DNA of 64,000 nucleotides from Actinomyces slackii (GTDB lineage Bacteria; Actinomycetota; Actinomycetes; Actinomycetales; Actinomycetaceae), in NCBI RefSeq assembly GCF_900637295.1, contig NZ_LR134363.1:558001-622000 (forward strand), written 5' to 3'. The notes beneath the pieces are model-generated. The model did not search any database. It saw only the letters and a list, made by a program, of their open reading frames with translations, and had not been told where the DNA came from. Position 1 is the stretch's first letter; each line of letters begins with the position of its first letter. The translations under genes and the position numbers were made by a program. Below, piece after piece: positions 1 through 64,000 of the stretch.

Positions 1-1648
1 TCAGGGTGCCGGGGCGCGAGTTCGGCCCCACGAGGGCCCAGGTGGCGCGCCGGGAGCGCTTGGCCGCCTCCAGCACCTCCTCCCAGCGGGTGCGGATCAT
101 CTCCGCCTCGGCCGCACCGGGCCCCTGCGCGGCCGCTGGGGGGCTGCTGGGCACCCCCGGCTGCGGGCGCTCCCCGTCCGCAGCCCCGGAGTCCTCGACG
201 GCGGGGGGCGCGGAGACGGCCTGCGGGGCGGCCTGCGGGGCCTGAGCGGCGGCGCGAGCCTGGGTGGGCTCGGGGCTCGGGGAGGCGGGCGCCGAGGCTC
301 CCGTCCCCTCCCAGTCCACGACGACAGGCGAGCCCGCCCCGGCCGCGGGTCCATCGGACCCGCTGGCCCCACCGGGCCCGGCCGGCGTCTCGCCTGGTCG
401 GGAGGCCGGCGCAGTGGTCCCAGCGACCGCCCTGCCCGATCCCGCCCCGGCGGAGGCGGCCGGCGCGACCTGGCCGCCCTGCTGCGCCGGCCCCGCAGAC
501 CCCGCCGACCCCACCGGTGCCGCAGGCGCCTGGGCCTCGCCCCGGGGCTGGGCGGGGATGACGAGCCGGGCCACGAGGAGCTCGAGCTGGAGGCGGGGCG
601 AGGTGGCTCCCACCATGGCGGTCAGGGCCTGCGCCGTCGTATCCGCGGCGCGCGACAGGACAGCGGCACCCATGGTGCGGGCCTGGAGGTCCATGCGGGT
701 CAGCTCGTCGTCGGGCAGGGATCCCAGGGCGGGACCGGCCTGGGACCCGGCCAGGGCGATGACCAGCAGGTCGCGCAGGCGCTGGAGGAGGTCCTCGACG
801 AAGCGGCGCGGATCATGCCCGGAGGTGACCACGCGGTCCACCACACGGAAGACCCCGGCGCCATCGCCGGCGGCGATGGCATCCACGCACTGGTCGAGCA
901 TGGTCGTGTCCGTGTAGCCCAGCAGGGCGACGGCGCGCTGGTAGTCAACGGCGCCGTCGACCGCCCCGCCGATGAGCTGGTCCATGACGGACAGGGTGTC
1001 GCGCACGCTGCCCCCGCCGGCGCGCACCACCAGGGGGAAGACGCCGGGCCCGGCGCTCACGCCCTCGGCGCCGCACAGGTGCCCCAGGTAGCCCTCCAGG
1101 GTGTCGGGCGGGACAAGGCGGAAGGGGTAGTGGTGGGTGCGTGAGCGGATGGTGCCGATGACCTTCTCCGGCTCAGTGGTGGCGAAGATGAACTTCACAT
1201 GCGCCGGCGGCTCCTCGACGAGCTTGAGCAGGGCGTTGAATCCCTGGGCGGTGACCATGTGGGCCTCGTCGAGGATGAAGATCTTGTAGCGATCCCGGGC
1301 AGGGGCGAAGGCGGCGCGCTCGCGCAGGTCGCGGGCGTCGTCGACCCCGTTGTGGCTGGCGGCGTCGATCTCGACGACGTCCAGGCTGCCCGGCCCGCCG
1401 GTGGCCAGATTCCTGCAGGAGGGGCACTGGCCGCAGGGGGTGTCGGTGGGGGCCTGGGCGCAGTTGAGGCAGCGGGCCAGGATGCGCGCGCTGGTGGTCT
1501 TGCCGCAGCCGCGCGGGCCGGAGAAGAGGTAGGCGTGGGTCACGCGCTCGGCGCGCAGCGCCGCCATGAGCGGGGCGGTCACGTGCTCCTGCCCGATGAC
1601 GTCCTGGAAGGTGTCGGGGCGGTAGCGGCGGTACAGGGCGGTGGTCAC
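1..1648 (-). CDS. dnaX: DNA polymerase III subunit gamma/tau (3' end outside window)
   Basis: Clamp-loader ATPase of the replicative polymerase. The N-terminus reads TTALYRRYRPDTFQDVIGQ, followed by a Walker A (GPRGCGKTTSA), a four-Cys zinc site (CLNCAQ...CGQCPSC), the DEAH Walker B (ILDEAHMV) and the sensor region EEPPAHVKFIFATTEPEKV. After about residue 370 the protein turns into an Ala/Pro/Gly-rich linker, as in actinobacterial DnaX, before a last conserved-looking stretch (RTRWEEVLEAAKRSR). The start is a GTG at 1648 with no Shine-Dalgarno; a TAGAGT hexamer lies 6 nt upstream, so the mRNA is probably leaderless. The frame is still open at base 1, so the C-terminus is missing. Family assignment is certain; the exact length is unknown. 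Confidence 0.95.
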   Translation of the reverse strand, partial: MTTALYRRYRPDTFQDVIGQEHVTAPLMAALRAERVTHAYLFSGPRGCGKTTSARILARCLNCAQAPTDTPCGQCPSCRNLATGGPGSLDVVEIDAASHNGVDDARDLRERAAFAPARDRYKIFILDEAHMVTAQGFNALLKLVEEPPAHVKFIFATTEPEKVIGTIRSRTHHYPFRLVPPDTLEGYLGHLCGAEGVSAGPGVFPLVVRAGGGSVRDTLSVMDQLIGGAVDGAVDYQRAVALLGYTDTTMLDQCVDAIAAGDGAGVFRVVDRVVTSGHDPRRFVEDLLQRLRDLLVIALAGSQAGPALGSLPDDELTRMDLQARTMGAAVLSRAADTTAQALTAMVGATSPRLQLELLVARLVIPAQPRGEAQAPAAPVGSAGSAGPAQQGGQVAPAASAGAGSGRAVAGTTAPASRPGETPAGPGGASGSDGPAAGAGSPVVVDWEGTGASAPASPSPEPTQARAAAQAPQAAPQAVSAPPAVEDSGAADGERPQPGVPSSPPAAAQGPGAAEAEMIRTRWEEVLEAAKRSRRATWALVGPNSRPGTL

Positions 1649-1654
1649 GGTCAG

Positions 1655-1660
1655 ACTCTA
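1655..1660 (-). promoter_or_regulatory. -10 box of dnaX, leaderless type
   Basis: TAGAGT on the minus strand with 6 nt between it and the GTG start of dnaX. Inferred from spacing only; no convincing -35 was seen. Confidence 0.5.
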
Positions 1661-1742
1661 TGCGGCCGGGTTGACACGGCGCGACGGCGGCACGGGACGG
1701 CGCTCGCCCCGCCGCTGCCGCCGCCCCGGCCGCTCCCGCCGC

Positions 1743-3308
1743 TCAGAGCTCGATCCCCAGCACGGGGACCCCCAGGCCCAGGACGGTGATCGTGATGAGG
1801 ATGAGCCCGATGATGTTGAGCCACATCCCGGCCTTGATCATGTCCTTCATGTCCACGTACCCCGAGCCGTAGGCGATCGCATTGGGCGGGGTGGCCACGG
1901 GGAGCATGAAGGCGCAGGTGGCCGCGAGCGCGACCGGCACCACCAGCAGGAGGGGGTCGATCCCCAGGCCGACGGCGATCCCGCCGATGATCGGCAGGAA
2001 GGCGGCCGCGGTGGCGGTGTTGGAGGTCAGCTCGGTCAGGAAGATGACCAGGCATGTCACCGCCGCCACGAGGAGGACGACCGGCAGGACGCCGAGCCCC
2101 TTGGCGGACTCCCCGATCCACACGCTCAGGCCCTGGGAGGAGAACTGGGCGGACAGCGCCAGGCCGCCGCCGAACAGCAGCAGGACATCCCAGGGCAGGT
2201 CCTTGGCGGACTCCCAGTCGAGCAGGCGCGTGCCTTTCTGCCCCGGGGCGGGCACGGCGAACAGCACAAGGGCCACGAGGACCGCGATGACGTTGTCGCT
2301 CAGCGGGGAGTCGGGCCACAGGGTGGGGATGAGCGCCCAGGACAGCGCGGCGGTCACGAACACCACCGCCACGCATGCCTCCCCGGAGGTCAGCGGCCCC
2401 ATGGCGCGCAGCTCGTCGCGGATGATCTCCTTGCCGCCGGGGATCTCATCGATCTCGGGCCGGAACAGGACGCTGGTCAGCAGCCACCAGGCGATGAGGA
2501 GGAAGACGACGGCCAGCGGCACGCCCATGACCATCCACTGGCCGAATCCGATGCCGATGCCGTAGGTCTCCCGGAGGTGGGCGATGAGGAGGGTGTTGGG
2601 CGGGGTTCCGATGATCGTCCCCAGGGACCCGATGGAGGCGGCATAGGCGATGCCGAGCATGAGCCCGGTGGCGAAGCGGGTCCGGCCGGATCTCCCCTGG
2701 CCGGAGGCCTGCTCCATCTGGCCGGTCAGGATGAGGATCGAGGTGCCGATGGGCAGCATCATGACGGCGGTCGCCGTGTTGGACACCCACATCGACAGGA
2801 AGCCGGTGGCGAGCATGAAGCCCAGGACAAGGCTCTTGGGCCTGACGCCCAGGGCCGTGACGGTGAGCAGGGCGATGCGGCGGTGGAGGTTCCAGCGCTG
2901 CATGGCCAGGGCGAGCATGAAGCCGCCCATGAAGAGGAAGATGGTGCCTGAGGCGTAGGGCTTGGCGGTGTCCTCGAGGCTGGAGACGTTGGCGATGGGG
3001 AAGATGACCAACGGCACGAGGGCGGTGGCGGCCAGCGGGATGGCCTCGCTCATCCACCAGGCGCCCATGAGGATGGCCACGGCCGCGGTCAGGCGCAGCC
3101 CATGCTCGGTGACGGTGCCGGCCGCCTCTGGATCGGCGGCCAGGACCGTGCTCAGTGCGTCATCCGGCATGGCCACATACGCGGCGATGGCCAGGACGAC
3201 GCCGAGGCCGCCTCCGATGGCCTGCCTGCGGCGCGTGCCTGGCGAGGGGGGTGTGGCCTGCTGGCCTGCTGCTTGGCTGGTGGACGGGTGGGTCACGGGT
3301 GTACTCAT
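1743..3308 (-). CDS. DASS/SLC13-family anion (di/tricarboxylate) transporter
   Basis: A 521-residue polytopic membrane protein of the divalent anion:sodium symporter family. Visible family features are the two SNT-type motifs (SMWVSNTATAVMMLPIG and LTELTSNTATAAAFLPI), the cytoplasmic-half repeat and a conserved C-terminal PVATPPNAIAYGSG. The N-terminal 35 residues are polar. I place the start at ATG 3308 (MSTPVTHPS), preceded by GAGGACC; a longer frame upstream runs through the tRNA region and is not coding. Likely uptake of C4-dicarboxylates or citrate; the substrate cannot be read from sequence. Stands alone, in the same direction as dnaX with a 94-nt gap. Confidence 0.88.
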   Translation of the reverse strand: MSTPVTHPSTSQAAGQQATPPSPGTRRRQAIGGGLGVVLAIAAYVAMPDDALSTVLAADPEAAGTVTEHGLRLTAAVAILMGAWWMSEAIPLAATALVPLVIFPIANVSSLEDTAKPYASGTIFLFMGGFMLALAMQRWNLHRRIALLTVTALGVRPKSLVLGFMLATGFLSMWVSNTATAVMMLPIGTSILILTGQMEQASGQGRSGRTRFATGLMLGIAYAASIGSLGTIIGTPPNTLLIAHLRETYGIGIGFGQWMVMGVPLAVVFLLIAWWLLTSVLFRPEIDEIPGGKEIIRDELRAMGPLTSGEACVAVVFVTAALSWALIPTLWPDSPLSDNVIAVLVALVLFAVPAPGQKGTRLLDWESAKDLPWDVLLLFGGGLALSAQFSSQGLSVWIGESAKGLGVLPVVLLVAAVTCLVIFLTELTSNTATAAAFLPIIGGIAVGLGIDPLLLVVPVALAATCAFMLPVATPPNAIAYGSGYVDMKDMIKAGMWLNIIGLILITITVLGLGVPVLGIEL

Positions 3309-3563
3309 GATGGTCCTCACGACGTCATCGGCATGATCAATGAGCAGACCCACGACGCGGCGAAGAGGCGGCGTCGTGGGATCTAAGCACGGTACGCGCT
3401 CGCGGCCTCCCTGTCTTCTTGAGAGGCATGGCGCGGGGGAGGGCTTAGGTCGGACGTGTCGGTGTTCCACCCCGTATCGGCCCTCGGGCGGCTCCTGCAT
3501 GGCCGGGTCTGACGGCGTCGTGACCAGGAGCCCCAGAGCCTCGGTGGTTGCGAGGCTCGGCGG

Positions 3564-3648
3564 CGGAGGATGGGGGATTCGAACCCCCGAGGGCTTGCAC
3601 CCAACACGCTTTCCAAGCGTGCGCCATAGGCCACTAGGCGAATCCTCC
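3564..3648 (-). tRNA. tRNA-Ser (anticodon GGA)
   Basis: The minus strand folds as a class II tRNA. Acceptor stem is GGAGGAT/ATCCTCC, the anticodon stem CACGC/GCGTG carries loop TTGGAAA (anticodon GGA, Ser UCC), a long variable arm follows, and the T-arm is GGGGG-TTCGAAT-CCCCC. CCA is not encoded. A TATATT hexamer about 40 nt upstream (3687-3692) may be its -10. Confidence 0.93.
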
Positions 3649-3739
3649 AGGCGCTCCACGCGGCGCGGCCGCGTGCAACAGGTAAGGAATATATCGGAGA
3701 CACCGGGGCGGGGGCCAGCCGCGGGCGGTGGCATCGCTC

Positions 3740-3916
3740 ACGCGGCCGGGGCAGGCCGGGGCAGGCCGGGGCGGGCCGCGGCGGGCAGGGCGGGCTGGGG
3801 CGGGCAGGGCGGGCTGGGGCGGGCCCGGGCAGGCAGGGGCGGGCCCGGGCAGGCAGGGCGGGCTGGGGCGGGCCGGGGGGCGGGCCGCGGCGGGCCGGGG
3901 GGCGGGCCGCGGCGGA
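3740..3916. repeat. GC-rich imperfect tandem tract
   Basis: About 175 bp made almost only of variations of ggggcaggc and ggggcgggc units on the plus strand, nearly free of A and T. It lies between the tRNA-Ser gene and the SRP RNA and contains no gene. Frames open across it because of the lack of A/T, not because they code. Confidence 0.8.
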
Positions 3917-3922
3917 CGTGGG

Positions 3923-4005
3923 TTTGCGTATACGACGTGACTTCGCGTCAATCACCCCTGTGCTACCCCCAGTTCGATGACGCGAACCCTGGTCCGGTAC
4001 GCAAA
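3923..4005 (+). repeat. Intergenic dyad repeat, copy A (9-27-9)
   Basis: TTCGCGTCA (3942-3950) and its exact complement TGACGCGAA (3978-3986) enclose a 27-nt loop with the core CCCCTGTGC. Outer arms TTTGCGTA (3923-3930) and TACGCAAA (3998-4005) extend the symmetry. The same 9-27-9 design recurs at 7948-7992 and 59673-59717. Confidence 0.75.
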
Positions 4006-4112
4006 GGCACGTCCGACGCCGCCGCGAGTGCACCGCCGCGGGCGCACCGCCGCGAGCACTCCGCCCTGAGCGCTCCGTCGGGCACCTGGTCGAGGTGGGC
4101 GCCTGAGTCGGG

Positions 4113-4118
4113 TACACT
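4113..4118 (+). promoter_or_regulatory. Likely -10 box of the SRP RNA
   Basis: TACACT about 9 nt in front of the first paired bases of the SRP RNA. Confidence 0.45.
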
Positions 4119-4127
4119 CTCACGCGG

Positions 4128-4210
4128 CCCCTCGTGCGGCGTCATCCAGTGAATCCCCCAGGACCGGAAGGTAGCAAGGGTAAGCAGGCTCTGGCGGGTG
4201 CGCGAGGGGT
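4128..4210 (+). ncRNA. ffs: Signal recognition particle RNA, small bacterial type
   Basis: The terminal helix pairs CCCCTCG...CG with CGCGAGGGG (4201-4209). The apex has the conserved Ffh-binding domain IV: ACC-GGAA-GGT with the GGAA tetraloop and the asymmetric AGCA loop. The flanks (AATCCCCCAGG and GGGTAAGCAGGCTCTGGCGGG) match the actinobacterial 4.5S-like RNA. Ends are set from pairing and may be off by several bases. Confidence 0.88.
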
Positions 4211-4309
4211 CCTCAGTGCCGGAGCTGCCGGGACTGCCGGCGCTGCCGGTCTCGACGTCGCAGGCGGCCGCCGCAGCCCAGTGGTTGTGGAGAATGACAA
4301 CAGTGGGGC

Positions 4310-4315
4310 TAGCAT
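4310..4315 (+). promoter_or_regulatory. -10 box, leaderless start of lipoprotein gene
   Basis: TAGCAT ends 6 nt before ATG 4322; TTGTGG at 4285-4290 is a possible -35 with 19-nt spacing. No Shine-Dalgarno precedes the ATG. Confidence 0.6.
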
Positions 4316-4321
4316 CCGTCC

Positions 4322-4795
4322 ATGCGAACCCTCAAGCATGTCCTTACCCTTCCCATGATCGCAGCCCTGGCCCTGTCGGTGTCGGGGTGCTCAGTTGTTC
4401 AGTCGCTGATCGGCGGGACGCACTCGGTGGATCTCGCCGTGGGCGACTGCATCAAGAGCCTTGACGGCGATGTCACCGGCTCAGACAACCAGGTCGGCCA
4501 GGTCCAGGTGGTCGACTGCTCCGAGCCCCATCTCTACGAGGTCTACGCCGAGGTCGAGCTGAGCGGCGACTCGCTGCCCTCGGCGACCGAGGTCGAGACG
4601 GAGGCCGAGGACGCCTGCTTCGGCTCTGGGTTCGAGGAGTATGTGGGTGCTCCCGTCACCGAGACGGAGTACGTCGCCACTTACCTCTCCCCCAGCCAGG
4701 ACACCTGGGATGCGGGCGACCGCAAGGTGACCTGCGTGCTGTCGACTCTGGATGAGTCCGAGTTGACGGCCTCGGCCAAGGACAGCGCGAAGTGA
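4322..4795 (+). CDS. Septum-formation-family (PF13845-like) lipoprotein
   Basis: A 157-residue protein with a short lipoprotein signal peptide; the lipobox is LSVSGC with the Cys at residue 23. The mature part contains VGDCIKSL, VDCSEPHLYEVYAEV and DRKVTCVL, the paired-Cys pattern of small actinobacterial Septum_form proteins, often found next to DUF4190 or kinase genes. The role is unknown; it should be anchored outside the membrane. It follows the SRP RNA and is closed by a perfect hairpin terminator 24 nt after the stop. Confidence 0.75.
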   Translation: MRTLKHVLTLPMIAALALSVSGCSVVQSLIGGTHSVDLAVGDCIKSLDGDVTGSDNQVGQVQVVDCSEPHLYEVYAEVELSGDSLPSATEVETEAEDACFGSGFEEYVGAPVTETEYVATYLSPSQDTWDAGDRKVTCVLSTLDESELTASAKDSAK

Positions 4796-4819
4796 CCTCC
4801 TGACCCCATCGGCGAGTTC

Positions 4820-4845
4820 GGCGCGGCACCTTCGGGTGCCGCGCC
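4820..4845 (+). terminator. Intrinsic terminator-like hairpin
   Basis: GGCGCGGCACC, TTCG tetraloop, GGTGCCGCGCC: an 11-bp perfect stem followed by GTTGT. It lies between convergent genes and can serve both. Confidence 0.8.
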
Positions 4846-4861
4846 GTTGTCGTGGGGGCGG

Positions 4862-5326
4862 TCAGGACGACGTCGTCTCGCGCAGCCAGTCCGGGGTGAA
4901 GGCGGGCCGGCGGGGGTGGCGGCGCAGCTCCTCGATGATGTCGGCGCGGGTGTGGGGCGGGGTCAGGTGCGGTTGACGGTCGTAGTCGAAGTCGGTGATG
5001 AGCTCGCCCTGTCTGGTGCTCATGGACAGGTAGGCGACGGTCCAGGCGCCCCGTGAGGGGGTGGCCATGACGTCGCGCAGTGCGAGCGCCTCGGCGATGA
5101 GTCGGGCGCTGACGCCGTCCTCGACCCAGGTGAGTCGACGTCGCAGGCCGGTTCTGCGCAGTGCTCGGCTGGCGGTGGTGTGGCGGGCCCCGAGGGCGTC
5201 GATCTCGATGACGAGCTCATCATCACCTGTGGTGCGGAGCCACTGCGCGCAGTGCTGGGAGAAGGCGTCGAGGGCGGCGCAGGCCTCGACGCTCTGCTCG
5301 TGGCAGCTCTGCTCGCTGGTCATCAT
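4862..5326 (-). CDS. YezG-like (DUF600-type) immunity family protein, paralogue 1
   Basis: A 154-residue soluble protein. The C-terminal half holds the signature shared by three genes here: AWTVAYLSMS, then ITDFDYDRQPHL, then EELRRHPR...FTPDWL. This resembles the W..L / DFDYD / P.W pattern of YezG-type immunity proteins of polymorphic toxin systems. I chose ATG 5326 because AAGGAC lies in front of it and the length then matches paralogue 2; an in-frame ATG at 5401 has no good ribosome site. Similarity to the family is by eye and the cognate toxin is not in the window. Confidence 0.6.
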   Translation of the reverse strand: MMTSEQSCHEQSVEACAALDAFSQHCAQWLRTTGDDELVIEIDALGARHTTASRALRRTGLRRRLTWVEDGVSARLIAEALALRDVMATPSRGAWTVAYLSMSTRQGELITDFDYDRQPHLTPPHTRADIIEELRRHPRRPAFTPDWLRETTSS

Positions 5327-5585
5327 GGTTGCCGTCCTTTCCGTGGGGGCGGGTGAGGGCATGGGCAGATCGGGCGCCTCCGCTAGGGAGCGGAGCATCA
5401 TCGCTCACGTTACCGGACTGTTACGTGGAGCGCGATGCCGTCTCATCGCCGCCCATGGGATGCCGGCGGTGGCGCAGGGCGGCGTCCGGCAGTCTCTTCT
5501 CGGAGAGGCTGCGCCGATGGCGGGGAGTTCTCCCCTGGGGAGAGTCCCTGGAGGTGACGTTGGGGCGGTCTCTGCGGGCTGCGCC

Positions 5586-6467
5586 TCAGCGCTGCCCACC
5601 GGCCGCGGCGACATCTTGGCCGCTGAGGCGCAGGTAGAGGTAGGCGTTCATGAGCACGCCCATAGGGGCCAGAATGATCCATCCGACGGCGGTGAGGAGA
5701 CCTGCGTAAACCATGGCGATGAAGGTCAGGAAGAAGACAATGTTATTGCCTCCCTTGGCCATAAGCGAGCACGATCGTTTGATGGCCGCGAAGGCGTGGC
5801 ATTGCTGGTCGACGGCGATGAGACCGGTGAGGAGGAAGAAGTACTGAGCGATAAGCCCGAAGATGAGGAAGACGGAGCCGACGTAGGTGATGACTCCGGT
5901 CACGACCATGGCGATCATGCCGTGCAGAGCATTGGGGGCGACGAAGAGATCCCTGAGGCGAGCATCCTGGCCCCTGGCGATTTTAAGGAAGAAGTGAAAG
6001 GCCCCTAGAAGCAGGTAGAAAAAGCATAGAATGCCGCAGATCGCCATGGCGACATGCGGCCACACAACATCCTGGCTGGGGCTGTTCATCGAGTAGAGGA
6101 TGGAGTCGAGTGTTGCGGAGGGGATCGCGAAGACGAGCACAGGGAGGAAAGCAATGAAGGGGAACGCCGCGAGCATGAGAGGACGCGCCTTGACATGCGC
6201 CCAGGACCACTTCCAGGCATCTCCAACGCGGGGCTGGTTGAGGGCCTGCGGGTGGTAGCCGCCGTAGGCGGGAGGGTAGGCCGGGGCGGCGCCCGGCGCA
6301 GGGGGCATGGCGCCGTAGGGCGAGCCGTAGTAGGGCGAGTAGGGCGTGGTTCCGATGCTCTCTGAGGTGGTGTGCTGCGCAGAGAGGGCATCTCCACTGG
6401 GAGTACCTTCAATGGGGGCGTTGGACTCGGGCTGCATGCCGTACTGGCCGGGGGTGTGCTGGGTCAT
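5586..6467 (-). CDS. Membrane protein with Pro/Tyr-rich N-terminus
   Basis: 293 residues. Residues 1-80 are low-complexity and rich in P, Y, G and A (PYSPYYGSPYGAMPPAP). After VGDAWKWSWAHVKARPL come about five hydrophobic segments, including FPFIAFLPVLVFAI, MAICGILCFFYLLLGAF, IAMVVTGVITYVGSVFLIFGL and two near the C-terminus. The layout resembles actinobacterial proteins of the DUF975/YciC-like kind, but no diagnostic motif was recognised. It sits between two YezG-like genes on the same strand; codon composition is a little less GC-rich than its neighbours. Confidence 0.65.
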   Translation of the reverse strand: MTQHTPGQYGMQPESNAPIEGTPSGDALSAQHTTSESIGTTPYSPYYGSPYGAMPPAPGAAPAYPPAYGGYHPQALNQPRVGDAWKWSWAHVKARPLMLAAFPFIAFLPVLVFAIPSATLDSILYSMNSPSQDVVWPHVAMAICGILCFFYLLLGAFHFFLKIARGQDARLRDLFVAPNALHGMIAMVVTGVITYVGSVFLIFGLIAQYFFLLTGLIAVDQQCHAFAAIKRSCSLMAKGGNNIVFFLTFIAMVYAGLLTAVGWIILAPMGVLMNAYLYLRLSGQDVAAAGGQR

Positions 6468-6572
6468 GTGATCCGTCGTTCCTAAGGGCGCGTGATTGGC
6501 GTGCTGTGCGCTGCGCGCACCAGAGCGACCCCCGGCTCCAGCCGGTGGCGTGAGGCGGGGGGTTGCGCAGGG

Positions 6573-6995
6573 TCAGCGGGCGGTCATCCAGTCGGGTGTG
6601 GCGCGGGGGTCTCGGGGGAAGAGGCTCAGCTCGTCGGCGCAGTCCTGCGGGCCCACGGGCGGGTCGAGGTTGGGCTGGCGGTCGTAGTCGAAGTCGGTGA
6701 TGAGCCGGTAGTCCTCGCTGCTCATTGTCAGGGAGGCGTAGGTCCAGGTGCCGCCGCCGGGCCGAGCCATGGGCGCGCGCAGGCGCACGGAGTCCTGGAT
6801 GAGGTCCCCGGGAACGGTGTTGAGCTCCCAGTCCTGGCCGGGTCGCTTGGCCTGGGTGCGCGCGGCGGCGCGCTTGCCGACGCTTTCGACCTCGATGATG
6901 ACCTGTGCAAGGCTCGCGGTGCGCATGAACTCGGCGAGGCGGGTCTGGAGGTTGTCCACCGCCATCATCTGCGCCTCGAATGACCAGTCACTCAT
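6573..6995 (-). CDS. YezG-like (DUF600-type) immunity family protein, paralogue 2
   Basis: 140 residues starting at ATG 6995 (MSDWSFEAQ) behind GAGAGGA. It repeats the pattern of paralogue 1: GTWTYASLTMS, LITDFDYDRQPNLDPP, then ADELSLFPRDPRATPDWM at the C-terminus. The N-terminal half (VIIEVESVGKRAAARTQAK) corresponds to VIEIDALGARHTTASRAL of paralogue 1. A longer frame starts at 7028 but lacks the ribosome site. Probably a soluble immunity-type protein; function inferred from similarity by eye. Confidence 0.6.
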   Translation of the reverse strand: MSDWSFEAQMMAVDNLQTRLAEFMRTASLAQVIIEVESVGKRAAARTQAKRPGQDWELNTVPGDLIQDSVRLRAPMARPGGGTWTYASLTMSSEDYRLITDFDYDRQPNLDPPVGPQDCADELSLFPRDPRATPDWMTAR

Positions 6996-7129
6996 GCTTG
7001 ATCCTCTCCTCTCAAGCCTGTCTATCAAGCCGAATTGATCCTATCGGCCTGCAGGGCAGGGGGCCACGGCGGGAGACGTGACCCTTTTCTCAAGGCCGCA
7101 TCCCGCGGGATCCGCCACCCACTCTCCGG

Positions 7130-7681
7130 TTATTCCTCGACGCTGGATCCCGCGGTGTCCGCGTGATCATTCTGCGCCTCGGTCTCCTGAGCCTTCTGCT
7201 CCTTGCGCTCACGATACCGCTCGCGCCGACGAGCGTTCCTCGCCTCACGCTTCTCAAAGGCAGCCACCCCTGCCGCCATCCATTCCGGAATGTTTTCCGG
7301 ATCCCGGGGATAGCGATCCAGTTCTACTGCACAATCCGCGTCGCTGTAGTCAAAAAGCAGGACCGGCTCCCTCATCCAATCATATTCGCCGTGCAGAATT
7401 CCCTCATCAGCAGCCATCCACAGATGCGCCCACGTCCACGCACCCCACCCGGGCAACGCCTGAGCACGCCGAAGATGTGCGACCGCGAATCCGGGCTCGC
7501 GAGGCAACCGCATGCTACGCGACTCGGAATCGAAGCGGAACCAAGTAGTAACATTCTGAGCCAAACTAAGCCCATAAATGGTGATCTCAAGGCTATCAGC
7601 ACCCTCGCCCCTCAACCAGTCCGACAAGAGTCGCTCGGCTCTCCCCCAAGCCTCCTCGGCAGATAAATTTCGTGGACTCAC
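7130..7681 (-). CDS. YezG-like immunity family protein, paralogue 3 with basic tail
   Basis: About 183 residues from GTG 7681 (VSPRNLSAEEAWG), the start that matches the paralogues; an in-frame ATG at 7747 would add 22 residues. The family pattern is GAWTWAHLWMAADEGILHGEYDWMREPV, then CAVELDRYPRDPENIPEWM. After the P.WM end it carries an unusual charged tail of about 45 residues (FEKREARNARRRERYRERK..., then acidic). It is the most divergent of the three and has lower GC and mixed codon use, which fits horizontal arrival. Confidence 0.55.
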   Translation of the reverse strand: MSPRNLSAEEAWGRAERLLSDWLRGEGADSLEITIYGLSLAQNVTTWFRFDSESRSMRLPREPGFAVAHLRRAQALPGWGAWTWAHLWMAADEGILHGEYDWMREPVLLFDYSDADCAVELDRYPRDPENIPEWMAAGVAAFEKREARNARRRERYRERKEQKAQETEAQNDHADTAGSSVEE

Positions 7682-8180
7682 GGCGCATCGGTCTTTCAGT
7701 TCAGAAGTCGGTGAATGGTGCATCTCTGAGCACGCCATCCGAGTCAATCCAAGAAGCCTTAAAACTCATAGGAACGCGGTCGGAATTTAATGTCACGCCA
7801 TCCGGCGACTTCAACCCACTCAAAGACGTCCCACCAGGCACCCCTGTCGGACAAGGGCTGCCGGGGCTCCGGCCTTGGGCTGGGATGCCCCCGGCGCGTC
7901 GCCCAGGGACGGGAGGCGGAGACGAGGGTTCGCGTCGACGACGAGGGTTCGCGTCATCCCACTGAGCTCCGCACAGGGGCGATTGACGCAAAGTCACGTC
8001 GTCAACGCGAAGTCACGTCCGCAATGGTACTAGGCGCTGGGCTCCAGCTCGACGCCCCGGCCGAGAGGACTGCGAGACAGCGAGACCTGCCCCGGGGGCC
8101 CACGGCCGCGCCGACACGGCCAGGGCGGTTCTGGGGACTGCACCACCGCGTGCGTGCGAGCCGGATGCCCGGACTCGCCC
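7682..8180. other. Intergenic region, about 500 bp
   Basis: No gene recognised. It has the possible 5' extension of the preceding gene, an AT-richer patch (7740-7800), a short duplicated motif gacgagggttcgcgtc (7921 and 7939) and the second copy of the 9-27-9 dyad. The plus-strand gene that follows brings its own -10 box. Confidence 0.6.
7948..7992 (-). repeat. Intergenic dyad repeat, copy B (9-27-9)
   Basis: Arms TTCGCGTCA (7948-7956) and TGACGCAAA (7984-7992) differ by one base from perfect symmetry and enclose exactly 27 nt. Read on the minus strand the loop has CGCCCCTGTGCG...CTCAGTG, matching copies A and C. Confidence 0.75.
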
Positions 8181-8186
8181 TAAGAT
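8181..8186 (+). promoter_or_regulatory. -10 box, leaderless
   Basis: TAAGAT followed by 6 nt (GGTCGA) and the GTG start at 8193. Confidence 0.6.
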
Positions 8187-8192
8187 GGTCGA

Positions 8193-8537
8193 GTGATCTT
8201 CAAGGCAGTGCGCGAGACGGCTCCGTACCCGGAGCATGGGGTGACCACTCAGCGCGAGTGGGCGGTGATCGCGCCCCGCCAGGTCCGCCTGGCCGACCTG
8301 ACCACCACCCGCGCCACCCTCGACCTGCGCAGCCTGCTCGACGACGACTCCACCTTCTACGGCGATCTGTTCGCGCATGTGGTGTCCTACCGCGGCCAGC
8401 TCTACCTGGAGACCGGCCTGCACCGAGCCCTTCGCGCCGCCCTCCAGGGCCGTACCGCCATCCACGCCCGCATCCTGGAGATCAACGACGACGGCGTGCC
8501 CCACCTCGCCCCGGCTCCTCCCCTGCCCGAGTCCTGA
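8193..8537 (+). CDS. Small conserved actinobacterial protein, ParB-like fold suggested
   Basis: 114 residues from a leaderless GTG. The middle reads VRLADLTTTRATLDLRSLLDDDSTFYGDLFAHVVSYRG, followed by YLETGLHRALRAALQGRTAIHARILEI. I recall such proteins as a widespread actinobacterial family sometimes labelled VapB-type antitoxin; the GxHRxxA pattern resembles ParB/Srx nuclease-like domains. No toxin partner is adjacent: the next gene encodes a LytR_C protein 83 nt downstream. Function unknown. Confidence 0.7.
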   Translation: MIFKAVRETAPYPEHGVTTQREWAVIAPRQVRLADLTTTRATLDLRSLLDDDSTFYGDLFAHVVSYRGQLYLETGLHRALRAALQGRTAIHARILEINDDGVPHLAPAPPLPES

Positions 8538-8608
8538 CCCATGCGTGGACCGGGCCACAGCGCTCGCCTGGTCATCCGGGGAGGAACCCGCCTGACGGCG
8601 TCGTCCAC

Positions 8609-8614
8609 TAGTCT
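8609..8614 (+). promoter_or_regulatory. -10 box, leaderless
   Basis: TAGTCT followed by 6 nt and GTG 8621. Confidence 0.55.
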
Positions 8615-8620
8615 GGGTGT

Positions 8621-9235
8621 GTGAGCACGCCTGCAGATCCACGCACTGAGTACCGGCGCCGCGCCCTGCGCCGTCAGACCACTGTCATCGGCTCGATCGC
8701 CGCGATCATGGTCGGACTGGTGACCCTCAGCATGCTGGTGTGGACAGGCGTGATTCCGATCAAGGGGCCGGGCTTCTCCAGCTCGGAGGTCACTCAGGCC
8801 TACACCCCGCCGCCCTGCCCCCCGGAGGGCGCCACCACGGTGGCTCTGACGGACCTGACCATCAATGTCTACAACGGCTCGGAGACCGTGGGCCTGGCGG
8901 GCACCGTCGAGGAGGCCCTGACTGACGCCGGCCTGAGCGTCGCCAATGCCGCGGACTGGCCGCAGGGCACCTATGAGGGCGGCGTACAGATCATGTCCTC
9001 GCCCGCTGGGCTGACCAACGCCTACTCCCTGGCCCAGGTCTTCAAAGACGCCGTCGTGCAGCTCGACCCCACCCTGGATGCTGAGGACACCAGCGTCTCG
9101 GTGGTCCTGGGCAACAAGTACGGCCACACGGTGCTGTCCGCCGAGGAGATCGAGCCCATCACCGGCGGCGGCCAGGCCATCTCCGCCCCGGCGAACTGCG
9201 TGGTCCCCTCCCCAGCCGCCACGAAGAAGAGCTGA
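8621..9235 (+). CDS. LytR C-terminal domain (LytR_C) membrane-anchored protein
   Basis: 204 residues. A basic cytoplasmic start (YRRRALRRQ) precedes one transmembrane segment at about 23-43 (TVIGSIAAIMVGLVTLSMLVW). The outer part has the LytR_C pattern: LTINVYNGSETVGLAGTVEEALTDAG, then VQIMSSPAGLTNAYSLAQVF and VSVVLGNKYG. Such proteins usually sit beside small conserved genes and are linked to the cell wall. A Cys pair (PPPCP and ANCVV) could form a disulfide. It ends 50 nt before a very strong hairpin. Confidence 0.8.
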   Translation: MSTPADPRTEYRRRALRRQTTVIGSIAAIMVGLVTLSMLVWTGVIPIKGPGFSSSEVTQAYTPPPCPPEGATTVALTDLTINVYNGSETVGLAGTVEEALTDAGLSVANAADWPQGTYEGGVQIMSSPAGLTNAYSLAQVFKDAVVQLDPTLDAEDTSVSVVLGNKYGHTVLSAEEIEPITGGGQAISAPANCVVPSPAATKKS

Positions 9236-9285
9236 TCTCGTCTTCCCTGCACCCCTGCGCGCGCTCCCCACGCCCCTGCGCGCGC

Positions 9286-9352
9286 CGAGGTAGACATTTT
9301 CCGCCGAGATAGACGCATTCGTCGTCTATCTCGGCGGAAAATGTCTACCTCG
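9286..9352. terminator. Perfect 30-bp inverted repeat between convergent genes
   Basis: The arm 9286-9315 is exactly complementary to 9323-9352, with a 7-nt loop (cattcgt). The sequence is AT-richer than its surroundings. Each arm contains the related pieces CGAGGTAGAC and CGAGATAGAC. It lies between the LytR_C gene and the 3' end of the permease gene and can terminate both; its length and perfection are more than a terminator needs. Confidence 0.75.
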
Positions 9353-9424
9353 CGGCAAGGAACGACGGCCGGGGGCGGCGGCAAGAGACGACGGCGGCGG
9401 GGCCACCGGCACCAGCCACCGGCC

Positions 9425-10813
9425 TCAGTGCTGCGCCGCGCGCGAGGAGTAGGCGGGGCCCTCCAGCTCCGTGCCGGCCGGAGCCGAGGCCGGCGAGGCC
9501 TGCTCCAGGTTGGTGCCGCGCACCCGCGAGATCCAGCGCATGAGGTGGTAGATGGCGATCGCCGCCACCGACCCCAGGGCGATCCCCTCGAAGGTCACCG
9601 AGCCGGCCACCAGCGTGTAGTTGGCGATGGCCACCACCATGGACACGGCCGCCGTGTTGAGGTTGACCGGGTCGGAGAAGTCCACGCGGTTCTGCACCCA
9701 GATGCGAACGCCCAGCATGCCGATCATCCCGTAGAGCACCGTGGCCGCCCCGCCGAGCACCCCGGGCGGGATGGTGGCGATGACCTCGCCGAACTTCGGC
9801 AGCAGTGACAGGCCCAGAGCGGTGAGGGCCGCCACCACGTAGGCGGCCGTGGAGTAGACGCGCGTGGCCGCCATGACCCCGATGTTCTCCGCGTAGGTGG
9901 TGGTTCCCGAGCCTCCCCCGGCTCCCGCCAGGGCCGTGGACAGGCCGTCGGCCACCAGAGCGCGGCCAGTCACCCCATCGAGGTTCTCCCCGGTCATGGC
10001 CGCCACCGACTTCACGTGCCCGATGTTCTCGGCCACCAGCACCAGCACCACCGGGACGAACAGCCCCAGCAGGGAGACGTCGAAGGACGGTGCGCGGAAC
10101 TCCGGAGCCCCCAGCCACGGGGCCGAGGAGATCGCCGAGAAGTCCACCTCCCCGCGCACCACCGCCGTGGCGTAGCCGATGAGCACGCCGATGAGAATGG
10201 CCAGGCGGCCGATGATCCCCTTGAACAGCACGGTGATGACCACGATCGAGGCGATCGTCACCACCGCCGTCACCGGCGCCTGCTTGACGTTGTTCCAGGC
10301 CGAGGGCGCCAGGTTGAAGCCGATGAGGGAGACGATCGCCCCGGTGACGATGGGCGGCATGAGCCGGTCGATCCAGGCCGCCCCCGCCACGTGCACGATC
10401 GCGCCGACCAGCACCAGCGCCAGGCCGGCGGAGACCACCCCGCCCTGAGCCAGGGAGGCCTTGGCCGGGTCGAGGGGCCCTCCGCCGTCGGCCACATAGC
10501 CGGTCACGGCCCCGATGGGGGCGATCAGGGCGAAGGAGGAGCCCAGGTAGCTGGGCAGGCGACCGCTGGTGATCCCCAGGAACAGGAGCGTGCCCACTCC
10601 GGTGAAGAAGAGCGTGGTGGCGGGATCGAATCCGGTGAGCAGGGGCACCAGGAAGGTCGCGCCGAACATGGCGACGACGTGCTGGACGCCGATGCCCACG
10701 GTGCGCGGCCATGTCAGGCGCTCCGAGGGGCCGACGACCTCCCCGGGGGCGATGGATCGGCCATCCCCGTGAAGACTCCAGCCAAGGCGAGACGATGAGG
10801 ACGATGGGGACAC
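9425..10813 (-). CDS. Uracil/xanthine permease, NCS2 family
   Basis: 462 residues with about 14 hydrophobic segments. Family motifs: VQHVVAMFGATFLVPLLTGFDPATTLFF near the start, AENIGHVKSVAAMTG, and GGGSGTTTYAENIGVMAATRVYS, the NCS2 signature with the TTYAEN core typical of UraA/PyrP-type uracil carriers. I place the start at GTG 10813 (VSPSSSSSRLGW) behind AAAGAGA. Upstream in-frame codons are Pro/Ser/Arg-rich and unlikely to be translated. Probably proton-coupled uracil uptake; no pyr genes adjoin. Confidence 0.88.
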   Translation of the reverse strand: MSPSSSSSRLGWSLHGDGRSIAPGEVVGPSERLTWPRTVGIGVQHVVAMFGATFLVPLLTGFDPATTLFFTGVGTLLFLGITSGRLPSYLGSSFALIAPIGAVTGYVADGGGPLDPAKASLAQGGVVSAGLALVLVGAIVHVAGAAWIDRLMPPIVTGAIVSLIGFNLAPSAWNNVKQAPVTAVVTIASIVVITVLFKGIIGRLAILIGVLIGYATAVVRGEVDFSAISSAPWLGAPEFRAPSFDVSLLGLFVPVVLVLVAENIGHVKSVAAMTGENLDGVTGRALVADGLSTALAGAGGGSGTTTYAENIGVMAATRVYSTAAYVVAALTALGLSLLPKFGEVIATIPPGVLGGAATVLYGMIGMLGVRIWVQNRVDFSDPVNLNTAAVSMVVAIANYTLVAGSVTFEGIALGSVAAIAIYHLMRWISRVRGTNLEQASPASAPAGTELEGPAYSSRAAQH

Positions 10814-11043
10814 GGCGGTCTCTTTTCGTGTCGAGCAGCTGGTGCTCGACGTCGGACCACCTGGGCCGTGGGGCCGCGGACTCGACGCGCGAGCACGGCA
10901 GGATCCGGCAGGACCTGCCGGGACTTCAGCATAGTGGCCCACCAGCCACCGAGCATCCCGCCCCGGGACGGGTCGCGTGACCACGGCCCACCGGTGACCC
11001 TGGAAAGCAGACGACGACGGCGCGCAACCGGCATCATGACCCC

Positions 11044-11481
11044 ATGAGCACAGTGCCTCCCGGACCGTACGCGCCCGGCGCTCAGGCTGCCCGCGCCCAG
11101 TACCCTTCCGCGCCGGCCGCCCCGGCTCAGCCAGTCGCTCCCGTCCCGCCCGCCCTCGGGGGCGCCACCGCGGGCCTTCCCGAGGGCTTCGTCTTCCCCG
11201 GCACGGACCAGGTCAATCCCGTCGAGGTCTTCGCCACTCCTGGCTACCAGTCACCACAGCCGCGGACCGACCCCGTGGCCTTCGCGGCCCTGGTCTTCGC
11301 CCTGCTCAGCTTCCTCCCCGGGATAGGACTGGTCGCCGCCGGCTTTGGCGCGTGGGCGCTGCATCGTCTGCGGCGCTCCCGGGCCTCCGGCGAGGCAATG
11401 GCCTGGCTGGCGGTGGTGGTGGGAACAGCCACCTCCGTGGCATTCCTGTGGTTCTTGGGCATCCTCGCCCTGGTGTCCTAA
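11044..11481 (+). CDS. DUF4190-domain small membrane protein
   Basis: 145 residues. The first 75 are Pro/Ala-rich and disordered. Two C-terminal hydrophobic segments follow, the first in VAFAALVFALLSFLPGIGLVAAGFGAWALHRLRRS and the second in MAWLAVVVGTATSVAFLWFLGILALVS, the usual DUF4190 layout with a basic turn (RLRRSRASGE). Function unknown. Confidence 0.75.
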   Translation: MSTVPPGPYAPGAQAARAQYPSAPAAPAQPVAPVPPALGGATAGLPEGFVFPGTDQVNPVEVFATPGYQSPQPRTDPVAFAALVFALLSFLPGIGLVAAGFGAWALHRLRRSRASGEAMAWLAVVVGTATSVAFLWFLGILALVS

Positions 11482-11569
11482 GGACCGCTGGATCGCCTCT
11501 GGCAGTGCTCGGCCCCCCGTGCGGCGGCGGGCTGCCCGGGATCGGCCCCATGGGCCCCGCCAGTGCCCG

Positions 11570-11575
11570 TAGAGT
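11570..11575 (+). promoter_or_regulatory. -10 box, leaderless
   Basis: TAGAGT followed by 7 nt and GTG 11583. Confidence 0.55.
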
Positions 11576-11582
11576 TGGCCCT

Positions 11583-12320
11583 GTGAAGCCCTTCATCATG
11601 GTATCCACGCGCCCCGAGCTGGAGGCGGCGCAGGACGAGTACGAGTCCTTCCTCACGCAGAGCGGCCTGAGCCCCTCGACGCTGAAGCACCTGCAGCTCG
11701 AGGAGATCGACGTTCTCAACGCCTTCACCGCCAGCGATGTCTCCGGCATCTTCATCGGCGGGAGCCCCTTCAACACCACCACTCCGGATGCGGCCAAGAC
11801 CCGCAGCCAGGTGCGCGTGGAGGAGCAGGTCAGCGACCTGCTCGCCGTGGTCCTCAAGGAGGGGGTGCCCTTGCTGGCCACGGGATTCGGGCTGCAGGTG
11901 CTCGCCGGCTACCTGGGAACGCCCGCCAGCGCGGAGTTCGGCGAGGAGCTCGGCTCAGCGGATATCTTCCTGACCGCCGATGGCCGGCAGGATCCGCTGC
12001 TCCAGGGCCTGGCGCAGGCCTTCACGGTGTTCGTCGGCCATGACGAGGGTGTGGGCGAGGTCCCTGCGCACGCCACCCTGCTGGCCTCCTCGCCCGACTG
12101 CCCGGTGCAGATGCTGCGCGTGGGCACCAAGGTCTACGGCACCCAGTTCAATCCGGAGCTGGATGCTGAGCGCTTCGCCCAGCGCGTGGGCATCTATGAC
12201 GAGGCCGGCTACGGGGACCCGGATATGAACGAGGACATCCTGTCCAAGGCACGGTCCGAGGAGCCTCACGCCGCGGGGCAGATCATTCGCAATTTCGTGT
12301 CGCACTTCGCCCGCGACTGA
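11583..12320 (+). CDS. Class I glutamine amidotransferase-fold protein, catalytically degenerate
   Basis: 245 residues from a leaderless GTG (VKPFIMVSTRPELEAAQDEYE). It aligns by eye over its whole length with actinobacterial GuaA-like glutamine amidotransferases: SGIFIGGSPFN, FTVFVGHDEGV, LLASSPDCPVQMLRVG and YGTQFNPELDAERF. In active relatives the nucleophile elbow is GACYG and the His motif QFHPE. Here the elbow is LLATGFGLQ, with Gly101 where the Cys belongs, and the motif is QFNPE, with Asn190 in place of His. Both codons were checked in the DNA (GGA and AAT). It is therefore probably a pseudoenzyme with a binding or regulatory role. No frameshift or stop; the frame is under normal codon use. 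Confidence 0.8.
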   Translation: MKPFIMVSTRPELEAAQDEYESFLTQSGLSPSTLKHLQLEEIDVLNAFTASDVSGIFIGGSPFNTTTPDAAKTRSQVRVEEQVSDLLAVVLKEGVPLLATGFGLQVLAGYLGTPASAEFGEELGSADIFLTADGRQDPLLQGLAQAFTVFVGHDEGVGEVPAHATLLASSPDCPVQMLRVGTKVYGTQFNPELDAERFAQRVGIYDEAGYGDPDMNEDILSKARSEEPHAAGQIIRNFVSHFARD

Positions 12321-12400
12321 GGCAGGGCGCGGGCCGGGCGCACCGCCGTCGACTCCCGTTATGCCGGAATCATTCGGGGCGGTGGGAGAGGATGGGAGCC

Positions 12401-13732
12401 ATGACGACGACGCCGGGTTACCACGGCCCCCAGGAGTCGGGTCGCCCCGGCTATCGGCGGGGGGCCTACGGTTTGGTGCCGGTCAGCGGTCAGGCCGACG
12501 CCGAATCCGCTGATCTTCCCGCTGGCCCGCCGGAGCCGGGCATCCCGACCATGCAGGCTCCGGTGGGGGTACCGCCCTGGGGCCCTGCAACGCCGACCGC
12601 CGCTCGCACGACCAGCGCCTACGCCGTCGACGGGCCCTATGCAGCCTTCTCCGCGGCGCATCCCCCACCCTCCCCCTACAGCGCCCACCTGGCCCACTCA
12701 GCCGCTCCGCCGACCAGGCTCATTCCCGTCTCGGCGCCCCACCAGGCAGGCCCCATGGCGCCACCCGGGGAGACCTCTGCCGCTCTTGCTCCTCCCGTTG
12801 CTGGACAACTCGCCACCCGAGCCCTCCAGCGCCGACCGTGGAGCCGCTGGGACCTTGCCGCCCTGGCTGCCTCGGCATTCGCCCTGCTCATCTGGATCAT
12901 CAAGATCACCGTCAACCTTCGATACGACGGCCTGCTTGACGACCTGAACTGGACGAGCCTCGTGTTCATCCCAATGTTCCTGATCAGTAGTACGCTCGTC
13001 CTCCTGCTGCTCGGCCTTGCCCAGACTCTGCGGCGCCGCGTCACAGGAGCGTATGTGGCGGTACTGCACCTGACAGTCACGGGAATCTTCATAGATCCAG
13101 TTTTCGACCAGATAGTCGACGATCCCGTACCTCCAATTCTCGAAATCATCCTCACATGTGTCTTCATATCCATTTGTGCTATCGCGGCGATCATCTCTCT
13201 GCGCACCAACGCCCGACATCCTGAACACTGTCCATGGAGCATCACGGTGGCGATCAGCGCGGTCCTGTTCCACCTATCCCTGTTCATGAGCTTTGTGCCC
13301 ATGGAAACCTTTCTCGCCGTCCTAGAGGCAGCGAGCGGAAGTGAAAAACATCGCACCTTTCTCTGGGTCTGGAATGTCCCATTCCTCGATTTCGAAGGCT
13401 TGCCGGTGTACGTCGGCGTACTGGAGTTCCTGGTCGCCACCGCTCTGGGGTGCACCGCGATCTATCTGCTGCGCACCCGGCGCGCCAGGCGAACGGCGGT
13501 CACCCTCACCGTCCTGCTGTGCATGATCCCGCTGGGGCACAACCTGCTCCTGCTGACCGTGGGCCTCAGTCCCCATGTGCAGGTCTCCGACCTGCGATTG
13601 GCCTGGGTATCTGCCCTGCTGGGCTCCGGCCTGGCCCTGGCGGGCGCCCTGGCTCCTCTGCATCGCTCGGCACAGGACTGGTTCAACCCGGCGCTTCCCA
13701 TCCCACCGGCAGGATGGCAGCGGGTGGTTTAG
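12401..13732 (+). CDS. Polytopic membrane protein, unknown family
   Basis: 443 residues. The first 135 are Pro/Ala-rich and lack structure. From about residue 150 there are eight or so hydrophobic segments (for example LAALAASAFALLIWIIKITV, FIPMFLISSTLVLLLLGLAQ, IILTCVFISICAIAAIISL, CMIPLGHNLLLLTVGLS). The central part uses more A/T-ending codons than its ends. ATG 12401 is used; ATG 12392 in frame is possible. Its stop overlaps the stop of the convergent gene by 4 nt. I do not recognise a family. Confidence 0.65.
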   Translation: MTTTPGYHGPQESGRPGYRRGAYGLVPVSGQADAESADLPAGPPEPGIPTMQAPVGVPPWGPATPTAARTTSAYAVDGPYAAFSAAHPPPSPYSAHLAHSAAPPTRLIPVSAPHQAGPMAPPGETSAALAPPVAGQLATRALQRRPWSRWDLAALAASAFALLIWIIKITVNLRYDGLLDDLNWTSLVFIPMFLISSTLVLLLLGLAQTLRRRVTGAYVAVLHLTVTGIFIDPVFDQIVDDPVPPILEIILTCVFISICAIAAIISLRTNARHPEHCPWSITVAISAVLFHLSLFMSFVPMETFLAVLEAASGSEKHRTFLWVWNVPFLDFEGLPVYVGVLEFLVATALGCTAIYLLRTRRARRTAVTLTVLLCMIPLGHNLLLLTVGLSPHVQVSDLRLAWVSALLGSGLALAGALAPLHRSAQDWFNPALPIPPAGWQRVV

Positions 13733-14400
13733 GCCGCCTCAGCGGGCCGGGACTCGGCCCGGGCACCTGCGCGCAGCGTGAGGAGGGTGCCCGCCTCCGA
13801 GCCCAGGGCAATAGCGCCCACCCACCACCAGGACAGGCGGGCCGTCAGGAGCCAGACCAGGGCCGCCCCCAGCGCCAGCACCACCACCCATGGCACGGTG
13901 CGCTCCCAGGCGCCGAGACCTGCGCGCCGGGAGGAGCCGCTGGGGCCCACCAGGCGGGCGAGTAGACCCGCCGTCCCCACGGCTGAGGCGATCACCGTGC
14001 AGGTCGCAGCGTGGAGGAGGGGCCGCTGCCCGCCACCGAGGTGCAGGCCGGCCAGGAGGCCCAGCCCCCAGGGCGTGACAACCATGTCCAGGACCAGCAG
14101 GACAATGCCGCTCCACGCACCCGCGCGCAGGTCTGCGCCCTGAGGGGCCCGCGCATTCCTCATCCCGATCAGGCCGGCGGCGAGCGCCATGCCCCCTGCC
14201 GCCCAGGGCAGCGCGGGAAGACCGGCCCACCCCGCGACCACCAGCACCAGGCAGCCGCCGATGATCGGCGCCACCTGGCGACGCAGGATGGCCCGGGCGT
14301 GCTCGGCCAGGACGACGACCTCCGCCAACCAGGCCGGCAGCTCCTCAAGGTCCGGGCGCTGCGTATCACCGGCATCGCCGGTATCGCTGCCGCCGCTCAC
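13729..14400 (-). CDS. Small polytopic membrane protein, unknown
   Basis: 223 residues from GTG 14400 (VSGGSDTGDAGDTQ) with GGAGA 6 nt upstream. After an acidic stretch (PDLEELPAWLAEVVVLAEHARAIL) come about six hydrophobic segments, for example APIIGGCLVLVVAGWAGLPALPW and TVPWVVVLALGAALVWLLTA. The start overlaps the stop of the 67-residue ORF upstream (GTGA), so the two are probably translationally coupled. The 3' end overlaps the convergent membrane-protein gene. Confidence 0.65.
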   Translation of the reverse strand: MSGGSDTGDAGDTQRPDLEELPAWLAEVVVLAEHARAILRRQVAPIIGGCLVLVVAGWAGLPALPWAAGGMALAAGLIGMRNARAPQGADLRAGAWSGIVLLVLDMVVTPWGLGLLAGLHLGGGQRPLLHAATCTVIASAVGTAGLLARLVGPSGSSRRAGLGAWERTVPWVVVLALGAALVWLLTARLSWWWVGAIALGSEAGTLLTLRAGARAESRPAEAA

Positions 14401-14600
14401 GGCGTCTCCGGCCCATCCGTGGTGGGCACCGGATAGCCGCTGCGACCGCTGTGGCCGCTGCGACCGCGCCGATTGCCCCGACAGCACTGGCAGCACTGGC
14501 AGCCCTGACCGCCACGGCCACTCAGGCCCAGCCCGGTCATCCGCTGCCGGTGCTGCGGACCGACGCCGCTGGTGCGTCCGCGCCACTGTGAGCTCGTCAT
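14397..14600 (-). CDS. Small Arg/Gly/Cys-rich ORF coupled to the membrane-protein gene
   Basis: 67 residues. A TAGGCT -10 lies 6 nt before ATG 14600 (leaderless), and the TGA overlaps the GTG start of the next gene. The middle holds a striking cluster GQGCQCCQCCRGNRRGRSG; the rest is basic and low-complexity. The Cys run comes from a short imperfect DNA repeat (cagcactgg units), so it may be a by-product of repetition. Coding status rests only on start and stop context. Confidence 0.42.
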   Translation of the reverse strand: MTSSQWRGRTSGVGPQHRQRMTGLGLSGRGGQGCQCCQCCRGNRRGRSGHSGRSGYPVPTTDGPETP

Positions 14601-14940
14601 GGCGCGAGCCTAGAGGATCATGCCCGCGGGGCGGGCCTGCCCCGGCGCCCGCGGCCCCGATCCGCCAGATCCGATCCGCCCCTCGATGGGGAGCTCGCCA
14701 CACGCCCCGATCACCCCGTCCAGGACCCTGGCCACGCGGTACCGGCGATGCTCTCAATCCCAGTTCTCACCAGGCATCCACGCGCCGTGGACACGGGCGA
14801 GCAGTGAGGCGATCCACGGCAGCTGCGGGCAATCCTGCCCATCGGCGGCGCACCGCGGCCCGGCGCCCTGTGTCAGACTCATTGCGCCCCGCATCCGCGG
14901 GGCTTCCCCCACAGGAACCTTGCCGACCAAGGACGATCCG
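14601..14940. other. Intergenic region between divergent genes
   Basis: About 340 bp. It has the -10 of the minus-strand ORF and the leader of the subtilase gene (AAGGACG before ATG 14941). No other gene or RNA recognised. Confidence 0.5.
14607..14612 (-). promoter_or_regulatory. -10 box, leaderless
   Basis: TAGGCT on the minus strand, 6 nt before ATG 14600. Confidence 0.4.
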
Positions 14941-16533
14941 ATGCCAACCGCTTCCCGCCGACTCCCCGCTCTTCTCGCCGTCATATGCGCAGTGACCCTG
15001 ACCGCGGCCCTGGGCGCCTGCTCCTCAGGAGGCTCATCCGCGCAGGACTCGACGCCGACCCCTACCGCCACAGTCACCACCCCCGCCTCGGACCGATTCG
15101 TCATCACCTGGGCCAAGGACTCCGAGGCCGCCAAACTCGTCTCCTCGGTGGAGAACTACGGCGTGGATATCATCAGCTCCCTGCCCCAGGAGGATCAGGA
15201 CGCCATCAAGACCGCGGCCGAGCAGGCCTCGGTGTCGGTCAAGGCGGCCACCGCCCATGCGGGGGGCCTGACCGCCGTCAGGCTCAGTGAGGTGCTTCCC
15301 TCGGAGAAGGCCCAGGCCTTCATCCAGGCCCTGCTGTCCTATGACTCGATCGAGGCCGCCGAGCCCGAGGTGACGATGACGGCGCTGAGCACCAGCGCCA
15401 GCCCGCCCAATGACGAGTACTTCGACAAGCAGTGGGCCCTGACCTCCGACCAGCGGGGCCTCAATGTGGTGGAGGCCTGGGGCAAGTCCACCGGCAAGGA
15501 TGTCACTGTCGCCGTGATCGACTCGGGGATCCTGCCCGACCACCCCGATATCAGCAGCCAGCTCCTGCCCGGCTATGACTTCCTGTCCGACCCCTGGGCC
15601 GGCGGGGACAACGACGGCCGGGATGCCGACCCCACCGATATGGGCGACGCCGTCCAGGCCGGAGAGTGCGGCAATGACAATGAGGCGACGGATTCCAGCT
15701 GGCACGGCTCGCATGTGGCCGGGATCATCGCGGCCTCGACGAACAATGGCACCGGCATGGCCGGAGTGGCCCCCGATGCCAAGATCGTCCCGGTCAGGGC
15801 ACTGGGCCGTTGCGGTGGCGGGGCGGACATCATCGACGCCATCACTTGGGCCTCGGGCGGCAGCGTCAACGGCGTCCCCGACAACGAGAACCCCGCCCAA
15901 GTCATCAACCTGAGCCTGGGCGGCCCCAATATCTGCCCCGTCTACTTCCAGCGCACGATCGATGAGGCCGTGGCCCGCGGATCGATCATCGTGGCCGCCG
16001 CCGGCAATGAGGACCAGGATGCCGGCTTCGTGAGCCCCGCCGGCTGCGAGAACGTCATCACCGTGGGGGCCTCCAATGCCTCGGGCGACCGTGCCGTCTA
16101 CTCCAACTACGGCAGCACCGTTGACGTCACCGCCCCCGGGGGTGATCTCACCACCGACGACGGCGTCCTGTCCCTGTTCCGGCACCCCTCCTCCGGCGAG
16201 CCCGCCTATACGTTCATGCAGGGCACCAGCCAGGCCTCCCCGCATGTGGCGGGCGTGGTCGCCCTCATGCTGAGCATCAAGCCCGATCTCACCGTCGAGC
16301 AGATCACCGAGACCCTGACCTCCACCTCCCAGACGATGCACTCCTGCGACCGGGACGCCTGCGGCGCCGGCATCATCAACGCCAAGGCCGCGGTGGAGCA
16401 GGTCGCCTCGGATCAGGTCCCCGCCCCCGGTGACGGCCAGGCCACCGAGGAGCCCAGTGACGACGCCAGCAAGCCGGGACTGCGCGAGACCATCAAGGAC
16501 CTGTGGAACCGCATCACCACCGACGAGGAGTGA
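14941..16533 (+). CDS. Secreted subtilisin-like serine protease (S8), lipoprotein
   Basis: 530 residues. The signal peptide ends in a lipobox (AALGAC, Cys about residue 24), followed by a Ser/Thr linker. Residues about 38-150 look like an I9-type propeptide (RFVITWAKDSEAAKLVSSVENYG...). The catalytic triad is complete: Asp194 in VAVIDSGILPDHPD, His255 in SWHGSHVAGIIAAS and Ser430 in GTSQASPHVAGVVALM; the oxyanion Asn is in VAAAGNEDQD. Paired cysteines (CGNDNE, RCGGG, CPVYF, GCENV, SCDRDACG) suggest disulfides. It should act at the cell surface. Start chosen from AAGGACG 8 nt upstream and the signal peptide. Confidence 0.9.
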   Translation: MPTASRRLPALLAVICAVTLTAALGACSSGGSSAQDSTPTPTATVTTPASDRFVITWAKDSEAAKLVSSVENYGVDIISSLPQEDQDAIKTAAEQASVSVKAATAHAGGLTAVRLSEVLPSEKAQAFIQALLSYDSIEAAEPEVTMTALSTSASPPNDEYFDKQWALTSDQRGLNVVEAWGKSTGKDVTVAVIDSGILPDHPDISSQLLPGYDFLSDPWAGGDNDGRDADPTDMGDAVQAGECGNDNEATDSSWHGSHVAGIIAASTNNGTGMAGVAPDAKIVPVRALGRCGGGADIIDAITWASGGSVNGVPDNENPAQVINLSLGGPNICPVYFQRTIDEAVARGSIIVAAAGNEDQDAGFVSPAGCENVITVGASNASGDRAVYSNYGSTVDVTAPGGDLTTDDGVLSLFRHPSSGEPAYTFMQGTSQASPHVAGVVALMLSIKPDLTVEQITETLTSTSQTMHSCDRDACGAGIINAKAAVEQVASDQVPAPGDGQATEEPSDDASKPGLRETIKDLWNRITTDEE

Positions 16534-16650
16534 GCCCCGCTGAGGCCCACCGTGAGGCGGCTGCCGGAGCCGGCCCAGCAGGGCCGCCCGGCGGCCGCCG
16601 CTCGTCGTCGCCCGGCGCGCCAGGGCCCGAGCACCTGACACAATGGGGCC

Positions 16651-18096
16651 ATGGTCGATCTCGCCACCGTGACTCCCCACATCGCCCTGAGCCCGCTGGA
16701 TGGCCGCTACCGCGCCGTCGCCGCCCCGCTGGTCAACCATCTCTCGGAGGCCGCCCTCAACCGGGCGCGCCTGCGGGTGGAGGTCGAGTGGCTCATCCAC
16801 CTGAGCGAGGCCGGCGCCCTGCCCGGGGCTCCGGTGCTCAGCGAGTCTGAGAGGGCCTACCTGCGCGGCGTCGTCGAGGGCTTCGACGCCCAGGACATCG
16901 CCGAGCTGGCCGCGATCGAGGCCGAGACCCGCCACGACGTCAAGGCGGTGGAGTACCTGCTCAAGCGCCGTCTGGCCGCCGCCGCGCAGGCTCCGGGCGT
17001 GACCGGGGCCGACGGCGGGGCCAGCGTCCTGCCGGAGGTGGGGGAGATCGTCCACATCTTCTGCACCTCCGAGGACATCAACAACCTCGCCTACGGGCTG
17101 ACGATCCGCTCGGCGATCGAGCAGGTGTGGCTGCCGGCGGCCCGGGGCCTGGTGGCCGACCTGTCGGCCATGGCCCGCGAGCACGCCGAGGCCCCCATGC
17201 TGGCGCGCACTCACGGCCAGGCGGCCACGCCCACCACGCTGGGCAAGGAGCTCGCGGTGCTCGCGCACCGCCTGGGCCGCCAGGTGCGGCGCGTCGAGGC
17301 GATCGAGTACCTGGGCAAGATCAATGGGGCCACCGGCACCTACGGGGCTCATGCGGTCTCCGTGCCCGGGACCGACTGGCAGGCGGTGGCCCGCGACTTC
17401 GTCGAGGCCCTGGGCCTGACCTGGAATCCGCTGACCACCCAGATCGAGTCCCATGACTGGCAGGCCGAGCTCTACTCGGACATCGCCCGCTTCAACCGGA
17501 TCGCCCACAATCTGGCCACGGATGTGTGGACCTACATCTCCCTGGGCTACTTCCACCAGCGCCTGAGCGCCCAGGGCTCCACCGGGTCCTCGACCATGCC
17601 CCACAAGGTCAACCCGATCCGCTTCGAGAACGGTGAGGCGAATCTGGAGATCTCCTGCGCGCTGCTGGACACGCTGTCGGCCACGCTGGTCACCTCCCGC
17701 CTGCAGCGGGATCTGACGGATTCGACGACGCAGCGCAATGTCGGCACGGCACTGGGGCACTCACTGCTGGCCATTGACAACATCCGCCGGGGCCTGGCGG
17801 GCCTGGACGTGGACCGCACCCGCCTGGAGGAGGATCTGGAGGCCACCTGGGAGGTGCTGGGCGAGGCGGTCCAGCAGGCCATGCGAGCCGCGGCCGTGGC
17901 CGGGGCCACCGGCATGGCCGACCCCTACGAGCGCCTCAAGGAGCTGACCCGCGGCAAGCGGGTGACGGCTGAGGGGATGCGGGAGTTCATCGCGGGCCTG
18001 GGCATGCCCGAGGAAGTCGAGGCCCGCCTGCTCGCCCTGACCCCCGCCACCTACACGGGCCTGGCGGCCCGCCTCGTCGATCACCTGGAGGACTGA
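16651..18096 (+). CDS. purB: Adenylosuccinate lyase
   Basis: 481 residues, the longer PurB type. It catalyses two steps of purine synthesis (SAICAR to AICAR and adenylosuccinate to AMP). The family signature GSSTMPHKVNPIRFENGE is present, as are the catalytic HDVKAVEYLL and ARTHGQAATPTTLGKE motifs and the start HIALSPLDGRYR. A CACAAT hexamer 6 nt before ATG 16651 suggests a leaderless mRNA. It ends 28 nt before a long palindrome that may act as terminator. Confidence 0.96.
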   Translation: MVDLATVTPHIALSPLDGRYRAVAAPLVNHLSEAALNRARLRVEVEWLIHLSEAGALPGAPVLSESERAYLRGVVEGFDAQDIAELAAIEAETRHDVKAVEYLLKRRLAAAAQAPGVTGADGGASVLPEVGEIVHIFCTSEDINNLAYGLTIRSAIEQVWLPAARGLVADLSAMAREHAEAPMLARTHGQAATPTTLGKELAVLAHRLGRQVRRVEAIEYLGKINGATGTYGAHAVSVPGTDWQAVARDFVEALGLTWNPLTTQIESHDWQAELYSDIARFNRIAHNLATDVWTYISLGYFHQRLSAQGSTGSSTMPHKVNPIRFENGEANLEISCALLDTLSATLVTSRLQRDLTDSTTQRNVGTALGHSLLAIDNIRRGLAGLDVDRTRLEEDLEATWEVLGEAVQQAMRAAAVAGATGMADPYERLKELTRGKRVTAEGMREFIAGLGMPEEVEARLLALTPATYTGLAARLVDHLED

Positions 18097-18124
18097 GCGA
18101 CGGCGCGCCCTCGCGCCCCAGGCG

Positions 18125-18186
18125 CCGTCATGCACACTCATCGACACCGTCATAGACAACTGTGTCGATGACAGTGTGCATGACGG
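18125..18186. repeat. Long nested palindrome, copy 1 (possible purB terminator)
   Basis: Outer arms of 14 nt (18125-18138 and 18173-18186, CCGTCATGCACACT and complement) and inner arms ATCGACAC/GTGTCGAT (18140-18147 and 18162-18169) share one axis. Bases 18127-18167 recur with two differences (GC to AT) at 18390-18430. Confidence 0.75.
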
Positions 18187-18530
18187 ACGGGCAGCGCCGC
18201 CTCCGTCTCCCTCCAGGGCCGGCGCGAGGTGACCGTTTTGGAGGACATTGGCCTGACCGCCTTCTTAGTATGAAGAAGTAACCACGCCTTGAACTGCGCG
18301 TCTGGCTGAGGAGTGCTCCGTGCCCACGCGCAATCCCCTCCAAAGCAGTCGCCGAGGACCCAGGCGCACCGTCATACACACCCTGCGGCGTCATATACAC
18401 TCATCGACACCGTCATAGACAACTGTGTCCATGATTGTGTCGATGACGGGGGATTACCTCGCCGTCGAGGCCAAGACCTCAAGACCTTCAGCTTCGCCAA
18501 CCCTACCGGCGGTGGAGCGACCCTCACATG
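18187..18530. other. Gene-free region between purB and the IS
   Basis: About 340 bp. Holds the second palindrome copy and short GTCATACACA-type fragments; no gene recognised. Confidence 0.5.
18389..18450. repeat. Long palindrome, copy 2
   Basis: Contains the 41-bp unit shared with 18127-18167. The arms CATCGACAC (18402-18410) and GTGTCGATG (18437-18445) are perfect, but the outer arms have decayed. Lower GC than the surroundings. Confidence 0.7.
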
Positions 18531-19985
18531 CATCCACGACGAGCCCCGTCGCTGCCCGGGGTGCCTCATGTCAAGGTGCCCGCGAAATCTTCTCCGTGCC
18601 TCATGTAGGAATGCCCGCAAAACGGGTGGGGTGTCGGGAGGCTTTCTTGACGCGGATGCTGTGGTGGACGTCGGGCAGGGCGCTGGGGATCTGGGCGGCG
18701 TAGAGCTCGTCGGTCTTGGTCTTGGCCTGCATGATCAGGGAGGCCTGAAGGTCGTGGATGCGCCTGGCGATCTTGGCGGGGTTGAGGCTGTCGCGGTAGG
18801 CGATCAGCTCATCCTTGTGCTGGCCGGTCAGGGCATCAGTGGACAGGAGCCGCTCCAGCGGGGTGGCGGGGGCGTCGTAGAGGCGCTTGCGCCGCCCGGC
18901 CTTGTCGGTGCCCCACCCGACGGGCTTGCGGGTGGGTGTCAGGAAGTTGAGGCGGTCGTCGACCAGGGACCACAGGCGGTTCAGGGTGGCGCGCTCGGTG
19001 TCGGTGTCGTACCGGTAGTAGAAGCCGTAGCGGCGCACGAGATGGTTGTTCTTGGACTCGATGGTCGCCTGGTCGTTCTTGCGGTAGGGCCGGGCCCTGG
19101 TGAAGTAGATGCCCAGGTTGCCGGCCCATGCCACGACCCCGTGGTTGATGAACTCGCTGCCGTTGTCGAAGTCCATGCCCAGCAGCGGGAACGGGACGGC
19201 GTCGATGGCTGCGTCCAGGGCGGCAATGATGTGCTTCTCCGCGTTGTTGCGCATCGTGCGGGTGAACACCCACCCGGTGAGCACGTCGGTCATGTTCAGG
19301 GTCCGGGCGAACTCGCCCTTGAGGACCGGGCCGCAGTGGGCGACGGTGTCGACCTCGAAGAACCCCGGGGCGGCCTCGATCTCGTCACCGGCCTTGCGGA
19401 TGGTGATCGAGTTGCGCAGCAGCGGCCCGGCCTTGGTGGTGCTGATCCCCCGGACGGGGTCCTTGGCGCGTACTGGGGCCAGGTACCGGTCGATGGTCGC
19501 CGCACTCATGGCCTCCAGCTCTGCCCGCACCTGGGGCGTGTATCGGGGCTCGTCATCCAGCTCCCCGTGGGACTGGAGCAGGTCGAGCAGCAGCGGCATG
19601 GACGCCGCCAGGTACTTGCCGCACTGCCCGCCACTGGCCGCCCACACCTTTTGCAGGACCTTCAGGGCGTCATAGGAGTACTTGCGGCCCCTGGGCCTGG
19701 GCGCCTCCTTCTTGGCCCCGCCAGGGCGCTTGGCGGCCTGGGTCAGGCGCCTGCGCGCGTTGTCCCGGCTCCAGCCAGTCACCGCGCACACCTCGTCGAG
19801 CATCCGCCCCTTATCGCCCTTGGACGCCCTGGCATACGCCGTGGCGTACTTCCTGGTGATCTCAGCCCTAGCCCCCATCGACAACTCGCTTCCCATGCCC
19901 ACCACGGTCCGCGGATTTCGCGGGCACTTCCACATGAGGCACGGGACCTCCTTCGCGGGCATCCACGATGAGTCTCGTCGCTGCC
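18530..19985 (-). mobile_element. Insertion sequence with rve/DDE transposase (ISNCY-like), ends approximate
   Basis: The transposase gene is bracketed by a 28-bp motif beginning GTGCCTCATGT and ending GTGCCCGCGAAAT. It occurs at 18561-18588, in degraded form at 18596-18622, and inverted at 19915-19942 (25 of 28 matching the first). Outside these lies a 27-bp direct repeat, 18530-18556 and 19959-19985, with 24 of 27 matching. The inverted motif probably marks the transposase-binding ends. No clean target duplication was found, so the borders are uncertain. Confidence 0.65.
18601..19896 (-). CDS. Integrase-core (rve) DDE transposase
   Basis: 431 residues from ATG 19896 (MGSELSMGARAEITRKYA). 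An N-terminal helix-turn-helix region (GRMLDEVCAVTGWSRDNARRRLTQ) is followed by an RNase H-like core with a plausible triad: Asp in FFEVDTVAHCG, Asp in LLGMDFDNGSEFI, and Glu in KNDQATIESKNNHLV. The C-terminal part has LTPTRKPVGWGTDKAGRRKRLYDAPATPLERLL, which I associate with actinobacterial ISNCY-type transposases. No frameshift or stop, so the element may be active. The last codons overlap the degraded left-end repeat. Confidence 0.85.
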   Translation of the reverse strand: MGSELSMGARAEITRKYATAYARASKGDKGRMLDEVCAVTGWSRDNARRRLTQAAKRPGGAKKEAPRPRGRKYSYDALKVLQKVWAASGGQCGKYLAASMPLLLDLLQSHGELDDEPRYTPQVRAELEAMSAATIDRYLAPVRAKDPVRGISTTKAGPLLRNSITIRKAGDEIEAAPGFFEVDTVAHCGPVLKGEFARTLNMTDVLTGWVFTRTMRNNAEKHIIAALDAAIDAVPFPLLGMDFDNGSEFINHGVVAWAGNLGIYFTRARPYRKNDQATIESKNNHLVRRYGFYYRYDTDTERATLNRLWSLVDDRLNFLTPTRKPVGWGTDKAGRRKRLYDAPATPLERLLSTDALTGQHKDELIAYRDSLNPAKIARRIHDLQASLIMQAKTKTDELYAAQIPSALPDVHHSIRVKKASRHPTRFAGIPT

Positions 19986-20071
19986 TTGCCCTCCCTTCAG
20001 GCTTGACGTACACTCGGGCACGCGAGGCCCTATGCGACCACCAGGGTCACCCACGGGGTCTCGCCCCTCGC

Positions 20072-20097
20072 AGACCCCCGGCTCCGTCCGGGGGTCT
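20072..20097 (+). terminator. Strong intrinsic terminator hairpin
   Basis: AGACCCCCGG, 6-nt loop CTCCGT, CCGGGGGTCT, then TTGCGTTTTCT: a 10-bp perfect stem with a T-rich tail on the plus strand. No complete plus-strand gene precedes it, so it may be what is left of a transcription unit displaced by the IS. Confidence 0.75.
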
Positions 20098-20536
20098 TTG
20101 CGTTTTCTACTCCAACCAGATGATGCCGTTCTCTGAATTCGGAACCCAATGGGAGCACGTCTTCATATAGGCCCGAATCGCCCCAGGAACCGGCCTAATT
20201 CCCACCCACACCCCTGGATAATCTTGGGCATGCTTATGGAATGCCCCGTAGGCAATAAGATCTGCCGCCTGGATCAACTGGCTGTACCTACTGTCCTGCA
20301 TGAGGACATCCTCTACGATACGGCGAGTTGAAATCTCAAGACCACGATGAGCATCCCGAAACGGAGTTGCCTCTCGCAAAGCTGTCTCCCACTCATGCGC
20401 ATTCTCCGCCGATTCCCCTCCTCTTAGTTCAGGCGAGTAGCCCTGATGACCATCGTAGAACACCATGGCCGTCTCATCCTCCTGTTTTGCCCAATCATCG
20501 AGCCACCTCAGGAACTTCCTGTAGGCATCGGGCTTA

Positions 20537-21440
20537 GGGTGTTATTCATGGGGGTTTGTTCGTGTCGTTAGTTGGTGCATCGGCCGTCTCGGGAGAGAAT
20601 TGGGTTACCACACTCGATTCTCTTGGGGAGGCGGCCGATGCATTACGAGTCTACCACGGGGCTGTGCGATGAGGATATCGATGAGCTTGTCGGGCGCATC
20701 GAAGAGGTGCTCGAATCTCGGGGCCAGAGTCTATTGGGCTACCGCCTGGGGCTCAGGCAGCAGGTGGAGTTGACCTTGATTCTGGCGCGCCATAACATCT
20801 CCCAGGCCCTGGCCGCCGACATGTGCGGCGTCTCCCAGCCCACCGTCTCCAGGATCTGGAGGCGCATGGTCCCCTTGCTGACCCATGTGCTGGCCATGAG
20901 TGGGATCTCTCTGTCCCAGGCAGTGGCTCAGGGCAGCCTGCTGCTCGTTGATGGCACGCCGATCCCCACTGGTAACAGGCCCGCAGCCGGCAGGCAGGTC
21001 GAGAAGGCCAACTACTCGGGCAAGCACCATGCCCAGTGCCTGAATGTCCAGGTCGCCGCCACCACCGACGCCACCCTGGTGGCGGTCTCGGACCCGGTGC
21101 CCGGCTCACGTCACGACAGCGCCGCCTTGAGCCTGTGCGGCTGGGACACGATCCTCACCGGCGCCGATTGGATCGCCGATACCGCATACACCGCTCATGG
21201 CGCACTGACCCCCATCAAGAAGACGCCGGGAAGAGATCGTCTGGAATGGGAGAAAGACTTCAACAGAGCCGTGTCATCCACGCGCGCCGCCATCGAGCAC
21301 ACCATCGCGACGCTGAAGAAATGGAAGATCCTATCCACCGGCTACCGCCACCGCCTGGCAGAGCTCCCCAGCATCATCACCCTGATCACCAAACTCGAAC
21401 TCTACAGAACAGGCTGGTAACCCCCACATGAATAACACCC
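20537..21440 (+). mobile_element. IS5-family insertion sequence (904 bp, 3-bp TSD)
   Basis: Terminal inverted repeats begin GGGTGTTATTCATG at 20537 and CATGAATAACACCC ending at 21440: 14 bp perfect, continuing with a one-base offset through GGGGTT. Target duplication TTA lies at 20534-20536 and 21441-21443. A 3-bp TNA duplication, 0.9-kb size and a DDE_Tnp_4 transposase fit the IS1031 branch of IS5. It interrupts the DUF3800 gene in the opposite orientation. Confidence 0.92.
20638..21420 (+). CDS. IS5-family transposase (DDE_Tnp_4)
   Basis: 260 residues from ATG 20638 (MHYESTTGLCDEDI), preceded by GGGGAGGCG; an in-frame start at 20572 is less likely. Residues 40-85 form a helix-turn-helix (ALAADMCGVSQPTVSRIWRRM). 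The catalytic Asp residues are in LLVDGTPIP and DWIADTAYTAHG, and the Glu in STRAAIEHTIATLKKW. The frame is intact. The stop lies 20 nt inside the right inverted repeat. Confidence 0.9.
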   Translation: MHYESTTGLCDEDIDELVGRIEEVLESRGQSLLGYRLGLRQQVELTLILARHNISQALAADMCGVSQPTVSRIWRRMVPLLTHVLAMSGISLSQAVAQGSLLLVDGTPIPTGNRPAAGRQVEKANYSGKHHAQCLNVQVAATTDATLVAVSDPVPGSRHDSAALSLCGWDTILTGADWIADTAYTAHGALTPIKKTPGRDRLEWEKDFNRAVSSTRAAIEHTIATLKKWKILSTGYRHRLAELPSIITLITKLELYRTGW

Positions 21441-21766
21441 TTAGAGCACCCGGAGGTCACTAGGGTCACCACATGGAAACCTGCAGCCCTCGACAACTGA
21501 GAGAGCATAATACGACCCGTCGCCTCTCGCTGCTCCATAGTGAGGATTCTGCCCGAATCCCGATCCACGAGGCGCCCACGACCTTTGTACAGATCAACCG
21601 CATGCAGTTCCTTGGATTTGAGCACGCCAAACTCCCTACTAATCTCTCGACGACCCTCCAGCCACGCACCAAGGACCTCAGTCCATGCGCGATCCTTGAC
21701 AAGAAGAGCAGACAAGGTCACCCCGTGCTTGGAATCTCCGGAATCATCCACGTAACACAAATACAT

Positions 21767-21907
21767 GAGCGTATTCTGCCACGCCTGTTCTCAGGAGTGC
21801 GGCGAGACTCTCTTACCAGGGGTGGGCGCTGAAGATGTTGGAGAAGGTGCGCCTCAGCAATGCCTGCCCGCAGGCACGGCGCTGATGCTCTGCCCACAGC
21901 CGGCGCC
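21767..21907 (-). other. Short gap between DUF3800 gene and RiPP operon end
   Basis: After the stop of the SpaB_C gene the minus strand has an open stretch in another frame (WLRRRLWAEHQRRACGQA..., ending HPW and TAA near 21820) with GC-rich third positions but no start codon. It could be the decayed end of another gene or chance. Confidence 0.3.
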
Positions 21908-22828
21908 TCAGCCAGGGGGTGACGGCGCCTGACCTGCCAGCAGGTGGCGGGCGGCCACGCCCGCCACGGCCTCCTCGGCGGGGTTGAGGCCGAGGCGGTT
22001 GATGTCGATGTGGATGAGGTCCAGAGCCCGCCGGCCCGCAGGCCCGGCTCCCATGCGACTGATGGCCGCCACCGCATCGGCGGCCAGGTCCTCCAGCCCA
22101 TCCCTCGGCTCCTGCGCGGCCCCCTGCCCGACGACCTCCAGGACCTGTCCCACCAGCGCCTTGAGGCTCTCAGCCCCGCGCAACTCAGCGGGAAGGCGCG
22201 GCCCCCACAGGCGCAACTGCTCACCCAGCAGCCAGCCGGCTGCACTGCCGTCACTATCGCCGCTGCCGTCGCCGCCGCCAGCACCGTCAGTGCCGTCGCT
22301 GCCATCACCGCCCAGTCCGGCCGCCACCAGGGCCATGTACCTGGCGGCCAGGGCCACTCGGGGAAGCGGTCGCCCCACCCGCCAGATCCGCTGCTCCAGG
22401 CACCATGCGGTGGAGGCCGCGAAATGATCCTCCGCGGCCTCGACTCCCGCCTCTCCCCCGTACTTGTCGTACTCGGGGCCGTAGACGGCCAGGCTGAGCC
22501 CGGCACGCCCGGGGCCCGCAGCGGTCAGGGGATCGACCACGAGGCGCTCGACCTGCCCCACCGGAGCGCGGCGCGCCGCCTCATCAAGCACGCCGAGACT
22601 GGCATAGGCCTCATCGAGGACCTCCGGCGCGGCCTGGATGCGCAGTCGCAGGTGATGCCCGCGCAGGTCGACGAAGCGCAGGAAATGGGCCGAGTGGATC
22701 GGCCGCCTCCGCATCCCCTCCAGCCAGCGCCCCACAGCCGGCAGCAGGGCGTCGGTGTCATCGCCCCCCGCGCAGTAGAGGCGCGCATAGAGCCAGTCCA
22801 GCTCTCCCTCGGCTCCGGATCCCATCAC
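21908..22828 (-). CDS. Thiopeptide-type bacteriocin biosynthesis protein (SpaB_C / LanB C-terminal elimination domain)
   Basis: 306 residues. The start DWLYARLYCAGGDDTDALLPAVGRWL and the HFLRFVDLRGHHLRLRIQA and SLAVYGPEYDKYGGEAGVEAAEDHFAASTAW motifs are those of the SpaB_C family, which removes glutamate from glutamylated Ser/Thr to leave dehydroamino acids. The end has LIHIDINRLGL, the usual helix. In thiopeptide clusters a similar fold also makes the pyridine; only one copy is present here. The start overlaps the stop of the LanB gene (GTG 22828 or ATG 22825), so the pair is coupled and together equals a split LanB. It is the last gene of the operon. Confidence 0.85.
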   Translation of the reverse strand: MMGSGAEGELDWLYARLYCAGGDDTDALLPAVGRWLEGMRRRPIHSAHFLRFVDLRGHHLRLRIQAAPEVLDEAYASLGVLDEAARRAPVGQVERLVVDPLTAAGPGRAGLSLAVYGPEYDKYGGEAGVEAAEDHFAASTAWCLEQRIWRVGRPLPRVALAARYMALVAAGLGGDGSDGTDGAGGGDGSGDSDGSAAGWLLGEQLRLWGPRLPAELRGAESLKALVGQVLEVVGQGAAQEPRDGLEDLAADAVAAISRMGAGPAGRRALDLIHIDINRLGLNPAEEAVAGVAARHLLAGQAPSPPG

Positions 22829-25350
22829 TGCCCTCCCTCACCGCTCTTGGGCCACTGCACGCTGACCAGGTACTCCAGCGCCGTGGCCCGCCCCGAGCCG
22901 GTGGTGCCGGCCACCTGCTCGCGCCCCGGCAGGGCCTCGATCAGGCTGAGGTGCTCAGCGCTGGCATCGATCCACCCGCGCAGCGCCAGAAGCGAGGCCG
23001 GGCAGGTCAGGTCGACGTAGAAGGGCTTGTGCTCATCGAAGGTCGCCCCCCTGGGGGGCAGGTGCTGATGGGCATAGACCTGTGCGGGCAGCCCCCACCG
23101 CTCGCGCAGGCCCGCCACCCCCAGCAGGCTGTCCGTCAGATCCGCCCCCAGCAGGCCGGTGAGCTCACCGGCCGGGAAGGTCCAGGACTCCCGTCGGGTG
23201 ACCAGGCGTCCATCAGTGATGCGCGGGCTGTGGACGAGGCGATCGGGGCGCGGCCCGGTCCTGTCGCGCTCACGGCTGGTCCAGTGATCGGCCATGGGGG
23301 GCAGGCGCGCCCAGGGCTCGGCGATGAGCACCAGCCAGGCCAGGTACCCGCCCAGGAGGTGCTGGGCGGTCAGGCCCAGGTAGGCCAGGCCCACCGGCCC
23401 CTGGGAGTCGGCCAGGAACAGGGTGCTGGTGGCCGGGTCGTGGACCAGTCTCAGAGTGGACAGCCCGACGGCGTCGGGCGCCCCGGGCTCACCGGGCAGC
23501 CCCAGCGGGGGCAGCAGACCGCCGGCGATGGCCTGGCCGGTGTTGCAGTCGGTGGAGACCTGCAGCTCCAGGACCCGGTCAAGCCCCCAGGCCTGACGGA
23601 TGCCGCTGGCCAGGCGCTGACCGTAGTCCTGCCCCAGGAGTCGGTGGAAGCGGGCCTGCGCGGAGCCATTGCCGTTGGTGAAGCCTCCCACCACGATAAG
23701 ACCCGCGTCCTGGCCGGGCCCGGCCACCGGCTGAAGATAGGCGCCCATATGCCGTGGGGCCCCCGACAGGCCCCCGGGCATGGCGGCCCGCTCGGGACTG
23801 GGCCCGCCCGCGAGGTCGCGCATGGCCGCCTGCATCATCTCGACATCCCCGTCGGGGGCGTGGGCCAGGGTCATGACGAAGGCCAGGGGGTCCTCGCAGA
23901 TGCCCCCGCGCCCGTAGCGGGCGATGAACCGCTCGACGAGCAGGTCGTAGAGATGGGACCGGGTCACCCAGGGGTCAGCCATGTCGGCGAGCGCCTCGAC
24001 ATCCTGGCGGAAGGGCCCCTGGCTGAGGGGATCAGCCCACTCCACCTGGGACTCGCAGTCCTCGTAGAGCAGGCCGCCGGGCCTGGTGCCCAGCTCACCG
24101 TCCGGGAAGATGCGGCCGGCGATCTCCTTGCCGCGGGTCAGCAGCTCGGCCCGAGCCGGCCCATCAGCGACCTCGACAATGGGGGCCAGCGCCCCCAGGC
24201 GCTCCAGGTCCTGGCGCCAGACCTCGCGCTGGCGCTGCGAGAGGGCCTGCCCCAGCGCGGGGAACGGGTCCTGCCCCCTGATCCAGGGGGGCCGGACATG
24301 CAGCGCCCCGGCCGCCAGAAGGCGCTCAAGACGACGGCGCGGCTGAGGACCGCCCAGGCGCCGGCCGGCCTCCTCCAGGCTCACGGCGGGCGGCTCCACC
24401 GGCGAGCGGGGCGCCGCCTCCCGGTGGGGGCGGGCCCCCGATCCAAGCCGATCCTCGCTCCCATCCTGGTCCGCGGACAGGGCCCGGTGGGCCGCCAGCA
24501 GCCACCGGGCGGGCTGGACGCGCTCCTGGCGGAAGGGCAGCCCGTCGGCATAGCTGTGCTCCCCGACGATGGCCAGCGGCCCGACCCATGCGGCCTGCCC
24601 GGAGGCCTCATCGGGCTCAGCGAGCACGGGCACGGCCTGACGCACGGGGAGCGCCTCGATGGCCAGGGAGCCGGATGTATCGACCTCGCCGGCCGCCCGC
24701 ATCAACAGCCCGTGAGCCAGGTGGACGGCCACCGTGCACAGCCGCCGCCCCTTCCCGGCCCTGCCCGCCTCGGCCACCGTGGTCATCCCGGAGAAGGGGC
24801 TGGTCTTCAGGCCCGCCCGAGTGGCCAGCGCGTAGAGGCTGCGCACCTGGCGCGGATCCTCCAGTCTCGGGCCCCTCCTGACGATCTCTGCCACAAGCCC
24901 CGGGGCGGCGATCGCCAGGGAGCGCAGGTATCCGGGCTCGTCCAGGCCGGCGGCCAGCACCTGGCGGCTGCGCTCCATATCCGCCGCCACGGCGGTCTCC
25001 AGGCGCTCGCGGGCCTGGGCGATCCTGCTCATCAGCGCGTCCCAGCGGGTCAGCATGGTGCCGGCGGGCTCAGGCAGCGCCTCTGCCTCGTCCTGGGGGA
25101 TGCCGGTGGCCCGGCCCTGGAAGATCCGCCGCTTGGCGCGCAGGACCGCGCGCCGCTGCTGGCGCTCCAGGCCGGGGACGATCTCGTAGAGCGGGTCGAG
25201 CATGTCCTGGCCGGCCCGCCGGGCGCTCTCCTCCAGGCGGCGCAGGTCCTCCAGGGCGTCGAGCAGCTCGGGACCGGGCGCGGGCACGGCGCTGGCGGGG
25301 AGCCCTCCCACGCGCACCAGGGTGGGAAGGGACAGGTTCGGGGAGGTCAT
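22825..25350 (-). CDS. LanB-type dehydratase, glutamylation domain
   Basis: 841 residues of the Lant_dehydr_N family. These enzymes use glutamyl-tRNA to activate Ser/Thr of a RiPP precursor. Seen: SLYALATRAGLKTSPFSGMTTVAEAG, the conserved TSPFS motif; the LYDLLVERFIARYGRGG stretch; VVGGFTNGNGSAQARFHRLLG and STDCNTGQAIAGGLLPPLGLPGE near the C-terminal part; and TWVL-type strands at the end. The elimination domain is absent and is encoded by the next gene, the arrangement known from thiopeptides and goadsporin. Its ATG overlaps the stop of the protease gene by 4 nt. Confidence 0.88.
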   Translation of the reverse strand: MTSPNLSLPTLVRVGGLPASAVPAPGPELLDALEDLRRLEESARRAGQDMLDPLYEIVPGLERQQRRAVLRAKRRIFQGRATGIPQDEAEALPEPAGTMLTRWDALMSRIAQARERLETAVAADMERSRQVLAAGLDEPGYLRSLAIAAPGLVAEIVRRGPRLEDPRQVRSLYALATRAGLKTSPFSGMTTVAEAGRAGKGRRLCTVAVHLAHGLLMRAAGEVDTSGSLAIEALPVRQAVPVLAEPDEASGQAAWVGPLAIVGEHSYADGLPFRQERVQPARWLLAAHRALSADQDGSEDRLGSGARPHREAAPRSPVEPPAVSLEEAGRRLGGPQPRRRLERLLAAGALHVRPPWIRGQDPFPALGQALSQRQREVWRQDLERLGALAPIVEVADGPARAELLTRGKEIAGRIFPDGELGTRPGGLLYEDCESQVEWADPLSQGPFRQDVEALADMADPWVTRSHLYDLLVERFIARYGRGGICEDPLAFVMTLAHAPDGDVEMMQAAMRDLAGGPSPERAAMPGGLSGAPRHMGAYLQPVAGPGQDAGLIVVGGFTNGNGSAQARFHRLLGQDYGQRLASGIRQAWGLDRVLELQVSTDCNTGQAIAGGLLPPLGLPGEPGAPDAVGLSTLRLVHDPATSTLFLADSQGPVGLAYLGLTAQHLLGGYLAWLVLIAEPWARLPPMADHWTSRERDRTGPRPDRLVHSPRITDGRLVTRRESWTFPAGELTGLLGADLTDSLLGVAGLRERWGLPAQVYAHQHLPPRGATFDEHKPFYVDLTCPASLLALRGWIDASAEHLSLIEALPGREQVAGTTGSGRATALEYLVSVQWPKSGEGGQ

Positions 25351-26531
25351 GCCAGGAGGCCTTTCACGAGGTAGGTCGCCAGGAAGCCCATCCAGACAAC
25401 ACTGACCACCATGGTCGCCGCCCCCAGCAGGGTGCAGGCCAGCCCATAGGCGAAGTACCCCCAGCGCACGGCGGGCCGCAGGGAGGCCAGGCCGGCGGGC
25501 AGGGGCTCACGCCGCAGCACGCTTCCCAGGATGAGCATGGAGCGCCCGCGCAGGTTGACGGTTCCGGTCAGGGCCTCGGCGGCGGCCACGCCGTCGGACT
25601 GGGTGAGGGGGCTGAGGTTGGTGATGAGCATGGTCAGCTGGAAGGCGCACAGGGTGAGGGCCACATGCCGCACGGTCCCGGTGGAGGAGGCGGCCACCGC
25701 GGCCTCGATGCCGCAGATGACGCCGTCGGAGCAGATGCCGGCCAGGGCGAGCATGGCCCTGCCCAGCCGCGAGCGCACCCGGTAGGAGTCGGTGCGGTCC
25801 ACATAGGCGATGGGCAGGACCCAGAACATGAAGGCCACCCCGAGCCCTCGCACGGGGGTGCCCAGCCAGGCGGCGACAATGGCGTGCCAGGACTCGTGCG
25901 CCACGATGCTCACCAGTTGGATGGCCACGGCGATGACGAACACGTGCATGCCCGGCGGGGGCCCTCCGGCCAGGTTGATCAGGGCGACCGCCCCGGCGAC
26001 GAATCCGGCCACGGAGGCGGCCAGGAAGACCCAGCTCAGCGCCCGGGCGGGCAGGCGGTGAAGCAGGGCGGCAAGCGGGGCGACCACCCGGTTGAAGCTG
26101 CGCATGACCATGAGGCGCGGCAGCATCCATCCTCCGCTCCAGCGCGGGGAGGAGACCTGCAGGTGACGCCCCATCCGGGGGTAGGCGACGTGTCGGCCCC
26201 GCACGCGGCGGGCGCGCCGCACCTTGGCGGGGCTGGGGGGCGGGCCGACGGCGCGCTCGGGCCCGGGTCCCACCAGGAGGCGCTTGGAGCGCAGCGCCTC
26301 GACCATGCCGGTGATGCGCTGGACGCCGGCGTCATCGATGTCCTGGGGGAGCTGGTCGATGATGGTGGACAGGCTGCGCAGGCCGTCGAACTGGTTGACG
26401 ATGAAGGCCGCGGCCGCGCCCAGGCGGTGGTAGCTGCCGGAGGCGCTGTCGAAGAGCATGGCCTGGTTGTCCATGCCCACGATCAGCGTCACTCCGGGGC
26501 GCAAGCGCGGGATATCACTGGTGGTGCTCAT
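25347..26531 (-). CDS. Membrane zinc metalloprotease (M50-like) with N-terminal PqqD-like domain
   Basis: 394 residues. Residues 1-85 look like a PqqD/RRE leader-binding domain (TLIVGMDNQAMLFDSASGSYHRLGAAAAFIVNQFDG, STIIDQLPQD). A basic linker is followed by hydrophobic segments. The M50 zinc motif HESWH is at 212-216, and the third-ligand motif NxxPxxxxDG (NLSPLTQSDG, Asp313) is in a later segment, so the active site appears complete. Gene order (directly after the precursor gene, coupled to the dehydratase) suggests it removes the leader, releases the peptide at the membrane or gives self-protection. No ABC transporter is in the cluster. The role is inference. Confidence 0.78.
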   Translation of the reverse strand: MSTTSDIPRLRPGVTLIVGMDNQAMLFDSASGSYHRLGAAAAFIVNQFDGLRSLSTIIDQLPQDIDDAGVQRITGMVEALRSKRLLVGPGPERAVGPPPSPAKVRRARRVRGRHVAYPRMGRHLQVSSPRWSGGWMLPRLMVMRSFNRVVAPLAALLHRLPARALSWVFLAASVAGFVAGAVALINLAGGPPPGMHVFVIAVAIQLVSIVAHESWHAIVAAWLGTPVRGLGVAFMFWVLPIAYVDRTDSYRVRSRLGRAMLALAGICSDGVICGIEAAVAASSTGTVRHVALTLCAFQLTMLITNLSPLTQSDGVAAAEALTGTVNLRGRSMLILGSVLRREPLPAGLASLRPAVRWGYFAYGLACTLLGAATMVVSVVWMGFLATYLVKGLLA

Positions 26532-26566
26532 CGTTAGCCCTCTCGATCCTGGTTCGTGGCGCCGAT

Positions 26567-26597
26567 GGCGGGCGGGGGATGATCTCCCCCGCCCGCC
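26567..26597 (-). terminator. Hairpin after the precursor gene (attenuator)
   Basis: GGCGGGCGGGGGA and its complement form a 13-bp perfect stem with a 5-nt loop, 25 nt after the precursor stop and before the protease start. No T-run. Such hairpins often lower readthrough so that precursor mRNA exceeds enzyme mRNA. Confidence 0.6.
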
Positions 26598-26621
26598 TGT
26601 GGTGACGGTGTCAACATGGCG

Positions 26622-26816
26622 TCAGCAGACGGTCGACGAGCTGGCCGCGCAGGACGGGCAGGACGACGAGGCCGCGCAGGACGGGCAGGACGACGAGGCC
26701 GCGCAGGACGGGCACGAGGCCGAGGCCGCGCAGAAGGCGCAACCCAGGGCGTTGCCCTCGGGGAGCTCCTCGACACCGAAGTCGCCGTCGGCGAGTGTCA
26801 GATCAATCGTGGTCAT
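26622..26816 (-). CDS. RiPP precursor peptide with four tandem Cys/Ser-rich core units
   Basis: 64 residues. The start is supported by a near-perfect Shine-Dalgarno, AAGGAGGTGA, 7 nt before ATG 26816. The leader of about 25 residues is acidic (DLTLADGDFGVEELPEG) and ends NALG. The 39-residue core is one CAFCAASAS unit, three identical CPSCAASSS units, then TVC. It has 9 Cys, 14 Ser and 1 Thr: 24 of 39 residues could be cyclised or dehydrated. At DNA level this is a 27-bp tandem repeat (about 26633-26740). Neighbours encode a YcaO cyclodehydratase, azoline dehydrogenases and a split LanB, so Cys should become thiazol(in)es and Ser oxazol(in)es or dehydroalanine. The leader/core border is inferred. 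Confidence 0.88.
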   Translation of the reverse strand: MTTIDLTLADGDFGVEELPEGNALGCAFCAASASCPSCAASSSCPSCAASSSCPSCAASSSTVC

Positions 26817-26860
26817 ATGCTGTTCACCTCCTTCACTGGCATGTCTCGCTGGGTTGGAGC

Positions 26861-26909
26861 GGGTCCCATGGGACCCGTGGAGGGGTCCGGCCTGTGGGGG
26901 CCGGGCCCC
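26861..26909 (-). promoter_or_regulatory. Two stem-loops upstream of the precursor gene
   Basis: GGGTCCCATGGGACCC (26861-26876) is a perfect 16-bp palindrome. Next to it GGGG-TCCGGCC...GGCCGG-GCCCC (26882-26909) forms a second stem with a TGTGGG loop. They lie in the 150-nt gap between the dehydrogenase stop and the precursor start and could end upstream transcripts or protect a processed precursor mRNA. Confidence 0.45.
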
Positions 26910-26966
26910 TTCGCCCCGTGATCGGGGCAGTCATGGGGCCGACGGCGCGCCTGGCGCCGGCTCGGC

Positions 26967-27737
26967 TCAGGGTGGATCGTCCGTGGAGGGGGCCGCCCCG
27001 CTCGGCTCTGCGGGCCCTGCCGGCTCTGCCTGTTCTGCCGGCTCAGCCGACTGGGGGGCGGCCACGGTGACGGCGAACATCTGGTGCCGGCTCACGCCGT
27101 CGGAGTCCAGGAGGTGGCGCACCATGGAGGTGGAGAATCCGGCGAAGACCGTCCCGGCCAGGCTGTGGGCGGTGGCCCGCAGGTGCACCGAGTAGATGAG
27201 GGAGGCGCTGCGCATCATGGCGAATCGGTACCCGTGGGCACCGGCCCAGGAGTCGGCCCCGTCCAGGTCGGCGGCCACCGAGACGATGGCCCCGGCGCGG
27301 GCGAACTCCTTCTGGACGGCCATGCCCTCGATCTGCTCGTAGGTGGGCAGGGGGCGCAGGAGCTCGGCGCCGTCGCGGCCCACCCGGTAGATGCCCGGCT
27401 CGGCGCCTCGGGGGCGCAGCAGCAGGACGAAGGGCTCCAGGGCCACGAGGTCGGCCTGCCGCCCCCACGTGGTCTGGTCCTCGATGAGGGCCTGGCGCAC
27501 CATGCCCAGCAGCGGGGCGGCGTCCAGGGGCTCGGGCCCGTAGGAGGTGGTCGAGGAGCGCTGCACCAGGGTCTGGCGCAGGTCACGGGGATGGGGGCCG
27601 GGCTCGGGGAGGCTGAGGCCCTGGCCCTCCAGGGCTCGGGCGCGGCGCTGGCCCGCCAGGCCGTCGGCGCTGGAGGGCTGGTCGGGGTCGGCGAATCCGG
27701 AGAGGATCTCCCGCAGGGTCTGGTAGTCAGAGCGCAT
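26967..27737 (-). CDS. Nitroreductase-family azoline dehydrogenase (SagB/TbtE-like)
   Basis: 256 residues. The FMN-binding start is LRQTLVQRSSTTSYGPEPLDAAPLLGMV, and LVALEPFVLLLRPRGAEPGIYRVGRDGAEL and the SLIYSVHLRATAHSLAGTVFAGFS region match the second half of SagB-type dehydrogenases. These oxidise thiazolines and oxazolines to azoles with FMN. The tail (AEPAEQAEPAGPAEP) is low-complexity. It overlaps the preceding gene by 11 nt and has GAAAGGA before its ATG. A second nitroreductase-like half is fused in the preceding protein, so the two may form a heterodimer. Confidence 0.8.
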   Translation of the reverse strand: MRSDYQTLREILSGFADPDQPSSADGLAGQRRARALEGQGLSLPEPGPHPRDLRQTLVQRSSTTSYGPEPLDAAPLLGMVRQALIEDQTTWGRQADLVALEPFVLLLRPRGAEPGIYRVGRDGAELLRPLPTYEQIEGMAVQKEFARAGAIVSVAADLDGADSWAGAHGYRFAMMRSASLIYSVHLRATAHSLAGTVFAGFSTSMVRHLLDSDGVSRHQMFAVTVAAPQSAEPAEQAEPAGPAEPSGAAPSTDDPP

Positions 27738-29469
27738 GGCGTCCTTTCAGGTCGACGACGGCGCACACCGGCTCGCGCCGCGGGTCGGTGCCCAACTGGG
27801 CTGCCAGCTCCTGCTCGTCCCACAGGGCCCAGGCCCGCATGGGCAGTCCCAGGGCCTGGGCGACCAGGCGGATGACGGCGAAGGAGCAGCCGCAGTCCTG
27901 AATGGCCAGGCGCAGGCCGAAGGCGAAGTACTTGCGGGCCAGCTTGTCCACGTTGCCGGTCAGCACCAGGCGCAGGCCGCTGCGGGGCGCCAGGGGCGGT
28001 GGGCCCACGAGGGCCAGGGCGTGGTCGCGCTCGATGTAGGTGTAGGTGCCGGGGGCCAGGTCCGCGGGGGCGTCGGGGGCATCCGGCTCGGGCACCAGGA
28101 GGTAGGCGGTCACTGAGCCGACGTTGCCGCCGGCGGCCGTCCAGCGGCGCAGCTTGTTGCGGGGGTCCTCGGGGTCGGCGCCCGGCTCCAGGGGCTCGCG
28201 CACGCCGACCGCCAGGGCCAGGACGGTGGCCACCTCGACCAGTGACGGCAGTGCCGGCCCTGGGCCGGCCTCGGTCAGGGGCGGGGCGGGTGTGGGCGGT
28301 GTGGGCGGTGTGGGCCAGGGCCGCTCCAGCAGGCCCAGGTCGGCCGGCGGCAGGGGGGTGCGCGGGCAGACCGGCCAGTCGCGGAACTCGTGCTGGAGGC
28401 GCAGGTTGGAGGGCTTGTAGTGCTGCTGGTGGCCCTTGGAGTCGACGAAGGCGGCCGGGGGGATGGCCACGGACTGCTCGTAGCGGGCTCCGATGGGGGC
28501 GGTGGGGGACACCGGTGCGCCGTCGTCGCCGCTGATGGAGCACACCGGGCAGCCGGGGCGGGTCACGGCCGGCCGGTCGGTGTGGGCCAGGGTCTCCAGG
28601 TCGATGCGTCGCGAGTCCCCGGGCAGGTGGATGGTCGTGGCGCGGGCGATGAGCTCGGCCACGGCCCGGGCGGCCAGGCCGACGACGATGTCGCGGCGCG
28701 CCGCTGACGGCGCGGGCCCGGCCTCATCCTCTCCGCTGGAGGCGCACTCCAGGCAGGGGGAGAAGGCCGGATCCACGTAGGGCCCGATGGTCACGGCCCC
28801 ATCCTCGGCGCGCACTCGCAGCAGGGGCAGGCCCGCCTGCCAGCAGCGCTGGGCCATCCCCGCGATCCCGGGGGCCTTGTCCGCGGCGGTCTCGATGAGG
28901 ACGGCCAGGGTGTCATCGTCCTGCGGGTCTCCGGCGCGCACCGCCAGGGTGGGCTCCAGGGCGGCCACCAGCTCGTCGGCCAGATCGGCTGCCGGCCCAG
29001 TGGTGCCCGGACCGGTCAGGACGACGACGCGCGCGGCGCCCAGGCGTCGGGCGGCGTCCTGCCAGGAGTCGTTGACCCCGGTGGAGTCCCCCAGGCGGGA
29101 GAGCAGGCAGGCCAGCTCCGGGGCGGGGCCGGGCTCCTGGAGGGGCGGGGTGTCTCCCTCCTCGACGATGCCGCCGGTCCACAGCAGGGAGACCGCCTGG
29201 AAGGCGGCCTGGGCCCCGATGCCCGTGTCCTGGCCGATCTGCTCGATGCTGCGGCTGGCGTCGCAGGCCTCCAGCAGGTCTGCCAGGTGCTCGCGCGCGA
29301 AGGCCCCGCCCAGGACCTGGGTCTTGCGGGCGCCGTCGATCACCAGGCCCTCATCGCTCAGGCGGGCGTGAAGCCCGAGCCGCATCACGGGGCGGCGGGG
29401 GATGCGGAACTGCAGGTCGCTGCGGGCGGCCCGGCCGACGTCGTCGGCGCGCATCACTGACCCGGCCAT
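27727..29469 (-). CDS. ThiF-like cyclodehydratase partner fused to nitroreductase-like domain
   Basis: 580 residues. The N-terminal region (about 20-110) resembles the winged RRE of F-type TOMM proteins (MRLGLHARLSDEGLVIDG, FAREHLADLLEACD). A Rossmann-like part with a four-Cys zinc site follows (C239, C242, C307, C310: PCLECASS and GCPVCS). From about 320 to the end it looks like a SagB-type domain (KLRRWTAAGGNVGSVTAYLLVPE, GTYTYIERDHALALV, RKYFAFGLRLAIQDCGCSFAVIRLVAQALG). The fusion would bring leader recognition and ring oxidation together. ATG directly follows the stop of the previous gene (TGAATG) behind GGGAGGTG. FMN residues were not verified. Confidence 0.75.
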   Translation of the reverse strand: MAGSVMRADDVGRAARSDLQFRIPRRPVMRLGLHARLSDEGLVIDGARKTQVLGGAFAREHLADLLEACDASRSIEQIGQDTGIGAQAAFQAVSLLWTGGIVEEGDTPPLQEPGPAPELACLLSRLGDSTGVNDSWQDAARRLGAARVVVLTGPGTTGPAADLADELVAALEPTLAVRAGDPQDDDTLAVLIETAADKAPGIAGMAQRCWQAGLPLLRVRAEDGAVTIGPYVDPAFSPCLECASSGEDEAGPAPSAARRDIVVGLAARAVAELIARATTIHLPGDSRRIDLETLAHTDRPAVTRPGCPVCSISGDDGAPVSPTAPIGARYEQSVAIPPAAFVDSKGHQQHYKPSNLRLQHEFRDWPVCPRTPLPPADLGLLERPWPTPPTPPTPAPPLTEAGPGPALPSLVEVATVLALAVGVREPLEPGADPEDPRNKLRRWTAAGGNVGSVTAYLLVPEPDAPDAPADLAPGTYTYIERDHALALVGPPPLAPRSGLRLVLTGNVDKLARKYFAFGLRLAIQDCGCSFAVIRLVAQALGLPMRAWALWDEQELAAQLGTDPRREPVCAVVDLKGRHAL

Positions 29470-30090
29470 TCAGCCCACCTCCCTGCGGTGGGGAAGGAGC
29501 TCGGCGAAGCCGGCCAGGGAGCCGCGGCGCGCAGCGTAGCGCCCCGAGCAGGTGGGGCAGCGGTCCACGGCCACGGTCCGGGCGCAGGCGGTCGCCCCCG
29601 AGACCAGGTCCATGGTCCACACCTGGCCGCCGATCCCCTCATCCTGGGGCCCGTTGTCGAGGGCCTCCAGGGCCAGGCCGATCAGGCCGGCGCCGATGAC
29701 CACGTGGTGGTGGGCGTAGCCCTGGGGCAGGGGTGCCAGACCCTCGGGGCGGGGGCGGTGGCCGTGCTGGCGGCGCCGGCGGGTCAGGCAGGTGTGGCAG
29801 GCGCTGGCCCCGGGGACCACCAGGGGGCCGCAGCGCAGCTCGGTGGGATCCAGCTCCAGGCCCACCGAGGGCAGGCGCCTGGCGAAGGACAGGGCATCCA
29901 GGGCCTGGCGCAGCTCGCTCTGCTCGGGGTCGCAGATCATGACCAGGCGCTCGGCGAAGGGGACGGCGGCACTGGCCAGTCCGTCGTCGACCGGCAGGAC
30001 CGGGTCGTGGGGGCCGGCCAGGCGCCGGGCGACGGCGTGGCCGAATCCCCCCTGGGGCAGGTAGGCCGTGACCGGCCGGGTGGTGCTCAT
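29470..30090 (-). CDS. TOMM ThiF/E1-like partner protein (ocin-ThiF-like)
   Basis: 206 residues from ATG 30090 behind GCGAGGAA. Visible: TAYLPQGGFGHAVARRLAG, LVMICDPEQSELRQALDALSFARRLPSVGLELDPTELRCGPLVVPG, then two zinc-type pairs, CHTCLTR (C98, C101) and CPTCSGRY (C178, C181). This is the degenerate E1-like fold that presents the leader to YcaO proteins. It is shorter than TbtF-like proteins and lacks an obvious winged-helix start, which may be supplied by the fused protein encoded next. Gap to the YcaO gene is 25 nt. Confidence 0.75.
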   Translation of the reverse strand: MSTTRPVTAYLPQGGFGHAVARRLAGPHDPVLPVDDGLASAAVPFAERLVMICDPEQSELRQALDALSFARRLPSVGLELDPTELRCGPLVVPGASACHTCLTRRRRQHGHRPRPEGLAPLPQGYAHHHVVIGAGLIGLALEALDNGPQDEGIGGQVWTMDLVSGATACARTVAVDRCPTCSGRYAARRGSLAGFAELLPHRREVG

Positions 30091-30115
30091 GATTCCTCGC
30101 TCCTGTGCACGGGCC

Positions 30116-31465
30116 TTAGGCGAAGGGCTGCTTGACGGGGTTGATGTCCTTCTCCTCATGGACCTCCAGGCCCATGGCCCGGGGCGCCTGGTAGAGGCGG
30201 GGGGTGGCCAGGAAGCGGGCGCGGTGGCTGAAGGACAGGGGCATGGCCTGGGGGATGAGGGCCTTGATGACATGCATGCCCACCTGGCGGGCCTCATCGG
30301 TGGTCAGGTCGACGACGATAGCCTCGGCGCCGGCCCTCTCCAGGTGGGAGACAACCCGCTCCAGGGGGTCGCCCCCCTCGGGCAGGGCGCCCACCTGGGA
30401 CAGGGGGCGGACCGGCCGGGGGCCCTGGAGGAGGAAGTCGAAGACGTGGCGCATCTGCGGGTCGGCATTGGCCAGGGCTCCCCCGACGACGGTGAGGTCC
30501 TGGTCGGTGACCTCCTTCTTGCTGCGGGGGTTGCGCGCATAGCTGCGCAGGGCGATGCGCAGGGAGGCGAGCTCGCGGTAGATCTTGGCCAGGGCCCGCT
30601 GGGGGTCCAGGTCGCAGGTGGCCGCCACGACCTGGGCGAGCTCGGTATCGTCGCTGGAGGTCTGAACGGCGTAGAGCACGGGCACGCCGTAGTCGGTGGT
30701 GGCGTCGAAGAGATGGACCTCCAGCCCGGTGGAGGTGCCGACCCGGTGGTACTCGGCGGCCACGGCGTCCAGGGCGTCGGGGTCGACCTCCACGCGGGGA
30801 AGGCGCAGGCGCTGGAGCCAGGTCAGGGAGATCGAGTCCCGCTCGATGACCTCCAGCAGGCCTCCCAGGACGGCCTCGCGCAGGTCGGCGTGGGCGGCGG
30901 TGCCCGTGGAGACCGGGTTGGTGAAGAACTCGCTGGGGCTGTGCAGGGGGAAGTTGAGGTAGGCCAGGATGGCGGGGACGAAGACCTCACGTCCGCGGGT
31001 CAGGGACCATCCGCGCACCCAGCGGATGGGGACCCGGGGGTCGGGGTCCCGCAGGCCGCAGTGGGGGTCGGCCAGCTCGGTGGGCGAGCAGACCGGCCAG
31101 TGCTCGGGGCCGATCGCGCCCTCCCCCAGGCCGGCGGCGGTGTCCCAGATGAGCTCGTCCTCGCTCCAGGCGCAGGAGGAGTAGCGCTCCATGGACTCGA
31201 CGATGGCGATATGACGGGCGCGGTCGGCGTCGATGGCCCCGCCGGCGCCGTCGATGTTGCCCGACTCGGCCCGGTGCCTCCACACGCGCTGGGAGTCCAG
31301 TGCGGCGGACAGGTCCCCCAGGAAGGCGGTCCAGATGGCGAAGACCGGCTCGCCCGCGGCCTGGGGGAGCTCGGCCGAGCGCGAGACCAGGCCGTAGGGG
31401 GACTCCAGCTCGGCCGCGCGGGCCAGGGAGGGGGGCACATCCTCAGTGAGTGCTGACCGGTGCAT
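30116..31465 (-). CDS. YcaO-domain azoline-forming cyclodehydratase
   Basis: 449 residues of the YcaO family, which uses ATP to phosphorylate the amide while Cys or Ser attack the backbone. ATP/Mg motifs are present: IVESMERYSS (Glu90, Glu93, Arg94), GTAAHADLREAVLGGLLEVIERDS (Glu205, Glu208, Arg209) and PQRALAKIYRELASLR. The C-terminus ends INPVKQPFA, similar to the Pro-rich tail needed by these enzymes. It is the first gene of the minus-strand operon, 270 nt from the divergent regulator. The ThiF-like proteins next to it are the expected partners. Confidence 0.9.
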   Translation of the reverse strand: MHRSALTEDVPPSLARAAELESPYGLVSRSAELPQAAGEPVFAIWTAFLGDLSAALDSQRVWRHRAESGNIDGAGGAIDADRARHIAIVESMERYSSCAWSEDELIWDTAAGLGEGAIGPEHWPVCSPTELADPHCGLRDPDPRVPIRWVRGWSLTRGREVFVPAILAYLNFPLHSPSEFFTNPVSTGTAAHADLREAVLGGLLEVIERDSISLTWLQRLRLPRVEVDPDALDAVAAEYHRVGTSTGLEVHLFDATTDYGVPVLYAVQTSSDDTELAQVVAATCDLDPQRALAKIYRELASLRIALRSYARNPRSKKEVTDQDLTVVGGALANADPQMRHVFDFLLQGPRPVRPLSQVGALPEGGDPLERVVSHLERAGAEAIVVDLTTDEARQVGMHVIKALIPQAMPLSFSHRARFLATPRLYQAPRAMGLEVHEEKDINPVKQPFA

Positions 31466-31735
31466 AGGCCCTCCTTATCCGGCCGCCTGGGGGCGGCGCT
31501 GTTCCTGCCGAGAGCCTGCCCGATGCGGCGGAGCGGCCGCTTCGGCCGTCGATCTACAGATGCTCCGCTGTTGGGAGGACCCACACTCATCCTTTTTCAG
31601 GAGCATCATGAGTTAATTGCGGAATCAAGTGATCCGTTGGTATCAGTGATCGGTTCTATTCAGGTATTTTGGTGACGTTCCCGGCCCGCCGCACCCCACC
31701 CTCCGCGGCGAGCACCGACATGACCAAGGAGAGAC
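31466..31735. promoter_or_regulatory. Divergent promoter region of the RiPP operon and regulator
   Basis: 270 bp with an AT-rich core (31580-31680), unlike the flanking genes. It carries the direct repeat ATCAAGTGATCCGTT (31624-31638) and ATC-AGTGATCGGTT (31642-31655), a candidate binding site for the NarL-type regulator. No -10/-35 can be assigned with confidence. Confidence 0.4.
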
Positions 31736-32440
31736 ATGTCTTCCCGGCTCACTCCACCGCCCATCGGCGTCGCCCTGGTCGACGACGACGCCATGGCCCT
31801 GGCCCACCTGGAGTCCTACTTCACCACCGCCCCCGATATCAGGGTCCTGCTGGCCACCCGCTCGGCCGAGAAGGCCATACGGCTCCTCGAATCCCAGCAG
31901 GTCGACGTTCTCATCACCGATATCCACGTCCAACTGGGCGCCCTGGACGGGGCGGGGCTGACCCGTCAGGCGCTGGCGGCCTGCCCGCGCACCGGCGTCA
32001 TCCTGCTGACCACCACGGACACCGACGATGACCTCATGGTGGGCCTGCGCGCCGGTGCCAGCGGATTCCTGCTCAAGAGCGCCTCCGCTGAGGAGATCAT
32101 GGCCGCGGTGCGCACCGTCCACTCCGGGGGCAAGGTCGTGGCCCCCGCCAAGACCGCCCGCCTCATCGACCACGCCCTGGCCTCGATGCGCACGGCCGAC
32201 GGCAGTGTCGACCTCTCCGATCGCGAGCACGATGTGCTGCGCCTGCTGTGCGACGGGGCCTCCAATCGCAAGATCGCCTCGCGGCTGTCCATCTCCGAGG
32301 CCACGGTCAAGACGCATGTCTCCGTGCTGCTGCACAAGACCGGGGCCTCCTCGCGCCTGGAGATCGTCGTGTGGGCCTTCCGGCACGGCTACGCCTCGCA
32401 GCTCCGCCAGCCCGCCGAGCCCGTGAGCACGCCCTGCTGA
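31736..32440 (+). CDS. NarL/FixJ-family response regulator (orphan)
   Basis: 234 residues from ATG 31736 behind AAGGAGAGAC. The receiver domain has the acidic pocket (VDDDAM), phospho-acceptor Asp62 (LITDIHV), switch Thr (LLTTTD) and Lys (LLKSASAEE). The C-terminal LuxR-type helix-turn-helix is complete: LSDREHDVLRLLCDGASNRKIASRLSISEATVKTHVSVLLHKTGASSRLE. No histidine kinase is next to it. Its divergent position makes it the likely regulator of the RiPP operon. Confidence 0.85.
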   Translation: MSSRLTPPPIGVALVDDDAMALAHLESYFTTAPDIRVLLATRSAEKAIRLLESQQVDVLITDIHVQLGALDGAGLTRQALAACPRTGVILLTTTDTDDDLMVGLRAGASGFLLKSASAEEIMAAVRTVHSGGKVVAPAKTARLIDHALASMRTADGSVDLSDREHDVLRLLCDGASNRKIASRLSISEATVKTHVSVLLHKTGASSRLEIVVWAFRHGYASQLRQPAEPVSTPC

Positions 32441-32528
32441 CCCCGGGGCGCGCTCGAGGGTGGGCCTGGCGACCCATCGCATGCCGCTCAGCGCAGGGCT
32501 CCCGGGTCGCGCCAGCGACCGCCCGGCC

Positions 32529-33347
32529 TCAGGAGCAGCTCCGGATCGCCAGGAAGATCAGCACCAGCATGACCCAGGCCAGCACATTCGTACAGCCGCT
32601 GCCGCTCTGGGACTTCTGCGCGCCCTTGGCGGGGCGTCCATCGTCCTTCTGCTCCGGCCCGCCCGCTGCCGGGTGAGGCCTGGGCACGGCGGGAGGCGGC
32701 GCCACCCCGGGCAGGCCGGCCTGAGCACCGGGCGCCCCATAGGTCTGCCCATAGGTCTGCGCCCCATAGGTCTGCACACCGTAACCGGGCGCGCTGCGGT
32801 CCGGCGCACCGGCCTGCGCGGGCCCGCCGGGGACGGGCGCCGGGACCTGAGAAGGCGCGCCAGGCCTGGTGGGGGGCTGCTGCGAGACCGAGGGCGGGCC
32901 CGAGGGCCTGGGGGCCGGTCGCGCGGCACTGGCCGACCGCGACGCGGCGGGACCGGCACCACCGGGGCGACCGGTCTTCCCGCTGTCGGCCTCCTGCTCG
33001 GGCGGGTCGGCCCGGCTCTCCGTCTCATCAAAGAGCGGGGAGCCCATGAGCGGGTCGCCGATCACGGTGCCGAAGGGGTCGGGGTCTGCGCCTATGTCGG
33101 AGGGCTCCCAGCCGAAGGGCGCCAGGGAGTCCTCATCGGCCCGGCGCTCGCCTCCGGGGCGCTCGTCGTCGGCGGCCTCAAGGCGGATGATCCACTCGCG
33201 CAGCTCCGGCGAGCAGGCTGGGTTGTCGACGATGACGCGGCGCAGCTCCGGATGGTTGCCGGCCAGCACCATGAGGCTGCCGGTCGGCGTGCCGGGGTCC
33301 TGTGCGGTGGCGAGGGCGGCGCGATCACGGTCGGCGAGGGCGGTCAT
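32529..33347 (-). CDS. Variant leucine-rich-repeat protein with C-terminal membrane anchor
   Basis: 272 residues from ATG 33347. Residues 1-60 (DRDRAALATAQDPGTP, SLMVLAGNHPELRRVIVDNPACSPELREWI) are the LRV-type helical repeat seen in many Actinomycetaceae proteins. A long Pro/Gly/Ala/Gln region with YGAQTYGQTYGAPG-like repeats follows, then one C-terminal transmembrane segment (CTNVLAWVMLVLIFLAI). Function unknown. It is divergent from csoR, and its start lies only 34 bp from the first CsoR operator, so it might share copper control. Confidence 0.7.
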   Translation of the reverse strand: MTALADRDRAALATAQDPGTPTGSLMVLAGNHPELRRVIVDNPACSPELREWIIRLEAADDERPGGERRADEDSLAPFGWEPSDIGADPDPFGTVIGDPLMGSPLFDETESRADPPEQEADSGKTGRPGGAGPAASRSASAARPAPRPSGPPSVSQQPPTRPGAPSQVPAPVPGGPAQAGAPDRSAPGYGVQTYGAQTYGQTYGAPGAQAGLPGVAPPPAVPRPHPAAGGPEQKDDGRPAKGAQKSQSGSGCTNVLAWVMLVLIFLAIRSCS

Positions 33348-33380
33348 GACCTGAGCATCCCATGAGCCGCAACCGCAAGC

Positions 33381-33425
33381 AGTACCCCCTGGGGGTACTT
33401 GACCGTCATACCCCCGCGGGGTATG
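33381..33425 (+). promoter_or_regulatory. Two CsoR-type operators overlapping the csoR promoter
   Basis: AGTACCCCCTGGGGGTACT (33381-33399) is a perfect 19-bp palindrome. CATACCCC-CGC-GGGGTATG (33407-33425) is a second one. Both match the known TACCCCnnnnGGGGTA-type CsoR box. The second overlaps TATGGT (33422-33427), a probable -10, so CsoR should repress its own operon until copper binds. Confidence 0.85.
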
Positions 33426-33461
33426 GTCCCCATGCAGTCCGCAGACGTCGAGGAGGCTGGC

Positions 33462-33743
33462 ATGGCCGGATACAGCGGGACCAAGGAGGACCACCTGGGG
33501 CGGCTGCGCCGCATCGAGGGCCAGGTCCGCGGCATCTCCCGCATGGTGGAGGAGGATGTCTACTGCATCGACGTCCTGACCCAGATCGCCGCGGCCACCA
33601 AGGCCCTCCAGGCCGTGGGTCTGGGACTGCTCCAGGAGCATATGAGCCACTGCGTCCTCCACGCCGCCCAGACCGACCCCCAGGAGGGTCAGGACAAGAT
33701 CGACGAGGCCTACCGGGCCATCGCGCGACTCGTGCGCTCCTAA
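33462..33743 (+). CDS. csoR: Copper-sensing repressor, CsoR family
   Basis: 93 residues from ATG 33462 (MAGYSGTKEDHLGRL), which has GAGGAGG 5 nt upstream; an earlier in-frame ATG at 33432 is possible. All-helical DUF156 fold with RRIEGQVRGISRMVEEDVYC. The Cu(I) ligands Cys35, His60 and Cys64 (VYCID and QEHMSHCV) are present, which separates it from nickel and formaldehyde sensors. It begins a copper operon and has two operators in front. Confidence 0.92.
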   Translation: MAGYSGTKEDHLGRLRRIEGQVRGISRMVEEDVYCIDVLTQIAAATKALQAVGLGLLQEHMSHCVLHAAQTDPQEGQDKIDEAYRAIARLVRS

Positions 33744-33784
33744 GACCGCACCCATCTCACGAATCACCGACAAGGAGCAGTATC

Positions 33785-34054
33785 ATGGCCGACTTCACCG
33801 ACACCGGCATCGACCGCACCACCACGCTGAAGGTCTCAGGACTGACCTGCGGGCACTGCGTCGCCCACATCACCGAGGAGCTTGAGGCGATCGAGGGGGT
33901 CAAGAACGTCTCCATCCTGCTGAACAAGGAGGGGCAGTCCACCGTCACGGTGGTCTCCGACGTCCTGCTGACCGACTCCGCCCTGGCCCGGGCCATCGAC
34001 GAGGCCGGGGACTACACGCTGGACGCCGTCGAGCGCGACGAGCCGGTGGCCTGA
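33785..34054 (+). CDS. copZ: Copper chaperone, heavy-metal-associated domain (CopZ-like)
   Basis: 89 residues, ATG 33785 behind AAGGAG. One HMA domain with the metal-binding GLTCGHCV motif ([28 protein letters not shown]). It delivers Cu(I) to the ATPase encoded 8 nt downstream. The final 15 residues are acidic. Confidence 0.9.
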
Positions 34055-34062
34055 GGATCCCC

Positions 34063-36579
34063 ATGAGCGGCGCCGATGCCAGGGTCGTCGACCTGACGGT
34101 GGGCGGGATGACCTGCGCGAGCTGCGTGGCTCGCGTGGAGAAGAGACTCTCCCGGCTCGATGGGGTTGAGGCCTCGGTCAATCTGGCCACCGAGTCCGCC
34201 CGCCTGGTGGTCAGCGCCCCGATCACCGACGCCGAGCTCATCGCCACGGTGGAGCGCGCCGGGTACACGGCCTCGGTGCTGGAGTCATCCGACCCGGCAA
34301 GCGCTGCCGCAGTCACAGCAGCCGCAGCCAGCACGGCAACAACGGCAGCCGCAGCAGTCGCGGCGGATGCCGAGCCGGATAAGGCCCGGCGGGCCGGCGG
34401 AGAGCAGGGCCCGCCAGCAGGGCCGCAATCCGCGGGAGCGGACCGCCGGATCGAGAATGCCGACCCCATCGCCGCCCAGGGGTCGACGGCGCAGATCGGG
34501 GCCTCCCATGCGGCACGGGCCGACGAGCTGCGCATGCGCCTGGCCTACTGCCTGACGCTCTCCGTGCCGGTGATGGCCATCTCCATGCTTCCGGCCCTCC
34601 AGTGGCCCGGCTGGCAGTGGGCGGTGGCGCTCATGGCGCTGCCGGTGGCCACCTGGGGGACCTGGCCCTTCCACCGCACGGCTCTGGCCGGGCTGCGCCA
34701 CGGCGCCCTGACCATGGACACCCTGGTGTCCCTGGGGGTGATCGCCTCGACCGCCTGGAGCCTGTGGGCCCTGATCCTGGGGGGCGCGGGTCAGGTCGGG
34801 ATGCGCATGTCCATGGAGCTGCTGCCCCGTGGGCAGGGCCACCACCCCCATATGTACTTCGAGTCGGCGGCCTGGATCACCACCTTCCTCCTGGCGGGCC
34901 GCTATGCCGAGGCCCGCGCCAAGCACCGCTCCGGGGATGCGCTGCGCGCCCTGCTGGAGCTGGGGGCCAAGGAGGTCACTCGGGTGCGCCCGGCTGACGC
35001 GGATGCGCCCGGGGGCAGGGTCGAGGAGCGCATCAGCATTGAGGACCTCATGGTCGGCGACCTGTTCGCGGTGCGCCCCGGGGAGAAGATCGCCACGGAC
35101 GGGGTGGTGGTCGAGGGGCGATCGGCCGTGGATGCCTCCATGCTGACCGGCGAGTCCGTGCCCGTGGATGTGGGCGTGGGCCAGGAGGTCACCGGCGCCA
35201 CGGTCAACACCTCCGGCGCCCTGCTGGTCCGGGCCACGGCCGTGGGGCGGGGCACGACCCTGGCCCGCATCGGCGCGATGGTGGTCCAGGCCCAGGCGGG
35301 CAAGGCCCCCATCCAGCGCCTGGCCGATCGCGTCTCCGGGGTCTTCGTGCCCGTGGTCCTGGTGATCTCCGCGCTGACCCTCATCGGCTGGCTGGCCGTC
35401 GGCGGCGGGGCGCAGGCGGCGGTGACAGCGGCGGTGGCGGTGCTGGTCATCGCCTGCCCCTGCGCCCTGGGCCTGGCCACGCCGACGGCGCTCCTGGTGG
35501 GCACGGGCCGGGCCGCCCAACTGGGGGCCGTCATCAAGGGCCCCGAGATCCTGGAGTCCACGCGGGCCCTGGACACGATGGTGCTGGACAAGACCGGCAC
35601 GGTGACGACGGCGCAGATGAGTCTCGACGCCGCCGCCAGCGCCGGGATCGAGCCCGTCGAGGCGGACTCGGGCAGCCGGGCCGTCCCGATCGCCGCCGAT
35701 CCGCTCATCCTGGCGGGGGCGCTTGAGGCCTCCAGTGAGCATCCGGTGGCGGCCGCCATCACGGCCGCGGCCCGCGAGCGCGTCGAGGCGATGGGGACCC
35801 AGCTGCCCGCCGTCGAGGACTTCGTCAACCATGAGGGCCGGGGCGTGAGCGGCCGGGTGAGCGCCGGCCACCATGCCCATGAGGTCGCGGTGGGCCGCGC
35901 ATCCTGGATCGCCGAGCGCGGTGCGGGGCTTGGCGAGCCCCTGGTCGCGGCGCTGGAGGGCGCCGAGTCCACGGGGGCGACGGCCGTCGTCGTCGCGGTG
36001 GATGGTGAGCCCGCCGCCGTGCTGGCGGTGCGCGACACCGTCCGCGACTCCTCGGCTGCCGCGATCGCCGCGCTGCGGGACCTGGGGATCCGCCCGATCC
36101 TGCTGACGGGGGACAATGCGCGCGCCGCCGGCCATGTGGCGGCCCAGATCGGGATCGACCCGGGCGATGTGCGCGCCGGGGTGATGCCGGGGGCCAAGCG
36201 CGACGTCGTCGCCGAGCTCCAGGGCCGCGGCGCGGTGGTGGGCATGGTGGGCGACGGCGTCAATGATGCGGCCGCCCTGGCTCAGGCCGGGATGCAGGGG
36301 CTGGGCCTGGCGATGGGGTCGGGCACGGATGTGGCCATCGAGGCCGCCGATATCACCCTGGTGCGCGCGGATCTGGAGGCGGCGGTCTCCGCCGTGCGGG
36401 TGAGCCGGGCGACGCTGCGCGTCATCAAGCAGAACCTGTTCTGGGCCTTCGCCTACAACGTGGCCGCGATCCCCCTGGCGGTCGCGGGCCTGCTCAACCC
36501 CATGATCGCGGGGGCCGCCATGGCCGCCTCCAGCCTCATCGTGGTGAGCAACTCCCTGCGCCTGCGCCGCGCGGGCTGA
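34063..36579 (+). CDS. copA: Copper-exporting P1B-type ATPase
   Basis: 838 residues. An N-terminal HMA domain ([16 protein letters not shown]) is joined by an Ala-rich linker of about 65 residues to the membrane part. Diagnostic motifs: TGESVPVDV, the transmembrane CPC in [15 protein letters not shown], the phosphorylated Asp in [19 protein letters not shown] (HP motif) and [13 protein letters not shown]. The last helices end [21 protein letters not shown] and [17 protein letters not shown], typical of Cu(I) ATPases. Third gene of the CsoR-controlled operon; a 19-bp hairpin lies about 150 nt downstream. Confidence 0.95.
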
Positions 36580-36725
36580 GGCTGTTCATCGTGGGCCTGC
36601 CCGAGGGTGCGGGGCGCGTGGATGCCGCCCAGGAGCCGTTGGTCTCCCCCGAGGGTCGGGACCAGGCCAGCCCCGCCCAGCGCCCGGGAGCCGAGCTGCG
36701 CACCGGTCTGCTGCGCTGTGGGGAG

Positions 36726-36769
36726 CATGATGCGGAGGGCTGCCTTGTGGGGCAGCCCTCCGCATCATG
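36726..36769. terminator. Perfect 19-bp hairpin between convergent genes
   Basis: 36726-36744 is exactly complementary to 36751-36769 (CATGATGCGGAGGGCTGCC and complement), loop TTGTGG. Likely a two-way terminator for copA and the surface-protein gene. Confidence 0.82.
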
Positions 36770-36803
36770 TCATGGCGCGCGTCTCAGTGCCTCTGAGGCG
36801 GTC

Positions 36804-38453
36804 TCAGTTCCGCCGGCGGGAGTGGGCCCGCAGCAGCGCCAGGCCTACCAGGACGGTCCCACTGCCCAGGAGGGCGGGAACAACGGGGCTGGTTCCGGTG
36901 CGCGCCAGTGCCGGGCGGTCCTTGGCGCTACCGCTGCCCGCTGAGGGCGCACCAGCACTCGCCGAGCCGGCGGGCGCAGGAGCCGACGACGGTGCCGTCG
37001 CATTCCCATCCGCCGAGGGGCTGGGCGCGGGAGCGGGGGCCTGCGTGGTGGCCGAGGGAATGGGCTCCGGGTTGGGGGCCTGCGTGGTAGCTGACGGGTT
37101 CGGCTCCGGGCTGGGGGCCTCGGTGGTGGCCGTGGCGGTGGGCTCCGGGCTGGGCTCGGGGCTGGGGGCCTCGGTGGTGGCCGTGGCGGTGGGCTCCGGG
37201 TTGGGTTCCGGGCTCGGGGCCTGCGTGGCCGTAGGGCTGGGCTCGGGGCTGGGGGCCTCGGTGGTGGCCGTGGCGGTGGGCTCCGGGCTGGGCTCGGGGG
37301 CGGGAACGGGCGTGTAGGTGTTCTCGATCTCGGCGCGGGCCGTGGCGCCCGCCGTGATCGTCACCGTGGCCTGGCCGAGCTCGGAGAGCGTGTAGCCCTC
37401 GATCTCGGTTCCCTCGCGCTGCTCGACGATCGTGCACGTGGTGTCCTTCGGCAGTGAGAACCCGGCGTTGACGGGCTGCCCGTCCGCGCGGACCCTCATC
37501 GAGCCCGAGGTCTCGTCAGGGTCGGTGCACGTGTAGGTGAACACGAACTCCCGATCACCCGCATCAGCCCCCGTCACCGTCTTGACCACGGCGAAGTCAC
37601 CGCGAAGCTCGGCATAGTGGTTATTCACCGTCACAGTCGGGTTCCCCCCATCACCGCGCGTCGCCCTCACCGTCGGCGGCTCACTGGTCGACGCGCCACC
37701 ATTGACCGAATAGGACGTCGTCAGAGCAGCACCTTGGACCGAGGCGTCCTCCTCCGTAATGACGCAGTCACTCTCAACAACCGTCGTCTTCACCGACTCC
37801 CCGGCCTTGACCTCGACCACGCCGTCCATCACCGCACCACCATCGGTTGTGCACGAGTAACCAACCCGATAGGTCTTGTCCCGCACCGACTCAAGGTCAT
37901 CGCCGGACACCACCTTCGACACCGTGAAATCACCCCACACCACATCATACCAGAGATACAGCCTAGAAATAATTGACGGATCCGAGGTCAGATACTTGGT
38001 TGCAATCGGTGGCTCCATGTATTCAAACGTGAATCCAGGTACGTGCACATCCTTTTCATCGACGATTCGGAATCTACAGTAGTCGTTCACATCGCTGCGC
38101 GAGGGGAAATCGAGGCGAGTTTCTTCGCGGTTCTTCACCGTCACCTTTCCCTCCGCGAAAGGGCCTTCGTCCTCTTTGCCACTTTCGTAACACTCGTACG
38201 CGAATGTGGAGGTTGGGTTGGAGCCAACGAATGCTGTCGCTGAGATCTCATTGGTGTCACCGGTAGCCAAATAAACGACACGCAAGTTGAGACCCACCCA
38301 GTCCTGGGCGGTGGCCGGCGGGCGCCCCGCAGGGATGAGAACCGCGACGACCAGGAGCGCAGCGACGAGCAGCGCGCCACGGCGGCGCGAACCACCGCTC
38401 CGGTCCCGGCCACGGTGTGCGCGCCCTGTGATGAATGCGGGCAGACCTCGCAT
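36804..38453 (-). CDS. Cell-wall-anchored surface protein (LPxTG-like, DUF5979-type repeats)
   Basis: 549 residues from ATG 38453 behind GGAG. Signal peptide with RRRGALLVAALLVVAVLIPA. The body has at least two related beta domains: VVWGDFTVSKVVSGDDLESVRDKTYRVGYSCT... and LRGDFAVVKTVTGADAGDREFVFTYTCT..., each with paired Cys (DCVITEED, TCTIVEQR), like DUF5979. A Pro/Glu/Thr stalk follows, with PEPSPEPTATATTEA units. The C-terminus has the sorting-type signal LARTG, a hydrophobic stretch and RRRN. LARTG departs from LPxTG at the Pro. The first 130 mature residues use A/T-rich codons, unlike the stalk. Confidence 0.8.
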   Translation of the reverse strand: MRGLPAFITGRAHRGRDRSGGSRRRGALLVAALLVVAVLIPAGRPPATAQDWVGLNLRVVYLATGDTNEISATAFVGSNPTSTFAYECYESGKEDEGPFAEGKVTVKNREETRLDFPSRSDVNDYCRFRIVDEKDVHVPGFTFEYMEPPIATKYLTSDPSIISRLYLWYDVVWGDFTVSKVVSGDDLESVRDKTYRVGYSCTTDGGAVMDGVVEVKAGESVKTTVVESDCVITEEDASVQGAALTTSYSVNGGASTSEPPTVRATRGDGGNPTVTVNNHYAELRGDFAVVKTVTGADAGDREFVFTYTCTDPDETSGSMRVRADGQPVNAGFSLPKDTTCTIVEQREGTEIEGYTLSELGQATVTITAGATARAEIENTYTPVPAPEPSPEPTATATTEAPSPEPSPTATQAPSPEPNPEPTATATTEAPSPEPSPEPTATATTEAPSPEPNPSATTQAPNPEPIPSATTQAPAPAPSPSADGNATAPSSAPAPAGSASAGAPSAGSGSAKDRPALARTGTSPVVPALLGSGTVLVGLALLRAHSRRRN

Positions 38454-38971
38454 CGATGCTCCATTCAACAAGCCAACAACAAAGCAACGCCGCATCGCGC
38501 ACGCAGCCACGAGGCGCTGGCGCAGGGAGTCGCAGCGCGCCGGGGAAGCACGCCACCAACCAGGCTACCCACCAATCCCCATCCCGCACACCGCCCCCGG
38601 GTCACGAATCAGACGCAAAACGGTCACATCTCTCAAACACCCTCTCCCATGTTGGCCACCCAATAGTTCAGAACACCCGAACGATTGGATTATCGCCGAG
38701 CTCTGAGCATGAAAACACCGCGACGTCCGAAGCCTCACCCGGCGCCCACAACACATACGAACTCAGGGATTCAGCCCTGGGATATGCGACGTTCGCTCCG
38801 ACTTGGTATCAGGTGGTGAAAGCAACGAGGAGGCAGCCTGGCCAACACAAAACACTGCCCGAAAATCATCCCGTACTCCAGTGGTGCGCCATTGCTTGGC
38901 GGCACCAGGAGCAGCATGCGGGGGGCCGGGCAGTGCGCCCGCCCCCCCCCGCACTGCGGTGGGACCGCGTG
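38454..38971. other. Intergenic region with lower GC
   Basis: About 520 bp holding the promoter region of the surface-protein gene and, at the far end, the terminator of the esterase gene. No gene recognised. Confidence 0.55.
38930..38957 (-). terminator. Hairpin after the esterase gene
   Basis: GCAGTGCG (38930-38937) pairs with CGCACTGC (38950-38957) around a C-rich loop on the plus strand; 15 nt after the esterase stop. No T-run. Confidence 0.5.
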
Positions 38972-39943
38972 TCAGCCGGCCTTGATGAGGTAGTCGATCA
39001 CTCCGTCAATGTCCTGCTGCAGGCGCTCCCTGCGCACGAAGTGCCCATCGGGCTCCTCGTAGCGCTCATGGGGGATTCCCGCGGCCTCCAGCGCCCCGCC
39101 GAACTCGCGCTGGGTGGCCAGAACGACGGCCTCCTGGTCCAGCGGTGCAGTGCCGGCGACGAGGAAGATGCGTTTGCCCCGGTAACTCTCGATGCGCTCC
39201 ATGGGGTTGTCGGCGCTGACACGAGCCTCATCCCAGGGAACCCCGTAGACGGTGCCGCCCAGGAGCTCGGCCATAGACGTGGTGTTGGCCCAGTCGGTGA
39301 CCACGTGCCCCCAATCGCCGCGAAGATTGGCGGGTCCCGAGTGGCTGCTTACCGAGGCGAAGTGGCCGTAGTACTTCGCGGTGTACTTCAGCGCCCCGAA
39401 GCCGCCCATGGAGAACCCGGACACCGCCCTGCCCCCGGCCTCGGGGATGGTGCTGAGGTTGGCATCGATCCAGGGGATGAGCTCATCCATGTGGAAGCTC
39501 TCCCAGTTGCGCATCCCCGCATTCGAGGTCACGGGGTTGGAGTACCAGCCCGCGATCCCGCCGTCGGGCATGACCACGATGAGATCGCGCCCTGCGGTGA
39601 GACCCTCGATGTCGTCCTCCTTGAACTTCTGGAAGTTCTGCCCGCCTCCGTGCAACAGGTAGAGCACGGGGTAGCGCCGAGCGGGGTCATAGCCGTCCGG
39701 GAGGAGCACGTTGACGCTGGGATTCCAGTCGATGGACGGGGTTGAGGCCAGGACGTACCGCATACGGCCATGAGTCCTGTCGTCGATGGCCTCCATCCCC
39801 GCGGCGTGGGCGGGTGCGGCACCGACCAGGCTCCCGCCGACACCCGCAACCGATGCCGTGGCCAGAACGGCGGAGCCTTTGAGCATGCTGCGGCGGTCTA
39901 TCCGGATTCGGGTTGGTTGGCTGTGCTTGGTGCTCTGGGGCAT
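38972..39943 (-). CDS. Tat-exported alpha/beta-hydrolase esterase (PF00756-like)
   Basis: 323 residues from ATG 39943 behind AAGGAGG. A twin-arginine signal (IDRRSMLKGSAVLATASVAG) is cleaved near APAHA. The mature enzyme has VLYLLHGGGQNFQKF, the nucleophile Ser178 in SGFSMGGFGALK, and a late DGHFVRRERL His. This is the esterase-D / mycolyltransferase-like fold (ESTHER A85-type), used for acyl transfer or ester hydrolysis outside the cell. Substrate unknown. Confidence 0.85.
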   Translation of the reverse strand: MPQSTKHSQPTRIRIDRRSMLKGSAVLATASVAGVGGSLVGAAPAHAAGMEAIDDRTHGRMRYVLASTPSIDWNPSVNVLLPDGYDPARRYPVLYLLHGGGQNFQKFKEDDIEGLTAGRDLIVVMPDGGIAGWYSNPVTSNAGMRNWESFHMDELIPWIDANLSTIPEAGGRAVSGFSMGGFGALKYTAKYYGHFASVSSHSGPANLRGDWGHVVTDWANTTSMAELLGGTVYGVPWDEARVSADNPMERIESYRGKRIFLVAGTAPLDQEAVVLATQREFGGALEAAGIPHERYEEPDGHFVRRERLQQDIDGVIDYLIKAG

Positions 39944-40302
39944 GGCGCCTCCTTGTGTGTGGCTCGCAGCGGGGCAGCTGAGCATGCCCCGCATTGGACT
40001 CATTCCACTGCACTGGATCGCATCCAGTCAGGAACAACGGTTCTGAGCGATATTGATCCAGTTCTCGTGGAACGCGTCATGGACGCTACCCCATGGAATA
40101 TTCTCGGTGCAACCCGTGAGTCAAACGTCCTCTGGCCTGCGCATACCGCGCCCCGGCGCCGGGCCCGCTCGTGAGATCTGAGCCCCATGGGGCAGTCTCC
40201 CCATACCGGCCCCTGGCCCGACAGGGGGCGATCTGCCCATCGCAGGCGCTCCAGCCCTGCGGGCTCGTACCGCCACATGATGAGCGCTGGCAGGTCCGCT
40301 CG

Positions 40303-40308
40303 TAGAAT
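40303..40308 (+). promoter_or_regulatory. -10 box, leaderless
   Basis: TAGAAT followed by 7 nt and ATG 40316. Confidence 0.55.
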
Positions 40309-40315
40309 CTGGCTC

Positions 40316-43060
40316 ATGACCGATCTGTCCCACGGCGCCGGCACGCGCCAGGATCCGCCCGTGGCAGCGACTCCCTCCACGTCCCCGGTCGGCATTCCAG
40401 CGATCGGCGTGACCACCGCCGTCGAGCCCTCCCCCACCCCTCAGCCCGCCTCGCCCCGCTCCACGGCGCTCCTGGTGGATGTGCCCACCCGCCGCCTGCG
40501 GCGCACCGAGGACCTGCTCGACCTGACCCTGACGATCCTGGGGATCGGCGCCGTCCTCATCCTGGCGATCTACGCCCGTGAGACCACCACCGGGGTGACG
40601 GAGGATGTCCAGAACGTGCTGGCCTCCGTCCTGCGCCAGATCGTGGTCTTCCCCTTGCAGGCCATTGAGGGCCTGGTCGCCTTCATCATCCCCCTGGCGG
40701 TCCTGCTGGATCGCCTCCTGCGCCGCTCGTGGCGCTCCACCGGTGAGGCGGCCCTGGCCGGCATCGCCGGCTACTTCCTCACCCAGATGAGCGTGGCCGC
40801 GATCGCGATGTGGGCGCCCCAGACTCTCATCGCGGGGCTGACCGTCACCCCCTCGGGCAAAGCGCAGGTGGGCATCTCGGCGGTTCTAGCAGCCCTGGCC
40901 GGGCTGCTCACCGGGGCCGGTGACCGCCATGGCTCCACCGTGGTGCGCACCGGCTGGGGAGCGCTGTGGGTGGTCATCGGCCTGGCGGTGCTGCGCAGCG
41001 CGCTGACCCTTCCCGGCGCCATCCTCTCCGTGCTGCTGGGCCGCCTCATCGGACTGGTGGCGCGATACATCTTCGGAGTCGAGGATCGCCGGGCCCACGG
41101 CATCACCCTCATCAGGGCGCTGCGCCGGGCCGGGATCGACGCCGAGCGCGTCGTGCGCATGGACCGCGCCGATGCCAGCGCGTGGATGGTGACCACCACG
41201 GCCCCCCTGGGCTACACCGTGCAGGTCCGCGAGAGCCCGCTGACGGCGCCCCTGCCCGACCAGGACGATGAGCGGCAGATCGGGGAGGATTCCCCGGGTG
41301 ACCAGGAGCCGCAGGAGCCGGCCAACACGATCACCCCGGCCAGCGACGTCGACCTGGGCTCGGTTCTCCAGGAGGCTTCGAACTCTGCCCTGTCCCATGG
41401 GCGCGCCTCGGTTCACCGCATGTACGCCGTCTGGGACGCCGCCGGGCAGCGGCGCGACGTCACCGTTCTGGACGCCGACCGGCAGGTGGCCGGATTCCTC
41501 AGCACCGTCTGGGACCAGCTCCGGATCAAGGGGCTGTCCCCCGGGCGTGATCTGTCCCTGCGGTCCGCCGCCGAGCGCGCCGCGCTGATGACCCTGGAGG
41601 CCCGCCGCGCCGGCGTGCGCACCCCCGGCCTGCTGGGAATGGCCGAGGCTGAGGAGTCCGTGCTGCTGGTCACCGAGCATGTGGTGGGGGCCCAGTCCAT
41701 CCGCGAGCTGGGCGAGCAGGTCAGCGACCGGGCCCTGGGCCAGCTGTGGGACCAGCTGCGCCGCGCCCACTCCGCGGGGCTGGCGCACGGATCGATCGAC
41801 GCCTCCAGCGTCGTCGTCGACGCCGCTGACCGAGTCTGGCTGCTGGACTGGGACTCCGGGGCGACGATCTCCTCGGAGCTGTCACGGCGCGTGGACCTGG
41901 CCCAGGCCCTGGCACTGACGGCGCTGACCGCCGGGGTCGACCGCGCGATTCGTGCGGCCTCGCGCTCGCTGAGCACCCAGCAGCTGGCCTCGATCGCCCC
42001 CATGCTCCAGCGGGTGGTCCTGCCCCATGAGACCCGCGAGACCCTGGGCTGGCGCGGCGCCAACCGGCAGGTCCTCCAGGATCTGCGCGACGCGCTGGTG
42101 GCCCTGACGCCCACGGCTCACGCCGAGCCCGCCCGGCTCAACCGCTTCTCGGCGCGCACGGTCATCATGGCGGTGGTGGCCCTGGTGGCGATCTGGACGG
42201 TGCTGGCGCAGCTGAACTTCGAGCAGGTGGCGCAGGCCGTGTCGGCGGCCAATGTCTGGTGGATGCTGGGGGCGCTGGCCTTCTCCCTGGCCACCTATGT
42301 GGGGGCCGGTCTGACGCTGGTGGCCTTCAGCCCTGAGAGGCTCTCGGTGTGGAAGTCCACCGAGGTGCACCTGGCCAGCTCCGTGGTGGCCCTGGTGGCG
42401 CCCGCCGGGGTGGGCGGCGCGGCGATCAACCTGCGCTTCCTCAACCGCAAGGGCGTGCCGACGGCGACCGGGGTGGCCACGGTCGCGCTGGTCCAGGTGG
42501 TGCAGTTCGCCGTGACCGTCCTGCTGCTCATCATCCTGGCGGCCACAACCGGCCAGTCCACCGGCCTGACCCTGCCCTCGGGATGGGTGCTGGTGGCCGC
42601 CGGCGCCCTGGTGCTGCTGGTGGCCGGGGCTCTGCTGGTGCCCTCGGCCCGCACCTGGGTGTGGGCCAAGGTCGAGCCGACCTACCGTCAGGTGCTGCCC
42701 CGACTGCTGTGGGTGGTGTCCAATCCTGTGCGGCTGGCCGCCGGGGTGGGCGGCGCGGTAATGCTGACGCTCAGCTATGTGCTTGCCTTCAGCGCCAGCC
42801 TGTGGGCCTTCGGTTACACCCTGTCCTTCTCGGTGCTGGCCATCACCTACCTGGCCTCCAACACGGTGGGCTCCGTGGTGCCCTCCCCCGGCGGCATCGG
42901 GCCGGTGGAACTGGCCCTGACCGCCGGGCTCGTGACCGCAGGGATCCCCTCCGGCGTGGCCCTGTCCACCGCCCTGGTCTACCGCCTGGTCACCTTCTGG
43001 ATCCCCATCCCCGTGGGCTGGCTGAGCCTCCAGCGCCTCCAAAAGCTCGGGGATCTGTAG
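40316..43060 (+). CDS. Membrane fusion: kinase-like domain + lysylphosphatidylglycerol-synthase TM (UPF0104) domain
   Basis: 914 residues. N-terminal transmembrane region (about 65-260: LTLTILGIGAVLILAIY, AIEGLVAFIIPLAVLL and more). A soluble part at about 370-600 looks like a degenerate aminoglycoside-kinase-type fold (LSPGRDLSLRSAAERAALMTLEARRAGVRTPGLLG, LAHGSIDASSVVVDAADRVWLLDWDSG). The C-terminal 270 residues have the MprF/AglD-type membrane domain (VVALVAPAGVGGAAINLRFLNRKGV, ASNTVGSVVPSPGGIGPVELALTAGL). The GNAT-type aminoacyl-transferase part of MprF is absent. Likely a lipid-handling or envelope protein; reaction unknown. Leaderless start. Confidence 0.78.
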   Translation: MTDLSHGAGTRQDPPVAATPSTSPVGIPAIGVTTAVEPSPTPQPASPRSTALLVDVPTRRLRRTEDLLDLTLTILGIGAVLILAIYARETTTGVTEDVQNVLASVLRQIVVFPLQAIEGLVAFIIPLAVLLDRLLRRSWRSTGEAALAGIAGYFLTQMSVAAIAMWAPQTLIAGLTVTPSGKAQVGISAVLAALAGLLTGAGDRHGSTVVRTGWGALWVVIGLAVLRSALTLPGAILSVLLGRLIGLVARYIFGVEDRRAHGITLIRALRRAGIDAERVVRMDRADASAWMVTTTAPLGYTVQVRESPLTAPLPDQDDERQIGEDSPGDQEPQEPANTITPASDVDLGSVLQEASNSALSHGRASVHRMYAVWDAAGQRRDVTVLDADRQVAGFLSTVWDQLRIKGLSPGRDLSLRSAAERAALMTLEARRAGVRTPGLLGMAEAEESVLLVTEHVVGAQSIRELGEQVSDRALGQLWDQLRRAHSAGLAHGSIDASSVVVDAADRVWLLDWDSGATISSELSRRVDLAQALALTALTAGVDRAIRAASRSLSTQQLASIAPMLQRVVLPHETRETLGWRGANRQVLQDLRDALVALTPTAHAEPARLNRFSARTVIMAVVALVAIWTVLAQLNFEQVAQAVSAANVWWMLGALAFSLATYVGAGLTLVAFSPERLSVWKSTEVHLASSVVALVAPAGVGGAAINLRFLNRKGVPTATGVATVALVQVVQFAVTVLLLIILAATTGQSTGLTLPSGWVLVAAGALVLLVAGALLVPSARTWVWAKVEPTYRQVLPRLLWVVSNPVRLAAGVGGAVMLTLSYVLAFSASLWAFGYTLSFSVLAITYLASNTVGSVVPSPGGIGPVELALTAGLVTAGIPSGVALSTALVYRLVTFWIPIPVGWLSLQRLQKLGDL

Positions 43061-43195
43061 AGCGGGTCAGCATGGCGGGCCTGTGTGTCCGCGGCGACCG
43101 TCGTTAGGCGGCCAAGCGGTTCAGTGCCCAACGGCAACTACGTCATGACCTGGGTGGACGCGCTTGGGTTGTGCGGCCGCAGAGCTGACATGGGG

Positions 43196-43705
43196 TCACC
43201 GTGGAGACATCTGGAGGCGGATGGTCTGGCGGTGGAGGTCGGTGTCGAGGAGCTCGATGCTGTGGGGCTGGAGGATGAAGACCCGCTTGGAGCCCAGGTC
43301 GGCCGCCTTGGCCGCTCCGGGCAGGCGAGCCGCCTGATGCTTGGCATAGATGGCCGCGGCCTTGAGGCGCTCAGTGCCGGTGGCCCCATGCACCGTCCCG
43401 GTCATCTGCAGAGAGACCAGGCGCCGCTCCCCCGAGCCGGGCGAGTCCACAATAAGGGCGGAACTGCGCGAGTCGGCCTCAATATTAGTGATATGCCGGG
43501 CGCTGGTCGAGGAGACGAAGACCAGGCGAGGCCCCGACATCGGGGCGAAGAAGCAGGGCGTCATCCGCGGCCCCTGCTCCTCATGGGTTCCCAGGATGCA
43601 CAACTGGTGGGTGGCCAGGACCTCCTCCACGCGCGCAAGCACGACGCCGATCTCCAGTGGACCATCGGTCGTCCAGTTCACGGCGATCCCATCCTCTCTC
43701 AGCAC
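43196..43705 (-). CDS. Pyridoxamine 5'-phosphate oxidase-family (FMN-binding split-barrel) protein
   Basis: 169 residues from GTG 43705 behind GAGGAGGG; GTG 43681 is an alternative. Features: VEEVLATHQLCILGTHEEQGPRMTPCFFAP, LVFVSSTSARHITNIEADSRSSALIVDSP and VSLQMTGTVHGAT, the split-barrel PNPOx pattern. Probably a flavin- or F420-type reductase; substrate unknown. Stands alone, convergent with the preceding membrane fusion gene. Confidence 0.78.
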   Translation of the reverse strand: MLREDGIAVNWTTDGPLEIGVVLARVEEVLATHQLCILGTHEEQGPRMTPCFFAPMSGPRLVFVSSTSARHITNIEADSRSSALIVDSPGSGERRLVSLQMTGTVHGATGTERLKAAAIYAKHQAARLPGAAKAADLGSKRVFILQPHSIELLDTDLHRQTIRLQMSPR

Positions 43706-43982
43706 AGCCGGGCGCCCTCCTCGGCGCGGGCAGCACCAGTCTTCCAGTCACGCAGGTACAGCGCCAACAGCAGCGGGCAACGACTCGCGGCGGATCTGCC
43801 GCCGAGGCGGGGCAAGTCGCCTCGATCGTCTGCCTCCAGTCCCGCTCGACGCAACGGGCCAGGCGGCGGAACAGGAATGCCCGCCAAACACCACTCACCC
43901 CAGGGCCAGGTATGGCACGGATCGCCCATGTGGGGTAGCCGATCGGAGGAGGAGCCGATACACGGATGGCGAGAAAGGCCGG
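43706..43982. other. Gene-free stretch
   Basis: About 280 bp; upstream region of the PNPOx gene and 3' flank of the vapC-like gene. Nothing recognised. Confidence 0.5.
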
Positions 43983-44402
43983 TTACGACTCGAAGGGATT
44001 GAGCACGCGCAGCCCGGTGATGCCCGCGAAGTCCTTGATATTGCGCGTTGCGAGCACGAGGTGGTGGGCGAGCGCCACCCCAGCGATCTGCGCATCCGGA
44101 ACGGAGGTCGCCATGCCCTGTTCTTGGCGCTCGGCTCGAGCGCGCGCGGCCAGGCGCGCTACCGCGGCATCAACCGGTAGCAGCCGGTCCGCGTACTGCT
44201 GCTCCACAACATCCGTCATTGACTCGTAGTAGTCACGACGGCGTCCTCGCGGCAGGCGCAGGTAGCCGAACCGCAGTTCCATGAGAGTGACGGCGCACAG
44301 GTAGGAGTCGACGGCAGCGGAGTCGTTCAGCCATGCCTCGACCTTCGGGTCCATCGTGGTGCGCATGGCCTCGGAGATGATGTTGGTGTCGAGGAGGAAC
44401 AT
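43983..44402 (-). CDS. PIN-domain toxin, FitB/VapC family
   Basis: 139 residues. PIN-domain ribonuclease with LLDTNIISEAM (first Asp), AVTLMELRFGYLRLP (Glu), and PDAQIAGVALAHHLVLATRNIKDF (C-terminal acidic pair). The FitB-like pattern includes GITGLRVLNPFES at the end. Its ATG overlaps the antitoxin stop by one base (TGATG), so translation is coupled. Confidence 0.88.
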   Translation of the reverse strand: MFLLDTNIISEAMRTTMDPKVEAWLNDSAAVDSYLCAVTLMELRFGYLRLPRGRRRDYYESMTDVVEQQYADRLLPVDAAVARLAARARAERQEQGMATSVPDAQIAGVALAHHLVLATRNIKDFAGITGLRVLNPFES

Positions 44403-44647
44403 CAGTCGAGCTCCACCGCGCGGTGGTCGTCGTCGATGGTGCGCGGCGGCAGATCGAGGTCGATGCCGCCCTCGGCGAGCGCAAGGTCGCGAAAGGCGAG
44501 GGCGATGTTGCCGCGCCGCTGGCGACGGGTCGCGTCGTCGAGAATGGCACGGACCTCAGCCTCGACGCTGCGCCCATGCGCAGCCGCGCGCAGCCGCAAG
44601 CCCCGGTGCGTCGCCGAGTCCAGATTGCGGATCGTCAGCGTAGACAT
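44402..44647 (-). CDS. FitA/VapB-type antitoxin (ribbon-helix-helix)
   Basis: 81 residues from ATG 44647. The N-terminus (STLTIRNLDSATHRGLRLRAAAHGRSVEAEVRAILDDA) is a ribbon-helix-helix DNA-binding domain of FitA type; the C-terminal part (GGIDLDLPPRT) would neutralise the toxin. The gene is leaderless with TAGCAT 7 nt upstream, inside a palindromic operator. In-frame codons further upstream have no ribosome site. Confidence 0.85.
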   Translation of the reverse strand: MSTLTIRNLDSATHRGLRLRAAAHGRSVEAEVRAILDDATRRQRRGNIALAFRDLALAEGGIDLDLPPRTIDDDHRAVELD

Positions 44648-44652
44648 GACAG

Positions 44653-44666
44653 CAATGCTAGCATTG
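44653..44666 (-). promoter_or_regulatory. Palindromic operator overlapping the antitoxin -10 box
   Basis: CAATGCTAGCATTG is a perfect 14-bp palindrome. The minus-strand -10 TAGCAT (44655-44660) lies inside it, the expected place for autorepression by the antitoxin-toxin complex. Confidence 0.7.
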
Positions 44667-44794
44667 ACCTGTGAGAGCAGGCCCAGGCGACTTCGGCGAG
44701 CGCTTACAGGACAGCCCGGGCGCCGCCAAGCGATGGATCGCCCGGGCTCCCAGGGCCCGTGCTGAGGGCTGACAACGTCAGCCTTGTGGACAAA

Positions 44795-44960
44795 CGCTGG
44801 CGTATGATGGGACCCGCTCAGGGCAGTAGCCCTGCGAAATGAACCCGGCAGCCTTCCGGACGGTGGGCGAGCCGGGTCTCGCGCATGACACACCCAGTAG
44901 TCGACGCCCGGGCCGGCGAGATGGTCGCTCAGTCGTCCTGGACCGTGCGCCATCTCCCGA
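44795..44960 (+). ncRNA. Possible structured RNA (unidentified)
   Basis: Gene-free stretch. A TATGAT hexamer at 44803-44808 is followed by a CAGGGC-AGTA-GCCCTG hairpin and an ACCCGGC...GCCGGGT helix with a smaller internal GCC/CCGG/GG pairing. The order resembles a compact non-coding RNA on the plus strand, or a 3' UTR structure of nrdE on the minus strand. I could not match it to a known family. Confidence 0.3.
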
Positions 44961-44969
44961 CCCTCCGCC

Positions 44970-47126
44970 TCACAGCATGCAGGACACGCAACCCTCGACC
45001 TCGGTGCCCATGAGGGCGGCCTGGCGCAGGCGGATGTAGTAGAGGGTCTTGATGCCCTTGCGCCAGGCGTAGATCTGGGCGCGGTTGACGTCGCGGGTGG
45101 TGGCCGTGTCCGGGAAGAAGAGCGTGAGGCTCAGCCCCTGGTCCACGTGCTGGGTGGCCGCGGCGTAGGTGTCGATGATCTTCTCGGGCCCGATCTCGTA
45201 GGCGTCCTGGTAGTACTCCAGGTTGTCATTGGTCATGAAGGGCGCCGGGTAGTAGACCCGTCCGATCTTGCCCTCCTTGCGGATCTCCACCTTGGCCACG
45301 ATCGGGTGGATCGAGGAGGTCGAGTTGTTGATGTAGGAGATCGACCCGGTGGGAGGCACCGCCTGGAGGTTGCGGTTGTACAGGCCGCCCTCCTTGACCC
45401 GGGCCGCCAGCTCCGCCCAGTCCTGGCGCGTGGGGACATGCACCGAGGACTTCTCGAAGATCTCCTTGACGCGATCGGTCACCGGCACGAAGTCCTGAGT
45501 CGTGTACTTCTCGAAGAACTCCCCGCTGGCGTAGGCCGAGTCCTCGAAGCCCACGAAGCTCTCACCGCGCTCCACCGCCAGCTCGTTGGAGGCGCTCAGC
45601 GCCGCGTAGAGCACGCAGGCGAAGTACACATTCGTGAAGTCCAGGCCCTCCTGGGAGCCGTAGAAGATGCGCTCGCGCGCCAGGAAGCCATGGAGGTTCA
45701 TCTGCCCCAGGCCGATGGCGTGGGACTCGTGGTTGCCCCGATCGATGGAGGGCACCGAGGGCAGGTGCGTCTGGTCGGAGACCGCCGTGAGCCCGCGCAC
45801 CGCAGTGCGGATCGTCTTGGCGAAGTCCGGGGAGTCCATCGTCTTGGCGATATTGAGAGAGCCCAGATTGCAGGAGATGTCCTTGCCCACGTGATCGAAG
45901 GACAGGTCCTCGTTGAGGCGGCTGGCCTCGGAGACCTGGAGGATCTCCGAGCACAGGTTGGACATGATGATCTTGCCGGCGATCGGGTTGGCCCGGTTGA
46001 CCGTGTCCTCGAACATGACATAGGGGTAGCCGGACTCGAACTGGATCTCAGCCAGGGTCTGGAAGAAGGTGCGGGCGTTGATCTTCTTCTTCTTGATGCG
46101 CCCGTCGTCGACCATCTCGCGGTACTTCTCGGTGACGTTGATATCCGCGAAGGGCACCCCGTAGACGCGCTCGACGTCGTAGGGGCTGAAGAGGTACATG
46201 TCCTCGTTGTTGCGGGCCAGCTCGAAGGTGATATCCGGGATGACCACGCCCAGGGACAGGGTCTTGATGCGGATCTTCTCATCGGCGTTCTCGCGCTTGG
46301 TGTCCAGGAAGCGCATGATGTCCGGGTGGTGGGCGTGCAGGTAGACCGCCCCCGCGCCCTGGCGGGCCCCCAGCTGGTTGGCGTAGGAGAAGGAGTCCTC
46401 CAGGAGCTTCATGACGGGGATGACGCCGCTGGACTGGTTCTCGATCCGCTTGATGGGCGCGCCCATCTCCCGCAGGTTGGTCAGCAGCAGGGCCACGCCG
46501 CCGCCGCGCTTGGACAGCTGCAGGGCCGAGTTGATGCCCCGGGCGATGGACTCCATGTTGTCCTCGATGCGCACCAGGAAGCAGGAGACCGGCTCACCGC
46601 GCTGGGCCTTGCCCTCATTGAGGAAGGTGGGGGTGGCCGGCTGGAAGCGGCCGGTCATCATCTCCTCGATGAGGTCCAGGGCCAGCTGCTCCTCGCCGTC
46701 GGCCAGGGTCAGGGCCACCATGGTGACCCGGTCCTCGAAGCGCTCCAGGTAGCGCTTGCCGTCGAAGGTCTTGAGCGTGTACGAGGTGTAGTACTTGAAG
46801 GCGCCCAGGAAGGTCTCGAAGCGGAACTTGTGGGCGTAGGCCGCCTTGAAGGCCGACTTGACGAAGGCGGGGGAGTACTTCTCCAGGATGTGCCCCTCGT
46901 AGTAGCCCTCGGTCACCAGGTACTCCAGCTTCTCCTCCAGGTCATGGAAGAAGACCGTGTTCTGGTTGACGTGCTGGAGGAAGTACTGGCGAGCCGCCTC
47001 ATGGTCGGCGTCGAACTGGATGAGGCCATTGGCGTCATACAGGTTCAGCTTGGCGTTGAGGGCGTGGTAGTCCATCTCCGGGGAGGACACGGTCTCCGAG
47101 CCGGTGTCCGTCAGCGTGTCTGCCAA
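44970..47126 (-). CDS. nrdE: Class Ib ribonucleoside-diphosphate reductase, alpha subunit
   Basis: 718 residues. Catalytic subunit that makes dNDPs. Seen: [22 protein letters not shown] (active-site Cys region), [55 protein letters not shown] and the C-terminal redox pair EGCVSCML, which receives electrons from NrdH. It overlaps nrdI by 16 nt. The beta subunit gene nrdF, which usually follows, is not downstream; a toxin-antitoxin module lies there instead. Confidence 0.96.
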
Positions 47127-47521
47127 TAGTCTTCCAATCCTTGCTTGACGCGTGCAACGTCCGTCGGGGTGCCGAGCAGCTCGTAGCGGTACAGGAAGGG
47201 CACCCCGAGCTTGCTGGCGATGATGTCACCGGCCAGGCAGTAGGCCTCGCCGAAGTTGGTGTTGCCCGAGGCGATGACGCCTCGGCACAACGAGCGGTTG
47301 TGCGGGTCGTTGAGGAATGCGATGACCTGCTTGGGAACCGCCCCCTTGGCAGACCCACCACCGTAGGTGGGCACCACCAGGACGTACTCCTCCTCCACGG
47401 TCAACTCGCCCTCACCGGGGCGCAGCGGGATGCGGGCCGTTGGGAAGCCCAGCTTGCTCACGAAGCGGTGAGTGTTCTCCGAGGTGGAGGAGAAGTAGAC
47501 CAGGAGGGGCTTGCTGCTCAC
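47111..47521 (-). CDS. nrdI: Flavodoxin-like NrdI
   Basis: 136 residues from GTG 47521. FMN protein that helps build the Mn2-tyrosyl radical of NrdF. The start [20 protein letters not shown] is the phosphate-binding loop, then [23 protein letters not shown] and [18 protein letters not shown], all typical NrdI motifs. It lies between nrdH (17-nt gap) and nrdE. Confidence 0.94.
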
Positions 47522-47538
47522 AGCGCACGCCCCCCGGT

Positions 47539-47784
47539 TCAGACGGCGAGGACCTCGACGGCGGAGGCGAGGGCCTTGATCTTGTCCGGGCGGAAGCCGG
47601 ACCAGTGCTCGCCACCCGCCATGACCACCGGGGCCTGGGCGTAGCCGAGGGCCTTGACCTGCTCCAGCGCCTGAGCGTCCACGGAGATGTCCACCGTCTC
47701 GTAGGGCAGGCCGGCCTTGTCCATGGCGCGGTAGGTGGCCGTGCACTGGACGCAGTTGGGCTTGCTGAAGACGGTGATGGACAT
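47539..47784 (-). CDS. nrdH: Glutaredoxin-like redoxin NrdH
   Basis: 81 residues, ATG 47784. Starts [31 protein letters not shown] with the CVQC redox motif and has the NrdH-specific WSGFRPDKI near the end. First gene of nrdHIE; electron donor for NrdE. Confidence 0.94.
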
Positions 47785-48395
47785 GGCAGTCTCTTCCTCG
47801 GGTTCCTGTGGCTGGGCCGGACCGTCCCTGGAGGGGGAGAGCACCGGTGTAACCACATGCTTGTCATTCACGGAAGGCCTGGATGCCCCCGTTGAGCAAG
47901 ACACTACCCCTAGGGGTCGATCGGGTCCACCACCCCAACATGATGTGTCTGACATGGCCCTGTGCACAGCGAGCTCCCCCCTGTGGAAATCATCCCAACC
48001 GACTGTGGAGGGATCGTGGACAGACTCCAGAACACTTCCTGAGAGCGTCCTGGATGCCTGCTCCTCAATCCGCGGAACCATGGTCTCTCAGGGGTGTGAC
48101 ATGAATCGGGCCTCGTCACCACAAGCGCTCCCCCACCCCCGCCCCCTCCTCATCCCCACGCTGGGGAAAAATCCCTCGAACTCATCTGCGCCCCGGCGTG
48201 TCTCCGGCGTGTCGCCTCCGACCCACAGACACGAGCCCCGAGCGGCGCGCCTTCCCACCCGCACCGCCCAGCCGGAGCGGGCCAGATCAACCCATACCTG
48301 ACCCATGCTCCTTTCACAGGCTCCTCATTGACTGCGCGCCTTGACTCATCACTGTCAGCCCGAACGGGCCACGCAACACTCAGGAGTCACCCCTC
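47785..48395. other. Intergenic region between nrdH and the DUF4956 gene
   Basis: About 610 bp without a recognised gene. It contains the nrd promoter with NrdR-like boxes, several TGTGGA-type motifs (47991-48016) that do not reach the DnaA-box consensus, and the promoter of the divergent DUF4956 gene, where TTGACT occurs twice (48326 and 48341). Confidence 0.55.
47901..47948 (-). promoter_or_regulatory. Candidate pair of NrdR boxes
   Basis: ACACTACCCCTAGGGG (47901-47916) and CCCCAACATGATGTGT (47933-47948) start 32 bp apart, close to the three-turn spacing of NrdR boxes. Each matches the ACACwATATATwGTGT consensus well only in one half (ACACTA and TGTGT). Plausible but weak. Confidence 0.4.
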
Positions 48396-49049
48396 ATGTC
48401 CGCCCTCCCCCATATCGCCGCCGACCTCATCGCCCTGGCCATCCTCGTGGGCGCCCTCTACGCCCCGCGCCACAGCCGCAAGGACCTGACCGCCGCCTAC
48501 ATCGGCGTCAACATCGGCGTCCTGGCCGTCACCCTCCTGCTGTCCACCGCCACCGTGGCCGCCGGCCTGGGCCTGGGCCTGTTCGGCGTGCTGTCCATCA
48601 TCCGCCTGCGCTCCACCGAGCTGAGCCAGCACGAGGTCGCCTACTTCTTCGCCGCTCTGGCCCTGGGCCTGCTCGGCGGCATCAACTCCGCTCCCCTGGC
48701 CCTGACCGCCACCCTCATGGCCCTGGTCGTCGCCTCCCTGTTCATCGGCGACCACCCCGCCCTCATGCGCCGCCACCGCCACCAGGTCATCCTGCTCGAC
48801 CGCGCCATCCCCAACGAGACCGCGCTCATCGCCCACCTGGAGCGCACTCTGGGAGGCCGCGTGCGCTCGGTGGAGGTCCAGCGCCTCGACCTGGTCAACG
48901 ACACCACCATGGTCGACGTCCGCTTCCAGCTGCCGCGACCCTCCCACGCCCTGCCGCCCACCGACATGGTGCTCCCGCCCGCCGTCTCCCCGACCGCGAG
49001 TCCGGCCGAGACCTGGGCCGGCGCCCAGCATGCCGTCGCCGCGAACTGA
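48396..49049 (+). CDS. DUF4956 membrane protein, copy 1
   Basis: 217 residues. Three to four hydrophobic segments (IAADLIALAILVGALY, AAYIGVNIGVLAVTLLLS, VAAGLGLGLFGVLSIIRLRSTELSQHEVAYFFAALALGLLGGI) are followed by a cytoplasmic part (HRHQVILLDRAIPNETALIAHLERTLGGRVRSVEVQRLDLVNDTTMVDVRF). The RLRST(E)xxxxE motif is the DUF4956 hallmark. It always pairs here with a VTC-domain gene. Near-identical to copy 2 at 52105 up to about residue 180; the tails differ. Confidence 0.85.
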   Translation: MSALPHIAADLIALAILVGALYAPRHSRKDLTAAYIGVNIGVLAVTLLLSTATVAAGLGLGLFGVLSIIRLRSTELSQHEVAYFFAALALGLLGGINSAPLALTATLMALVVASLFIGDHPALMRRHRHQVILLDRAIPNETALIAHLERTLGGRVRSVEVQRLDLVNDTTMVDVRFQLPRPSHALPPTDMVLPPAVSPTASPAETWAGAQHAVAAN

Positions 49050-49122
49050 GCCGGCCCCTCGCCGCCCACGACCAGCACGAACCGCCCGGAATCCAGCCAC
49101 GCGCTCGCAGAGAGGATTGCCC

Positions 49123-49989
49123 ATGACCACGCCCATCGCACCCATCGCACCGGATGTGCGCACCGCCCACCTGCCCACCACCACTCTGGCCGAGCTCAAC
49201 GCCGCCGCAGGGCTCCAGACCCGCGTGGATCGCAAGTACCTCCTGCCCGCGAGCCAGGCCCAGGTGCTCGTCAACCGCCTCAAGGGCGCCCGCGTCCTGG
49301 AGATCCACGGCAGGCGCCGCTTCGCCTACGCCTCGACCTACTTCGACACCCCGGACCTGGACTCCTACCTGCTGGCCGCCCGCGGGCGCCGGCGGCGCTT
49401 CAAGGTCCGCACCCGCACCTACCTGGACTCCGCCCTGTGCTTCCTGGAGGTCAAGACCGTCGGCGCACGCGGCACCACCGTCAAGTGCCGCCTGGAGCAC
49501 CAGGCCGACGACGCCCACCTGACCGATCAGGACCGCGCCTTCGTGGCGGACTGCCTCATCACCTCGGGGGTCGCCGCCCCCGATGAGGCACAGGAGCTCG
49601 CTCTCACCCTGAGCCCGGTGCTATCCACCACCTACGAGCGCACCACCCTGCTACTGCCCGACCGAACCCGCACCACCCTCGACACCACGCTGACCTGGCG
49701 GCGACTGACCCGCAGCTCGCGGCGCGCCCCCACGGCCCCCACCCCGGCACCGGCAGAGCCTCGTCGCGTCAGCCCGAGCGAGCCGCTGACCACCGGCTGC
49801 GCCGTCGTGGAGACCAAGAGCCTGTCGGGCCACAGCTCGACCGACCGCCTTCTGTGGGCCGGCGGCCACCGCCCCCGGCGCATCTCGAAGTACGCCACCG
49901 GCATGGCCCTGCTGCATCCCGCACTGCCAGCCAACAGGTGGCACCGAACCATGACTCACGAGCTCGCCGAGCTCACCACCGCCGCCTGA
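49123..49989 (+). CDS. VTC-domain (polyphosphate polymerase-like) protein, copy 1
   Basis: 288 residues from ATG 49123 behind AGAGGA. A tunnel-fold (TTM) protein: RVDRKYLLPASQA, FAYASTYFDTPDLDSYLLAARGRRRRFKVRTRTYLDSALCFLEVKTVGARGTTVKCR, and CAVVETKSLSGHSSTDRLLWAGGHRPRRISKYATGMALL. Basic residues RRRFKVRTR and the E-V-K / E-T-K strands line the expected tunnel for polyphosphate or nucleotide. Bacterial VTC proteins with DUF4956 are linked to envelope or polysaccharide loci; the reaction is not proven. Confidence 0.85.
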   Translation: MTTPIAPIAPDVRTAHLPTTTLAELNAAAGLQTRVDRKYLLPASQAQVLVNRLKGARVLEIHGRRRFAYASTYFDTPDLDSYLLAARGRRRRFKVRTRTYLDSALCFLEVKTVGARGTTVKCRLEHQADDAHLTDQDRAFVADCLITSGVAAPDEAQELALTLSPVLSTTYERTTLLLPDRTRTTLDTTLTWRRLTRSSRRAPTAPTPAPAEPRRVSPSEPLTTGCAVVETKSLSGHSSTDRLLWAGGHRPRRISKYATGMALLHPALPANRWHRTMTHELAELTTAA

Positions 49990-50022
49990 GCACCGACCAG
50001 GCACAACGATCAGGAGAACACC

Positions 50023-51726
50023 GTGAAGAACCGCACTCGCCTCACCCACCGCGCCACCGGCGCTCTGGCCCTGGCCGCCGCCCTGGCCCTGGCCGCCGGA
50101 TGCTCGACCAGCGCCGCCGACACCTCCGCGAGCTCCCAGGGCTCATCCTCGCAGTCCGCGAGCGCCCAGAGCTCATCCTCCTCGTCCTCGGGCTCGAACG
50201 CCGCGTGGACCACGATCAGCTCCCAGACCGCCTCGGCCTCCACGGGGGCCAGCGCCGCGGACATCCTGGGCGCCAACGCCGAGGTGACCAGCGCCTCGAC
50301 CGAGGCCGACGACGCCGGAACCACCGACACGTCGGGGGCCACGACCATCGCCCTGTCCGACTCCTCGGCGAAGGTCTCCGGCTCGGGCGCAAGCGCCGAG
50401 GGCTCGACCGTCACCATCACCGAGGCCGGCACCTACGTGGTCTCGGGGAGCAGCAGCGATGGCCAGATCGTCGTCGCGGCTCCCGACGCCGAGGTCCGCA
50501 TCGTCCTGGACGGTGTCTCCCTGACCAACAAGGACGCCCCGGCCATCGATGTTCAGGACGCCGGCGAGGCGATCGTGGTCCTGGCCAAGGGCTCGACCAA
50601 CACCCTGGCCGATGGCTCCTCCTACGCCGACACCTCCTCCGAGGCCCCCACCGCGGCCCTGTTCTCCTCCGACACGCTGACCCTCACGGGCACCGGCTCC
50701 CTGAGCGTGACCGGCTCCTACAAGGACGGCATCTCCTCGAAGAACGGCCTGATCATCACCGGCACCCCCACCATTGAGGTCAATGCGGCCGACGACGGCA
50801 TCCGCGGCAAGGACTACCTGGCGATCACATCGGGGACCGTCACCGTCACCGCGGGTGGGGACGCCCTGAAGTCCAGCGAGGACAACGACGAGACCAAGGG
50901 CTTCGTCTCCCTGGGCAAGGCGATCCTGACCCTGACCTCCGATGATGATGCCATCGCCGCCGTCACCGACGTCGTCGTGGACGGCACCACCCTGAGCATC
51001 ACCGCGGGTGGCGGCCAGGCCAACGCCGTCCCCGAGGAGCAGGCCCCTCCGGGGCAGGACACCCAGGACTCTCAGGCCGAGGACACCACCCCCTCCCCCA
51101 AGGGCATCAACGCGGGGGTGAGCTACACGCAGGACTCCGGAACGGTGACTATCAACTCGGCCGATGAGGGCATCCAGGCGGCCTTCGTCAACGTCAACGG
51201 CGGGGAGCTGTCCATCGCCGCCGGGGACGACGGCATCAACGCCTCCAACGGGGACTACGTCATCGAGGGCCACGAGAGCGCGGACTCGGAGTCCGATGAC
51301 GGCTCGGTCCTGACGATCTCGGGCGGCCAGGTGGAGGTCTCCTTCGCCTCCTCCGACGGCCTGGACTCCAACGGCTCGGCCTACGTCACGGGCGGAACGG
51401 TCGTGGTCTCCGGGCAGGCGGGCGCCATGGACGGCTCGGTGGACGCCAATGGCGAGACCCAGCTAGTGGGCGTGACCGGCTCGCCGAGCGTGACCGCCGG
51501 GGACACCCTGACCATCACCGATGCCAGCGGGAAGGAGACCACAGTCGATGTGAACTTCACGGCCTCGGCGATCACCGTGCTGGGGCTGACCGAGGGCGAG
51601 GAGTACACGGTGTCCTCGACCTCGGGCGGCTCGTCCACGGGGACGGCGGCGGCCCTGTCCTCCGGGATGGGCGGTCCTATGGGCGGTCAGGGCGGCCCCG
51701 GGGGCCAGCCCCCGAGCGGCAGCTGA
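50023..51726 (+). CDS. Cthe_2159-type carbohydrate-binding lipoprotein (DUF4353)
   Basis: 567 residues from GTG 50023 behind CAGGAGAAC. The lipobox LALAAGC is followed by a long Ser/Ala linker. Repeated beta-helix strands follow: VTITEAGTYVVSGSSSDGQIVV, VRIVLDGVSLTNKDAPAIDVQDAGE, LTGTGSLSVTGSYKDGISSKNGLIITG and repeated ADDGIRGKD / SADEGIQAA / GDDGINASNGDY turns, which match the Ca-binding DDGI pattern of the family (polygalacturonate-binding in Clostridium). The tail is Gly/Gln/Pro-rich. Third gene of the first set; binds surface polysaccharide by inference. Confidence 0.82.
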   Translation: MKNRTRLTHRATGALALAAALALAAGCSTSAADTSASSQGSSSQSASAQSSSSSSSGSNAAWTTISSQTASASTGASAADILGANAEVTSASTEADDAGTTDTSGATTIALSDSSAKVSGSGASAEGSTVTITEAGTYVVSGSSSDGQIVVAAPDAEVRIVLDGVSLTNKDAPAIDVQDAGEAIVVLAKGSTNTLADGSSYADTSSEAPTAALFSSDTLTLTGTGSLSVTGSYKDGISSKNGLIITGTPTIEVNAADDGIRGKDYLAITSGTVTVTAGGDALKSSEDNDETKGFVSLGKAILTLTSDDDAIAAVTDVVVDGTTLSITAGGGQANAVPEEQAPPGQDTQDSQAEDTTPSPKGINAGVSYTQDSGTVTINSADEGIQAAFVNVNGGELSIAAGDDGINASNGDYVIEGHESADSESDDGSVLTISGGQVEVSFASSDGLDSNGSAYVTGGTVVVSGQAGAMDGSVDANGETQLVGVTGSPSVTAGDTLTITDASGKETTVDVNFTASAITVLGLTEGEEYTVSSTSGGSSTGTAAALSSGMGGPMGGQGGPGGQPPSGS

Positions 51727-51734
51727 GCCCCGGT

Positions 51735-51764
51735 CACCGGGCCCTGCTCGCGCAGGGCCCGGTG
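51735..51764 (+). terminator. Terminator-like hairpin
   Basis: CACCGGGCCCTG, loop CTCGCG, CAGGGCCCGGTG: 12-bp perfect stem just after the lipoprotein stop. Confidence 0.75.
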
Positions 51765-51889
51765 CGGTCGATCCGCCCGGTGCCCGCCGATGAGCAGCGG
51801 CGAGCACCGGGCGGATGGCCTCCGCAGGACCAGGGCCGCTCGGGGACCCGGTCGGCCCAGCGGAGACCCACCGCGCGCCCCAGACTTCT

Positions 51890-52104
51890 CCCAGGGTTTC
51901 ACCGGGAAGATTTCCTCATTTTCCCACACATCCATCATGCGGATCTTCTCCTGCGATACCAACCTTTTCTCCCTGCGGCAATTGCTCCAGCCGACCGTAT
52001 TCACAGTATTTCCTCATAGTTTTCTTAGGGAGCGCTCCTAGGTTCGCACCACATGTTCCCGTCCTATACAACGGTCCCCCACATATGCCGTTAGGAGCCC
52101 CCTT
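51890..52104 (+). promoter_or_regulatory. AT-rich upstream region of the second DUF4956-VTC pair
   Basis: Clearly lower GC than both neighbours, ending in GTTAGGAGCCCCCTT before ATG 52105. Contains TATACA (52056) as a possible -10, with an untranslated leader of about 40 nt. No gene seen. The start of this region has many pyrimidine runs (ttttct, cctcattttcc). Confidence 0.5.
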
Positions 52105-52869
52105 ATGTCCTTGACATCCCTCACCGCCGTGGCGTCCCTGCCTCATATCGGCGCCGATCTCATCGCCCTGGCCGTCCTGGTGGGCCCCCTCTACGCCCGT
52201 CGCCACAGCCGCAAAGACCTGACCGCCGCCTACATCGGCGTCAACATCGGGATCCTGGCCGTCACCCTCCTGCTGTCCTCCTCCGAGGTCGGCGCGGGCC
52301 TGGGCCTGGGCCTGTTCGGCGTGCTGTCCATCATCCGCCTGCGCTCCACCGAGCTGAGCCAGCATGAGGTCGCCTACTTCTTCGCCGCCCTGGCCCTGGG
52401 CCTGCTCGGCGGCATCCAGACCGCGCCGATCCCCCTGGTGTCCGCGCTCATGGCCCTGGTCGTCGCCTCCCTGTGGATCTGCGACCACCCCGCCCTCATG
52501 GGCCGCAACCGCCACCAGGTCATCCTGCTCGACCGCGCCATCAGTGATGAGCCCATTCTCACCGCGCACCTGGAGCAGCTGCTCGGAGGCCGTGTCCAGT
52601 CCCTGGAGGTCCGGCGCCTCGACATGGTCAACGACACCACCCTGGTCGATGTCCGCTTCCGGATGCCCCGCTCCCAGCGCCGTCGCGCCCGTCACGAGGA
52701 GCCGGTCATGTCCCAGCCCGCCCCGCCGTCAGCGCCGCATGCGGTGCCGCGCCCTGAGCCCCGCCCCGCCTTCCAGGTCGTCGACCCCATGAGCCAGCCG
52801 AGCGCCTGGCCCGACGGCATGCCCATGAACCGGAGCGCCAGGCAGCCGGTGGCGACTCGGCCCATGTGA
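52105..52869 (+). CDS. DUF4956 membrane protein, copy 2
   Basis: 254 residues. Nearly the same as copy 1 from the start through VSVEVRRLDMVNDTTLVDVRF-like positions (ADLIALAVLVGPLYARRHSRKDLTAAYIGVNIG, LFGVLSIIRLRSTELSQHEVAYFF). The tail is longer and different: MPRSQRRRARHEEPVMSQPAPP and a Pro-rich end. High DNA identity of the core points to a recent tandem duplication or gene conversion. Directly followed (18 nt) by the second VTC gene. Confidence 0.85.
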   Translation: MSLTSLTAVASLPHIGADLIALAVLVGPLYARRHSRKDLTAAYIGVNIGILAVTLLLSSSEVGAGLGLGLFGVLSIIRLRSTELSQHEVAYFFAALALGLLGGIQTAPIPLVSALMALVVASLWICDHPALMGRNRHQVILLDRAISDEPILTAHLEQLLGGRVQSLEVRRLDMVNDTTLVDVRFRMPRSQRRRARHEEPVMSQPAPPSAPHAVPRPEPRPAFQVVDPMSQPSAWPDGMPMNRSARQPVATRPM

Positions 52870-52887
52870 CCCGGTCAGGAGCCAGCC

Positions 52888-53721
52888 ATGCCCAAGCACG
52901 CACAGGCCGCCCTGCGCACCAGCGCCATGGACACCATCACCCTGGCCCAGCTCAATGAGGAGGCCGATCTGCTGACCCGCATCGACCGCAAGTACCTCAT
53001 CCCCTCATCCGAGGCCCAGGGACTTCTCGACATCCTCGCCCCGCGCAGCCAGGTCCTCCAGATCGGCGCGCTGCAGTCCTTCTCCTACGCCTCGACCTAC
53101 TTCGACACCCCCGGCCTGGGGACATACATGCTGGCGGCCCGCAAGCGCCGTCGTCGATTCAAGGTCCGCACCCGCACCTACCTGGACTCCGCCCTGTGCT
53201 TCCTGGAGGTCAAGACCGTGGGCACGCGCGAGTCCACCATCAAGACGCGCCTGCCCTACGACCCCAAGGACGCCAACCGGCTCACCAACTCCGGGAGCTC
53301 CTTCGTGGCCATGCGCCTGACGGAGTCCAGCATCGCCGGCACGGCCGACGCCGCCGCCTTCACCAATGCGCTGACACCGGTCCTGGCCAACAACTACGAC
53401 CGCATCACCCTCCACCTGCCCGACGACGCCGCCCGGGTCACCGTCGACACCCACTTGACCTGGAGGATCCTGGGCTCGGGGGCCAGACCGCCCGCCTGCG
53501 TCAAGGACTACGTCGTCATCGAGACGAAGAACCCCTCCACCCCGTCATTGGCGGACCGCTACCTGTGGTCCCTGGGGTATCGGCCGGCAGGCCTGTCGAA
53601 GTACGCCACGGGGATGGCCCTGCTGACCCCTGGGCTGCCGACCAACAAGTGGCACCGGCTCCTGACCCGCCAGCTCGCCGACGCCGGTCCCGCCCCCTAC
53701 ACCGCCCGCCACGCCGCCTGA
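52888..53721 (+). CDS. VTC-domain (polyphosphate polymerase-like) protein, copy 2
   Basis: 277 residues from ATG 52888 behind CAGGAG. Same motifs as copy 1: RIDRKYLIPSSEA, FSYASTYFDTPGLGTYMLAARKRRRRFKVRTRTYLDSALCFLEVKTVGTRESTIKTR, and YVVIETKNPSTPSLADRYLWSLGYRPAGLSKYATGMALL. It diverges more in the middle (residues 110-180). Ends 34 nt before the convergent glucosidase gene, with a short GATCAGGCGGG repeat between. Confidence 0.85.
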   Translation: MPKHAQAALRTSAMDTITLAQLNEEADLLTRIDRKYLIPSSEAQGLLDILAPRSQVLQIGALQSFSYASTYFDTPGLGTYMLAARKRRRRFKVRTRTYLDSALCFLEVKTVGTRESTIKTRLPYDPKDANRLTNSGSSFVAMRLTESSIAGTADAAAFTNALTPVLANNYDRITLHLPDDAARVTVDTHLTWRILGSGARPPACVKDYVVIETKNPSTPSLADRYLWSLGYRPAGLSKYATGMALLTPGLPTNKWHRLLTRQLADAGPAPYTARHAA

Positions 53722-53755
53722 GCCGGCCGGCCTCCGTCAGAGGATCAGGCGGGGA

Positions 53756-55570
53756 TCAGGCGGGGATCAGCCAGGCCGTGGCGTCCGCCGGCAGCACGCC
53801 CCGGTGGATCGGGGCGCTGGAGATGAGCACCTCGCCGTCGGGCAGCTCCACCGGGGCGCCGAAAGCCGTCCAGCACTGCACCTCGCCGCGCTGGAAGGCC
53901 AGGGCATGCTCGGGGGCCTCCAGCCAGACCAGCTCCGCCCCGGCCCTCCAGTGCCGGCGTCGCAGCTCCAGGCCCCGCCGGTAGAGGGCCAGCGTGGAGT
54001 CGGGGTCCTCGTCCTGGACGGCGACCGACCTGCTCCCCCAGTCCCGGGGTTGGGGCAGGTGGGGCTCACAGCCCTCGGGGCCGAATCCGAGGCTGGAGCC
54101 CGCCTCCGTCCAGGGCAGGGGCACGCGGCAGCCGTCACGCCCCTTCTCCACGGCCCGGTTGCGCACGGCGATGGGGTCCTGGAGGCGCTCCTCAGGAATG
54201 TCGGGGACCTCGGCCAGGGCCAGCTCATCGCCCTGGTAGATGTACATGGAGCCGGGCAGGGCCATCACCGCCAGCGCCCCGGCTCGGGCGCGGCGCTCGC
54301 CGGCGAGGGCGTCGTCGACGATGCCGGGCGCATCGCCGTCAGCCAGGAGCCAGGCCCGGGCCAGGGCCAGGGAGCGGCCCGCGGGGAAGTCCTCCTGCCC
54401 GGCGGCTGGGTCGTAGGCGCGGTCGGGGCCGTCGCTCGGGGCGGTGGGCGCCTCCTGGCGGGGGTCGAAGGCGTAGCGACTGGCCACACGGATAACGTCA
54501 TGGCAGCCCAGCACCCAGGTGGTCGATCCGCACTGGGCCAGATCCGCAAGCCCCGCCTCGATGGCCCACCGATAGGACACGGGCGTGAAGTCGGCGTCCT
54601 GCATCTGGAAGTTGAAGGCCTGGCCGACGCTGGCCGCGTAGGCCGCGCGGCGCGAGGCCGCCACACCGGCCTCGGCCACGGCGAAGCGCGGTGGATCGTA
54701 GGCCTCCAGGACCTCGCGCCACTCGCGGTAGATCTCATGGACCTCGTCGCGGTCGAACAGGGGGTGGGAGCCGTCCTCGGGAAGCGGCCACCAGGGGATC
54801 TCGCTGAAGGGCCTAAAGGGCCGGGACATGTCCTTGGCCATGCCGGGGGCCACGTCGATGCGGAATCCGTCCACCCCGCGATCGGCCCAGAAGCGCAGCG
54901 TGTCCAGGAAGTCCTCGCGCACGATGCGACTGTCCCAGTTGAGGTCGGGCTGCTCGGGGGCGAAGAGGTGGAGGTACCACTGGTAGGGCCGGCCGGTTCC
55001 CGGCCCGGTCAGGGGCCTGCCGGAGGCGTCGACATCATCGATGCGGTCCCAGGCGGGGCCCCCGAACAGGGAGCGCCAGTCATTGGGCGGCTCCGCGCCG
55101 TCGGGGCCGGAGCCCGGGACGACGTGGTAGAGCGCCCGCTCGGGGGCATCGGGACCGCCGGCCAGAGCGGCGCGGAACCACTGGTGGCGGTTGGAGGAGT
55201 GATTGGGGACGATGTCGGTGATCACCCGGATGCCGCGCTCGTGGAGGGCGGCCACCATCGCATCGAAGTCCTCCAGGGTGCCGATCTCGGGGGCCACATC
55301 GCGGTGGTCGTCGACGTCGTAGCCGCCGTCGGCCAGGGCGGAGGGGTAGAAGGGGGAGAGCCAGACGGCATCGACGCCCAGGGCCTCCAGATAGGGCGCG
55401 CGGGAGGTGATGCCGGCCAGGTCGCCGATGCCGTTGCCGTCATCATCGGCGAAGGAGCGCGGATAGATCTGGTAGATGACGGCGTCGGCCCACCAGGGGC
55501 GCTCACCGGCCCGGGAGTCGGCAGCCTGTGAGGGGGCGGAGGGGCTCGCGGGAGCGGGGCTCGTGGTCAC
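53756..55570 (-). CDS. GH13 alpha-glucosidase / oligo-1,6-glucosidase-like enzyme
   Basis: 604 residues. (beta/alpha)8 barrel with WWADAVIYQIYPRSFADDDGNGIGDLAGI, VWLSPFYPS, DIVPNHSSNRHQWF, the nucleophile Asp in GVDGFRIDVAPGMAKD, the acid/base Glu in FAVAEAGV, and VLGCHDVIRVASRYAF, where the usual NHD is CHD. Insertions and the QxPDLNWDS motif fit family 13 subfamilies acting on short alpha-glucosides. No signal peptide, so cytoplasmic; no transporter genes adjacent. Start is GTG 55570. Confidence 0.9.
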   Translation of the reverse strand: MTTSPAPASPSAPSQAADSRAGERPWWADAVIYQIYPRSFADDDGNGIGDLAGITSRAPYLEALGVDAVWLSPFYPSALADGGYDVDDHRDVAPEIGTLEDFDAMVAALHERGIRVITDIVPNHSSNRHQWFRAALAGGPDAPERALYHVVPGSGPDGAEPPNDWRSLFGGPAWDRIDDVDASGRPLTGPGTGRPYQWYLHLFAPEQPDLNWDSRIVREDFLDTLRFWADRGVDGFRIDVAPGMAKDMSRPFRPFSEIPWWPLPEDGSHPLFDRDEVHEIYREWREVLEAYDPPRFAVAEAGVAASRRAAYAASVGQAFNFQMQDADFTPVSYRWAIEAGLADLAQCGSTTWVLGCHDVIRVASRYAFDPRQEAPTAPSDGPDRAYDPAAGQEDFPAGRSLALARAWLLADGDAPGIVDDALAGERRARAGALAVMALPGSMYIYQGDELALAEVPDIPEERLQDPIAVRNRAVEKGRDGCRVPLPWTEAGSSLGFGPEGCEPHLPQPRDWGSRSVAVQDEDPDSTLALYRRGLELRRRHWRAGAELVWLEAPEHALAFQRGEVQCWTAFGAPVELPDGEVLISSAPIHRGVLPADATAWLIPA

Positions 55571-55612
55571 GGGCAGACCATGCCACAGTCCGGCCGGGGG
55601 TCTGAAACGAAG

Positions 55613-56704
55613 TCAGTGAGTGGGCTCCGCCTCCCGACTCCCGCCCCAGGAGGCGGCCGCGGCGAGCGCCCGGTCGTTCTCCTCAGGGGTGCCCACGGTG
55701 ATGCGCACCCCCTCCCCGGCGAAGGGGCGCACCAGGATGCCGGCGTCCCTGAAGTGCTCGGCCAGCGCCGCGGCCCGGGACCCCACGCCCAGCCAGTAGA
55801 AGTTGCCCTGGGACTCGGGGACGGCCCAGCCCTGGTCCCGCAGGGCGGCCACGACCCGGTCGCGCTCGGCGGCCACGGCGGCGCTGCGCCGCGCGGTCTC
55901 CTCCAAGACCTCGGGCTCCAGGGCGGCCAGGGCGGCGGCCTGGGCGGGCAGGCTCACCCCGAAGGGCGTGGCCACCGATCGGATGGCCGCGGCCAGGCCC
56001 GCCTCGGCGATGAGGCAGCCCACCCGCAACCCGGCCAGGGCGTGGGCCTTGGAGAAGGTACGGGCGATGACGAGGTTGGGGTGATCGGCCAGCAGGTCCA
56101 GGGCGTCGCCCACCGCCGGGTCGGTGACGAAGTCCAGGTAGGCCTCGTCGACCAGGACGACGACGTCGCTCGGCACGCCGGCGACCAGCTGCCCCAGCTC
56201 CTGGGCGCTGAGGGCGGGCCCGGTGGGGTTGTTGGGGGTGCAGGCCATGACCAGGCGGGTGCGCTCGGTGACGGCCGCCAGCATGGCCGGCACGTCATGG
56301 CGGGCCTGGGGGGTCAGGGCGACGGTGATGGCCCGCGCCCCGGCCACGGCGGCGCAGATCGGGTAGGCCTCGAAGGAGCGCCAGGGCAGGACGACCTCCT
56401 CGCCCTCCTGGCACACCGTGTCCAGAAGGTGCTGGATGAGGGCCACCGAGCCATTGCCGACCACCACCTGGTCGGCGCCCACGCCGAAGCGGGCGGCCAG
56501 GGCCTCCACCAGGGTCTGGCCGGTCATCTCCGGGTAGCGGTTGGCGCCCTCGGCGACCTGGACGATGGCGCGCACCACCGGCTCGCTGGGGGGCAGGGCC
56601 AGCTCATTGGAGGAGAGCTTGACCACCCCGGGGCCCTCGGCGCGCGCCCCGGGGACGTAGGCGGGCAGGGCGGCGATGGCCGGGCGGATGCGTAGCGTGG
56701 TCAT
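55613..56704 (-). CDS. Histidinol-phosphate / aromatic aminotransferase (HisC-like)
   Basis: 363 residues from ATG 56704 (CAGGAT 7 nt upstream, leaderless). Class I/II PLP enzyme: KLSSNELALPPSE, NRYPEMTGQTLVEALAARFGV, VGNGSVALIQHLLD, CTPNNPTGPAL, LVDEAYLDF, PLP-binding Lys in IARTFSKAHALAGLRVGCLIA. The set is typical of the HisC2/Pat branch in actinobacteria; no his genes adjoin, so aromatic amino acid transamination is as likely as histidine synthesis. Confidence 0.85.
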   Translation of the reverse strand: MTTLRIRPAIAALPAYVPGARAEGPGVVKLSSNELALPPSEPVVRAIVQVAEGANRYPEMTGQTLVEALAARFGVGADQVVVGNGSVALIQHLLDTVCQEGEEVVLPWRSFEAYPICAAVAGARAITVALTPQARHDVPAMLAAVTERTRLVMACTPNNPTGPALSAQELGQLVAGVPSDVVVLVDEAYLDFVTDPAVGDALDLLADHPNLVIARTFSKAHALAGLRVGCLIAEAGLAAAIRSVATPFGVSLPAQAAALAALEPEVLEETARRSAAVAAERDRVVAALRDQGWAVPESQGNFYWLGVGSRAAALAEHFRDAGILVRPFAGEGVRITVGTPEENDRALAAAASWGGSREAEPTH

Positions 56705-56806
56705 GCTGCCCATCCTGGCACCTCACAGCATGCGCTGGAAGGATCAGCCACCTGCACCTGTTGGAGTGATTGTTGGAGCGCATGACCATATGAGGAGATG
56801 ATGCGC

Positions 56807-57214
56807 ATGGAGATGGTGATTCGGACTCTCGGCAATGCCGTTGGGCTGTGGCTGGCGACCCGCCTGCTCAGTGGCCTGAGCGTTCCCGAGGGAGCCTCGA
56901 CGGCGGGAATGTGGATCAACCTGCTAGTGGTGGGGGCGATCCTGGCCCTGGTCAACTCCCTGGTCAAGCCGGTGGCCAAGTTCGTGGCCCTCCCTCTGTA
57001 CATCCTGACCTTCGGGCTCTTCGCCCTGGTGGTCAACGGGGCGATGCTCCGCCTGGCGGGATGGCTGACCGACAGCCTTGGCGCGCTGGGGGCGGGCGGC
57101 TCGATCCCCCTGGGCCTGGAGGTGACCTCCTTCGGCACGGCCATCATGGGCTCGCTCATCGTCTCGGTGATCTCGGCGATCATCGTCTCGGTCCTGGTGG
57201 ACCGGGACCAGTAG
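56807..57214 (+). CDS. Phage-holin-IV-family (PF04020) four-helix membrane protein
   Basis: 135 residues. Four hydrophobic segments: IRTLGNAVGLWLATRLLSGL, MWINLLVVGAILALVNSLVKPVAKFVALPLYILTFGLFALVVNGAMLRLAGWLTD, and FGTAIMGSLIVSVISAIIVSVL. The PLxxLTxGLFxLVVNxxMLxLA pattern is diagnostic. Common chromosomal protein in actinobacteria, not a phage sign by itself. ATG 56807 is preferred because GGAG lies 9 nt upstream; ATGs at 56798 and 56801 are in frame. Confidence 0.85.
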   Translation: MEMVIRTLGNAVGLWLATRLLSGLSVPEGASTAGMWINLLVVGAILALVNSLVKPVAKFVALPLYILTFGLFALVVNGAMLRLAGWLTDSLGALGAGGSIPLGLEVTSFGTAIMGSLIVSVISAIIVSVLVDRDQ

Positions 57215-57304
57215 GCCCCCAGTTGGCCCCAGTGGGCCTGGGGCATGCGGCCCGGTGGCGCTGATGGCCCCATCCCGCCTCCTGCGGTGGCCGGGGTCCG
57301 CCGA

Positions 57305-59296
57305 CTATCCGGGATCGGCGGGTCTGGGCTGGGGCCGGGCCACGGGCTCACTCAGGGAGGGCGTGGGCGCGGAGCTGGGCGCCGGCCGAGGGTTGGGCGC
57401 GGTGAAGTCGCGGTTGATCAGGAAGACGTACTCGGTGGTCGTGGCCCCCTCCTCGCCGGCCCCGGAGGCTGAGGTGAAGGCCTGGTTCCACGGGGCGATC
57501 TCCGGGTAGTGCTCCTCCAGCCCCTCGGCGGCGTCGGCGTAGACCAGGGAGCCGTGCGGGTAGGCGGCGATGTCCATGTCGTGAGTGTCGATGAGGGCGA
57601 CCTGGCGGTTCGGCCCGGTGGGGGTGGCGGCGCCGTCGAGCCCGGGGACGGCGTCGCCCGTGTTCTCCAGATGCAGGGCCTGGACGGACTCGGGCAGCTG
57701 GGCGCCGGCGGTGGGGGCGCCGGCCGTCAGGATGGAGGTGACGTGATAGCGCTCCTGGATGGCGGGGTCGGAGGCGAGGTTGGTCACGGTGATCCCGCCC
57801 TGGGAGTGTCCGTACATGGCGACCTCCTCGCCCGGGGCGATCCCGGCCTGACGCATGGCGGTCACGACGGCGCTCTCCATGACGGTGGGAGCGCCGGCCA
57901 CCCCTTCGAGATTGGTCAGCAGGTCCTGGGGCTCGCTGCCCCCGGCGGTCCAGTCGGTGGTCCCCGGAACATAGACCACCCAGGAGACGCGGCCGTCGTC
58001 GTGCTGCGTGCGCTGGATGGAGATGCTGCCGACCTCGGCGCCCGCGGACCGCTCCCGACCGGCGATGCCCTGGACCTCGTGGCAGTGCCGGATGGTCTCC
58101 GAGATGCTGCGCGGCGCCTGGGCGGGCGCCCCGCTGCCGGCGCTTCCCTCGGGAACCGGGGAGGCCAGGCCGTAGGGATCCCTGCCGGGAGGCCTGACGA
58201 CGGCCTCCCGCCCGCCGACGGGCCGGACACTGACCCCGGTGGGCGTCCCGAACAGGCGCGCCCCGGAGCTCCGGCTGCTCTGGGCGAGGTAGAGGCAGGC
58301 CCGCTGCATGGCGGTCAGGTCCTCGACGGGGACCACCTGGGTGCCCACCTGGGCGGTGGAGGGGAGCCCCTGGGAGATCCACGGGTCGAGGCGCGTGGCC
58401 ACCGCGTCGAGGTAGCCCTGGATCGTGGCTGATTCCCGCCCGGTTCTGGCCTCGGTCAGCCACCAGCTCATGAGCACCAGGCGGGCGAAGTCCTCCTTGA
58501 CCCACTGCGCGGTGCCGGGATCCCCCAGGAGCACCTGCACGCCCTGGTAGATCTCCAGCTGATCGCCCTGCGCGGCCAGGAGGAGGGTGGCCGCCTCGAC
58601 CAGGCTCGAGGGGTCGGTCGCCTCCTGGCCCAGGGCAACCAGGGCCGGGCCCACGAGGGCCAGCATCGCGTTGTCGAAGGCCGCCGCATCGACGGCCCCC
58701 ACGGGGCTGGTGCCCGCGGGTGCGGCCCGATTCTCCGCCTGCTCGTACAGGTCCGCGCAGGCGGTCAGGTCGGCGGAGAGCGCCCTGAGCGTGTCCGAGG
58801 CATCGCTCAGGGAGCCCGGCCCGGTGGTCAGGCTGACCAGGGCGCTGATGGCGGTGGTGCGCTTCACCTCGAAGTCCATCGCGGGGCTCGCAACTGGAAT
58901 GGGCTCAAGCGCCACTCCCGGGGAGGTGGGGAGGATCGGCCCGTCCATCGATAGGACTATCTGGGATGTTGATGGCACCCTGTAGAAAATCGCGCTGTCC
59001 GCGGACGCCGGATCGACAACGGGTCCGGGACGGGTCCTGACCTCCGCCAACACATTGTTGGCCTGGGTCACCGCGTCGTCGAGGGAGTCGGCGGCGGTGC
59101 TCAGGGTCGTGGCCATGGTGTCCAGGTCCTCGGTGCTGACGCTGAGGGTGCCCCCACTGACGATGATGGCCGCCCCGCTGCCATTCCACCGGGTGGTCCA
59201 GTCATGCTGTGTGGTGGGCAGCTGGGTGTCGGTGGGCGGGGACTCGGGAGGGCCCGGGACGGTGCCCTGGTCGCTGCGGGAGGTCGGGGCGCTCAT
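57305..59296 (-). CDS. Large alpha/beta hydrolase with WXG100-like helical N-terminus
   Basis: 663 residues from ATG 59296. Residues 40-100 form long helices (STEDLDTMATTLSTAADSLDDAVTQANNVL) like WXG/ESX-type proteins. A helical middle region follows. The C-terminal half is an alpha/beta hydrolase: VSWVVYVPGTTDWT, nucleophile Ser498 in VAMYGHSQGGITVTNLA, ALHLENTGDAVPGLDG (likely Asp), and HGSLVYADAAEGLEEHYPE (likely His). The last 30 residues are Pro/Ser-rich. It overlaps the small WXG-like gene upstream by 4 nt (ATGA). Reading: a secreted or surface lipase/esterase of the type VII-linked kind; secretion unproven. Confidence 0.75.
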   Translation of the reverse strand: MSAPTSRSDQGTVPGPPESPPTDTQLPTTQHDWTTRWNGSGAAIIVSGGTLSVSTEDLDTMATTLSTAADSLDDAVTQANNVLAEVRTRPGPVVDPASADSAIFYRVPSTSQIVLSMDGPILPTSPGVALEPIPVASPAMDFEVKRTTAISALVSLTTGPGSLSDASDTLRALSADLTACADLYEQAENRAAPAGTSPVGAVDAAAFDNAMLALVGPALVALGQEATDPSSLVEAATLLLAAQGDQLEIYQGVQVLLGDPGTAQWVKEDFARLVLMSWWLTEARTGRESATIQGYLDAVATRLDPWISQGLPSTAQVGTQVVPVEDLTAMQRACLYLAQSSRSSGARLFGTPTGVSVRPVGGREAVVRPPGRDPYGLASPVPEGSAGSGAPAQAPRSISETIRHCHEVQGIAGRERSAGAEVGSISIQRTQHDDGRVSWVVYVPGTTDWTAGGSEPQDLLTNLEGVAGAPTVMESAVVTAMRQAGIAPGEEVAMYGHSQGGITVTNLASDPAIQERYHVTSILTAGAPTAGAQLPESVQALHLENTGDAVPGLDGAATPTGPNRQVALIDTHDMDIAAYPHGSLVYADAAEGLEEHYPEIAPWNQAFTSASGAGEEGATTTEYVFLINRDFTAPNPRPAPSSAPTPSLSEPVARPQPRPADPG

Positions 59297-59517
59297 GGCA
59301 CAACCCCGCACTGAGTGCTCACGGAGTCCAGGGAGTCGACGGCGGTGTTGGCCGTCTCGAGGAGCGTGGAAACCCCACTGACGACAAGAACGGCGGCATC
59401 CAGTGAGGTCTGGAAGGAGGTGGCGGCCCCTCCCGTCCAACTGACCGGGACGAGGGTGGGCAGGGTCTCCACGGCGGTGTTGTAGTGGTCTTCTGCGATG
59501 GCGACGGCGAGGCTCAT
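59293..59517 (-). CDS. WXG100-like small helical protein
   Basis: 74 residues, leaderless ATG 59517. A helix, a W27-T-G29 turn (LVPVSWTGGAATSFQTSLDAA), then a second helix rich in V, T and S; the layout is that of WXG100 proteins though shorter. Its stop overlaps the start of the large hydrolase gene, so both are made together and could pair. No ESX secretion genes lie in the window. Confidence 0.7.
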   Translation of the reverse strand: MSLAVAIAEDHYNTAVETLPTLVPVSWTGGAATSFQTSLDAAVLVVSGVSTLLETANTAVDSLDSVSTQCGVVP

Positions 59518-59523
59518 GCTCTG

Positions 59524-59529
59524 ACGCTA
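59524..59529 (-). promoter_or_regulatory. -10 box, leaderless
   Basis: TAGCGT on the minus strand, 6 nt before ATG 59517. Confidence 0.5.
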
Positions 59530-59672
59530 GGGCGCCGTCGGCGCGGGCGCGCGGGGGCGGGACGTCCCTGTGGATTCCCGGGGCGATCCGGTCCCTGTGG
59601 TGCGCGGCCAGGCCCGCGGATCCCGATGCCCGCCCAGGGCGTTGCAGGCGCACCTGGCGTCGCGGGCGCGGT

Positions 59673-59717
59673 TTCGCATCACTCGCCCCTGTGCGAGGCT
59701 CAGTGCGATGGCGCGAG
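59673..59717 (+). repeat. Intergenic dyad repeat, copy C (9-27-9)
   Basis: Arms TTCGCATCA (59673-59681) and TGGCGCGAG (59709-59717) are degraded (mismatches in both), but the spacing is again exactly 27 nt and the loop is CTCGCCCCTGTGCGAGGCTC plus AGTGCGA, close to copy B. Confidence 0.65.
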
Positions 59718-59757
59718 CCGGCGCCGTCGGCGCATCCGAGCACCGGGCTCGGCCGGC

Positions 59758-61068
59758 TCAGACCTCGCGCGGCCGGCCTCCCAGGCGGCGCATGCCCCAC
59801 CAGCACCAGGCGGCCACCGCCCAGGCCATGACCATGAGCCCCGCCTGCAGGCCCCGATCCCAGCCCACGGCCGGCATCACCAGCACCGCCGTGCCGGCGG
59901 CCAGGCACTCGGCGGTGTTGAACAGGACGTCGTAGATCGAGAAGGCCCGACCCCTGTAGGCGTCATCGGTGTCGGCCTGGATGATGGTGTCCACGGCGAT
60001 CTTCGCCCCCTGGACGCCGACGCCGAACACGAACAGCCCCGCGCACATCCACGCCCGCTCATGGGTGGATACGAGAATCGCCTGCCCGGCCGTGCCGCCC
60101 AGCAGGCAGACGACCACCCAGGCCGAGGGCGCGACCCACTCGTGGGCCAGGGGCGTGAGCAGCACGGACAGTCCCTGCCCGGCGAGCATCGCCCCCATGA
60201 GGGCCCCGAAGGCGGCCAGACCGGCGTCGGCGTCGTGGGGCGGGGCCAGAAGATTGCGGGAGGACACGATGATGGTGATGAGCTGCATCCCGTAGACCAG
60301 GCGGTGCAGGGCCATGGTGCTCAGTGCCAGGCCCGGGGTGCCACGGCGCACCAGGTAGCGCACGGCCTGCCCCAGCTCTCGCAGCGTGGTGGCCAGGGCC
60401 CTGCCCAGGCCGGCCCCCCGGCCCCCGGTGCTCGCATCCCAGTCCTGGGGGCCCAGCTGCCCGATCCCCAGGCGGGTGACCATCGCCGCCGCCGCGCAGT
60501 ACATGCCCACGGCCACCGCGAGACTTGCCGTGTCCTGGGCGGAGCCGGCCGGCAGCACCAGCCGCAGGACCACCCCGGTGATGGCCCCGAGGGCGGAGGC
60601 CGCTCCCCCCATGGTCGGCACGATGGAGTTGGCCACCAGGAGCCGCTCCCGATGGATGATCTGGGGAAGGCCCGCGGACAGGACCGCCAGCAGGAAGCGG
60701 TTGATGCCCAGGGCGATGAGCACCAGGACGTAGATCGCCGCCCCCACGCCCACGACCTGGAGCATGACTGCCGTGGCAGCGATGATGCCGGCGCGCAGCA
60801 GGTTGCCCCACAGGAGGATCTGGCGGCGCCGCCACCGGTCGATGAAGGGACCGGTGAAGGGACCCACCAGGGTGAAGGGCGCCAGCATGACCACCAGGGC
60901 CAGGGCCACCCCGGTCACGCTGGTCAGGTTCTGGGGTCGGAAGAAGAACAGGGCCGCCAGTCCGGCCTGGACCAGGCCGTCCCCGGTCTGGGAGATGAGC
61001 CTGACGGCCAGCAGGGTGCGGAAGGCCGGGACGGCGGAGAGTCCCTTGAGGTCGGCGGTCAGGCGCAT
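59758..61068 (-). CDS. MFS transporter
   Basis: 436 residues with about 12 hydrophobic segments. The loop 2-3 motif is present as GPFIDRWRRRQILLWGN; FRTLLAVRLISQTGDGLVQAGL is the typical first helix of the MFS_3-like exporters. The second half has GKG-like AYRGRAFSIYDVLFNTAECLAAG. Likely a drug or metabolite exporter; the substrate is not readable. It follows serA on the same strand with a 58-nt gap. Confidence 0.82.
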   Translation of the reverse strand: MRLTADLKGLSAVPAFRTLLAVRLISQTGDGLVQAGLAALFFFRPQNLTSVTGVALALVVMLAPFTLVGPFTGPFIDRWRRRQILLWGNLLRAGIIAATAVMLQVVGVGAAIYVLVLIALGINRFLLAVLSAGLPQIIHRERLLVANSIVPTMGGAASALGAITGVVLRLVLPAGSAQDTASLAVAVGMYCAAAAMVTRLGIGQLGPQDWDASTGGRGAGLGRALATTLRELGQAVRYLVRRGTPGLALSTMALHRLVYGMQLITIIVSSRNLLAPPHDADAGLAAFGALMGAMLAGQGLSVLLTPLAHEWVAPSAWVVVCLLGGTAGQAILVSTHERAWMCAGLFVFGVGVQGAKIAVDTIIQADTDDAYRGRAFSIYDVLFNTAECLAAGTAVLVMPAVGWDRGLQAGLMVMAWAVAAWCWWGMRRLGGRPREV

Positions 61069-61126
61069 GGGCTCATGCTGGCCCGGCGGGCCGGGCGGGT
61101 CCAGCCCGCCGGACCCCTCTCAGCGC

Positions 61127-62308
61127 TCAGACGGCTCGGGCGGACAGGACCCCGTCGATGCCGCACAGCTCGTCGAGGACACCGGGCGGCAGCTCGCTCT
61201 CGACGTCGACCAGGGTCACGGCCAGCTCGCCGCGGGACTTGTTGAGCAGATTGGCGATATTGGTGCCGTGCTGGGCCACGATGGTGGAGACCTGCCCCAC
61301 CATGTTGGGCACATTGCGGTTGACGATGACCAGGCGGTGCGTGCCCTCCTGGCGGGCCATGACGGCCTCGGGGAAGTTCACGGAGTTGTGCACCTGCCCG
61401 TCCTCCAGGAAGCCGCGCAGGGAGTCGGCGGCCATGATGGCGCAGTTGCGCTCGGCCTCCTTGGTGGAGGCGCCCAGGTGGGGCAGGGAGATGCACTTGG
61501 GGTGCTTGTGCACCAGCGTGGAGGGGAAGTCGCAGACATAGCCGCCCAGCGCCTCGGCGTCCAGGGCGGAGACGACGGCCTCGGTGTCCACGATCTCGGC
61601 GCGAGCGAAGTTCAGCAGCACGGCGGAGTCCTTCATCAGCGCGATCCGCTGGGTGGAGACCAGGCCCCGGGTGGCCTCCAGGAGGGGGACGTGGACGGTG
61701 AGGATGTCGGCGCGGGAGAAGACCTCCTCCATGGAGGAGGCGCGCTCCACCTCGGCGCTGAGATGCCAGGCGTGATCCACCGAGATCCCCGGGTCGAAGC
61801 CGACGACGTTGAGCCCCAGGCCCAGTGCGGCGTTGCAGACCTGCACGCCGATGGCGCCCAGGCCGATGACCCCCAGGGTGCGCCCGGGCAGCTCGAAGCC
61901 GACGAACTGCTTCTTGCCGGCCTCCACGGCCTGGGCGATCTCAGCGTCGTCGCCGGGCAGCTCGTGGGCGAAGCGGGCGGCGGGGATGAGGTTGCGCGAG
62001 GCGATGAACAGGCCCGCCAGGACCAGCTCCTTGACGGCGTTGGCATTGGCCCCGGGGGTGTTGAAGACCGGGATCCCGCGCTCGGTCAGTTCGGCGACCG
62101 GGATGTTGTTGGTGCCGGCCCCGGCGCGGGCCACGGCCAGGACGGAGTCCTCGATGGGGGTGTCGTGGAGCTTGGCGGAGCGCACCAGCAGGGCGTGGGG
62201 ATCGTCCACGGATCCGCCGACCTCGTAGAGCTCATCGGGCAGGCGGGACAGGCCGGCCCCGGAGATCGCGTTGAGGGTGCGGATGCGGAACTTGCTCGTG
62301 CTGGTCAT
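61127..62308 (-). CDS. serA: D-3-phosphoglycerate dehydrogenase
   Basis: 393 residues with a C-terminal ACT domain (HRLVIVNRNVPNMVGQVSTIVAQHGTNIANLLNKSRG). The NAD site is LGVIGLGAIGVQVCNAALGLGLNVVGFDPG; catalytic Arg/Glu/His are in NFARAEIVDTEAV and CISLPHLGASTKEAE. First step of serine synthesis. The ATG overlaps the serC stop (TGATG), so serC-serA is one coupled unit. Confidence 0.95.
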   Translation of the reverse strand: MTSTSKFRIRTLNAISGAGLSRLPDELYEVGGSVDDPHALLVRSAKLHDTPIEDSVLAVARAGAGTNNIPVAELTERGIPVFNTPGANANAVKELVLAGLFIASRNLIPAARFAHELPGDDAEIAQAVEAGKKQFVGFELPGRTLGVIGLGAIGVQVCNAALGLGLNVVGFDPGISVDHAWHLSAEVERASSMEEVFSRADILTVHVPLLEATRGLVSTQRIALMKDSAVLLNFARAEIVDTEAVVSALDAEALGGYVCDFPSTLVHKHPKCISLPHLGASTKEAERNCAIMAADSLRGFLEDGQVHNSVNFPEAVMARQEGTHRLVIVNRNVPNMVGQVSTIVAQHGTNIANLLNKSRGELAVTLVDVESELPPGVLDELCGIDGVLSARAV

Positions 62309-63393
62309 CAGGCCTTGGTCCTCTCGAATTCGGTCATGTAGTCCACAAGGGCGCGCACGCCCTCAATGGGCATGGCGTTGTAGATGGAGGCGCGCATTCC
62401 CCCCACTGAGCGGTGCCCCTTGAGGTTGGTCAGGCCTGCGGCCTGCGCACCGGCCAGGAACTCGGAGTCCAGGGAGGGGTCGGCCAGGGTGAAGGGGACG
62501 TTCATCCAGGACCGCGAGCGCTCCTGGACCGGGTTGGCGTAGAAGTCGGAGCCGTCGATGGCCTGGTAGAGCAGGGCGGCCTTGGCCTGGTTGCGCTGGC
62601 CCATGGCCTCCAGCCCCCCGGACTCCTCGATCCAGTGGGTGATGAGCCCCAGCAGGTAGACGGCGAAGGTGGGGGGCGTGTTGAGCATGGAGTCGGCCTT
62701 GGCCATGCGGGCGTAGTCCAGGACGCTGGGGGTGCTGGGGCGGGCCCGCCCCAGCAGGTCCTCGCGCACGATGACCACGGCCAGCCCGGAGGGCCCCATG
62801 TTCTTCTGAGCACCGGCGTAGATGAGGCCGAATCGGCTGACATCCAGGGGCCGGGAGAGGATGCTCGAGGAGAAGTCGGCCACGAGCGGGGCGTGCGACT
62901 GCGGGATCTCGGGGAACTCCACCCCGCCGATCGTCTCGTTGGGGGTGTAGTGGAGGTAGCGGGCCTCGGCCGGCACCTCATAGCTGCCGGGGGCGGGGGT
63001 GGTGGTGTAGGCGGAGTCGGCCTCGTCGGCGGCCACGACCACCTCGACCTCCTGGGCGCGGGCCTCGGCGATGGCCTTGGCGGACCACTGGCCGGTGTTG
63101 AGGTAGGCCACCGTCTCCCCGGAGGCGGTGAGGTTCATGGGGATGGCGGCGAACTGGGCGGAGGCCCCGCCCTGGAGGAACAGGACCCGGTAGCCCTCCG
63201 GGATGGCCAGGATGCGGCGCAGGGCGGCCTCGGCATCGGCGGCGCAGGCAACGAAGTCCTTGCCGCGGTGGGAGACCTCCATGACGGACATTCCCGAGCC
63301 GGCCCAATCGGTGAGCTCACTGGCGGCCCGTTCCAGGACGGGCAGGGGCATTTGGGCGGGACCTGCGGAGAAGTTGTAGACGCGCACGGGCAC
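62308..63393 (-). CDS. serC: Phosphoserine aminotransferase
   Basis: 361 residues from GTG 63393 (VPVRVYNFSAGPAQMPLPVLERA). PLP enzyme: SVMEVSHRGKDF, RVLFLQGGASAQFAAIPMNL, and the PLP Lys in LIYAGAQKNMGPSGLAVVIVRED. Converts 3-phosphohydroxypyruvate to phosphoserine, the step after SerA. Codons upstream of 63393 in frame are not conserved in the family. Confidence 0.95.
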   Translation of the reverse strand: MPVRVYNFSAGPAQMPLPVLERAASELTDWAGSGMSVMEVSHRGKDFVACAADAEAALRRILAIPEGYRVLFLQGGASAQFAAIPMNLTASGETVAYLNTGQWSAKAIAEARAQEVEVVVAADEADSAYTTTPAPGSYEVPAEARYLHYTPNETIGGVEFPEIPQSHAPLVADFSSSILSRPLDVSRFGLIYAGAQKNMGPSGLAVVIVREDLLGRARPSTPSVLDYARMAKADSMLNTPPTFAVYLLGLITHWIEESGGLEAMGQRNQAKAALLYQAIDGSDFYANPVQERSRSWMNVPFTLADPSLDSEFLAGAQAAGLTNLKGHRSVGGMRASIYNAMPIEGVRALVDYMTEFERTKA

Positions 63394-63636
63394 ATCTTCG
63401 CGGCTGATGGCCGGTGCGGCAATCCGGTCCGCCTGCTGAGGCGCGTTGGGGGCGCGGGCCATGTGTGGGGCCCACCGTGTCCACCGTGAACAACTTTCAA
63501 GCCCTCCGCCAACCACCGCGATCACAAACGCGCAGGTCAGAGCATACTTACCATGGCATACTCATGGGCTGAGGCCGCTAAAACTGTTCACGGCGGACAC
63601 ATCGGCGCCACACCGAGGTCGTCGGGAACGGGTTCT

Positions 63637-64000
63637 TCACGTCACCCGCCAGGTCGCCTGCGGATCGCGGGAGCTCTCGCCCTGCCATGTCACCAGGCCG
63701 GCCTGCTGGAGGGAGCGAAGATGCCGCAGGACAGTCGGCCGGGCCATGTGGGCCAGTTCCTGGACCTGTCCCGTGCTCAGCGGGCGCTGAGCCACGCGCA
63801 GCGCCTCAAGGACCTTGAGAGCGTTGGGTCCCAGAGCAGTGGCAACATCGTCTGGCACCGCCCGGGTTGCCAGAAGCGTGAGCCGCACGGCGGCAGGGCC
63901 CTGGACGTAGACGGGCTCGGACAGCCCGGCGCGGCGCATCTCGGCATAGATGCGGCGGATTCCCTCGCCCAGTTCCTGGGTGACGCCCAGGTCCGCGCAG
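63637..64000 (-). CDS. C-terminal part of an ATP-binding / HTH transcriptional regulator (AlbA_2-HATPase_c_4 type)
   Basis: 121 residues are visible; the 5' part lies beyond the window. The first residues (DLGVTQELGEGIRRIYAEMRRAGLSEPVYVQGPAAVRLTLLA) match the HATPase_c_4 end of proteins that begin with an AlbA_2/Schlafen domain. A winged helix-turn-helix follows: LKVLEALRVAQRPLSTGQVQELAHMARPTVLRHLRSLQQAGLV. Convergent with nothing nearby; 243 nt from serC. Probably a regulator; targets unknown. Confidence 0.65.
   Translation of the reverse strand, partial: CADLGVTQELGEGIRRIYAEMRRAGLSEPVYVQGPAAVRLTLLATRAVPDDVATALGPNALKVLEALRVAQRPLSTGQVQELAHMARPTVLRHLRSLQQAGLVTWQGESSRDPQATWRVT

Follow-up and report, generated by a model that had tools for sequence, protein, structure and literature searches.

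Peptides that carry both azoles and dehydroalanine (Dha) and are made with a split LanB dehydratase are already known from goadsporin, and Cys repeats that vary by triplets between strains are known from heterocycloanthracin. In the available part of the goadsporin study, azoles at T2, T5, C8 and S15 require an X1-(S/T/C)-X2 context, Dha at S4 and S14 depends on the azoles at 5 and 15, and an engineered "GodA-tandem" with a 38-mer core was correctly processed, gaining 12 azoles and 4 Dha (PMC5303826). The heterocycloanthracin precursors of Bacillus have strain-variable Cys-Xaa-Xaa repeats with tripeptide indels and often lie far from their enzymes, and the accessible portion of that report mentions no LanB pair (PMC2674419). 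For the related sonorensin, no repeat is printed in the accessible part of the paper (PMC4544038). Excerpts on the dehydrazoles, such as carnazolamide, describe many azoles together with Dha, dehydration occurring only at a Ser that precedes an azole (PMC10676384), and excerpts on coryneazolisin, of the orphan TOMM class, describe LanB-like dehydratases without a cycloaddition enzyme (PMC4603692). The assertion in the preliminary description of this DNA that thiopeptide and goadsporin cores are not tandemly repeated is too strong, given the heterocycloanthracin repeats and the engineered goadsporin tandem in those portions of the two reports (PMC2674419, PMC5303826).

The window analysed here, a 64,000-nucleotide stretch of the Actinomyces slackii genome, contains an operon that probably encodes a precursor maturing into a linear RiPP of goadsporin type, bearing azoles and dehydroalanine and with its length set by a 27-bp repeat, and the enzymes that would mature it. 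Read along the minus strand, the order is YcaO, a 208-aa ThiF-like protein, a 580-aa ThiF and SagB-like fusion, a 256-aa SagB-like protein, the precursor, a PqqD-like/M50-like protein, LanB_N (841 aa) and LanB_C (306 aa). The features are as follows.

31736..32440, plus: LuxR-type response regulator, divergent; a relative is there in 20/21 repeat-type loci, and the contig of the 21st ends earlier
30116..31465, minus: YcaO cyclodehydratase (TIGR03604, 410 bits)
29470..30096, minus: ThiF-like putative leader-binding protein, 208 aa (TIGR03882 just above cut-off; start codon uncertain)
27727..29469, minus: ThiF-like protein fused to a SagB-like dehydrogenase domain, 580 aa (TIGR03882; dehydrogenase part below cut-off)
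26967..27737, minus: second SagB-like protein, 256 aa (weak match)
26827..26833, minus: Shine-Dalgarno AAGGAGG, its last base 10 nt 5' of the ATG
26622..26816, minus: precursor peptide gene, 64 aa (NF033482 match and homologues)
26742..26816, minus: leader, 25 codons, C-terminal end LPEGNALG (boundary placed by conservation)
26715..26741, minus: core unit 1, CAFCAASAS
26634..26714, minus: core units 2-4, CPSCAASSS three times, 27 bp each
26625..26633, minus: C-terminal tail TVC (mostly TTSC in relatives)
26567..26597, minus: 13-bp hairpin directly 3' of the precursor stop
25347..26531, minus: membrane metalloprotease of M50-like type with a PqqD-like domain; motif HESWH; putative leader peptidase (neither Pfam match reaches its gathering score)
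22825..25350, minus: LanB_N, predicted glutamylating dehydratase half, 841 aa (nearest solved sequence by profile, 9jhq)
21908..22828, minus: LanB_C, predicted glutamate-eliminase half, 306 aa (TIGR03891)

The precursor (26622-26816, minus strand) reads MTTIDLTLADGDFGVEELPEGNALG followed by CAFCAASAS CPSCAASSS CPSCAASSS CPSCAASSS TVC, a translation that confirms both the ORF and the core of nine-residue repeats put forward in the preliminary description. Its further particulars stand as well: a recount on the A. slackii core again gives 24 Cys, Ser or Thr among 39 residues, the leader ending in NALG has six acidic residues and no basic one, and the near-perfect Shine-Dalgarno sequence lies in place before the ATG, where AGGAGGTGAA is found in 22/22 Actinomyces precursors read. 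The HMM search that it proposed against RiPP precursor sets returns NF033482 (the NCBI model "thiocillin family RiPP") at 46.9 bits against a cut-off of 25, and with eight of its relatives the precursor spans 37-74 bits on this model; since NCBIfam already holds the precursor family, the claim of a "new system" goes too far. At the DNA level the core consists of 3.4 copies of a 27-bp tandem repeat with 95% matches, units 2 and 3 identical at 27/27 bases and unit 4 differing at 4/27. In 22/22 loci a hairpin of 13-20 bp stands directly after the stop codon of the precursor, with 20 distinct 5' arms that each have a complementary partner and folding z-scores of -1.7 to -6.1 against 50 dinucleotide shuffles; a structure kept without sequence conservation suggests a function, and the hairpin is probably an attenuator favouring precursor mRNA or a stabiliser of a transcript end.

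Precursor matches occur in 26 of 49 Actinomyces genomes, and repeat-type cores, the A. slackii window included, in 22 of the 49, beside the same operon. Because the same leader and periodic core recur in these 22 genomes, a chance origin of the ORF is excluded, and it is this ORF that the related clusters conserve, where its absence beside some other conserved precursor would have spoken against the assignment. Two genomes (G025, G032) match only as clusters of several single-copy precursors, one (G042) has both types, and two with weak precursor matches (G033, G047) show no match to nine reference proteins in the 20-kb surroundings. The named records include A. oris, A. naeslundii, A. johnsonii, A. 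israelii, A. gerencseriae, A. massiliensis, A. denticolens, A. timonensis and A. bowdenii. The gene order is the same in 21 repeat-type relatives, 20 of them whole and one (L042) on a contig that begins inside the 580-aa gene. In the window purB lies at 16651-18096, and it is near the operon in 20/21 repeat-type loci (not in the stretch of L033), so the operon occupies a stable chromosomal place. Two different transposase genes, rve/IS481-like (18601-20013, minus) and DDE_Tnp_4 (20572-21420, plus), lie between the operon and purB in the window, and in L033 an ORF resembling a transposase gene occurs on the downstream side of the operon. Other neighbours in the window are a heavy-metal P-type ATPase (34063-36579, plus), a surface-type DUF5979 protein whose stalk is a proline/threonine-rich repeat (36804-38510, minus) and an LPG-synthase-TM protein (40187-43060, plus).

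A search with the M50 protein across the class found 8/394 genomes, that of the window included, and a precursor at only one (L083) of the seven other M50 loci in the short flanks scanned; a plasmid search gave no match. Of the candidate proteins scored with the precursor profile, 173 matched at E <= 0.001. Many of the 120 matches listed are named "thiocillin family RiPP", and hosts among them include Streptomyces, Kitasatospora, Amycolatopsis, Nonomuraea and Rothia. Among the sequences examined, multi-unit cores occur only with the Actinomyces-type leader.

Read from its residues, the true unit of the core is the triplet [C/S/T]-x-x, and the 9-mer is three such triplets. Counted from the residue after NALG, phase 0 is C, S or T at 266/266 positions in 20 distinct genomic cores, compared with 36/247 in phase 1 and 118/247 in phase 2, and 5000 shuffles of the cores reached at most 176 in phase 0. 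Adding metagenome cores (32 distinct in all) gives 389/389, 53/359 and 170/359; metagenome-type proteins were kept only if Cys came first and TSC, SSC or VC last, a filter that left out 9/28 homologous proteins, biases the first and last positions of those kept and was not applied to the genomic set. As the cores are also related, the register is to be read as conservation under constraint, not as independent sampling. Of the Cys residues, 245/247 keep phase 0; the two that do not are the final Cys of the A. slackii core and that of its three-unit metagenome sibling (P0003). Provided that the core begins directly after NALG, all 20 distinct genomic cores start with Cys. In 22/22 genomic precursors, at any unit number, the core opens with C-x-F and closes with a short tail ending in Cys.

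Core lengths in genomes are 31 (three units), 37, 39, 40 or 43 residues. The comparison of repeat number across related genomes, suggested in the preliminary description, thus reveals variation: three or about four units in genomes, and 1, 2, 3 and 4 among metagenome proteins, where exact repeats may be collapsed by the assembly of short reads. P0003 is the A. slackii protein minus one unit. L022 and P0024 differ by a single triplet, and the other length differences are usually of nine residues, that is three triplets, so that a change of unit alters the length and leaves the register unbroken. A tree built from the M50 protein (22 rows; stars on 6/19 inner branches) requires at least 5 changes of core length, and at least 2 between three-unit and longer cores.

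More distant operons, in Streptomyces and Nonomuraea, carry 2-5 single-copy precursors; the sister clusters, in which 2-5 precursor genes stand in tandem, include L052 (8441-9100), L053 (9165-10060), L054 (8177-8850) and L073-L077. Each of these precursors has a single core of about 28 residues whose spacing takes a +4 step midway. This resembles goadsporin, where T12 and C18 complete a second 3-spaced half after such a step, as in the single-copy relatives (0..12 / 16..25). In 27 distinct single-copy cores, counted after two ORFs (L054:3724 and L076 minus 9826) were dropped, C/S/T occupies 133/135 of positions 0, 3, 6, 9 and 12, 105/107 of positions 16, 19, 22 and 25, and 170/484 elsewhere. 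A wider set of 69 cores from a protein search gives 342/345 (0-12), 254/272 (16-25) and 414/1236 elsewhere; it partly contains the same cores, leaves out 8/92 proteins without a 22-34-residue core after a leader motif and 15 duplicates, and retains two entries of Actinomyces type, P0032 and the seemingly chimeric P0034.

The operon of YcaO, ThiF-like, nitroreductase and split LanB genes named in the preliminary description stands as regards YcaO, the ThiF-like proteins and LanB, and the nitroreductase call is weak. The 580-aa fusion scores 47.7 bits on TIGR03605, under the cut-off of 78.4, and the 256-aa protein has no Pfam match at E 0.1 and matches TIGR03605 at E 0.014; because these dehydrogenase matches fall under the curated cut-off, azolines instead of azoles are possible. 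A KY motif occurs in the 580-aa protein and an RSST..Y motif in the 256-aa protein (27727-29469 and 26967-27737, minus strand); the two SagB-like halves possibly form a heterodimeric dehydrogenase. A search for the KY motif among the dehydrogenases matched only the A. slackii window. In the PqqD-M50 protein, HES[WA]H is present in 30/30 loci (anywhere in six frames) and is the first HExxH within the M50 match in 26/29. The protein would suit the role of a leader protease at the membrane, which is only suggested, since its best NCBI match, a daptide metalloprotease model at 85 bits, is far under the cut-off of 300.

Both LanB halves match in 29/29 operon loci examined (24, including L052-L054, plus five), LanB_N being partial in two. 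In one Actinomyces locus (L031, 8616-11083, minus) LanB_N matches as two overlapping pieces, likely a frameshift or sequencing error. A LanB_N profile of 18 loci has as its best solved sequence the "Goadsporin biosynthetic protein" 9jhq (E 3e-86), followed at E 1e-35 by 6ec7, a protein with a lantibiotic dehydratase domain. Profile alignment shows kinship of LanB_C with the elimination domains of MibB and NisB; searched singly against the PDB by phmmer, the 306-aa protein gave weak or unrelated matches (E >= 0.04).

The locus thus resembles goadsporin in its split LanB with 9jhq as nearest solved LanB_N, in an X1-(S/T/C)-X2 register, in the lack of a pyridine synthase and in the Dha predicted directly before an azole. 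It differs in that its YcaO is discrete, whereas the literature describes that of goadsporin as fused, in its ThiF-dehydrogenase fusion and PqqD-M50 protein, and in a core tandemly repeated in nature. Pfam and NCBIfam searches of the eight operon proteins found no fused cyclodehydratase, N-acetyltransferase or peptidase-ABC transporter and no GodH- or GodB-like gene. Goadsporin self-resistance uses an extra Ffh (GodI); a goadsporin-like third SRP54 gene is absent here, the genome having two SRP54-family genes, as many as Ffh and FtsY would account for. The many azoles and the Dha at Ser before an azole that we predict recall the dehydrazoles, which differ in their LanM-type CcaM dehydratase (DUF4135) and NH-like leader; no DUF4135 LanM-type dehydratase has a Pfam match among the eight operon proteins. 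LanB-like dehydratases in the absence of a cycloaddition enzyme are shared with coryneazolisin, for which the available part of the source describes, in contrast, two D proteins and a core of 10 C/S/T, Ile and 5-7 C/S/T (PMC4603692). What is new here is the triplet unit, the varying unit number, the eliminase signature without a pyridine synthase, and a goadsporin-matching register together with LanB_N.

Operon, register, repeat-number change and eliminase signature can be read off the DNA; we infer the residues modified, the cleavage, the export and the antibacterial role. The ThiF-like proteins would hold the leader while YcaO and the SagB-like dehydrogenases make azol(in)es out of each third residue, be it C, S or T (13 such residues in the A. 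slackii core). LanB_N would then glutamylate each Ser directly before an azole and LanB_C eliminate the glutamate to give Dha, with 7 candidate sites; the 13 candidate azoles and 7 candidate Dha follow from transferring the goadsporin and dehydrazole rules to this core. Its calculated monoisotopic mass is 3512.256 without modification, and would become 3251.915 with 13 azoles, 3225.972 with 8 Cys-derived azoles and 7 Dha, and 3125.841 with 13 azoles and 7 Dha. The PqqD-M50 membrane protease would cut the leader off after NALG, the entire core would form one molecule, and gain or loss of a 27-bp unit would lengthen or shorten it in register. The earlier idea of a long regular poly-azole/dehydroalanine peptide is accordingly supported as probable, by an azole and Dha operon and a conserved precursor. 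No exporter was recognised adjoining the A. slackii operon among the ORFs tested; an ABC transporter gene follows LanB_C in L052, L054 and L077. The antibacterial role is suggested by the compound class. In its available portion, a survey of Actinomyces describes a gingival enrichment of RiPP clusters and inhibition by isolates, with no link to this operon (PMC8549736).

An azole-only, heterocycloanthracin-like repeat peptide, in which LanB has a minor role or none, would account for the Cys-Xaa-Xaa repeats with tripeptide indels, the hallmark of heterocycloanthracin that the Actinomyces cores share with it and with sonorensin, and for the F-protein-like ThiF. We consider it unlikely, given the LanB pair in all 29 operon loci, the 168 Ser residues immediately N-terminal to a phase-0 residue (a Cys in 126 cases), and the lack of TIGR03601 (the heterocycloanthracin leader) among the NCBIfam matches at E 0.1.

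The NCBI family name implies a true thiopeptide of thiocillin type, with a pyridine-centred macrocycle, whereas the enzyme set here argues otherwise. The genome has a single Lant_dehydr_C gene, that for LanB_C, and no match to the pyridine synthase model NF045556 above cut-off (best 11.8 bits, E 0.18). We drew a comparison set from eight genomes with a pyridine synthase above the NF045556 cut-off, taking the neighbouring protein of the synthase as the eliminase. R63, E119, H273 and E286 are present in 21/21 LanB_C proteins aligned (21/30 loci) and in 8/8 thiopeptide eliminases, and are replaced in 8/8 pyridine synthases; K122 is invariant in Actinomyces-type LanB_C, the eliminases having A, T, R or M and the synthases V. 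The LanB_C profile scores 8/8 neighbouring eliminases at 36-48 bits and pyridine synthases at no more than 26.5, 3/8 being absent among the matches listed. By these aligned residues, the 306-aa protein bears an eliminase signature, and with no pyridine synthase above cut-off in the genome the product is probably not a thiopeptide. Its predicted fold also resembles TbtD and PbtD, eliminases and pyridine synthases sharing a fold that Foldseek does not separate. Thiopeptides need Ser at core position 1 for the pyridine ring; some single-copy relatives do start with Ser, yet all distinct genomic repeat-type cores start with Cys. The precursor score on NF033482, the thiopeptide-like enzymes (TIGR03891) and NF045556-like genes in four other Actinomyces genomes notwithstanding, we regard a thiopeptide as very improbable and set that reading aside. 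Those four loci (L103-L106, in G012, G033, G009 and G003), whose pyridine-synthase-like matches are below the cut-off in 4/49 Actinomyces genomes, may be true thiopeptide or pyritide clusters.

That the core is a polyprotein cut into nine-residue units, as the exact repeats in the window had also suggested to the preliminary description, is scarcely credible, since the repeats contain neither a leader motif nor any other repeated recognition sequence, start and tail are kept at every unit number, including a one-unit metagenome form (P0027), and L022 and P0024 show one-triplet indels.

With a linear goadsporin-like peptide preferred, the locus seems, by analogy, to be the natural counterpart of the engineered "GodA-tandem". 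The titles and opening lines of abstracts covered by the literature search contain no description of a naturally tandem-repeated goadsporin-like core with exact register and changing unit number. More tentatively, it is conceivable that the product is a length-tunable polyazole/Dha polymer, in which 27-bp slippage adds or removes in-register nine-residue modules, strains of a single species make a product ladder, and length itself is the evolving trait, bearing on potency, range or self-immunity; were this so, goadsporins built of tandem repeats would form a natural class, common across Actinomyces.

Enzymes with a local every-third-residue rule could handle any repeat number, and this family would show nature using that freedom, with natural substrates of different unit number ready for a study of length versus activity. 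R63, E119, H273 and E286 provide a residue test separating eliminases from pyridine synthases, and the findings suggest that some actinobacterial "thiocillin family" precursors may yield linear goadsporin-like peptides.
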